Positions 1-35,609 of a stretch of 35,609 nt of DNA are shown piece by piece; position 1 is the stretch's first letter, and every line of letters begins with the position of its first letter. Source of the DNA: Opitutia bacterium (GTDB lineage: Bacteria; Verrucomicrobiota; Verrucomicrobiia; Opitutales; Opitutaceae); contig CANIJN010000023.1 in the NCBI GenBank assembly GCA_947467625.1, positions 1 to 35,609 on the forward strand, read 5' to 3'. Position numbers and translations under genes: made by a program. The notes beneath the pieces were generated by a model. That model searched no databases and had not been told where the DNA came from. It worked only from the letters and a program-made list of their open reading frames with translations.

Positions 1-340
1 AGCCGTTGAGGGCACCTATTACGCCAGCCACTATTCCTCCGAAAGCACCGCCCCCGAAGTCCGCGCGTTCGTGAAAAAATACCGCGCCCGCTACAATGGC
101 GAGACCCCCGACTCCATGGCCCCGCTCGCCTACGATGCCACCTTCATCGTCGCCGAAGCCATCGCCCGCGCCGGCACCACCGACGGCCCGAAACTCCGCG
201 ACGCTCTCGCCGCCACCAAAAACTTCCCCGGCGTCACCGGCCGCACCTCTATCGACGCCCTACGCAACGCCACAAAATCCGCCGTGATGATCACCGTGCA
301 AAACGGTAAACCCACCTACGTCGAAACCATCGATCCATGA
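1..340 (+). CDS. Branched-chain amino acid ABC transporter substrate-binding protein, 3' part (truncated by window edge)
   Basis: This is the C-terminal part of a periplasmic Leu/Ile/Val-type (type I periplasmic-binding fold) solute-binding protein; the reading frame is open from base 2 to the TGA at 338-340. About 112 residues remain. They align almost end to end with the C-terminus of the next gene: both share GTYY, EVRAFVKK, GTT-GPKLRDA and AATKNFPGVTG. The protein would capture an amino acid or amide and deliver it to the LivHM permease encoded downstream. The stop overlaps the next start (ATGA, 337-340), so the two genes are translationally coupled. The signal sequence and start lie outside the window. 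The family is clear; the ligand is not. Confidence 0.9.
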   Translation, partial: AVEGTYYASHYSSESTAPEVRAFVKKYRARYNGETPDSMAPLAYDATFIVAEAIARAGTTDGPKLRDALAATKNFPGVTGRTSIDALRNATKSAVMITVQNGKPTYVETIDP

Positions 341-1500
341 ACTCCTTTTCCTCTTTCGTCGGGGCTCGGTTCCCCCGCGCCGTCACCCTCCTCGCCGTCA
401 CCGTATCCCTCTTCATCCTCACGGCCTGCACGCGCGAGCCGGACGCGATCACACTCGGCCACTACGCCTCCCTCACCGGCAAGGACGCCGCGTTCGGCGT
501 CGCCACCCGCAAGGGCGTGCTCCTCGCCATCGAGGAGATCAACGCCAAGGGCGGCGTCCTCGGCCGTCCCCTCGCCTACCTCGTCGAAGACATCCAGTCG
601 AAACAGGGCGAATCCGCCACCGCCGTCAAAAAACTCATCTCCCGCGACAAAGTCGTCGCCGTCATCGGCGCCAATGCCTCCGCTAACTCCCTCGAGGCCG
701 CACCCATTTGCCAAAATTCGCAAATCCCCATGATGGCGATCTCCTCAACCAACCCCCGCGTCACCGAGGTCGGCGATTACATCTTCCGCATTTGTTTCAT
801 CGATCCCTTCCAGGGCGCCGTCCTCGCTAAATTCGCGCACACTTCCCTCAAAGCTAAACGCGTCGCCCTCCTCACCGCCGTCAACTCCCCCTACAGCGTC
901 GGCCTCTCCGCCGTCCTCCGCCAGGACTTCACTGCCCGCGGCGGCGAGATCATCGCCGAGCAAAAATACAACGAAGGCGAAAAAGATTTCCGCGCCCAAC
1001 TCACTGCGCTCCGTCCCCTCAAACCCGACGTCATCGCCATCACCGGTTTCTACGCCGAAGCCGCCCTTATCTGCCTCCAAGCCCGCGCGCTCGGCATCGA
1101 CGTCCCTTTCATCGGCGGCGATGGCTGGGAAGCCCCCCAACTCATCGAGCTCGGCGGCAAAGCCGTCGAAGGCACCTACTACTCCACTTATTTTTCCGCC
1201 GAAAACGATGCTGCCGAAGTCCGCGCCTTCGTAAAAAAATTCTCCGCCCGCTGGACTAATGAAACGCCCGAAGCCGTCTCCGCCCTCGGCTACGACGCCG
1301 TCTATCTCATCGCCGCCGCGATGACGAATGCCGGCACCACCGCAGGCCCCAAACTGCGCGACGCCATCGCCGCGACGAAAAATTTCCCCGGCGTCACCGG
1401 CCAAACCACCATCGACGAAAAGCGCAACAGCGCCAAAGCCGCGGTCATGCTCACCGTGAAAAACGGCCGCAGCCTCTTCTTCGAGTCCGTCACACCCTGA
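337..1500 (+). CDS. Branched-chain amino acid ABC transporter substrate-binding lipoprotein
   Basis: This is a 387-residue solute-binding protein of the LivJ/LivK family. Residues 1-31 form a lipoprotein signal: a hydrophobic stretch followed by the lipobox L-T-A-C, so the mature protein should be lipid-anchored. The mature part starts with the family's ITLGHYASLTGKDAAFG-type opening and contains the typical FNAPG-like core (GGDGWEAPQLIELGG) and the TKNFPGVTG region. It is a paralogue of the preceding gene, with which it overlaps by 4 bp (ATGA), giving a tandem pair of binding proteins feeding one transporter. No strong Shine-Dalgarno precedes the start, consistent with translation coupling. 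An 87-bp spacer separates it from livH. Confidence 0.95.
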   Translation: MNSFSSFVGARFPRAVTLLAVTVSLFILTACTREPDAITLGHYASLTGKDAAFGVATRKGVLLAIEEINAKGGVLGRPLAYLVEDIQSKQGESATAVKKLISRDKVVAVIGANASANSLEAAPICQNSQIPMMAISSTNPRVTEVGDYIFRICFIDPFQGAVLAKFAHTSLKAKRVALLTAVNSPYSVGLSAVLRQDFTARGGEIIAEQKYNEGEKDFRAQLTALRPLKPDVIAITGFYAEAALICLQARALGIDVPFIGGDGWEAPQLIELGGKAVEGTYYSTYFSAENDAAEVRAFVKKFSARWTNETPEAVSALGYDAVYLIAAAMTNAGTTAGPKLRDAIAATKNFPGVTGQTTIDEKRNSAKAAVMLTVKNGRSLFFESVTP

Positions 1501-1587
1501 CCCGGAGCGCGACCACCCCCGGGCGCATTCCTCATTGCGAGCCCACCGCCCGCTCCCCCAAATCTCCCTCCCCGTCCACCACGCACC

Positions 1588-2478
1588 TTGTCCGAATTCC
1601 TCCAACAACTCCTCAACGGCCTCTCCCTCGGTGCCATCTATGCGCTCATCGCGCTCGGCTACACGATGGTCTACGGCGTGCTGCGCTTCATTAATTTCGC
1701 CCACTCAGACGTCTTTATGGTCGGCGCCTTCATCGGCTACTATCTCGGCAAACTCGTCCCCGAAAATACCGTGTGGGGCGGTCTCGTCGTCCTGCTCGCC
1801 GCCATGCTCGGCTGCGCCCTCCTCGGCATGATTATCGAGCGCCTCGCCTACCGCCCGCTCCGCGGAGCCGCCACGCTCAACGTCCTCATCACCGCCATCG
1901 GCGTGTCCCTGCTTCTTGAATACTCCGGACAAGTCTTCTTCGGCGCCACGCCCCGCACCTTTCCCGCCGTCTTCCCCTCGGCCAATTACGCCTTCGGCAG
2001 CCTCGTCATCTCCAGCAACCAAATCCTCGTCATCGTCGTCGCGGCCCTGCTGATGGTTGCCCTCCAGCTCATCGTCTACCGCACCAAAATCGGCACTGCG
2101 ATGCGGGCCGTCTCACTCAATCCGAAGGCCGCCCAGCTCGTCGGCGTCAACAACGACGTCGTCATCTCCTTCACCTTCGGTCTCGGCTCCGCTCTGGCCG
2201 GCGCCGGTGGCATCCTCTACGCGCTCAACTACCCGTCCATCGATCCGCTCATGGGCGTGATGCCGGGCCTGAAGGCCTTCGTCGCCGCCGTCCTCGGCGG
2301 GATCGGCAACATCCCCGGTGCCGCCCTCGGCGGACTCCTCCTCGGCACCGTCGAGACCTTCGTGAACGGGAGCCAGTGGTCCACCTACAAGGACGCCATC
2401 GCCTTCGCCATTCTCATTATCATTCTCCTCTTCCGCCCCGCCGGCCTGCTCGGTAAGTTCACCGTGGAAAAAGTCTGA
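1588..2478 (+). CDS. livH: Branched-chain amino acid ABC transporter permease LivH
   Basis: This is a 296-residue inner-membrane permease of the LivH family, which forms the channel together with LivM. The N-terminus (LNGLSLGAIYALIALGYTMV, then LRFINFAHSD) is diagnostic of LivH. The cytoplasmic EAA-like coupling segment is seen around residues 170-200 (GTAMRAVSLNPKAAQLVGVN), and multiple hydrophobic helices cover the rest up to the terminal LLFRPAGLLGKF. The start is TTG at 1588; there is no in-frame ATG before the conserved N-terminal motif and the TTG start gives the usual family length. It is followed by livM after only 3 bp. Confidence 0.95.
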   Translation: MSEFLQQLLNGLSLGAIYALIALGYTMVYGVLRFINFAHSDVFMVGAFIGYYLGKLVPENTVWGGLVVLLAAMLGCALLGMIIERLAYRPLRGAATLNVLITAIGVSLLLEYSGQVFFGATPRTFPAVFPSANYAFGSLVISSNQILVIVVAALLMVALQLIVYRTKIGTAMRAVSLNPKAAQLVGVNNDVVISFTFGLGSALAGAGGILYALNYPSIDPLMGVMPGLKAFVAAVLGGIGNIPGAALGGLLLGTVETFVNGSQWSTYKDAIAFAILIIILLFRPAGLLGKFTVEKV

Positions 2479-2481
2479 GCC

Positions 2482-3423
2482 ATGCCGAAGCCGCACCGCT
2501 ATTTCCTCGCCGCACTCTTCATCGCCCTCGGGATCTCCCATGTCTCGGATAAGATTGATCCCTACCACCTCGATGTCCTCACCGGCATCGGCATCAACAT
2601 CATCCTCGCCGTCTCGCTGAATCTAGTAAACGGCTTCACCGGTCAATTTTCCCTCGGCCACGCCGGCTTCATGTCCGTCGGCGCCTACGCCGCCGCCGCT
2701 TTTTCCCTCTTCGTCGGCCCGCGACTCCTCGGCTACGCGGGCGGTACCGCCTTCCAACAAGGGTGCCTGTTCTTCGGCGCCCTCCTCACCGGCGGATGCT
2801 TCGCATCGCTCGCCGGCCTCCTCGTCGGCGTCCCTTCCCTCCGACTCAAAGGTGACTACCTCGCCCTCGTCACCCTCGGCTTCGGCGAAATCATCCGCGT
2901 CATCATTCAAAACGTGGAGTTCCTCGGCGGCGCCCTCGGCCTTAATGGTATCCCCGCTTACACTACGATTTTCTGGGTCCTCGCCTTCGTCGCCCTCTCC
3001 GTCTTCGTCGTCTCCTGTCTGGTCAACTCCACCTACGGCCGCGGTTTCCTCGCCACCCACGACGACGAAATCGCCTCCGAAGCCGTCGGCCTCAACACCA
3101 CGCATTACAAAATCGTCGCCTTCGTCATCGGCGCGTTTTTCGCCGGCACCGCCGGTGGACTTTACGGCCACTTCAAAATGACGATCACGCCCACGGGCTT
3201 CGACTTCACGAAGAGCGTCGAGATCGTCGTCATGGTGATTATGGGCGGCATGGGCAACACCCTCGGGGTCATTCTCGCCGCCGTCCTCCTCACGCTGCTC
3301 CCCGAACTCCTCCGTCCCATCGCCGAGTATCGCATGATCATCTACTCGCTTCTCCTGATCGTCCTCATGCTCGTGCGCCCCCAGGGTCTCTTCAATTTTA
3401 AGCTCGGCAAGGCCAAGACTTGA
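2482..3423 (+). CDS. livM: Branched-chain amino acid ABC transporter permease LivM
   Basis: This is a 313-residue inner-membrane permease, partner of LivH. Diagnostic features are ILAVSLNLVNGFTGQFSLGH near residues 38-57, the VGVPSLRLKGDYLALVTLGFGEI stretch around 113-135, and the C-terminal LMLVRPQGLF. The length is close to normal for LivM. It starts 3 bp after livH. In most liv operons livG follows directly; here a toxin-antitoxin pair of about 0.55 kb separates livM from livG. Confidence 0.95.
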   Translation: MPKPHRYFLAALFIALGISHVSDKIDPYHLDVLTGIGINIILAVSLNLVNGFTGQFSLGHAGFMSVGAYAAAAFSLFVGPRLLGYAGGTAFQQGCLFFGALLTGGCFASLAGLLVGVPSLRLKGDYLALVTLGFGEIIRVIIQNVEFLGGALGLNGIPAYTTIFWVLAFVALSVFVVSCLVNSTYGRGFLATHDDEIASEAVGLNTTHYKIVAFVIGAFFAGTAGGLYGHFKMTITPTGFDFTKSVEIVVMVIMGGMGNTLGVILAAVLLTLLPELLRPIAEYRMIIYSLLLIVLMLVRPQGLFNFKLGKAKT

Positions 3424-3453
3424 AAACGCGCCCGCACCTCTCACCGTTTCATC

Positions 3454-3678
3454 ATGACCGCCGCACTCGAATCCCAGATTTCCCGACTCACGCGCCGGGA
3501 AAAAATCGCGCTCGCTGACCGCCTTCTCGCCGATACTGAAATGCACGCCAAGCCCCCTGGGGTCCATCGCGCCAACGATCCTGCACTGGAAGCTGAACTG
3601 CGCCGCCGCCTTGCCGACAAAACGCCCGGCGCTTGGCTGACTGCCGCAGAGTTTCGCGCCAAAACTGGACTTCGTTGA
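3454..3678 (+). CDS. Addiction-module antitoxin (putative addiction module component family)
   Basis: This is a 74-residue protein resembling the small 'addiction module component' antitoxins that accompany RelE/ParE toxins. The N-terminal segment (ISRLTRREKIALADRLLADT) matches the family's helical 'L...E+..LA..LL.s' pattern, and the C-terminal half would be the toxin-binding tail (TPGAWLTAAEFRAKTG). It begins 30 bp after livM, and its TGA overlaps the ATG of the toxin (TGATG at 3676-3680), the usual arrangement for such pairs. It would neutralise the toxin by direct binding and probably autoregulate. Family assignment rests on pattern, length and partner. Confidence 0.75.
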   Translation: MTAALESQISRLTRREKIALADRLLADTEMHAKPPGVHRANDPALEAELRRRLADKTPGAWLTAAEFRAKTGLR

Positions 3679-3995
3679 TGCCGTTGCTCCGCGTTCATCA
3701 CCTCGTTGAGTGGGAATTGAACGAGGCTCGCGGCTGGTATGCTGGCCACAGTCCGTGGGCAGCCGAAAGTTTTTCCCGCACTTTCGGTGTGACGCTGGAT
3801 CGCGTCGAATCTCGTCCGCGCACCCACGCTCCGTGGCGTGCCATTTCCCGCCGTGCCCGCCTGCCTAATTTCCCGTATCAGCTCTTGTTTCACGCTGACT
3901 CCCGCCACACATCTGTACTCGCTCTGGTCCACTCTCGTCGCGAGCCGGGCGGCGTTATGCAAACCCTCCGTTCCCGACTAACTGAACTGAGCTGA
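3678..3995 (+). CDS. RelE/ParE-family toxin
   Basis: The likely start is the ATG at 3678, overlapping the antitoxin stop; a longer reading from 3633 would run deep into the antitoxin gene. The product is 105 residues. It shows the ParE/RelE layout: an early helix with EARGWYAGHSPWAAESF, a middle 'I...P..' segment (VESRPRTHAPW), a basic RRARLPNFPYQLLFHAD strand, and the C-terminal VLALVHSRREPG motif typical of plasmid-stabilisation toxins. It would poison gyrase (ParE) or ribosome-bound mRNA (RelE); the sequence does not decide between these. It ends 3 bp before livG, so transporter expression runs through the module. Confidence 0.8.
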   Translation: MPLLRVHHLVEWELNEARGWYAGHSPWAAESFSRTFGVTLDRVESRPRTHAPWRAISRRARLPNFPYQLLFHADSRHTSVLALVHSRREPGGVMQTLRSRLTELS

Positions 3996-3998
3996 CCC

Positions 3999-4787
<789 letters not shown>

Positions 4788-4791
4788 GCCG

Positions 4792-5499
4792 ATGCTCTCC
4801 GTCTCCGACCTCTCCGTTTCCTACGGTGCCATCAGCGCCCTCGGCGGCATCTCCTTCAAGATCGAGCAAGGCTCCATCGTCACGCTCATCGGTGGCAACG
4901 GGGCCGGGAAAACCACCACGCTCCGCACCATCTCCGGTCTCCTCCGCCCCAAGAGCGGCACCGTCACCTTCCTCGGCGAAAATATCTCCGCCCTCGCCCC
5001 GCACAAAATCGTCGCCCGCGGCCTCTGCCACGTCCCCGAGGGTCGCATGATTTTCTCGAACCTCACCGTCGACGAAAATCTCTCGATGGGGGCCTACCTC
5101 CAAAACGATGCCACCCTCATCGCAAAAAACCGCGATTACGTCTTCAGTATTTTCCCCCGCCTCAAGGAGCGCATCAAACAAACCGCCGGCACACTCTCCG
5201 GCGGCGAACAACAGATGCTCGCCATCGGCCGTGCGCTCATGAGCAACCCGAAGTTCCTGATGCTCGACGAGCCCTCGCTCGGCATCGCCCCCCGCCTCAT
5301 CAGCACGATTTTCGAGAAGATCGTGGAGATCAATAAATCCCACGGCATCACCATTCTCCTCGTCGAGCAGAACGCCAACCTCGCCCTCGAAGTCAGCAGC
5401 TACGCGTATTGCCTCGAGACCGGCCGCATCGCCATGGAGGGCGAAAGTAAAAAACTCCGCGCCGATCCGCAGCTCAAAGCCACCTACCTCGGCGGCTGA
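4792..5499 (+). CDS. livF: Branched-chain amino acid ABC transporter ATP-binding protein LivF
   Basis: This is a 235-residue ATPase, partner of LivG. Walker A (GGNGAGKTT) is at residues 34-42, the Q-loop/VPEGR region typical of LivF near 80-88, the signature LSGGEQQML near 133-141, Walker B (LMLDEPSLGIAP) near 155-166, and the His switch in ILLVEQNANLAL. The end (KATYLGG) is the standard LivF terminus. It is the last gene of the liv operon; the next gene is on the opposite strand and a nested hairpin lies between them. Confidence 0.95.
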   Translation: MLSVSDLSVSYGAISALGGISFKIEQGSIVTLIGGNGAGKTTTLRTISGLLRPKSGTVTFLGENISALAPHKIVARGLCHVPEGRMIFSNLTVDENLSMGAYLQNDATLIAKNRDYVFSIFPRLKERIKQTAGTLSGGEQQMLAIGRALMSNPKFLMLDEPSLGIAPRLISTIFEKIVEINKSHGITILLVEQNANLALEVSSYAYCLETGRIAMEGESKKLRADPQLKATYLGG

Positions 5500-5548
5500 G
5501 CTAGGCCCGGTTGTCGCTCACGCACCACGTTTGCATCCCCGTCCAATC

Positions 5549-5589
5549 GTAGCTCGGTCCGCCTGCCCGAGGCGCCCATCCCGAGCTAC
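5549..5589. terminator. Nested inverted repeat between convergent genes
   Basis: A perfect 9-bp inverted repeat (GTAGCTCGG at 5549-5557, CCGAGCTAC at 5581-5589) encloses a second perfect hairpin (CGCCT at 5560-5564, AGGCG at 5570-5574). It lies in the 98-bp space between the stop of livF and the stop of the minus-strand YHYH gene, where a bidirectional terminator would be expected. There is no T-tract on either side, so intrinsic termination is uncertain; a dispersed REP-like palindrome is the alternative. Confidence 0.55.
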
Positions 5590-5597
5590 GCCGCCAC

Positions 5598-8468
5598 CTA
5601 CGGCACCACGTAAAGCTCGACCAACGCCGTGCCCGTCGCATTGCCGACGCCACTGACCACCGCCGTATAGGCCCCCGGCGTGAGCGTCGTGAGAATCACC
5701 GCATCCTTGCTCCCGACCGCGAGCGCAAACGCACCGACCGCCGTCGCCGTCGTGGCGATCTCGGCGGAATTGGCAGCGAGTGACCAATTGTCATTCGTCG
5801 CGAGCGCCGTCGACCCGCCGAACAACGTGAGCTGCGGATCTGCCAGCGTCCCTTCCACCCCGAAACCGGCGAGCCCCGGTCCCACCGCGCGGATCAGCAG
5901 CCGCAGCGTGCCTGTCCCGCCGATCACAAAGCCCGGGATCAAGACGCCTTCGCCGGTGCCGACGTAGGCCCGCGTGGAGGCGTTGAGCACCGCCGCCGTC
6001 GTGGCCGTGGAGCCGTCGTAGACCTCCAGCAGCGCGACGCCACTCCCGCCATCCGCCGCAGTCACGGGCGCCGTGTAAGCCCCGGGTGCCAGCGACACGG
6101 CGATGGCCGCATCCTTGCTCCCCGCCGTGAGTGCAAACGCCCCCGCCGTCGCCATCGCCGCCGCATCGGCCGCGAGCCAGTTGTCGCTACTCGCGACGAT
6201 CACACCACCTCGCACCAAACTGAACCGGGGATCGGCGAGCACGCCCCCGACGCCGAAGCCGCTCAGCGTCGGACCCACCGCGCGCACGACCATCAGGCGT
6301 TCGGCCGAGCCATTGAGCACAAAACCGGGAATCGGCGAGCCCGCTACGCCACCGACCGCGGCGCGCGTCGCGATGTTCACCAGCCGCGCCGTGCCCGTCG
6401 TGCCGGGCTCAACGACCGCTGCGACCGGACCGCGCACAGCCCAGACTGGATAGCTCGACGTGAAGGGCTCATAGCTGATGAGCCCCTGAAAATTACGCGA
6501 TGGGTTTGAAGTCGTATTCACGCCGAATTCCACGACCCAGGCCTGCGTGGGCGTCTGCGGAGACCGAAGCGCCGTCGACGTCCAATAGCTCGTCGCTGGT
6601 GCCGTCGGAAAGAGCGTGCGGTTGACCGGCGCAACGGCGTTCGCTGCGGTCGTCGCCGTCGCGCGCGTGATATCGAGGAGCGACTGCATTTCTTTCACGT
6701 TCGGCATCCGCCAATCGGAGTAGCCGGCGAGCGTCAGGTTTTCTGCAAACGCCAGCGCGCTGGCCCACGTCTGCGCCCCTGAGGGCGCCTGCGCCCACAT
6801 GCGACCGGTGTCGAGATCGGTGATCGTGCCGTCGTTGTTGTTCGCGTAATTGTGTCCCGTCGTCGGTCGGGCGCCGCGCACATAGCGCGCGTGGAACCGT
6901 GACGTCCCGCCCGCACTCAGGGTCTGCGTCTTCGGGTGTGGACCGATTCCTCCGCCGGTATTGGTGGACCACACTTTCGTGGTGTCTCCGTAGTAGGTAT
7001 CACTCGTCCAGAAATAGCCCGGCGTCCCGCTCGCGTTCGCGACGAAGAACGAGCTATTCAACGCTGGGTTGCTATTGTGCGTGAGCAGGCTGAACGCCTC
7101 GTGCGCGGTCGGCAGACGCCAGTCACTGAACCCGCCGAGGTCGGTCGGCGCGCTCGCGCGGGCGGTGTCCCAAGTCATCTCGCCGCTGTCCACTTTTTGC
7201 CACATGAGGCCGGTCACATTGTCGGTGATCGTGCCATTGCCGTGGTCCGTGTAGGAGGGCGGATTGATCGTATAGTCGGAATCTTCGCCAAAGATCGGCG
7301 TCGCATCGAACGTCTGGCCGGTGTCGGGCAATTTCGCGAGCGAGGCTGGCGCCATCGGGTAATAACCGTAACGCGAGGCCGTCGTGTAAGTGTTGCTCGC
7401 CGTGCCGCCCGGGCTGCCCCATTGCACCGCGAGTGACTTCGCCACTCGGTCAATCTGGTAGCGCACTTGGTAGGCGTTTCCGCCCACCGTGTAGGTCAGC
7501 ACGTATTGGTCCGTCGCCGGGCGGCTAAACGCTGTGATCGTCGCGCCCCCGAGCGGAACGCCGGCCGGGCGCGAAGAACCTACCGTCGGTTGCGGGTCCA
7601 CTTGGCCGCCGTAATTCACCACGGTCCCATGAAACGCCTCCATGAAATAGGGATTCTGCGGCCCCGTCGCCACACTGCCGCGCGCATGGTAGTGGTAGCC
7701 CCAGCCGTTGCCGTGGTCATGGCCGCCGTCGCTGTCGAGCGCCTGCCGGGCACTTCCATCCGGCTCCACGTAACCGAAAATCGGATAGCCATCGAGTGCC
7801 CACGCGATCGGTTTGGCGTTGCCGAGCACGGCCGTCAGATGCGTCGGTGCGATGTGATAATGGTAGTCGTCCGCGCGCCCGCAGTGGCCGCCGTAGACAT
7901 CCAGTTCGCCGATCTCGAACGAGACCCGGCCGGTGTTGTTGCGTGGGTTGAAAATGGGAATTCCGTCGGCGGCCAGCGCCACGGCGCCGCGTTGAAAATT
8001 TCCGGCCGAGATCGGAATCGGCGCCGCCGCCGGGACCGGCACGAGCGGAATCCGCCACACATTGGGCTGCCCGAATCCCAGCGAGGCGCGATCGCCCTCC
8101 GAATTGGTCACATTGCCAAAGTAGGCGACCGGCACGGGAATCTGCTGCTGCCACGACGTAATCCCGACCATGAGATTCGGCATCAAAGCCGGGTTGGGCA
8201 TTGAGTCTGATTCCGAATAGAAGTATTTTTCATCCGAGTAAAATCGCACGAAGGGTTTGAACGGCGTAAAGGACGAAACGAGCAGCGCGCCATTGCCGGC
8301 GGGTGGAGCAGCGGCAGTGGTGAGTCCAGACCCGGCCTTGGCCTCGGCGTCGAGCAGTCGCGCAATTTCCGCGTGCATTGCCGCGTCACCATCATGGGCG
8401 CGGACGACGCCCGCGGCCGTAATCGCAGCGCAGACAAGAACACCTGAAAAATCGGAGCGAAAGTGCAT
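5598..8468 (-). CDS. Secreted YHYH-domain protein with two DUF1566 (Lcl_C) domains and C-terminal repeat pair
   Basis: The product is 956 residues if it starts at the ATG ending at 8468, which is placed directly before a signal peptide (VLVCAAITAAGVVRA); an upstream extension to 8513 would add 15 non-signal residues. A YHYH domain spans about residues 55-300: GGHCGRADDYHYH near 200 and a second GYHYHARG further on. Two DUF1566/Lcl_C domains follow (about 410-525 and 540-680), each with 'GTITD..TG..W' and 'YSDWR(L/M)P' type motifs. The last ~265 residues are two copies of the repeat shared with four neighbouring genes, ending VELYVVP. No enzymatic function is established for YHYH or DUF1566 domains. 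It is probably exported. A TTAATG-N17-TTAACC motif lies 21 nt before the start. Confidence 0.85.
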   Translation of the reverse strand: MHFRSDFSGVLVCAAITAAGVVRAHDGDAAMHAEIARLLDAEAKAGSGLTTAAAPPAGNGALLVSSFTPFKPFVRFYSDEKYFYSESDSMPNPALMPNLMVGITSWQQQIPVPVAYFGNVTNSEGDRASLGFGQPNVWRIPLVPVPAAAPIPISAGNFQRGAVALAADGIPIFNPRNNTGRVSFEIGELDVYGGHCGRADDYHYHIAPTHLTAVLGNAKPIAWALDGYPIFGYVEPDGSARQALDSDGGHDHGNGWGYHYHARGSVATGPQNPYFMEAFHGTVVNYGGQVDPQPTVGSSRPAGVPLGGATITAFSRPATDQYVLTYTVGGNAYQVRYQIDRVAKSLAVQWGSPGGTASNTYTTASRYGYYPMAPASLAKLPDTGQTFDATPIFGEDSDYTINPPSYTDHGNGTITDNVTGLMWQKVDSGEMTWDTARASAPTDLGGFSDWRLPTAHEAFSLLTHNSNPALNSSFFVANASGTPGYFWTSDTYYGDTTKVWSTNTGGGIGPHPKTQTLSAGGTSRFHARYVRGARPTTGHNYANNNDGTITDLDTGRMWAQAPSGAQTWASALAFAENLTLAGYSDWRMPNVKEMQSLLDITRATATTAANAVAPVNRTLFPTAPATSYWTSTALRSPQTPTQAWVVEFGVNTTSNPSRNFQGLISYEPFTSSYPVWAVRGPVAAVVEPGTTGTARLVNIATRAAVGGVAGSPIPGFVLNGSAERLMVVRAVGPTLSGFGVGGVLADPRFSLVRGGVIVASSDNWLAADAAAMATAGAFALTAGSKDAAIAVSLAPGAYTAPVTAADGGSGVALLEVYDGSTATTAAVLNASTRAYVGTGEGVLIPGFVIGGTGTLRLLIRAVGPGLAGFGVEGTLADPQLTLFGGSTALATNDNWSLAANSAEIATTATAVGAFALAVGSKDAVILTTLTPGAYTAVVSGVGNATGTALVELYVVP
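5601..6391 (-). repeat. Tandem protein-repeat pair (copies 1-2 of 10), C-terminal in YHYH/DUF1566 gene
   Basis: Two consecutive ~125-residue units. The first starts RLVNIATRAAVGG, the second VLNASTRAYVGTGEG. Both contain GF(V)..G, R-AVGP, ADP, NDNW or SDNW, GSKDA and LAPGAYTA/LTPGAYTA, and end with AL(L/V)E(V/L)Y. The DNA is visibly similar to the other pairs in the window, notably around 6060-6190 versus 11125-11255. Confidence 0.85.
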
Positions 8469-8489
8469 GCCGCGAAGGTGCCCCGGCAA

Positions 8490-8518
8490 GGTTAACGGCT
8501 CACGAGCGCTCACATTAA
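8490..8518 (-). promoter_or_regulatory. Shared two-box motif TTAATG-N17-TTAACC
   Basis: Read on the minus strand: TTAATG (8518-8513), 17 nt, TTAACC (8495-8490), then 21 nt to the ATG at 8468. The same boxes with identical 17- and 21-nt spacings precede the genes starting at 19615 and 25245. A -35/-10 pair or a regulator-bound direct repeat would both fit. An 8-bp palindrome (GAGCGCTC, 8504-8511) lies between the boxes here. Confidence 0.6.
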
Positions 8519-8552
8519 TATTCGTTCATCTTCAGCGCCGTCGCCGCGCCGC

Positions 8553-11540
8553 CTAGCGCGTTCGACTCAGAAGCGACACGGGCAGATCGCCCCAATCGCG
8601 GCGCACGGCCGCCGGACTTGTCACCCGTCGCTTGTTTTCCGCAGTGCTGCTTCCGGCGGGAGTCGGGCGCACGGACGGCCCGTCAAAATCGAGCGTGAGC
8701 GTGGCCGCCGCACTCGTGGTTGAGCCAAAGGCATTGGTGGCGATACACTTATAATCGCCGGCATACGCCGCGGTGATGTTCTTCAGCGCGAGCACCGGCT
8801 CGGTCGTGTTGCAAAATTCACCGCCGCGAAAATACCACGCGAACGTCGTGCCGGCGGGTGCGCCAACTGCCGCGATCAAACTCACGTTCTCTCCGGGCCG
8901 CGCCTGGAGGCTGCGTGGTTGCCGAATGAAAGCCGGAGGACGGGTATCGGTGACGACCGCGGGATCATACACGATAAACTGCCCCATCATGCCGCCGTCT
9001 TCGTGGTTCAGAAAATGGCAGTGAAACATGAAGGGGTTCGCCGTGCTCGCATAGTCTTCGAATTTCGCGATCACCTGGACACTCTCACCCCGCGGCACGT
9101 AGACGGTGTCCTTCCATCCGGATTCGTAGGGCGCCGCCAATCCATCCGACGACACCTGTCCATTGGTCGGCGTGCGCGCGACAATCTTGAACTTCACGTC
9201 GTGGATGTGGAACGCGTGGCCAAACACATTGTTGTTCACGATCGTCCACTTCTCCACCTCGTTCAGTTTTACGGTGAAATTATTCCGCGTGCCGGTGTAG
9301 CTCACGTTGTCGAAGGAGAACTCAGCGCCGCCATTGCCACCGGTGATGTTGACCGTGCGAGAATTGGTGACATTGGCGTTGGTCCAGTAGGTGTTGTTCG
9401 CGAGTGCGGACGGCAGCGCCGTAATGGCATTGGCGGTCGTCGCGCCGACCACAATGTGCAGCAGATTAAAATCCGTGTTGTTCAGCAGGCTGCCGTTGAT
9501 GGGGCCGGAGCGGCCGGTGGGCTGCACGGGATTGCCTTCGTTGCCCGGGAATCCAAACGCCTGCCCGGAGTTGAAGGCTTTCAAATCGACCGCAGCACCG
9601 ACGGCATCCCCGCCAAGATTTACCAGGATTTCCACCCGTTCACCCACCATGAGTTTCACGCGCGTGACGGCGACGGGAGCATTGAGGAGCCCGCTGTCGT
9701 TCGTGATCACGTAAAAGGTCCGGTTATCGCTGAGGCCGATATTGTAGCCCCGCTCGACCTCGGCGTTGAGCACGCGCAGCCGCACGAACTGCTTCGGCAA
9801 CGTCACCTGCGGGCTCAGCGTGCCATTGACGAGGACGTAGTCACCGTAGTTGTCGACGGCATGATCGTAGGCGAATTGGTTACCGGTCAGAAAACGACGA
9901 CTCGTTATCCCGAGGGGAATGTCATCGATTCCATAAGTGCGGGGCAGCGCGAGCGCGGCCTCCTGCGGGTCCTTCACGATAATGAAGCCGCCCGCGCCTT
10001 TGGTGAGTTGCTCCTGCGTGGTCTCGTGCAAATGTGGGTGATACCAGTAGGTCGAGGCATTGTTGAGCACCTTCCACGTCGGCGACCAGGTCGTGCCTGC
10101 AGGGACCGGTTGAAGCGGACCGCCGTCCATCACCGCTGGGAGGTGGAAGCCGTGCCAGTGCACGGTGGTCGCGGACGTGAGTTTGTTCGTCACGTTCATC
10201 TGCACCACATCCCCCTGATTCATGATCAACGTGGGCCCCCAGAAGAGCGCGCCGTTATAACCGTAGGTCGTCGTCGCCGCTCCGGCGCGGAACTGTTTCG
10301 AGGTCTGCTCGAGCGCGAGGTCAAACGTGGTGCCGGAAATCGTATCGGGGATGCTGAGCGGATTGTAGGTCGGGGTGGCAGTCGACGTCGCGAACACCGG
10401 TAAAGTCGTGATCGAGGTGCCCGCACTGTTCGTCGCGGTGGCGGTGAGGGCATTCGTGCCAAAGCCGAGCGGCACGGTCGCCACCCACGTCGCAAAATTG
10501 TCCGTCGAAGTCGCGGCCACGGCATTGACCTTTACCGAGGTGACGCCGCCCGGAGCACCGGAGCTCGTGCCCTGCACGATGACCGTCGCCAACGCCGTCG
10601 TTAGCCCAGCCGTTGGACTCGTGATTGCCACGGCTGGCGCAGACGTCGGCGTGCCGGTGAACGCGGGGACGTTGCTGTAGAGTTCGACGAGCGCGGTGCC
10701 CGTGGTGTTGCCCACGCCGCTCACCACGGCCGTATACGAGCCCGCCGGGAGCGAAGTGACCATCGCCGCATCTTTGCTTCCCACGGGCAGTGCGAACGCA
10801 CCGACCGCGGTAGCCGCGGCCGAAATCTCGGCGGCGTTCACCGCGCTCGACCAGTTGTCATTGGTCGCGAGCGCGGTCGTCCCGCGATAGAGCGTGATGG
10901 TCGGATCGGCGAGCAACCCCGTGAGGCCAAACGTCGAAAGCGTCGGACCAACGGCGCGAATCAATAACCGCAGTGAACCGGTGCCGCTGATCACAAAACC
11001 GGGGATCAACACCGAGTCGCCCGTGCCGACGAAGGCCCGGGTCGAAGCATTCACCACCGCAGAGGTCGCTGTCGTCGAAGCATCATAGACCTCTAGGAGC
11101 GTCACACCCGTGCTCGTGCCGCTCGCCGTCACGGGCGCCGTGTAAGCCCCGGGCGCAAGGGTCGCGACGAGCGCCGCGTCCTTGCTGCCGACGGTGAACG
11201 CAAATGCCCCCGCCGCCGTCATCGCCGCCGCATCGGCCGCGAGCCAATTGTCATTGGTCGCGACGGTCGCCACCGCGGAAAGCAGCGAGAGACTGGGGTC
11301 GCCCAGCGCACCGCTCACGCCGAAGCCGGTGAGTGCCGGGCCCGCCGCGCGGGCGAGCATCGTCTTCGTGCCGCTGCCGCCGATCACGAAACCCGCGATC
11401 GGCGTGCCCGCGCTACCGCCGATCTGCGCCCGGGTCGCAATATTTGTGAGCCGAGCCGGATCGGGCTCCGCGGCCCACGGTTTCAAACCCGAGAGGAGGA
11501 GGAGGAGAAAAACAACGAAGGGAAACCGGCTGAAGTGCAT
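8553..11540 (-). CDS. Secreted multicopper oxidase with N-terminal repeat pair and Ig-like domains
   Basis: This is a 995-residue protein. After a signal peptide (FVVFLLLLLSGLKPWAA) come two copies of the shared repeat (about 30-290), a bacterial Ig-like domain (about 295-385), a full multicopper oxidase module, and a C-terminal Ig-like domain (about 885-975, with the F-W and Y-C pattern WYFRGGEFC, DYKCIATNAFGS). All four copper-ligand motifs are visible: HWHGF (~460), YHPHLH (~500), HAFHIHD (~777) and FHCHFLNHEDGGMMG (~842). The protein should therefore bind type 1 and trinuclear copper and oxidise a substrate with O2 outside the cytoplasm. It resembles CueO/CotA/FtsP-like oxidases, but the substrate is unknown. 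Only a half-site (TTAACA) of the shared motif lies upstream. Confidence 0.92.
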   Translation of the reverse strand: MHFSRFPFVVFLLLLLSGLKPWAAEPDPARLTNIATRAQIGGSAGTPIAGFVIGGSGTKTMLARAAGPALTGFGVSGALGDPSLSLLSAVATVATNDNWLAADAAAMTAAGAFAFTVGSKDAALVATLAPGAYTAPVTASGTSTGVTLLEVYDASTTATSAVVNASTRAFVGTGDSVLIPGFVISGTGSLRLLIRAVGPTLSTFGLTGLLADPTITLYRGTTALATNDNWSSAVNAAEISAAATAVGAFALPVGSKDAAMVTSLPAGSYTAVVSGVGNTTGTALVELYSNVPAFTGTPTSAPAVAITSPTAGLTTALATVIVQGTSSGAPGGVTSVKVNAVAATSTDNFATWVATVPLGFGTNALTATATNSAGTSITTLPVFATSTATPTYNPLSIPDTISGTTFDLALEQTSKQFRAGAATTTYGYNGALFWGPTLIMNQGDVVQMNVTNKLTSATTVHWHGFHLPAVMDGGPLQPVPAGTTWSPTWKVLNNASTYWYHPHLHETTQEQLTKGAGGFIIVKDPQEAALALPRTYGIDDIPLGITSRRFLTGNQFAYDHAVDNYGDYVLVNGTLSPQVTLPKQFVRLRVLNAEVERGYNIGLSDNRTFYVITNDSGLLNAPVAVTRVKLMVGERVEILVNLGGDAVGAAVDLKAFNSGQAFGFPGNEGNPVQPTGRSGPINGSLLNNTDFNLLHIVVGATTANAITALPSALANNTYWTNANVTNSRTVNITGGNGGAEFSFDNVSYTGTRNNFTVKLNEVEKWTIVNNNVFGHAFHIHDVKFKIVARTPTNGQVSSDGLAAPYESGWKDTVYVPRGESVQVIAKFEDYASTANPFMFHCHFLNHEDGGMMGQFIVYDPAVVTDTRPPAFIRQPRSLQARPGENVSLIAAVGAPAGTTFAWYFRGGEFCNTTEPVLALKNITAAYAGDYKCIATNAFGSTTSAAATLTLDFDGPSVRPTPAGSSTAENKRRVTSPAAVRRDWGDLPVSLLSRTR
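10676..11455 (-). repeat. Tandem protein-repeat pair (copies 3-4 of 10), N-terminal in multicopper oxidase gene
   Basis: Two units at the N-terminus, directly after the signal peptide: the first opens RLTNIATRAQIGGS, the second VVNASTRAFVGTGDS and ends ALVELYSNV. Both keep GFVI.G.G, RA.GP, TNDNW, GSKDAA and PG.YTA. The pair is moved to the opposite end of the protein compared with the YHYH/DUF1566 gene. Confidence 0.85.
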
Positions 11541-11560
11541 AGCTCAGGATATCCAACCAT

Positions 11561-11566
11561 TGTTAA
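11561..11566 (-). promoter_or_regulatory. Half-site TTAACA before multicopper oxidase gene
   Basis: TTAACA on the minus strand ends 20 nt before the ATG at 11540, nearly the 21-nt spacing seen for the downstream box of the shared motif. The position expected for the upstream box (11589-11584) reads CGTTTT, so the second box is not recognisable here. Confidence 0.3.
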
Positions 11567-11630
11567 GGAATGATGAACGGTGGAAAACGATCCGTTCAAA
11601 TTTCCCGCTTTCCGACCTCATTCCCAACCA

Positions 11631-13755
11631 TCAGGGCAGCAGATAAAATTCCACGAGAACAGTGCCCGTGGTGACGTTTTTTCCGCTCACCTGGACGGTG
11701 TAGTTGGCGCCGGCAGGAAGCGTGATCAGCACGGCGGCGTCGCGGCTGCCGGTTTCAAAAGGAAATGCGCCGACCGCGTTGACGGCAGCCGTAAGGGACG
11801 CGACTGGCGAAGGGAGCGCTGTCGCGGCCGCGTATTGCGAACTCTGCGCCACACCCCAGTCATAATTGCTCGCGACGATATCGCTGCCGCGGAAAACCGT
11901 GAGAACCGGATCCGCCAGCGAGCCGGTCACACCAAACTTCCCCAGCGCCGGGCCGGCCACCCGAATGAGCAATCCCGCCGCTCCGTTACCGCCCACCGCG
12001 ACACCCGGGATCAAGATCGACGCGCGGTGCCGACGTAGGCACGGGCCGAAGCGTTCACGAGGCGCGCGGAACCGGCGTCGGACTCGACATCGAAAATCTA
12101 CACGAGGGCAACCCCACTGCCGTCGTCGACCGAACGGGTTTGTGCCGTGTAGGCCGCAGGCGGGAAAGTGAGAACCAGCGCCGCGTCGCGGCTGCCGGCC
12201 GGCAGCGCAAAGGCTCCGCCGGCCGTCATCGCCATCGCATCGGAGCTGGCCGAATTGTCGTTCGTCTGCACGAGCGTCTGCCCCTGGCGCAGTTCTAAGA
12301 TTGGATCGGCGAGAACGCCGACGACGCCAAAGCCCGCCAACGCAGGGCCGACCCCTCGCACGACGAGGCGCTTCGCGCCTCCTGCGACGACGAAGCCCAG
12401 AATCGGCGTGCCGGCCGCCCCGCCGACAGCCGCGCGGGCCGAGAGGTTCGTCACCCGCGCGTCGCCCTTCGCCGCGGCACTCAAGGAGCGGTCAAGGGTG
12501 TCCGTGAGCGCCGCGCGCAAACGGCTCGCCGCAGCGGGCTGCGTCGCCGCGACGTTGCTCGTCTCCGAAGGATCGCCGACGACGTCGTAGAGCTCGTGGG
12601 TGTTTCCCCGCTCAACCAGTTTCCAACGGCCCTCGAATTGCGCGCTGTCTGTGGTCGATACGACGGTGAACGAACGATCTACGGACGGTGCGGAACCGCG
12701 CAGGATACTCCAAAGGTTGAGGCCGTCCAACGGCAGACGGCTCCGCGGAGCGACGCCCACGCCGGCGGCCACCGTCGGAAACAAATCCTGCACGGAGACA
12801 AACTGATCGCTCGTCGCTCCGGCGCGGATGGCGCCCGGCCAACGCAGAATCGCCGGGACGCGCACGCCGCCCTCGTAGACGCCGCTCTTGGCGCCGCGCA
12901 GCGGGATGTTGCGCGCAACAGAATTGCCGGGACCACCATTGTCGGAAATGAAAATCACCAGAGTGTCGGCGTCCAACCGCTGAGCCGTGAGCTCGGCAAG
13001 GATTTTTCCGATGCCGGCGTCGAGACTCTCCAGCATCGCTGCATACGTTAGCGCATCACCGGAGAGCGCCGGATAATTGGCGAGCAGTTCGGGCGGGGCC
13101 TCGAGCGGGATGTGAGGCGCGTTGAGGGTGACCACATGAAAAAACGGTTTCGCCGGGTCGCGGGTGCGCAGCAGCCGGATCTCCTCGTCGCGGAGCAGGT
13201 CGGTCGAGTAGCCGGTTTCGTTGAGCGTCGTTCCATCGCGTTGCCAGTCGACGCGCGTGGTGTTTTCGCCAAAGTGGGAGTAGTAGGAAATCGCCCCGCC
13301 GAGGAAGCCGTAAAAGCGGTCGAAGCCCCGTGCGGTGGGGAGATGCGCACCCGATGAGCCGAGGTGCCATTTGCCGGTGAGGGCGGTTTGGTAACCCTCC
13401 GCGCGAAACGTCTCCGGGATGAGATGCTCGAGAACGTTGAGTCCGTCGTCCTGCGCAGAAAACACGTCGCGAATACCCAGCTGCACCGCCGACGGGCGGT
13501 GTGAAGCGAAGCGCGCGAAGGGCTGCAGAGCGGAGCGGCGTAGTAACGCATCAGTTCGGTCCCTTCCTGTCGCAGTCGGTCGAGATTCAGCATGCGAGCC
13601 GGTCAACCGCGCCACGGCACGTCGGCCCATCCGCGATCGTCGGCGACAAGGATCAGGACGTTGGGCGCCACCGCACGCAGTGAAAGCGGCACAAACCCGG
13701 CGACGACCAAGACGATCGCAACGGTCAGGCCCAGGCTCCGGTGCGGTTTGCTCAC
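11631..13755 (-). pseudogene. Sulfatase with C-terminal repeat pair, broken by two stops and two frameshifts
   Basis: The gene would start at the GTG ending at 13755, overlapping the previous stop (GTGA). It encodes a signal/anchor segment and a sulfatase opening (APNVLILVADDRGWAD) with both metal-binding Asp residues, then an in-frame TGA at 13603-13605. The same frame continues with LDRLRQEG and the formylglycine motif CSPSR, but right after it (about 13490-13500) a frameshift removes the expected LTGR. The rest of the domain (TALTGKWHLGSSG, ISDNGGPGN, GVYEGGVRVP) is read in another frame. In the repeat pair a GAG-type codon is TAG at 12098-12100 (expected VEIFD), and one base is missing near 12025 (expected VGTGASILIPG). 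The remainder ends VEFYLLP at 11631. Loss of function is very likely unless the lesions are sequencing errors. Confidence 0.85.
11634..12467 (-). repeat. Tandem protein-repeat pair (copies 5-6 of 10), in sulfatase pseudogene
   Basis: The first unit (VTNLSARAAVGGAAGTP through DGSGVALV) and the second (NASARAYVGT ... LVEFYLLP) are separated by the TAG at 12098 and the one-base frameshift near 12025. The second unit is more divergent (SNYDWG for TNDNW). Confidence 0.75.
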
Positions 13756-16301
13756 GGCACTTCGTAAATTTCGACCAGCGCCACGCCGGTCGTGTTGCCG
13801 CCCCCGCTCACCTGCGCGGTGTAGGTGCCCGGGTCCAGCGTGACGAGCAGCGCGGAATCGCGGGAATTCGCCGGCAGCGTAAAAGCCCCCACCTGCGCAC
13901 TCGCGAGGCCCAGCTGCGCGGCGTTCGCCAAGGTGAGCCAGTTGTCGTTTTGCTGGATCGCGGCGGTCGAGCCCTCGCGGAAGAGCGCAAGCTGTGGATC
14001 GGCGAGCACGCCCGTCACGCCGAATTGTGCGAGGCTCGGCCCGATCGCGCGGATGAGCAGTTGCTTCGGCGCGTCGCCTTGGATCGCGAAGCCCGCGATC
14101 AAGATCGAGCCGCCGGTGCCAACGTTCGTGCGGGCGGACATGTTTACGAGGCGCGCGGAGGTCGTGGTGGTCGTGGCATCGTAGGCCTCCATGAGCGCGA
14201 TGCCGGGCGCGGCGGCCTTGCCGGTGACGACCGCGGAGTAGCTGCCCGGCGTGAGGTTGGCGACGAGCGCGGCATCGAGGGACGTAGCGCCGAGCGCGAA
14301 GGCACCGACGCGCGTGGTGACGGCGACAGTCTGATTGACGTTGGTGCCGCCAAACCAGTTGTCATTGGTTGCGACGGTGGAGTTGTTGGCATCGACGAGC
14401 GTCAGCACGGGATCAGGCAGCACGCCCGTCACGCCAAAGCCGGTGAGCGACGGACCGACGCCGCGCAACAACAGCGACACCGGGTCGCCCTGACCTACGA
14501 CGCAGCCGACGATCAGTGTGTCGCTGCCCGTGCCGGCGGTGGAGCGCACGGAGAGGTTTCCCAGCCGGCTTGCGCCAATGGTGAGCGTCGCGGCGGCAGA
14601 GGTTAAGGAGCCCGCCGAGGTCGAGACGACCACCGTGTAGCTTCCGGCATCGGCCGCCTGCGCGCGCGCGATTCCGAGCACGGCCGTGATGGCGCCGGGG
14701 ATGTCGGTGCCGTTGTGCCTCCACTGGTAGGTGAGCGGGAGCGAACTCGTCGCACTCACGGAAAACGTCACCGGCGTGCCCACCGACACAGCCTGAGAGC
14801 GCGGTTGCGCTGCGATCACCGGCGTCGCGCTTTGCTCAGCCGCGGTGCCAACCGTGTAGGAGAACGCCACCGTGCCGTTGACGCGCTCAGTGCCGGGCCG
14901 TTCGTCCGCCGGCAAATAGGTGCGGACATATTCCACTTTCACTCCCGCTGGTGCGACCGTGACGCGGGTATAACCGCTGTCCGGGAAGCGCTCGCCGGTT
15001 GCGTAGGCATCGGAATTGAAAAGCGAATAGTTGGGATTCGCGGGCGAACCAAGTGATTGATAAGTCACTCCATCCAGTTGCTGGCGCACCCAGATATGAT
15101 CGTGGCCCTGGAAGAAGATCGTGACCTTGTTGGCGACAAAGAGTTGGTGGATGGGGAGCGCCCAACCGGCCCGGTTCTGCGCAAAGCTAGGGGTGCCATT
15201 GTTGTTTTGCCCGCCCCACTCGAACTTCAACGCAACGTCGATACCCCCGCGGCCGGTGCCGTTCACATGGTGGGCGAAGACAAATTTGTATTTCGCTTTG
15301 CTCTGCTCGAGCGTGGCCTTGAGCCAGTCGTATTGGGCTTTGCCGTGGGTGATCGCCCACTGGTCCGCGGTCTTGGCCCCGCCGTAAAAATCGTTGTCCA
15401 CCACCACGGGCGAACCCCAATAGGGATCAATGGTGACGAAGAGCGCATCGCCCCACTCCCAAGCATAGTAGTTCCGCAACAGTCCGATATGCTCAATGGT
15501 CTCGGTGTTACCGGAGTAGAAATCGTCCGGCGCGGGCTGGGCGTAGTAGAGATTGCGGGCGTTTTGGGCCCAGACGGCGACGTTATTAGGCGTCCCATCG
15601 AGAAGATAGCGCGCCGCCTGCTCGTGGTTGCCGTTGACGAGGAAAATCGGGGCTATACGGCCAAGTATGCCGAGATACGGTCGCTGAATGGCGTAACGCG
15701 CCTCGACCTGGGGTTGCGTGACCGCCCGGGGATTCGCTTGGTTGATCGTATCGACGCTGAAGTCGTCACCGCTGGTCAGATAGAAATCGGGCCGGTTGCC
15801 CGCCACGGTCGTCATCGTCCGCGTATAGAATGCGGCGTTGAACTGCGTGTTGGCCCGCTCGGGGTGCGAGTCCCCCTGCACACCGAACACAAACGTGCTG
15901 CCCGGCGCCCGCTGCGTCATGAACGAATACTCCGGGCTCGCGTCGTAGTCTGTCGCGGTCGCCGCGCGAAATCGTATGCGATAATAGTAGCGCGCATTCG
16001 TCACGAGGCCGGCGATTGTCACCTCCCGCGGGACATTCGCCGCCAGCGCAACCGGCGGGGTCTGGCCAGTGTAGGCTCCGGGTTGCAGGCCAAACTCTAG
16101 ATAGAGCGAGTGCGCCACAGGTGCTAAGACGTTGGCCACGATGGATTGGTTGGTTGGCCGGCCCAACACGAGCGTGCCCGGAAAATCCGCCGCGCTCGCC
16201 GGCAGGGTCAGGCCCGCCCCCAGAACGACCGCACCCCAAACCGCCCACGCCCGCACCACGGCGCGTAAGCCGTTGAACGTATAATTTATTTTCGATACCA
16301 T
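13752..16301 (-). CDS. Secreted metallophosphoesterase (purple acid phosphatase-like) with Ig domain and C-terminal repeat pair
   Basis: This is an 849-residue exported protein. A signal peptide (VWGAVVLGAGLTLPASA) is followed by a fibronectin III-like domain of the purple acid phosphatase N-terminal type (about 45-130). The calcineurin-like phosphoesterase domain carries all five metal motifs: GDSH (~144), GDD (~178), GNHE (~225), the paired His of FAHHV (~343) and GHDH (~402). An Ig-like domain (about 490-570) and two shared repeats (about 572-849, ending VEIYEVP) complete it. It is expected to hydrolyse phosphomonoesters or diesters outside the cytoplasm; the substrate is unknown. A good Shine-Dalgarno (CGGAGG, 11 nt before the ATG) begins right after the sigma factor stop, so the two genes are probably co-transcribed. 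Confidence 0.9.
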   Translation of the reverse strand: MVSKINYTFNGLRAVVRAWAVWGAVVLGAGLTLPASAADFPGTLVLGRPTNQSIVANVLAPVAHSLYLEFGLQPGAYTGQTPPVALAANVPREVTIAGLVTNARYYYRIRFRAATATDYDASPEYSFMTQRAPGSTFVFGVQGDSHPERANTQFNAAFYTRTMTTVAGNRPDFYLTSGDDFSVDTINQANPRAVTQPQVEARYAIQRPYLGILGRIAPIFLVNGNHEQAARYLLDGTPNNVAVWAQNARNLYYAQPAPDDFYSGNTETIEHIGLLRNYYAWEWGDALFVTIDPYWGSPVVVDNDFYGGAKTADQWAITHGKAQYDWLKATLEQSKAKYKFVFAHHVNGTGRGGIDVALKFEWGGQNNNGTPSFAQNRAGWALPIHQLFVANKVTIFFQGHDHIWVRQQLDGVTYQSLGSPANPNYSLFNSDAYATGERFPDSGYTRVTVAPAGVKVEYVRTYLPADERPGTERVNGTVAFSYTVGTAAEQSATPVIAAQPRSQAVSVGTPVTFSVSATSSLPLTYQWRHNGTDIPGAITAVLGIARAQAADAGSYTVVVSTSAGSLTSAAATLTIGASRLGNLSVRSTAGTGSDTLIVGCVVGQGDPVSLLLRGVGPSLTGFGVTGVLPDPVLTLVDANNSTVATNDNWFGGTNVNQTVAVTTRVGAFALGATSLDAALVANLTPGSYSAVVTGKAAAPGIALMEAYDATTTTTSARLVNMSARTNVGTGGSILIAGFAIQGDAPKQLLIRAIGPSLAQFGVTGVLADPQLALFREGSTAAIQQNDNWLTLANAAQLGLASAQVGAFTLPANSRDSALLVTLDPGTYTAQVSGGGNTTGVALVEIYEVP
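13755..14590 (-). repeat. Tandem protein-repeat pair (copies 7-8 of 10), C-terminal in metallophosphoesterase gene
   Basis: The first unit opens RLGNLSVRSTAGTGSD, the second RLVNMSARTNVGTGGS. Both keep R.(V/I)GPSL..FGVTGVL.DP, NDNW, and PG.Y(S/T)A and end with (M/V)E.Y(D/E). The first copy is the most divergent of the set (IVGCVVGQGD in place of IPGFVI.G). Confidence 0.8.
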
Positions 16302-16320
16302 GATTGGAATTACCTCCGAT

Positions 16321-16992
16321 TCACGCCGCCCGCGACGACCGCAGGCGCTCAGGCGACGCGGTCATGCATTGCCGCAGAATCTTGCGAGCGCGGTTCAACC
16401 GAATTTTCACTGTTCCGAGCGACAGTTGCATCTCAGCCGCAATCGCGCGGTAGCTCGCGCCCACCACGATCTGCTCCACGATCGCGCGGTCAGCGGGGGC
16501 CAGGTAGGTGAGGGCTCCCTCCAGCGATTCAAAAATCTCGCGCACCGCGATCGTGCTGTCGGGCGCCGCCATATTCATCAGCAGCTCATCGCCCGCGACG
16601 CTACTCGGTCGGCAGCGCAGGCGGCGGCGGAAATCCAGCGCGGCGTTGCGCGCCAGCGTAAAAAGCCAGGGCTCAAAGGTGATCGGCTCCCGTAGTCGAC
16701 TGATCTGGCGGCAAAGCTTGATCATCACCATCTGCACCACGTCTTCCACCATGTCCGGTTGATCCAGCATCGGACGCACAAAGGCCGCGAGGCGGTTACG
16801 ATAGCGCATGATCAGCTCGGACTGCGCTGCCATGTCGCCGTCCTTCGCCCGTCGCACAATGATCAACAAGCCTTCGCGCTCCGCCTCGGTGGGACGCGGG
16901 TAGCACGCACGCCGCCCGCCGCCCATCGGGGCAGGAACACCCGACAAAATACGGCCCGGAGCGCGACCAAGTGACTCAGTTGGCAGGGACAA
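16321..16992 (-). CDS. ECF-type RNA polymerase sigma factor
   Basis: This is a sigma-70 family protein of up to 223 residues with only regions 2 and 4. Region 2 (about 45-120) includes the DMVEDVVQMVMIKLC helix and FEPWLFTLARNAALDFRRR; region 4 (about 160-210) includes LAPADRAIVEQIVV and the helix-turn-helix YRAIAAEMQLSLGTVKIRLNRAR. It would direct polymerase to a dedicated promoter set. The TTG at 16992 overlaps the end of the upstream phosphoesterase gene; an ATG at 16926 would shorten it by 22 residues without touching region 2, so the start is open. No anti-sigma gene is recognisable next to it. Its position between two metallophosphoesterase genes suggests control of this block. Confidence 0.88.
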   Translation of the reverse strand: MSLPTESLGRAPGRILSGVPAPMGGGRRACYPRPTEAEREGLLIIVRRAKDGDMAAQSELIMRYRNRLAAFVRPMLDQPDMVEDVVQMVMIKLCRQISRLREPITFEPWLFTLARNAALDFRRRLRCRPSSVAGDELLMNMAAPDSTIAVREIFESLEGALTYLAPADRAIVEQIVVGASYRAIAAEMQLSLGTVKIRLNRARKILRQCMTASPERLRSSRAA

Positions 16993-19615
16993 TGGAGTAG
17001 GTGTGGGAGATGGTGCGGTTCTTCAGCGTCGCCGTCTCCTGGGTGGGCAAGGCCGCGCGCACATATTCGACCTTGGTGTTGTCCGGCGAGACCGTGACCC
17101 GGAGATGTCCCGAGTTGGGCAGGATCGTGCCCTGCACATATTTTCCGTCGCCCGCGCTCGCCGTGGAGAAATTGGCCGTGCCGGGTTGCGGGCACTCCTG
17201 ATACACAATCCCATCGAGTTGTTGGTAACCGTAAAAGTGATCGTGGCCGTGAAAGACGGCACTCACCTTGTGCGCGACCAGCAGTGCGTGAATCGGCATG
17301 TCCCAACCCGGGCGCTTCGCAGTGAAGCCCTCGGTGTCGTCTGCATTCTTTCCGCCCCATTCGTAGCGGTGCGCGGTCTCGACTCCGCCGCGCGCTGACT
17401 CGATGCCGCCGACCAGGTGGTGGAGGAACAGAAATTTGAACTTCGCCCGGCTATTCTGGAGCGTCGTCTTGAGCCAATCGTATTGGGCCTTGCCGAGCGA
17501 CCAGCGCCAATTGTCGGCCGGATTGGAATTCGGATTGCTGAGCGTGTTGTTGAAGGGATCGAGCACCACGAAGAGCGCGTCGCCCCACTCATACGCGTAG
17601 TAATTTTCGAGCAGTTCGTTCTTCCCAAATACGAACCGGCTCTCCGCGCTTCCGGAGTAAAATGCCCCGTCTTGCACCGGAATCGCGAAGTAGCGCTTGC
17701 GGGCCATGATGTCCCAACTGGCCAAATTGTTGTCTTTCGCGACCGAGCGATCCGCGTCGTAGACGTAGCGGTATTCGGCCTCGTGATTCCCGAGCGTGAA
17801 CATAAACGGCACCGAGTGGCAGAATTCGGCAAAATTGTTCCGCAACGTCACTGCGCGAAACTCAATCAAACCGTAGTTCACCGTCAGCCCTGGCAGGATC
17901 GTGGGCATCTTGTCGGTCATGAAAATATCGCCTAGGTCGACGTGAAAGTCAGGGTTGTCGGCGCGGATATTTCGCATCGCGAGCGTGAAGAGCGGCTGAC
18001 TCGTGACTTCGTCGAGATGCGGGTCGGCAGTGATCGTAAACGTGAACGCCGTGCCGCGTGGACGCGCAGTCTGGAAACTCCGTTCGCCGCGGGCGCGAAA
18101 TACAGCCTCGCCCAGCGCGCGATAGCGCACCCGATAGAAATAGCGACGATTGGCGGACAGTGCCGGCTGTCCCTCTGCCGCCTGGATTTTCACCTCAAAC
18201 GGCATGCCCGCCGCATAACTGGCGATAGGCGTCCGGCCCGAGTAGGCCCCCGACGCCGCGCCAAATTCCACATAGGCTTCTACCGCCTGGTTGGTCTCGA
18301 GATTGAGCGTCACGCCGCGATCCGTGGGAATGCCGAGAAATTCCGGCGCCGTGAATCCGAGATTGGGTGTGACATCGGAAATTTTGAAATCCCACAACGT
18401 CGCGGCGACCACGTAACTTCCGGTCGCGGAACTGGCCGTGGCGCCGACACTATTCGTGGCGGCCACTGTGTAACTGACCGTGGTTCCGGCCGGCAGCACC
18501 GGAATCGCCGCGCCGAACACGCCGTCCCCCGCCGCACCGTCGCCATCGAGGCCATCGTCGCGCATGGCGAGCGTCACCGGCGTATTTCCAGCTGACGCGC
18601 CAACCGTATAACTCAAGCGGAGTTCCGTCACCGTGCCGCCGGGATCAGGCTGACCTTTCGCCGTCACAAACACATTGTCCGCGTAGTTCGGAGCCGTCGG
18701 CGCCCTGGCGACTTCTACGACGGCAAATCCCGTCGGAGCGGGCATCGGCGGCACCACGTAGAGTTCCACGAGGGCCGTGCCAGTCGTGTTGCCGACTCCA
18801 CTGATTACCGCCGAGTATGAGCCCGGCGAAAGTGTGACGAGCAACGCGGCATCGCGACTCCCGGCCGGCAAAGTAAAAGCGCCCACCGCGGCAGCGGCCG
18901 TGGCGACCTCGGTGGCATTGGCCGCCGTCGACCAGTTGTCATTCGTCGCTAACGCGGTCGGACCACTGAAGAGTGTGATCGTGGGGTCGCCCAAGGCATC
19001 GGGAACGCCAAATGTTCCCAACGTCGGGCCCACGACGCGCACCAGCAACCGCAAGGTGCCCGTGCCGACGACAACAAAGCCCGGGATCAGCACGCTGGTG
19101 CCCGTGCCGACGAAGGCCCGGGTGGAGGCATTCACAATCGAGGGCCCGGAACCGGCGGCACCGTCGTAGACCTCCACGAGCGCGATACCGCTACCGCCAT
19201 CGGTCGCCGTTACTGGCGCGGAATAAGAGCCCGCACCGAGATTCGCCACGAGCGCGGCATCCTTGCTCCCGGCCGTCAGTGCGAAGCCGCCCGCCGCATT
19301 CATGACCGCAGCATCAGCGGCGTTCCAATTGTCGTTGGTCGCACTCGTCGCCGCATCACGGACAAGACTGAGACGCGGATCGGCCAGCACGCCACTGACG
19401 CCAAATCCTCCCAAAGTCGGGCCGATCGCGCGAATCACGATGGGTTTCGCCCCGGGACCGCTCAGCACAAAACCCGGGATCGGTGTGCCAGCCGCGCCTC
19501 CGACGGCCGCGCGCGTGGCGATGTTCACGAGGCGCGCAGTGCCTTCGTTCGCAGCCCGGCCCAACCCGCCCGCGGCGAGAAATATTAGAAGAAAGAAAAC
19601 GGCATGCCCGCACAT
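16976..19615 (-). CDS. Secreted metallophosphoesterase with N-terminal repeat pair
   Basis: This is an 879-residue exported protein. After a signal peptide (HAVFFLLIFLAAGGLGRA) come two shared repeats (about 24-290). An Ig-like/invasin-type segment follows (about 295-400, with DDGLDGDGAAGDGVFGA), then a fibronectin III-like domain (about 415-520) and a calcineurin-like phosphoesterase domain. Its metal motifs are ADPH (~532), GDIF (~560), GNHE (~610), LHHLV (~733) and GHDHF (~791). The catalytic part resembles the phosphoesterase at 20488 (FHVDLGDIFMTDK, FLFLHHLVGG, DGIVYQ..PQPG), yet domain order is reversed compared with the one at 13752: the repeats are N-terminal here. It is the first gene after a copy of the shared upstream motif and overlaps the sigma factor gene by 17 bp. 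Confidence 0.9.
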   Translation of the reverse strand: MCGHAVFFLLIFLAAGGLGRAANEGTARLVNIATRAAVGGAAGTPIPGFVLSGPGAKPIVIRAIGPTLGGFGVSGVLADPRLSLVRDAATSATNDNWNAADAAVMNAAGGFALTAGSKDAALVANLGAGSYSAPVTATDGGSGIALVEVYDGAAGSGPSIVNASTRAFVGTGTSVLIPGFVVVGTGTLRLLVRVVGPTLGTFGVPDALGDPTITLFSGPTALATNDNWSTAANATEVATAAAAVGAFTLPAGSRDAALLVTLSPGSYSAVISGVGNTTGTALVELYVVPPMPAPTGFAVVEVARAPTAPNYADNVFVTAKGQPDPGGTVTELRLSYTVGASAGNTPVTLAMRDDGLDGDGAAGDGVFGAAIPVLPAGTTVSYTVAATNSVGATASSATGSYVVAATLWDFKISDVTPNLGFTAPEFLGIPTDRGVTLNLETNQAVEAYVEFGAASGAYSGRTPIASYAAGMPFEVKIQAAEGQPALSANRRYFYRVRYRALGEAVFRARGERSFQTARPRGTAFTFTITADPHLDEVTSQPLFTLAMRNIRADNPDFHVDLGDIFMTDKMPTILPGLTVNYGLIEFRAVTLRNNFAEFCHSVPFMFTLGNHEAEYRYVYDADRSVAKDNNLASWDIMARKRYFAIPVQDGAFYSGSAESRFVFGKNELLENYYAYEWGDALFVVLDPFNNTLSNPNSNPADNWRWSLGKAQYDWLKTTLQNSRAKFKFLFLHHLVGGIESARGGVETAHRYEWGGKNADDTEGFTAKRPGWDMPIHALLVAHKVSAVFHGHDHFYGYQQLDGIVYQECPQPGTANFSTASAGDGKYVQGTILPNSGHLRVTVSPDNTKVEYVRAALPTQETATLKNRTISHTYSIVPAN
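18750..19545 (-). repeat. Tandem protein-repeat pair (copies 9-10 of 10), N-terminal in metallophosphoesterase gene
   Basis: The first unit opens RLVNIATRAAVGGAAGTPIP, the second IVNASTRAFVGTGTS. Both contain GFV..G.G, R.(I/V)GPTLG.FGV, TNDNW, GS(K/R)DAAL and YSA, and the pair ends ALVELYVVP. This is close to the consensus of the whole set. Confidence 0.85.
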
Positions 19616-19636
19616 GCCCCTATCCTACCCGCGAAA

Positions 19637-19665
19637 CGTTAACAGAGGACGATCCGCCGGATTAA
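19637..19665 (-). promoter_or_regulatory. Shared two-box motif TTAATC-N17-TTAACG
   Basis: On the minus strand: TTAATC (19665-19660), 17 nt, TTAACG (19642-19637), then 21 nt to the ATG at 19615. Directly downstream of the second box the sequence TTTCGCGGG closely matches TTCGCGGG at the 25267 copy. A third TTAACG (19675-19670) lies 10 nt further upstream. If this is a promoter it would drive the phosphoesterase-sigma factor-phosphoesterase operon, so the sigma factor could be autoregulated. Confidence 0.6.
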
Positions 19666-19704
19666 AAGTCGTTAATTTTCCCTGGTCCCATCCGGCATCC
19701 GCGT

Positions 19705-20469
19705 TCATTTCGCAGGCGCTCCGCTCACATCAAGTTCGGGCTTCGTATTCCAGCGCTGCTTCCACTCCGGCTTTTCGACGCGCGTGCGAAAAATGATCGT
19801 ATTATCGAGGTCGAGATCGTTACTCCAGATGAACTTCGCGCCCTTGAAATCGGCGGCGTAAAACGGCTCTTTCGGATTCACTCGCTCCTCGGAGAACTCC
19901 TTGGCGTTGGCCCACGTGCTGTCGTCGAAATCAACCGCCCACCACTTTTCCGGAATGGGCGTATGCTCCACCCGAGGATTCTTCACATCACCATTAAGAG
20001 GTCCCTTGAAGAAATTTTTTGCCTTCCACGTGGCGTTCGAGACCGAGCCGTCGCCGAACTTGATGATAAATCCGCCGTCGCCGAGGTGGTCGCCGTATTC
20101 GAGGCCGGTCTTCGGATCAGCATTGTCCTTGGCCATCACGGCGATCGTCATCGGATACTCCGGCAGGATATCAACGGAGATCACATTATGCGGCGTGAAG
20201 GGAATCGAATCCACGGCCGTCAGCCTTCCATTGATATAAAGCACGAACCAATTGTCCGCGTAGACGTTCACTTTGATCGTGTCCGCCATGGTGGGTTTGA
20301 TGAGTCCTTTACTGTCACCGCCACCCTTTTTTCCGCCGCCACCCTTTTTTTTCCCGCCCGGAGGACCGTCCTGCGCGATCGCGCCGAGTAACAACGCACC
20401 GGCCACCGCCACGAGGGAAACCAACCGGAATGTATTCGCGAAACGACGAGGCGAGGGAGAAGCACTCAT
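19705..20469 (-). CDS. Secreted protein of unknown function with Gly/Lys-rich linker
   Basis: This is a 254-residue protein that I do not recognise. An N-terminal signal peptide (FRLVSLVAVAGALLLGAIA) is followed by a low-complexity stretch of Gly and Lys (residues ~35-52, e.g. PPGGKKKGGGGKKGGG). The remaining ~200 residues look like a beta-rich, possibly jelly-roll, domain with many aromatic residues (YADNWFVLYINGR, WWAVDFDDSTW, FIWSNDLDLDNTIIFRTRV), reminiscent of galactose-binding-like folds; that is inference from pattern only. It lies 18 bp after the metallophosphoesterase stop and ends the operon that starts at 25245. Related Gly/Lys-rich segments occur in the three genes before it. Confidence 0.75.
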   Translation of the reverse strand: MSASPSPRRFANTFRLVSLVAVAGALLLGAIAQDGPPGGKKKGGGGKKGGGDSKGLIKPTMADTIKVNVYADNWFVLYINGRLTAVDSIPFTPHNVISVDILPEYPMTIAVMAKDNADPKTGLEYGDHLGDGGFIIKFGDGSVSNATWKAKNFFKGPLNGDVKNPRVEHTPIPEKWWAVDFDDSTWANAKEFSEERVNPKEPFYAADFKGAKFIWSNDLDLDNTIIFRTRVEKPEWKQRWNTKPELDVSGAPAK

Positions 20470-20487
20470 GTTGGGTGAAGGGAGAAA

Positions 20488-22029
20488 TTATTTCGCCGGC
20501 GCGACCGTGTAGCGATGGCTAACAGCACCGGTTTTCCTCGTGCCGTTTTCCGCATTCTCCTGGTAGGCGCGGACATATTCCACGAGCGCCTGCTGCGCCG
20601 ACACGTTCACGCGGAGAATCCCCGAGGCGCCGGCGATCACCCCGCTTTTGTAGCCGTAGTCCCCGGCACTGCGGATGTTGTCGAAACGGCTATGGCCCGG
20701 CTGCGGCACGAGTTGATAGACGATTCCGTCGCGCTCCTGCTGCGCGTAGAGATGGTCGTGACCGTGAAACACCACCACGCCGCCGCCGCGTCGCAGGAGG
20801 AGTCGATGAATCGGCGCGTCCCATCCGGGCCGCTTTTGCGCGAACGACTCACGCCCATCAAGATCGCACCCACCCCATTCGAAAAACGCCGCCGCTTCCG
20901 AACCCCCTCTCCCTTCGCGGGTCTCTCCACCGACGAGATGATGTAGAAATACAAAAGTGAATTTCGCGCGGCTCGCCGCCAACGTCTTCCGCAGCCACTC
21001 GTAGTGCTCACGCCCGAGGGTGCGCCCCCAATTGTCGCCACCGCGATTGCGGTCGTGGCTATACCAATAGGGATCGAGCGCGATGAAGAGCCCGTCTCCC
21101 CACTCGAACGCATAGTAGTTCTGCAGCAGTCCCGCTTTCGGATGCGGTGTGGCGTTGCCCGAATAGAACGCATTCGGCTCCGGATTGGGAAAGTATTTTT
21201 TTCGCTGTGCGTTCGACCAGAGCGCCATCGCGTCGCCGCCACCTTTGCCGGGCTGCTCACCATCATGGTTTCCCAACACGAGGAAGACCGGCACATCAGC
21301 CCCGACCAGACCGAAATAGTAGCGCTGGGCGATGTAGTGCGGGAGCGCGTCGCGATAGTCCGTGCGCTTGTCCGTCATGAAGGTATCACCGAGATCGACG
21401 TGAAAATCCGCTCGCGCCGCGAGGACGTTGGCGAGCGACTTCTTGTAGATTTCCGGATCGGTTCCGAAATCGAGATGCGAGTCGGCCTGCACCGTAAACA
21501 CGAACTGACTCCCGGGTGGCCGCGCCGTGGTGAAGGATCCTTCCGCGCTCACCTTCAAGTCTCCGCGCCCTTCCGCACGCGATTGAAATTGATAGCTGTA
21601 CCGGGTGTTCGGACGCAAACCGGTGAGCTCCACCTCGACGGGAGAGTCCTTGTTAAATCTTCGCAGCGGCGTCCGCGTGGTCAACGCGCTCACCTCGCTG
21701 CCGAAGGCCACCAGCCCCTCGACTCCTTCGTAGCTGAGAATACTCAACGTCACGGAGTCTGCCGTGGGGCGACCCAGGATCAGATCAACCGCGTGCGCCG
21801 GCACCTCTGTCCGAAACGCCAGTGTCGGCAGACGGCCTTCACCTTTGCCACCACTCCGTTTTCCCTCCGCCTCCGGACCGGGGCGACGCTCACCCTGGCG
21901 CGGCGCAGCGACCCCGTCGGCCGCAAAGGCCTGCATCGTCATCAGAACGAGTGCAATCATCGTCGCCGCGAGCGCAGTCACCATCGCCATTCGCCCCACA
22001 CATTTCAGGAGAGGATCGCTCGATTTCAT
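20488..22029 (-). CDS. Secreted metallophosphoesterase with fibronectin III-like N-terminal domain
   Basis: The ATG at 22029 is preferred because it lies 19 bp after the sulfatase stop and just before the signal peptide (MVTALAATMIALVLMTMQAFA); a reading from 22104 would overlap the sulfatase by 56 bp. The product is 513 residues: a basic Gly-rich linker (about 40-65), a fibronectin III-like domain (about 75-165), and a calcineurin-like phosphoesterase domain with ADSH (~183), GDTF (~212), GNHDGE (~254), LHHLVGG (~363) and GHDHLY (~424). It is the smallest of the three paralogues and the only one without the shared repeat pair. It should act outside the cytoplasm on a phosphoester; the substrate is unknown. 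Confidence 0.9.
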   Translation of the reverse strand: MKSSDPLLKCVGRMAMVTALAATMIALVLMTMQAFAADGVAAPRQGERRPGPEAEGKRSGGKGEGRLPTLAFRTEVPAHAVDLILGRPTADSVTLSILSYEGVEGLVAFGSEVSALTTRTPLRRFNKDSPVEVELTGLRPNTRYSYQFQSRAEGRGDLKVSAEGSFTTARPPGSQFVFTVQADSHLDFGTDPEIYKKSLANVLAARADFHVDLGDTFMTDKRTDYRDALPHYIAQRYYFGLVGADVPVFLVLGNHDGEQPGKGGGDAMALWSNAQRKKYFPNPEPNAFYSGNATPHPKAGLLQNYYAFEWGDGLFIALDPYWYSHDRNRGGDNWGRTLGREHYEWLRKTLAASRAKFTFVFLHHLVGGETREGRGGSEAAAFFEWGGCDLDGRESFAQKRPGWDAPIHRLLLRRGGGVVVFHGHDHLYAQQERDGIVYQLVPQPGHSRFDNIRSAGDYGYKSGVIAGASGILRVNVSAQQALVEYVRAYQENAENGTRKTGAVSHRYTVAPAK

Positions 22030-22048
22030 GGGTGTCCAAATCGATTCG

Positions 22049-23446
22049 TCACTCGCGTTTCTTACCTTGCTTACCGCCCTTCCCTCCCCGGCGTTCATCC
22101 GCACTCGGGTCGTCTGCTTTGCTCGGATCGTAGTGGGGATTTGGCTGCGCCATCTGGGCGGTCACCGCCTTCAAATACGCTGTGAGGCGCGCGTCGAGTT
22201 CGGCCGTCTTCTCGGGCAACATCGTGGCGAGATCGCGCTCTTCCCCCGGATCTTTCTCCAGGTCGAAGAGCCGCTGCGTTTTCTTTTCGTAGCTGCGCAC
22301 GAGCTTGTAGCCGCCGAGCAAAATCGCCGTCGCTGGACCGCCGTTGCCCAAGTCGTAGTGAGGAAAATGAAAGACCAGTTCCTCACGCGAGCGGCTGACT
22401 GCGCCGCGGCCGAGCGAATCGCGCAGCACCGCCGCCAGACTTCCACCCTCGACCGCCGCAGGCAACGCGGTCGTGACGCCGGCGAGTTCCGCGATCGTCG
22501 GCAACACATCACACGCCGTCACCGGCACGCGCGAACACACATTCCCCGCGATCGCCGGTCCCCGGATGAGAAAGGGCACGCGCAGACCGCCTTCGGTCAC
22601 CGCACCTTTTCCGCCGGCGAGGGGAGCATTGCCATTTCTGCCCTGCCCGCCGTGGTCTGCCGTGTAAATGACATAGGTCTTCCCAGTCAGACCCAAGGTG
22701 TCGAGCGCACCGAGCAACGTCATCACCGTCTTGTCGATCTCATCCGCATCCGCTCGAACCGTGTCTCGGTCGCGCCCGCCACCGGCGCCTTCCTTGCGCT
22801 CCTGATTCGGATAGTGGGAGAGCTGTAAATAGAACGGCTTTCCCGCCTTCTGTGCACGCGTCATGAACGCGATGCCGCGCTCGGTCATGCCGTAGGCCTG
22901 CTTCGGATTCGGACTCGCGACATTGTCCGGCCCACCGTTGTTCGTTGCTCCGTCGCTTTCGTCAAAACCGTGTCGCGCCGGATCCGTCCGGCCCACGTGC
23001 CATTTTCCAAAATGCGCCGTCGTATAGCCCGCTCCCTTGAGGATCTCCGCAACCGTCGTTACCGCCGTCGGCATTTCCAACACGGGCTCCGGCGGAATCA
23101 GCGCCGTGCGTACCGGTCCCCCTTCGCGCCCGATCCCGACATAAGTCATGCGCAGCGCCGCCGGACTGATGCCGGTAAACAGCGCCGCGCGCGACGGCGT
23201 GCACCGCGGTGACAACGCGTAGCCATACGCGAATCGCATGCCTTCGCGCGCTAGGCGCTCGATCGCGGGAGTCTTAAATATCGCGCTCTTCGAAGCCGGC
23301 AGCCGATCGTCCATCATCACCGAGGTATGCGGCCACCCCTGCGCCTCAGCCATGATGACGACGAAATTCGGGCTGGCGTCCGCGTCCGACCCCAGCGCCC
23401 TCAGACCCAAACCGAAAATCAGTAATGTTAGGGCAAAAGACCTCAT
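22049..23446 (-). CDS. Sulfatase-family protein with altered metal-site residues
   Basis: This is a 465-residue exported protein of the alkaline phosphatase/sulfatase superfamily. A signal peptide covers residues ~1-19. The formylglycine motif is C82-T-P-S-R, followed by AALFTG. GKWHVG (about 145) and TADHGGQG with APLAGGKGAVTEGGLRVPF (about 260-290) match sulfatase core regions. The usual N-terminal 'ADD.GW' metal motif is instead M-A-E34-A35-Q-G-W, so one of two Ca-binding Asp residues has become Glu and the other Ala. It may therefore be inactive, use a different metal arrangement, or belong to a divergent subfamily. The C-terminus is Gly/Lys-rich. The start overlaps the YHYH-PEBP stop by 4 bp (ATGA). 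Confidence 0.85.
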   Translation of the reverse strand: MRSFALTLLIFGLGLRALGSDADASPNFVVIMAEAQGWPHTSVMMDDRLPASKSAIFKTPAIERLAREGMRFAYGYALSPRCTPSRAALFTGISPAALRMTYVGIGREGGPVRTALIPPEPVLEMPTAVTTVAEILKGAGYTTAHFGKWHVGRTDPARHGFDESDGATNNGGPDNVASPNPKQAYGMTERGIAFMTRAQKAGKPFYLQLSHYPNQERKEGAGGGRDRDTVRADADEIDKTVMTLLGALDTLGLTGKTYVIYTADHGGQGRNGNAPLAGGKGAVTEGGLRVPFLIRGPAIAGNVCSRVPVTACDVLPTIAELAGVTTALPAAVEGGSLAAVLRDSLGRGAVSRSREELVFHFPHYDLGNGGPATAILLGGYKLVRSYEKKTQRLFDLEKDPGEERDLATMLPEKTAELDARLTAYLKAVTAQMAQPNPHYDPSKADDPSADERRGGKGGKQGKKRE

Positions 23447-25245
23447 GTGGTTCCTTTGCGTTTCGTTTTGCCGCCTTTTTCGTCCCCTCGACCCACGCCT
23501 TCGCCCGCGCCAGCCGGACGCGTGTAAACGACCTTGAGCTCCGCACTGTCGAGGATGACGTCTTTCATCGCGGCCAGCAGCACGTCGCGATTTACCTCTG
23601 TCGCTGTGACCGTAACCTGCACCGGAGCCGAAAGGGCATACGCCGTTAAAATATAAGTCTTCTCACCGGGTCCTTGCGAATGCGGCGGCGCATAACCGGC
23701 GCGGCGCGTGACGCTATTATTACCGAGCGTCCCCACGCCGTGCACATCCTTCGGTAGTCCGCTCACGTCTGCGGGGATATTGTAGAGCGTCCAATACCAC
23801 TTCGTTTTTCCCTCGGGATCGAAGTGGTGCATGATCACCGCGAAACTCTTCGTGCCCGCCGGCGCACCACTCCATTCCAACGGCGGCGAAATACTCGCTC
23901 CGTCGCCTGTGAATTCCACGGGCAGCATTCCACCGGTCGCCACCGCCGCACTCCTCAACACGAAATTTCCCGTGCGCTTCGGCTCGTAGGTTTGCGTCGT
24001 CACCGCGCCATCGCCGCCGCCACCCGGACGTGCCTCGCCACGCTCTGGCGGCGGACCGCTCTTGCGCTCTCGCCCGCCACCGCCGCCGCCCTTTTTTCCA
24101 TCGCGTGGCGGCCCACCGCCACCACCACCGCCACCTCCTGTGCGATAGGTTTCCTCCCGCGTCGTACCGTCGGCACCGACGAAGCGAAACTTCCATACGC
24201 CCTCGCTCACCGGCGCATAATTCACCGAGGCTACCTTGCCGTTCACCGTGTAGCTCAGGGTCACCGGCGTCTGGCCCGGGATTCCCTCCAGGCCGCTGAT
24301 GTTCGCCCCGCGCAAGGCAGTGAGCGCCGGCCTCACGCCCATCGCACGAGGCTGCGGATCGACCTGTCCTTCTTTTTCCATGACGACACCGTGAAAGCCA
24401 CCGTTCACATACGGATACTTCGTCGAGCCATGATAGTGATAACCGAGCGCGGCCGTTTCGTGGCCGTTGTAGCTGTCCAATTGCGTGGGCACCGCACCAT
24501 TTGGCTCCGTCACGCCATAGATCGGGTAACCATCCAGCGCATACGCGATCGGCTTACCCGCGCCGACCACGCTCTGCAGGTGGAACGGCGCCGCATGATA
24601 GTGGTAGTCATCCGCGCGTCCGCAGTGCCCGCCCCACTCGTCGAGTTCACCGATTTCCTGCGAAACTTCGCCCCGATTGTTCTGCGGATTAAAAATCGGA
24701 ATACCATTCGCCGCCAAAGCAATCGCGCCTCGCAGGAACCGTCCCTTGATCGACACCGGTGTCGTCGCCACGACCGGATGCAGCGGAAGCTGCCACGCAT
24801 TTTTTCCCGTGTAAGACTGGGGCAAAGGCACCTGCTGCTGCCACGCCGTGATCCCCACCATCATCCGATGCGCCGGGAGTCCGTTCGATTCTACAAACAG
24901 AAACCGCTCGTCCCATCGCACGCGCACTGCCGGAGCAAAGGCCGCGAAAATTCCCGCTGCGCCCGGCGTGCCCGCCTCTCCACCGGCCGTCGTCAATGCC
25001 GCCCGTTTCTCCGTCCGCACCTGCGCGATCCTCAAGGGCCCTGCCCGCTTCGGCGTCTCTCGCCCCGCGGGCGTTTGCGTCGAGGCCCCGCGTATCGTCG
25101 CCGCCTGCTCGGCCGCCAACGCCTGCGCCGCCATGCGCGCGAGCTCATCGTGGGCCGTCTCGCCCGTGAAGTGCGCCCGCGCCACGCCGCCCAACGAGAG
25201 GGTTGCCAACGCCACGAGGCCGAGCAGAGCGGGGTGGTCTGTCAT
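23443..25245 (-). CDS. Secreted YHYH domain-PEBP (YbhB/YbcL) fusion protein
   Basis: The ATG at 25245 places the signal peptide (ALLGLVALATLSLGGVARA) at the N-terminus and follows the shared upstream motif by 21 nt; a reading from 25281 would run into that motif. The product is 600 residues. A YHYH domain (about 105-310) has GGHCGRADDYHYH and GYHYHGS, very similar to the gene at 5598. A Gly/Lys/Arg/Pro-rich linker (about 370-425) follows. The C-terminal ~150 residues are a phosphatidylethanolamine-binding-protein-like domain (PPLEWSGAPAGTKSFAVIMH, YWTLYNIPADV, GY.PPH..G..TYILTAYAL). PEBP-like proteins bind small anionic or phosphorylated ligands in some cases; the role here is unknown. It is the first gene of a four-gene operon. 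Confidence 0.88.
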   Translation of the reverse strand: MTDHPALLGLVALATLSLGGVARAHFTGETAHDELARMAAQALAAEQAATIRGASTQTPAGRETPKRAGPLRIAQVRTEKRAALTTAGGEAGTPGAAGIFAAFAPAVRVRWDERFLFVESNGLPAHRMMVGITAWQQQVPLPQSYTGKNAWQLPLHPVVATTPVSIKGRFLRGAIALAANGIPIFNPQNNRGEVSQEIGELDEWGGHCGRADDYHYHAAPFHLQSVVGAGKPIAYALDGYPIYGVTEPNGAVPTQLDSYNGHETAALGYHYHGSTKYPYVNGGFHGVVMEKEGQVDPQPRAMGVRPALTALRGANISGLEGIPGQTPVTLSYTVNGKVASVNYAPVSEGVWKFRFVGADGTTREETYRTGGGGGGGGGPPRDGKKGGGGGGRERKSGPPPERGEARPGGGGDGAVTTQTYEPKRTGNFVLRSAAVATGGMLPVEFTGDGASISPPLEWSGAPAGTKSFAVIMHHFDPEGKTKWYWTLYNIPADVSGLPKDVHGVGTLGNNSVTRRAGYAPPHSQGPGEKTYILTAYALSAPVQVTVTATEVNRDVLLAAMKDVILDSAELKVVYTRPAGAGEGVGRGDEKGGKTKRKGTT

Positions 25246-25266
25246 TTTGATATTAGAACCCGCGAA

Positions 25267-25295
25267 CATTAACCGCCCCACCGCATTCTCATTAA
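25267..25295 (-). promoter_or_regulatory. Shared two-box motif TTAATG-N17-TTAATG
   Basis: On the minus strand: TTAATG (25295-25290), 17 nt, TTAATG (25272-25267), then 21 nt to the ATG at 25245. Spacings are identical to the copies before 8468 and 19615, and the sequence after the second box (TTCGCGGG) is shared with the 19615 copy. It sits in the 108-bp divergent region with the response regulator gene. Confidence 0.62.
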
Positions 25296-25301
25296 GAGAA
25301 T
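25285..25301. promoter_or_regulatory. Dyad ATTCTC-N5-GAGAAT in divergent promoter region
   Basis: A perfect 6-bp inverted repeat with a 5-bp centre (ATTAA) overlaps the upstream box of the shared motif and lies between the divergent YHYH-PEBP operon and the two-component genes. Its place is right for an operator, for example of the adjacent response regulator, but OmpR-family regulators more often use direct repeats, so the binding protein is open. Confidence 0.4.
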
Positions 25302-25353
25302 TTCATTTTTGCCCGCTTGACCCCGTCGGTCGTCCGCAGAGCGATGGTGGGCC

Positions 25354-26046
25354 GTGAAAATTCTTTTGGTCGAAGATGACCCCAAACTCGCCGGGCTCGT
25401 GACCAAGGGTCTCACCGCTCGCGGCTTTATCGTCGACCACGCCGATAATGGCGACGACGGCTTCGTACTCGCGACCACCCGTAACTACGACGCCATCGTC
25501 CTCGATGTCATGCTGCCCGGTCGCGACGGCCTCAGCATCCTCCGTCAGCTCCGCGCTAAATGCATGAGCGTCCCCGTCGTCCTCGTCACCGCCCGCAGCG
25601 CCCTCGACGAACGCCTCGATGGCCTCAACCTCGGAGCCGACGATTATCTCACCAAACCGTTTTACGTCGAAGAGCTGATCGCGCGCCTCCACGCCGTCCT
25701 CCGCAGAGCCTCCGGTCACCAAGCGAGTATTCTCAACCACGGCGCACTCTCCGTAAACCTCCTCACCCGCGAGGTCCGCTGCGCCTCCGCTCCAGTCGAA
25801 CTCACCGCCCGCGAGTTCGCCCTCCTCACCTACTTACTCCGTTCCCCCGGCCAGACGTTCACCCGCGCCCAAATTTGCGAGCACGTGTGGAACTACCACT
25901 TCGACCCCGGCACCAACTTGGTCGATGTCTACGTCCAACACGTCCGGAAAAAACTCGGCGACTTCGGCCCCACCCTGATCGAGACCGTCCGCGGCGTCGG
26001 CTACCGCGTGCGGCCCGAAGCCACGCCCGCGCCCGGCAAGCCATGA
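25354..26046 (+). CDS. OmpR/PhoB-family response regulator
   Basis: This is a 230-residue two-component regulator starting at GTG. The receiver domain has the acidic pair E7-D8-D9, phosphoacceptor D51 (IVLDVMLPG), T79 (VLVTAR) and K101 (YLTKPF). The C-terminal winged-helix DNA-binding domain has ELTAREFALLTYLLRSPGQ, the recognition region (NLVDVYVQHVRKKL) and the terminal IETVRGVGYRV. Overall pattern is that of the CusR/CopR/QseB group. It overlaps the kinase gene by 4 bp (ATGA) and is divergent from the secreted-protein operon, which is its most obvious target. Confidence 0.95.
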   Translation: MKILLVEDDPKLAGLVTKGLTARGFIVDHADNGDDGFVLATTRNYDAIVLDVMLPGRDGLSILRQLRAKCMSVPVVLVTARSALDERLDGLNLGADDYLTKPFYVEELIARLHAVLRRASGHQASILNHGALSVNLLTREVRCASAPVELTAREFALLTYLLRSPGQTFTRAQICEHVWNYHFDPGTNLVDVYVQHVRKKLGDFGPTLIETVRGVGYRVRPEATPAPGKP

Positions 26047-27524
26047 GATCGTTTCGGCTCCAGCTCGCGTTACTGTCCGGCGCCTTCGCCGCCGTGCTCT
26101 TGCTCGCGGCGGGCGCCTACGCGTGGCGGCTCACGACAAGCTTCAACCTCGACCGCCTTGATCGTGAGCTGCGCAACATCGGCGCAGCCAACCTCGAGCG
26201 GGTCGTCGGCGACGAACATTGGCACCGCGTCGAGAGCGCCCTGCGTTTCGTCTCCGGCGCCGATCGTCCTCCCGGTTTCGCCCTCTGGGTGAAAAACTAC
26301 GACCGCGAGCTCTACCGCTCACCTCACTGGCCCACGAAGATCTTTCCCGAGTCACTGCCCCGGCCGACCGATCTCGAAACCGGTCCCACACCGTCGGTCC
26401 GCCCGCCGCCCCCTCCCCGCCAGGGCGAACCGCTGTCGCCACGCAACCCGCCCCTGCCCCGCAAGGTCCCGATATTTCTCACGCTGCCGTCCGACGACCA
26501 CCAATGGCGCGTCGCCGTCATGGGCACGCCCTACACCCAACTCGTCGTCGTCGCCAACATCGACGGTTTCAACGCCGACCTCACCGCCCTGCGCCGCGCG
26601 TTTTTCGCCGCCCTGCCCTTCGCCCTGCTCCTCGTCGGGGGCGGCGCCTGGTTCCTCGCCGGCCGCGCGCTGCGCCCCGTGCACGTTCTCACCCAAGCTG
26701 CCGAACGCGTCACCGCCCGCGGCCTCGACCAGCGCATCACCACGCCCGGCAACGTTCGCGAATTCGAGCGCCTCGTCACCGTCTTCAACGAGATGCTAGA
26801 CCGCCTCGAAAAAGGTTTCCACCAAGCCAACCGCTTCAGCGCCGACGCCTCGCACGAGCTCAAAACGCCCCTCGCCCTTCTCCAAGCCGAGCTCGAGCAG
26901 GCCCTCGCATCCACTCCGTCGGGATCGCCGCAACAGCAGCTCTACACGAGCCTCCTCGACGAGGTTCAACGCCTCAAGGCCATCACTCAAAAGCTTCTCC
27001 TCCTCGCCCTCGCCGATTCCGGCCGTCTCGAACTTCATCGCGAGCCCACCGATCTCGCTCAGCTGCTCGCCAACGTGATCGAGGATGCCACCGCGTTCGC
27101 CCCCCACCTCGCAATCGAACACGCCATTCCCGTCCACGTCTCCGTCCTCGCCGACGCCGTTCTCCTCGAACAAGCCCTCCAAAATCTCACCAACAACGCG
27201 ATCAAGTATAACCGCGCCGAGGGTCTGATCCGCTTAACGCTTCGCCTCGAAGCCGACTCCGCGGTCGTCGCCGTCGGCAACACCGGCCCCGGCATCTCAA
27301 TCGAAAATCGACCGCACGTGTTCGAGCGTTTCTTCCGCGGCGACCGCTCCCGCGCCCGCCACGCCGCCGCGGGCGTTGGCCTCGGGCTCAGCCTTTCGCG
27401 CGAAATCATCCGCGCCCACGGCGGCGATCTCGCCCTCTGCCCGCCGCGGGCCGACGGCGACTGGACGGAGTTTGTCGTGCGTCTGCCCTGTACCGTAGCG
27501 CCCGCCAAGCGCTCCTCCGCCTGA
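26043..27524 (+). CDS. Membrane sensor histidine kinase
   Basis: This is a 493-residue sensor kinase starting at the ATG that overlaps the regulator stop. TM1 is at residues ~8-27, a periplasmic sensor of about 150 residues follows, containing several His/Trp (DEHWHRVE, SPHWP) and a Pro-rich stretch near 120-140 (PPPPPRQGE, PRNPPLPRK), and TM2 is near 190-208. Then come HAMP, the HisKA dimerisation domain with the phospho-accepting His in ADASHELKTPLALLQAE (~270), and the HATPase domain with the N box (NLTNNAIKYN ~381), NTGPGI, FERFFRGD and GLGLSLSREI. The signal it senses is unknown. Confidence 0.95.
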   Translation: MRSFRLQLALLSGAFAAVLLLAAGAYAWRLTTSFNLDRLDRELRNIGAANLERVVGDEHWHRVESALRFVSGADRPPGFALWVKNYDRELYRSPHWPTKIFPESLPRPTDLETGPTPSVRPPPPPRQGEPLSPRNPPLPRKVPIFLTLPSDDHQWRVAVMGTPYTQLVVVANIDGFNADLTALRRAFFAALPFALLLVGGGAWFLAGRALRPVHVLTQAAERVTARGLDQRITTPGNVREFERLVTVFNEMLDRLEKGFHQANRFSADASHELKTPLALLQAELEQALASTPSGSPQQQLYTSLLDEVQRLKAITQKLLLLALADSGRLELHREPTDLAQLLANVIEDATAFAPHLAIEHAIPVHVSVLADAVLLEQALQNLTNNAIKYNRAEGLIRLTLRLEADSAVVAVGNTGPGISIENRPHVFERFFRGDRSRARHAAAGVGLGLSLSREIIRAHGGDLALCPPRADGDWTEFVVRLPCTVAPAKRSSA

Positions 27525-27601
27525 TCGGGCCCCACCGCGACGAACTGTCCGGCGCGCTCCTTCGTTGTCGCCGCCGCTGGGGCCAACAGTTTTCGTGGTT
27601 T

Positions 27602-30217
27602 ATGCGTCCTCTTCGCCCTGCCCTCGCCCTGATTGCCGCGTCTCTCCTTCTCTCCCTTCCCTCCTTCTCTCAATCTCCGGCATCCGCCGCCGCCCTCGGC
27701 TGGCCCGAGCTCACCAAAGAAAACAAACCTTGGACTCGCTGGTGGTGGCCCGGCAGTGGCGTCGACCAAGCCAGTCTGACGCGCCAGCTCGAACAATTCG
27801 CCGCTGCCGGGCTCGGCGGTGTCGAAATCACGCCCATCTACGGCGCGAAGGGCTATGAGGGCCGCTACATCGATTATCTCTCACCGAAATGGGTCGAAAT
27901 GCTGGAGCACACCGGCCGCGAAGCGCAGCGCCTCGGCCTCGGCGTCGACATGGCCACCGGCACCGGCTGGCCCTTCGGCGGCCCGTGGGTTCCTCCCGCC
28001 GACGCCGCCCAAAAAGCCGTGCTCTCCCCTGCCGGCCAATTCGCCTTCGAGCCCACCAAACAACTCGTAAAGCGCCCCGCCCCCGGCGGCGAGGGCTTCG
28101 TCCTCGATCCCTACTCGCCCGACGCCCTCGGCCGCTACCTCGCCACATTCGATGAGGCCTTCACCACCGCCAAACTCCCGCGCGGCCTCATCCGCGGCCA
28201 GTTTCACGACTCCTTCGAATACTACGGCGCCAATTGGACCGCGCAGCTCCCCAAAAAGTTTCGCGCGATGCACGGCTACGATATTGCGCCCTACGCCGCC
28301 GCCCTCCTCGCCCGCTCGCCCGCCGAGGTCACCACCCTCGACCGCGACACCCTCGGCCGCATCAAGAGCGACTACCGCGCAACCCTCGCCCAACTCCACC
28401 TTGACTACCTCCGCGCCTGGGTGAAGTGGTCGCACGATCACGGATACATCGTCCGCAACCAATCTCACGGCGCCCCCGGCAACCTCCTCGATCTCTACGC
28501 CAACGCCGACATCGCCGAGACCGAAATTTTCGGCTCCACGCCGTTCCCCATCCCGGGCCTCCGCCGCGACGCCGCCGACATCGCCAACAATAACCAAGAC
28601 CTCCCCGAGTCCCTCGTCGTCCGCCTCGCATCCTCCGCCGCCCACGTCGCCGGCCACAACCTGGCCTCCTCCGAGAGCGCCACGTGGCTCCGCGATCATT
28701 GGAAAGAGTCGCTCGCGTTCGTAAAACCCGAGCTCGACCGCATCCTCGCCGACGGCATCAACCACATTTTCTACCACGGCGCCGTCTTCTCCCCTTCAGA
28801 CGCCCCGTGGCCCGGCTGGCTCTTCTACGCCGCCACGCAGTTCAATCCGCAAAACACCTGGTGGGACGACTTCGGCGCCCTCAACCGCTACATCGCCCGC
28901 GTCCAATCCGTCCTCCAAGCCGGCCAACCCGACAACGACATCCTGCTCTACTGGCCCTTCGCCGACCTCCTCGACGACCAGACTGGCAACGTAAGAATGT
29001 TCACCGTCCACCACGCGAAATGGCTCACCGACCAACCCGTCGGAAAAATCGCCCGCACGCTCATGGATAAGGGCTACACCTTCGACTACCTCTCCGACGC
29101 CCAGCTCCTCCAAACCCGCAACGACTCCGGCACTCTCCTCACCGGCGGCAACACGCGTTACCAAGTAATCGTCGTCCCCGCCACGCGCCGCATGCCGCTC
29201 GAGACGCTCCAAAAACTCGCCTCCCTCGCCGCGAGCGGCGCTAAAATCATCTTCGAGAAACTCCCCGAAGACGTCCCCGGCTTCGGCCGCCTCGCCGAGC
29301 GCCGTAGCGAATTCAAATCTGCCCTCGCCGCGCTCACTCCCCGCACGACCGTCAACGCCGACATCCTCACCGCCGTCGCCCCCCACGCCCACCGCGAAGC
29401 CCTCGCCGACGCCGGCCTGAGTTTTATTCGCCGCGCCACCGGCCCCCACTCGCACGCGTATTTTGTCACCAACCTCTCCGCGAAATCCTTCGAGGGCTGG
29501 GTTGCACTGGCCGCATCATCGCCCGTCCAAATCCGCGACCCGCTTACTGGCGTCGCCGGCCTCGCCGCGACGCGCCCCGCAGTTTCGGGGAACCCGTCGA
29601 TCTACCTCCAGATTGCCTCCGGCGAATCCCTCCTCCTCCACGCCGCGCCCATTCCGGCCAACGTTCGCATGGCCGCCTGGTCCTATCGCTCGCCCGCCGC
29701 CACTCCCATCGCCCTCACCGGTCCGTGGAAAATCTCCTTCCTGAAAGGCGGCCCCGAGCTCCCGCCCGCCCTCGAAACCACCGCCCTCACATCATGGACC
29801 GACCTCGGCGGCGACGAAGCCAAACGCTTCGGCGGCACCGCGCGCTACCGCCTCGAATTCGACGCTCCCACCACCAAACCCAGCGACTGGCTCCTCGATC
29901 TCGGCGACGTCCGCGAGAGCGCCCGCGTCATTCTCAACGGTCAGCCCGTCGCCACCGCGTGGAGCCTCCCCTTCCGCGTGCGCATCGCTTCCGCCCTCCT
30001 CAAACCCGGCCGCAACGTCCTCGAACTCGACGTCACCAACCTCGCCGCCAACCGCATCCGCTACATGGACCAAAATAAACTTCCTTGGAAAATCATGCGC
30101 GACTCGAACGTCGTAAATATCAACTACCGCCCCTTCGACGCCAGCGCTTGGCCCCTCACCCCGTCCGGTCTCCTCGGCCCCGTCACCCTCACGCCGCTGA
30201 AAACCGTTCAGCCGTAG
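27602..30217 (+). CDS. Secreted glycoside hydrolase, GH106-like (putative alpha-L-rhamnosidase)
   Basis: This is an 871-residue exported protein with a signal peptide (LALIAASLLLSLPSFSQ). The N-terminal part shows the GH106-type opening: WTRWWWPGSGVDQASLTRQL, then AAAGLGGVEITPIYG, and GVDMATGTGWPFGGPW around 115-130. The core has GQFHDSFEYYGANWT, NQSHGAPGNLLDLYA and AETEIFG, consistent with a (beta/alpha)8 catalytic domain rich in acidic residues. The C-terminal ~150 residues look like a galactose-binding-like beta domain (WLLDLGDVRESARVILNGQP, LKPGRNVLELDVTNLAANR). Members of GH106 release rhamnose from plant or bacterial polysaccharides; the exact substrate here is not shown. It lies 77 bp after the kinase gene and may or may not be part of that operon. 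Confidence 0.82.
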   Translation: MRPLRPALALIAASLLLSLPSFSQSPASAAALGWPELTKENKPWTRWWWPGSGVDQASLTRQLEQFAAAGLGGVEITPIYGAKGYEGRYIDYLSPKWVEMLEHTGREAQRLGLGVDMATGTGWPFGGPWVPPADAAQKAVLSPAGQFAFEPTKQLVKRPAPGGEGFVLDPYSPDALGRYLATFDEAFTTAKLPRGLIRGQFHDSFEYYGANWTAQLPKKFRAMHGYDIAPYAAALLARSPAEVTTLDRDTLGRIKSDYRATLAQLHLDYLRAWVKWSHDHGYIVRNQSHGAPGNLLDLYANADIAETEIFGSTPFPIPGLRRDAADIANNNQDLPESLVVRLASSAAHVAGHNLASSESATWLRDHWKESLAFVKPELDRILADGINHIFYHGAVFSPSDAPWPGWLFYAATQFNPQNTWWDDFGALNRYIARVQSVLQAGQPDNDILLYWPFADLLDDQTGNVRMFTVHHAKWLTDQPVGKIARTLMDKGYTFDYLSDAQLLQTRNDSGTLLTGGNTRYQVIVVPATRRMPLETLQKLASLAASGAKIIFEKLPEDVPGFGRLAERRSEFKSALAALTPRTTVNADILTAVAPHAHREALADAGLSFIRRATGPHSHAYFVTNLSAKSFEGWVALAASSPVQIRDPLTGVAGLAATRPAVSGNPSIYLQIASGESLLLHAAPIPANVRMAAWSYRSPAATPIALTGPWKISFLKGGPELPPALETTALTSWTDLGGDEAKRFGGTARYRLEFDAPTTKPSDWLLDLGDVRESARVILNGQPVATAWSLPFRVRIASALLKPGRNVLELDVTNLAANRIRYMDQNKLPWKIMRDSNVVNINYRPFDASAWPLTPSGLLGPVTLTPLKTVQP

Positions 30218-30521
30218 GGCTTCCGGTTGTCGGCCAACCGCGACCAACCGCTCCTTGCACGCACGCTGTTTCGCCACCAGAGTCCTCTCATGCGCAGCCA
30301 CCGTTTTCACCGCGATGCCCCTTCGCCCTGAGCCTCGGCCTCCTTACTTTCGACCTCGTCTGCGCCCGCGAACATATCTCCGCCTTTGCAAAATAGATCG
30401 ATCGGACCCTCGCGCCGCTTGATTTTTCCACCAGTCCGTTAAGATAGCGGGCTCTTTCGATTTTTCCTAACACCTCTCCACGCTCAACGCTCCTCTCCCT
30501 CTCAACCTTCCCGCTCTTCCC
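30218..30521. other. 304-bp intergenic region upstream of htpG
   Basis: No gene is seen here. It holds a 6-bp hairpin just after the glycosidase stop (CGGTTG 30224-30229, CAACCG 30235-30240, 5-nt loop, no T-tract) that could aid termination. A weak promoter-like pair (TTGATT 30419-30424, TAAGAT 30440-30445, 15-bp spacer) lies about 75 bp before htpG. The last ~70 bp before the htpG start are pyrimidine-rich (CT-rich). Confidence 0.4.
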
Positions 30522-32363
30522 ATGTCCACCGCCACTCCTCAAAAATTCGAGTTCCAAGCCGAGATCAAACAGCTCCTCGATATCGTCATCCACTCGCTTT
30601 ACACGGAGAAGGAAATCTTCGTCCGCGAGCTGGTCTCCAACGCCTCCGACGCCCTCGAAAAACTCCGGCACACGCAGATCACTGAAAAGGAAATCTTCGA
30701 CGACAAACTTGAGCTCGAGATCAACGTCACCACCGACGACAAGGCGAAGACCATCACGATCCAAGACTTCGGCATCGGCATGACCCGCGCCGAGCTCGTC
30801 GAAAACCTCGGCACCATCGCCCACTCCGGCTCCAAGCAGTTCTTGAAAGCCATGGGCGAGGGCGGGGCAAAGAACTCCAACCTCATCGGCCAATTTGGCG
30901 TCGGTTTCTACTCCGCGTTCATGGTCGCGAAATCCGTCAAGGTCTACTCCCACTCTTGGCGCGGTGCCGAGCAGGGCCACGTCTGGTCCAGCGACGGCTC
31001 CGGTAGCTACGAAATCGAAGAATCCGACGGCCAACGCCGCGGTTCCAAAATCGTCATCGAACTGAAAGACGACTGCGCCGACTACGCCTCCGACTGGAAG
31101 ATCAAGGAAATCGTCGAACGTTACAGCGCCTTCGTCTCGTTCCCCATCAATCTCAACGGCAAGCGCATCAACACCATCCAAGCCCTCTGGCTGCGTTCGA
31201 AAAACGAAATCAAAGACGAGGAATATACCGAGTTCTACAAATTTCAGTCGCACGCCCACGACGACCCTCGCCTCCGTCTCCACTTCAGCGCCGACGCCCC
31301 ACTCTCAATCAACGCCCTCCTCTTCGTCCCCAAGGATAACACCGAGAAGCTCGGCTTCTCCCGCCTCGAAGCCTCCGTCGCTCTCTACTGCCGCAAAGTT
31401 CTCATCGACTCGAAACCCAAGGACCTGCTCCCCGAGTGGCTGCGTTTCCTCAAGGGCGTCGTCGATAGCGAGGATCTCCCGCTCAACATCTCGCGCGAGA
31501 CCATGCAGGACAAAGCCCTCATCGCGAAACTGAACACAGTTATCACGAAACGCTTGCTCAAATTCCTCGAGGAGGAAGCCAAGAATCGCGTCGATGCCTA
31601 CAACGAGTTCTACGCCGAATTCGGTATCTTCCTCAAAGAGGGCGCCGCGATGGACTACACACACAAGGATTCCCTCGTAAAGCTCCTCCGTTTCGAATCC
31701 TCGCTCACCGAGAAGGGTAAGACCACCAGCCTCGCCGACTACGTCTCACGCATGGGCAGCGAGCAAAAAGAAATCTACTACCTCGTCGGCCCCAACCGCG
31801 CCGCCCTCGAAAGCGGTCCCTATCTCGAGGGCTTCAAGGCCCGCAACCTCGAGGTGGTCTTCTGCTACGAGCCCGTCGACGAATACGTCATGGGCAACGT
31901 CCGCGAATTCGACAGCAAGAAGCTCACCGCCGCCGATCACGCCGACGTCAAGCTGTCCGACATTCCCAAGCCCGAGGGCGCGCTCAGCGAAGACGACACG
32001 AAGAAACTCACCTCTTTTCTCAAAGAATCCCTCGGCGCCCGCGTGGAAGAAGTGAAGGCCAGCGACCGGCTCGTCGATTCGCCCGCCCTCGCCGTCAACG
32101 CCGATAAATTCATGTCGCCCCAAATGCGCCGCATGATGAAGGCCATGAAAAAAGACGGCGCCGACGAGCCCGTCAAAGTGAACCTCGAGATCAACCCGCG
32201 CTCCGCCGTCATGAAGCGTCTCTTCGAGACCCACACCACCACCCCCGATCGCGCCAAGCTCGTCGCCGAGCAAATCCTCGACAACGCCCTGATCTCCGCC
32301 GGGCTGCTCGACGACGCAAACCCCATGGTCGCACGCCTCTACAAGCTCCTCGAGACCGCCTGA
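30522..32363 (+). CDS. htpG: Molecular chaperone HtpG (Hsp90)
   Basis: This is a 613-residue cytoplasmic ATP-dependent chaperone, full length for bacterial Hsp90. The GHKL ATP-binding domain is N-terminal: FQAEIKQLLDIVIHSLYT, the catalytic Glu in IFVRELVSNASDALEKLR (about 30-47), DFGIGMTR (about 82-90) and GQFGVGFYSAFMVA (about 125-138). The middle domain carries the conserved PLNISRETMQ (about 325) and the C-terminal dimerisation domain ends with the typical LxDDANPMVARLYKLL region. It appears to be monocistronic; a vapBC module follows. Confidence 0.98.
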   Translation: MSTATPQKFEFQAEIKQLLDIVIHSLYTEKEIFVRELVSNASDALEKLRHTQITEKEIFDDKLELEINVTTDDKAKTITIQDFGIGMTRAELVENLGTIAHSGSKQFLKAMGEGGAKNSNLIGQFGVGFYSAFMVAKSVKVYSHSWRGAEQGHVWSSDGSGSYEIEESDGQRRGSKIVIELKDDCADYASDWKIKEIVERYSAFVSFPINLNGKRINTIQALWLRSKNEIKDEEYTEFYKFQSHAHDDPRLRLHFSADAPLSINALLFVPKDNTEKLGFSRLEASVALYCRKVLIDSKPKDLLPEWLRFLKGVVDSEDLPLNISRETMQDKALIAKLNTVITKRLLKFLEEEAKNRVDAYNEFYAEFGIFLKEGAAMDYTHKDSLVKLLRFESSLTEKGKTTSLADYVSRMGSEQKEIYYLVGPNRAALESGPYLEGFKARNLEVVFCYEPVDEYVMGNVREFDSKKLTAADHADVKLSDIPKPEGALSEDDTKKLTSFLKESLGARVEEVKASDRLVDSPALAVNADKFMSPQMRRMMKAMKKDGADEPVKVNLEINPRSAVMKRLFETHTTTPDRAKLVAEQILDNALISAGLLDDANPMVARLYKLLETA

Positions 32364-32406
32364 GTTTAGAAATCATTTCATATCTCAAATCCTTGAATTA
32401 CATATC

Positions 32407-32424
32407 TATGGCTCACTAGCCATA
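32407..32424. promoter_or_regulatory. Operator-like palindrome 1 (TATGGCT-N4-AGCCATA)
   Basis: A perfect 7+7-bp inverted repeat with a 4-bp centre (CACT) lies in the AT-rich space upstream of the vapB-like antitoxin gene. A second copy with the same arms follows 31 bp downstream. Such paired palindromes are typical sites for autoregulation by antitoxin or toxin-antitoxin complexes. Confidence 0.65.
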
Positions 32425-32437
32425 CTTTTTTATTGCA

Positions 32438-32457
32438 GTATGGCTATCGAGCCATAC
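32438..32457. promoter_or_regulatory. Operator-like palindrome 2 (GTATGGCT-N4-AGCCATAC)
   Basis: A perfect 8+8-bp inverted repeat with a 4-bp centre (ATCG), ending 13 bp before the antitoxin ATG. It shares its arms with the palindrome at 32407-32424; the 31-bp start-to-start distance is about three helical turns, so both sites would face the same side of the DNA. Confidence 0.65.
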
Positions 32458-32470
32458 TCATTTGGTCATC

Positions 32471-32740
32471 ATGAAAATGACCATGCACATCGACGAGGAT
32501 GTCTTGGACCGGGTGATGAAGATCACGGGAGCCAAGACCAAGACCGAGGCGGTTGAGATCGCCCTGAACGAGATGGCGCGCCGCCACAAAATGAAGGAGC
32601 TCTTCTCGGCCGGTCTCGGTCTGACCCCCGAGGAGTTGAAGAACTCCTTCGACCCCGCCTCCTACCCGGAGGAGCCCCAGCCCGTGATCCTGGTCGCCGA
32701 AGCTCAGGCACCCTATGGCCGACCTGATCCTGCCCGATAG
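32471..32740 (+). CDS. VapB-family antitoxin
   Basis: This is an 89-residue antitoxin. The N-terminal MTMHIDEDVLDRVMKITGAK followed by TKTEAVEIALNEMARRHKM is the ribbon-helix-helix-like DNA-binding region of type II VapB antitoxins; the C-terminal half is the flexible toxin-binding tail. The ATG at 32471 is chosen over a TTG at 32462, since the family motif begins here. It would bind and inhibit the VapC toxin and repress its own promoter through the two palindromes just upstream. It overlaps vapC by 26 bp. Confidence 0.85.
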   Translation: MKMTMHIDEDVLDRVMKITGAKTKTEAVEIALNEMARRHKMKELFSAGLGLTPEELKNSFDPASYPEEPQPVILVAEAQAPYGRPDPAR

Positions 32741-33113
32741 TAACATCTACATCGGGGCGGCCCGAGCCGGTCGCGATCCTTTCCGTGAATTCGCGGAGGG
32801 GATCGACGACCGTGATTGGGAGTTCGCGACGTGCGGCATGATCGTGCTCGAGGTGTGCCGCGGTCAACGCGACCCGAACCTCCTCGCGCGGTACCGCGAG
32901 CGCTTCGCCGTGATGATCTTCATCCCCACGACGCAACAAATCTGGGACCGCGCCGCCCAACTCGCTTGGTCCCTCGACCGCCAAGGCCGGGTCTTGCCCG
33001 CACAGGATATCCTCATCGCCGCCCACGCCCTCCAAGCCGGTGCCACCGTCCTCACGCTCGACGCCCATTTCCAATCAATCCCCGGCCTGCGCGTGATCGA
33101 CCATCTCAGCTGA
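32715..33113 (+). CDS. VapC-family PIN-domain toxin
   Basis: This is a 132-residue PIN-domain ribonuclease. The four acidic catalytic positions are visible: D8 (ILPDSNIYI), E46 (IVLEVCRG), D98 (AQDILIAAHA) and D116 (LTLDAHF). VapC toxins cleave specific RNAs, often tRNA, and need Mg2+. The ATG lies inside the antitoxin gene (26-bp overlap), which is the normal coupled layout. All catalytic residues are present, so it is probably active. Confidence 0.9.
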   Translation: MADLILPDSNIYIGAARAGRDPFREFAEGIDDRDWEFATCGMIVLEVCRGQRDPNLLARYRERFAVMIFIPTTQQIWDRAAQLAWSLDRQGRVLPAQDILIAAHALQAGATVLTLDAHFQSIPGLRVIDHLS

Positions 33114-33182
33114 ACGCGGGCCTTAGCACGTCTTCCTTCTTTCAGGCGTTCGCTATTTCCCTTGGCGCGAGTTTTCCCTTCA

Positions 33183-33211
33183 TCGAATCCATCTCTGTTC
33201 GAATCCATCTC
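33183..33211 (+). repeat. 13-bp direct repeat before pyrH
   Basis: TCGAATCCATCTC occurs at 33183-33195 and again at 33199-33211, a 16-bp period, 41 bp before the pyrH start. It may be a regulator site or chance slippage; nothing more can be said. Confidence 0.4.
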
Positions 33212-33252
33212 GGGCATTGACGCGGATTTTTCCTGATCGTTTCCTCAGCCCT

Positions 33253-33993
33253 ATGCCTGCCACCGAGAACATCGATCCTAGGGCCAAGTATAAGCGCGTC
33301 ATCCTGAAGCTTTCGGGTGAAGTCCTCCGCGGGGGAAAATCCGGCGACGCCATCGATGGCCAGACCCTCGAAAGGGTCTGCGCTCAAGTGAAGGAAATCC
33401 ACGATCTCGGCGTCCAAGTCTGCGTCGTCATCGGTGGCGGTAATATTTTCCGCGGTCTCGCGGGTCAGCAACGCGGCGTCGACCGCACGACAGGTGACTA
33501 CATGGGCATGCTCGCGACCGTCATCAACGGCCTCGCTCTCATGGACCGCCTCGAAAAACTCGGCGTCAATACCCGCGTGCAGTCCGCGATCCCGATGAAT
33601 CAAATCGCCGAGCCCTTCATCCTCCGCCGCGCCATCCGCCACCTCGAAAAAGGCCGCGTCGTCATCTTCGTCGCCGGCACCGGCAACCCCTACTTCTCCA
33701 CCGACACCACCGCCGCTCTCCGCGCGAGCGAGATGCACGCCGACATCATTCTCAAAGCCACCAAGGTCGACGGCATCTACGACAAAGACCCGAAGAAATA
33801 TCCCGACGCCGTCAAATACGACACGCTGACCTTCATCGAGGCCCTCAAACAACGCCTGAACGTCATGGATTCGACCGCGTTCTCCCTCTGCTTGGACAAC
33901 AATGTCCCCATCCTCGTGTTCGACCTCAACGACGAACACGCGATCCGCAAAGCCATCCTCGGCGAAAAAATCGGCACGCTGGTGAAGAACTGA
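33253..33993 (+). CDS. pyrH: UMP kinase
   Basis: This is a 246-residue cytoplasmic enzyme that phosphorylates UMP to UDP in pyrimidine synthesis. The ATG at 33253 gives the normal start just before the first strand ([13 protein letters not shown], about 13-25); a TTG at 33217 would add an atypical extension. Typical amino acid kinase motifs are [13 protein letters not shown] (about 55-67), the [16 protein letters not shown] region, and [20 protein letters not shown] (about 140-160), with [15 protein letters not shown] binding the nucleotide. It is followed 62 bp later by frr, the usual bacterial pairing. Confidence 0.97.
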
Positions 33994-34055
33994 ATTCAAC
34001 CGCCCCACCGATTCCGGCCTTCAAGCGAAATCCTAAAATCTCAAATCGAAATCCC

Positions 34056-34601
34056 ATGTCCCACCCGATCCTCAACGACGCTCAGGCCAAGATGAAAAAA
34101 GCCGTGGACCACACCCTCCACGAATTCAGCTCCATCCACACCGGTAAGGCCACTCCGGCGATGATTGAGGGCGTCATGGTCGACGCCTACGGCTCGATGA
34201 CGCCGCTCAAACAATGCGCCGCCATCTCCACGCCCGACGCCCGCCTCCTCCAAATCCAGCCGTGGGATGCCACGCTCACCAAAGCGATCCTCAAGGGTAT
34301 CCAGGAAGCCAACCTCGGCTTTAACCCAATCCCCGACGGCAAAGTCATCCGCATTCCACTCCCCGAGATGAGCCGCGAGCGCCGCCAGGATTTCGTCAAG
34401 ACGGCCCACCGCCTCGCTGAAGAAGGTCGCGTCCACGTCCGCAATGTCCGCCGCGACGCCATCGAAACGTCCAAGAAAGCCAAACTCCCCGAGGATGAAT
34501 CGAAGCGCCTCGAAAAAGACATTCAGGTCGCCACCGACGCCGCGATCAAAAGCATCGGCGAGCACTTGGCGCACAAAGAAAAAGACCTCCTCACGGTCTA
34601 A
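34056..34601 (+). CDS. frr: Ribosome recycling factor
   Basis: This is a 181-residue cytoplasmic protein that, with EF-G, splits post-termination ribosomes. Family landmarks are the early HTLHEFSSIHTGKATPAMIEG, the middle IQPWDATLTKAILKGIQEAN followed by LGFNPIPDGKVIRIPLPEMS, RR.DFVK.A....EE.RV.VRN.RRDA near 110-130, and the C-terminal coiled-coil helix ending AHKEKDLLTV. The length is standard. It follows pyrH in the same orientation. Confidence 0.97.
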   Translation: MSHPILNDAQAKMKKAVDHTLHEFSSIHTGKATPAMIEGVMVDAYGSMTPLKQCAAISTPDARLLQIQPWDATLTKAILKGIQEANLGFNPIPDGKVIRIPLPEMSRERRQDFVKTAHRLAEEGRVHVRNVRRDAIETSKKAKLPEDESKRLEKDIQVATDAAIKSIGEHLAHKEKDLLTV

Positions 34602-34691
34602 TCTCCGTCCTGGCGGAGCCTGCTGGCAGGCGATCTCACCGCCTTCGTTCGCTCCGTCCTCTGTGCTCTCCCAGCACCCTCCGTGTCCTCT

Positions 34692-35609
34692 GTGACCAAG
34701 CTCATCGCATCCGCCCCCCCCGCGCCCCAACGCGTCGTCGTCAAACTCGGCACCGGTGTCCTCACCACCGGTATTGGCCAGCTCGATACCGCGCGCATCG
34801 CCGCCGTCTGCGCTGAGATCGCCTCGCTCCGTGCCCGGGGCACGGAAATCATCGTCGTCTCCTCCGGTGCCGTCGGCCTCGGCATGGGTTCACTCGGTCT
34901 CCTCAAAAAACCGAAACAAATTGCCAAGAAACAAGCCTGCGCCGCCATCGGCCAATCTCGTCTCATGCAGACGTGGCAGGCTGGCTTCGCCCCCCATGGC
35001 CTCACCGTCGCCCAAGTTCTCCTCACCCACGACGATCTCCGCGTGCGCTCTCGCTACCTCGGCGTGAAGGAAACCCTGCGCCAACTCATCGCCTACGGCA
35101 CGATCCCGATCATCAACGAAAACGACACGGTGAGCGCCGCCGAGATCAAGTTCGGCGACAACGACACCCTCTCCGCCATGGTCGCCAGCCTCGTCGAGGC
35201 CCAGCACCTCGTGATCCTTTCCACAGCACCCGGCCTCATCGACATGAAAGGCACGAAACAAATCCTGCCCGTCGTCGAACGTATCACACCCGAGATCGAA
35301 GCCATGGCCGGCGGCACCACCGACGAGACCGCCACCGGCGGCATGATCTCGAAAATCACTGCCGCCAAACTCGCCACGAAAGGCGGCTGCGGCGTTTTCA
35401 TCGCCAGCGGCAGTGAACCCAACATCCTCTCTCGGCTCTTCGCCGGTCGCGGCCCCGGCACGTTCTTCGTCCCCAGCGGTCTGCCGATGGAATCGAAAAA
35501 ACGCTGGCTCGCCTATTTCCAGCGCCCCGCCGGCACGATCACGATTAACGAACGCGCGGTCCCCATTTTGCGCGACCACGGCCGCAGCCTCCTCGCCGTC
35601 GGCGTCACC
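34692..35609 (+). CDS. proB: Glutamate 5-kinase, 5' part (truncated by window edge)
   Basis: This is the first enzyme of proline synthesis, phosphorylating glutamate. The start is a GTG at 34692 (another in-frame GTG is 9 bp upstream at 34683). 306 residues are visible. Motifs: VVVKLGTGVLTT (about 15-26), IIVVSSGAVGLGM (about 55-67), IGQSRLMQTW, IPIINENDTVSA with FGDNDTLSAMVA (about 138-160), and GTTDETATGGMISKITAAKLA (about 209-230). The amino acid kinase domain is complete; the last ~30 residues (GTITINERAVPILRDHGRSLL) begin the PUA domain before the window ends. Confidence 0.95.
   Translation, partial: MTKLIASAPPAPQRVVVKLGTGVLTTGIGQLDTARIAAVCAEIASLRARGTEIIVVSSGAVGLGMGSLGLLKKPKQIAKKQACAAIGQSRLMQTWQAGFAPHGLTVAQVLLTHDDLRVRSRYLGVKETLRQLIAYGTIPIINENDTVSAAEIKFGDNDTLSAMVASLVEAQHLVILSTAPGLIDMKGTKQILPVVERITPEIEAMAGGTTDETATGGMISKITAAKLATKGGCGVFIASGSEPNILSRLFAGRGPGTFFVPSGLPMESKKRWLAYFQRPAGTITINERAVPILRDHGRSLLAVGVT

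Follow-up and report, generated by a model that had tools for sequence, protein, structure and literature searches.

Basic, glycine- and lysine-rich segments on the exported proteins of a verrucomicrobial YHYH-sulfatase operon as candidate polybasic tethers

The closest described parallel to the proteins discussed here comes from the extracellular endosulfatases Sulf-1 and Sulf-2. Their basic hydrophilic domain (HD) is reported, in the excerpts of PMC3890690 drawn on here, to be needed for the recognition of heparan sulfate and for localisation at the cell surface, and not for small substrates. According to the same excerpts the HD is a basic and hydrophilic part of an exported sulfatase and is poorly conserved, which is what makes it comparable with the locus presented below. 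It is the nearest precedent for a tether of the kind we propose, as an analogy of composition alone; neither homology nor membership is claimed. The differences are considerable: the HD is a central domain between the catalytic and C-terminal parts, whereas in the sulfatase of our locus the basic stretch is confined to some 19 residues at the C-terminus, and the segments described here are short Gly-rich tails and linkers common also to partners that are not sulfatases. A second point of reference is CBM67, presented in the consulted part of PMC4690510 as the calcium-dependent rhamnose-binding module of a Streptomyces avermitilis rhamnosidase; for a CBM67-like lectin, excerpts of PMC11512411 name two adjacent Asp residues as calcium ligands. 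We found no paper on a sulfatase with a lysine-rich or polylysine C-terminal tail in the open-licence literature, and since only that literature was covered, the absence of such papers is weak evidence of novelty. What, then, could basic segments be doing on four exported proteins of one operon?

The window, by which we mean the whole stretch of 35,609 nucleotides analysed (contig CANIJN010000023.1, assembly GCA_947467625.1, an Opitutia bacterium), belongs to a genome of 5.6 Mb in 362 contigs with 62.5% GC. From 25245 down to 19705, its minus strand carries four tightly packed genes with exported products: a YHYH-PEBP protein, a sulfatase, a metallophosphoesterase (MPE) and a protein of 254 residues. 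The genes, their neighbours and the five basic segments are as follows.

23443..25245, minus strand: YHYH-PEBP exported protein (Pfam YHYH PF14240, 2.4e-11; PEBP PF01161, 1.5e-22)
22049..23446, minus strand: exported sulfatase with the active-site motif CTPSR (Pfam Sulfatase PF00884, 2.6e-37)
20488..22029, minus strand: exported MPE (Pfam Metallophos PF00149, 3.5e-8)
19705..20469, minus strand: exported 254-residue protein, the 'unknown' of the operon, with a probable CBM67-like domain behind a basic linker (AlphaFold2 pLDDT 91.7; Z 10.0 to 3w5n)
25354..26046, plus strand: divergent response regulator, closest to the heavy-metal subfamily of cztR/silR/copR (TIGR01387, 1e-63, below its cut-off)
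26067..27524, plus strand, start provisional: histidine kinase partner (HisKA, HATPase_c, HAMP)
5598..19615, minus strand: other half of the block, encoding YHYH-Lcl, a multicopper oxidase, a sulfatase and two MPEs, with a repeat pair or single repeat and no basic segment
23989..24135, minus strand: interdomain linker rich in Gly, Arg and Lys, separating YHYH from PEBP (segment score 17; 0/300 shuffles)
23446..23517, minus strand: basic Gly/Lys C-terminal tail of the YHYH-PEBP protein (by composition; at this place fused relatives have the linker that leads into the CBM67-like domain)
22052..22108, minus strand: basic Gly/Lys/Arg C-terminal tail of the sulfatase (segment rule; shuffles)
21820..21921, minus strand: basic Gly-rich linker after the MPE signal peptide (segment rule; shuffles)
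20296..20373, minus strand: linker of the CBM67-like protein, rich in Gly and Lys and placed behind the signal peptide (segment rule; 0/300 shuffles)

The YHYH-PEBP gene likely starts at the ATG at 25245, as read from the translation, within a frame that opens at the GTG at 25281. Its product scores 44.4 bits against the YHYH profile PF14240, above the curated cut-off of 25. In the literature the YHYH domain appears in phage papers, one of which also mentions Verrucomicrobia. The AlphaFold2 model of this domain is poor (mean pLDDT 73.6) and no PDB structure matched it at E up to 0.001, so nothing is claimed about its fold. The gene overlaps that of the sulfatase by four bases, and the sulfatase has both the PF00884 family match and the C-x-P-S-R formylglycine motif (as CTPSR). 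The MPE likely begins at the ATG at 22029, 19 bases past the sulfatase stop, and a gap of 18 bases separates it from the gene of the 254-residue protein. A response regulator gene, a histidine kinase gene or both lie divergent from the YHYH gene in many related loci, and this position makes the divergent response regulator the probable regulator of the four-gene operon.

The first-pass annotation of the window had described Gly/Lys/Arg-rich stretches in all four proteins, and all five are present where it placed them. How unusual are they? The segment rule asks for 20 residues that include four or more Gly, four or more Lys/Arg and a Gly+Lys+Arg total of no fewer than 10, with a net charge of at least +2 and no more than 2 hydrophobic residues. 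By this rule 4/4 operon proteins score, whereas sampling 800 kb of the same genome gave 2/174 among exported-like proteins, one of these two having a Pro/Gly/Lys insertion and the other being marginal. Among the other called frames of the sample 20/432 score, many of them apparently wrong frames, and no further called protein of the window does. Genes were called with a simple ORF picker and a simple signal-peptide rule, with no trained program, and some control hits resemble wrong frames. Pooled, the five stretches (152 residues) contain 36% Gly, 13% Lys and 10% Arg, compared with 8.1%, 3.7% and 7.1% in the sampled genome background, so that the enrichment of Lys exceeds that of Arg. The linker of the 254-residue protein is underlain by an 18-base DNA repeat in 2.3 copies. 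When each protein was shuffled using its own residues, the segments of the YHYH-PEBP and 254-residue proteins were never matched (0/300 each); the sulfatase tail was matched in 6/300 shuffles and the MPE linker in 9/300, which alone is only moderately unusual. The former two are striking by themselves, and the sulfatase and MPE segments gain weight from their company and their conservation.

This conservation was followed through an alignment of YHYH proteins that led to 80 named loci, most of them labelled Verrucomicrobia and a few labelled as other phyla, with the nearest named relatives by YHYH in the Opitutae; 75 loci have a usable YHYH gene and five were dropped. Counting a segment when either of two rules finds it, segments occur in 63/75 YHYH proteins, 45/51 operon sulfatases, 16/30 MPEs and 7/10 stand-alone relatives of the 254-residue protein, versus 4/70 other exported proteins in the gene runs and 23/152 exported proteins outside them. 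With the Gly/Lys/Arg rule alone the figures are 53/75, 41/51, 15/30 and 6/10, and the controls fall to 3/70 and 8/152. The 51 operon sulfatases are every sulfatase match shorter than 700 residues in a gene run, and 40/51 show the C-x-P/A-S/T-R motif. In many of the 75 relatives the segment lies at the same interdomain place between YHYH and PEBP. Where YHYH protein and sulfatase occur together, both carry segments in 36/42 loci, and where an MPE is also present all three do in 13/23. Since relatives are not independent, counts were repeated on kinship clusters: at 60% identity the 51 sulfatases collapse to 16 clusters, 12/16 with a segment in at least half of their members (8/12 at 50% identity), and at 80% identity the 75 YHYH proteins collapse to 42, 34/42 with a segment; the MPEs form 11 clusters, only 5/11 with one.

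What is kept in these segments? Sequence and length change fast, with indels even within a genus. The tails of 25/51 operon sulfatases can be anchored at a conserved end motif, and all 25 are net positive (mean +5.2). GC content was considered as a cause of tail composition and shows no significant correlation over these 25 anchored tails; in one relative with 58% GC the Gly/Lys tails are replaced by Arg/Asn/Asp and are still basic. Across the related operons it is position and positive charge that are conserved, and sequence is not. Comparison of orthologues, which the first-pass annotation had proposed as a check, thus bears it out for the sulfatases and the YHYH proteins, and only about halfway for the MPEs. 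Among MPE paralogues of the source genome (13 genes called for 16 matches), a borderline segment is present in 1/12 of those that lie outside the operon; another two have basic N-termini, which may come from wrong frames.

The other check proposed at that stage was the frequency of such stretches in exported proteins elsewhere, and the idea passes this one too, with a limit: they are rare in exported proteins in general (the 2/174 above), but sulfatases outside the operon often have them. The source genome has 136 sulfatase family matches, of which 74 outside the window, taken from the loci collected, have complete and distinct ends. A Lys/Arg-rich hydrophilic tail is found in 25/74 of these versus 2/124 exported non-sulfatases and 4/285 other proteins (Fisher about 2e-10 and 2e-15), with a codon-bias filter applied to the 124 and 285 comparison proteins and not to the sulfatases. 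With so many other sulfatases of the genome carrying Lys-rich tails, basic stretches extend beyond the operon, and in the related loci 8/15 sulfatases outside gene runs have a segment too. Three other genomes agree, with tails on 14/40, 11/22 (9/20 without two YHYH-operon sulfatases) and 8/24 sulfatases versus 0/42 exported non-sulfatases pooled. Two others disagree, with 2/21 sulfatases versus 1/13 exported non-sulfatases and 3/16 (2/15 without one YHYH-operon sulfatase) versus 2/10. In one relative such tails are also found on 3/30 proteins that are neither sulfatases nor exported-like, and in a control drawn from elsewhere in the phylum, which counts only the best-scoring sulfatase hits of other genomes, just 1/30 has a tail. 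The tails are scattered over the FastTree phylogeny of the genome's own sulfatases, which needs 19 changes for 26 tails on 75 sulfatases. A single common ancestor of the tails was considered and is not supported by this count, in a tree whose branches are long. The basic tail recurs, then, on sulfatases of some Verrucomicrobiota and is most constant in the YHYH operon.

The 254-residue protein has no match in Pfam or NCBIfam and is found in 22/273 genomes of the order. The first-pass annotation had called the folded parts of the four proteins unrelated, which needs to be qualified, because in many relatives this protein is a domain fused C-terminally to YHYH or YHYH-PEBP in one frame (26/75 loci), so that the parts are partly connected. 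Basic segments lie at many of these junctions. In some Verrucomicrobiaceae the linkers also contain EF-hand-like motifs, and the EF-hand-like pattern occurs in 21/75 YHYH proteins. The AlphaFold2 model of the protein (pLDDT 91.7) resembles residues 166-299 of 3w5n, the S. avermitilis rhamnosidase, with Z 10.0 and an rmsd of 3.3 Å over 120 residues; this range we take to be the CBM67 domain. Behind it come a Pleurotus ostreatus lectin (Z up to 9.6) and another two rhamnosidases (8.9 and 7.2), with nothing else above 5.7. In this kind of comparison proteins with no clear kinship commonly reach a best Z of 7 to 8, and Foldseek gives E values of 0.03-0.07 with a TM score of 0.41; because of that background, and because the Foldseek E is 0.03 at best, the evidence for a CBM67-like fold is moderate. 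Sequence searches with 55 homologues do not reach CBM67 (best Pfam E 0.013, for one member, to Bac_rhamnosid_N), which is why we use the term CBM67-like and do not assign membership, and they found no related PDB sequence. Asp24-Asn25 is invariant in the 55 sequences and, going by a simple range offset, would lie close to residues 179-180 of 3w5n. On the strength of the model, the protein is probably a CBM67-like, putatively sugar-binding module. Its likeness to the CBM67 of SaRha78A is at the level of fold; the latter belongs to a glycosidase, whereas the module described here stands alone or is fused to YHYH-PEBP. Copies beside YHYH or in its operon carry a segment in 10/14 cases versus 0/6 elsewhere (p about 0.005, Fisher), leaving out repeat-bearing copies and one unplaced copy and keeping a 5'-truncated one.

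The other half of the block uses something else. Repeats, paired or single, are present in six of its open frames, one of which is a lone repeat, and none of the six has a basic segment. Over all loci a segment is found in 0/18 repeat-bearing proteins versus 127/480 others (Fisher 0.0099), in a table where two genomes or more are entered in duplicate. In relatives, a second copy of the CBM67-like domain bears the repeat pair without the basic linker, and the copies away from YHYH have neither (0/6 with a segment). The suggestion, made from the window alone, that the two sub-operons use different tethering solutions is supported by this mutual exclusion. The repeats resemble DVUA0089 (FDP) repeat pairs, with FDP matches below the family cut-off. 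Like the basic segments they are recurrent non-catalytic additions on otherwise unrelated exported enzymes of one block; they differ in being probably folded and not basic low complexity.

How might these observations fit together? The explanation we favour, and give about an even chance, is that the segments are flexible polybasic tethers on co-regulated exported enzymes whose substrate is a polysaccharide, anionic and probably sulfated. Expression of the enzyme set is probably switched on by the divergent two-component system. Electrostatic binding of the basic segments to the sulfated chain would then hold each enzyme close to what it acts on, and specific binding may come from the YHYH-PEBP and CBM67-like parts; the other half of the block would attach by its folded repeat pair instead. 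Of the reasons for the segments first offered (binding of a polyanion, of the cell envelope or of each other), the evidence leans to the polyanion, as it is sulfatases and not exported proteins in general that carry tails. For the same reason, seen in the source genome and three others, a polysaccharide substrate is preferred over the cell envelope.

Are the segments perhaps just linkers and loose ends, with an unconstrained Gly-rich hydrophilic composition expanded by DNA repeats and a charge that has no function? This is the strongest rival, and an unlikely one in our view. Rapid change in sequence and length with indels within a genus is what it would predict, and the 18-base repeat of 2.3 copies under one linker, the shuffles that match two of the window segments in 6/300 and 9/300 cases and the retention of the MPE segment in only 16/30 all speak for it. 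It sits less easily with the rarity of segments on other exported proteins (2/174 in the genome, 4/70 in the same gene runs) and with the enrichment of Lys despite a genome of 62.5% GC. The sulfatase C-terminal tails are also hard to read in this way: they link no following domain, yet 45/51 operon sulfatases have a segment and 25/25 anchored tails are net positive.

Two further readings accept that charge matters and place its partner elsewhere. The segments could stick to the cell's own anionic LPS or capsule and stop the enzymes from diffusing away, which agrees with all four bearers of the window being exported and with the cell-surface localisation also served by the basic domain of the HSulfs in the excerpts of PMC3890690. 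Other exported enzymes would need the same retention, yet a tail is present in 2/124 non-sulfatases of the source genome and 0/42 in three relatives, and we regard this reading as improbable. Alternatively, the segments might bind the partner proteins to each other in an assembly or condensate, of which the fusions in relatives would be the covalent form; fusion of the CBM67-like module to YHYH in 26/75 loci, with segments at many junctions, and segments in both YHYH protein and sulfatase in 36/42 loci are in keeping with it. All the segments are like-charged, however, so such an assembly would require a shared polyanion, and sulfatases outside the operon are basic-tailed as well, which leaves this the remotest of the readings and a very improbable one. 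The preferred reading, tethering to an anionic polysaccharide, takes these same tails as part of its evidence.

Some Verrucomicrobiota hold very large sets of sulfatases, the 136 family matches of the source genome being an example, and there is a practical gap in how secreted enzymes are retained on sulfated polysaccharide that is soluble. A basic tail is a simple sequence rule that can be tested by ordinary protein work, and through the operon it is connected with a putative sugar-binding module and with the YHYH family, which is uncharacterised. Tentatively, and with rather less confidence than in the tether reading, some Verrucomicrobiota may repeatedly add short Lys/Gly polybasic tails to their many exported sulfatases as interchangeable electrostatic tethers, and the conserved, regulated operon that joins such sulfatases with a similarly tethered YHYH-PEBP-CBM67-like protein might represent an undescribed polyanion-bound machinery for sulfated polysaccharide.

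The exported 254-aa protein of the 19705-25245 operon is called CBM67-like, a resemblance at fold level, and CBM67-like proteins are also found apart from this operon copy. In relatives, another CBM67-like protein is encoded immediately upstream of YHYH-PEBP, this one joined to the repeat pair (coordinates within those loci):
L076 5530-6687, second CBM67-like protein with repeat pair
L105 8240-9412, second CBM67-like protein with repeat pair

Other CBM67-like proteins stand alone outside YHYH operons (loci L083, L084, L086-L089), one of them adjoined by a gene that by eye is RecN-like. These stand-alone proteins lack the basic, Gly/Lys/Arg-rich linker. In the YHYH-PEBP-CBM67-like fusions of Verrucomicrobiaceae, the linkers have inserted EF-hand-like calcium motifs (L147, L150, L157, L175). 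Elsewhere in the genome of the window, an exported protein that is beta-propeller-like by eye (L062 2262-3641) has a Pro/Gly/Lys insertion comparable to the basic segments.

Six open frames within the block at 5598-19615 contain the repeat, which is about 125 aa long and mostly paired. One of these frames is a lone repeat, and two have weak DVUA0089/FDP matches that fall under the cut-off. Further features of the window are:
12098-13630, second sulfatase frame (sulfatase family profile match)
8553-11540, CueO-like multicopper oxidase
32462-33113, small gene pair

Of the family profile, the second sulfatase frame covers no more than positions 77-297, and the active-site motif is missing from this frame, so it looks truncated or frame-disrupted. 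The small pair looks, by eye, like a putative VapB/VapC-type antitoxin with a PIN toxin.

What could the multicopper oxidase be doing here? CueO-like oxidases recur beside YHYH proteins (also in L107, L128 and L139) and, together with the heavy-metal-type response regulator divergent from the YHYH-PEBP operon (25354..26046, +), may indicate a metal or oxidation step.
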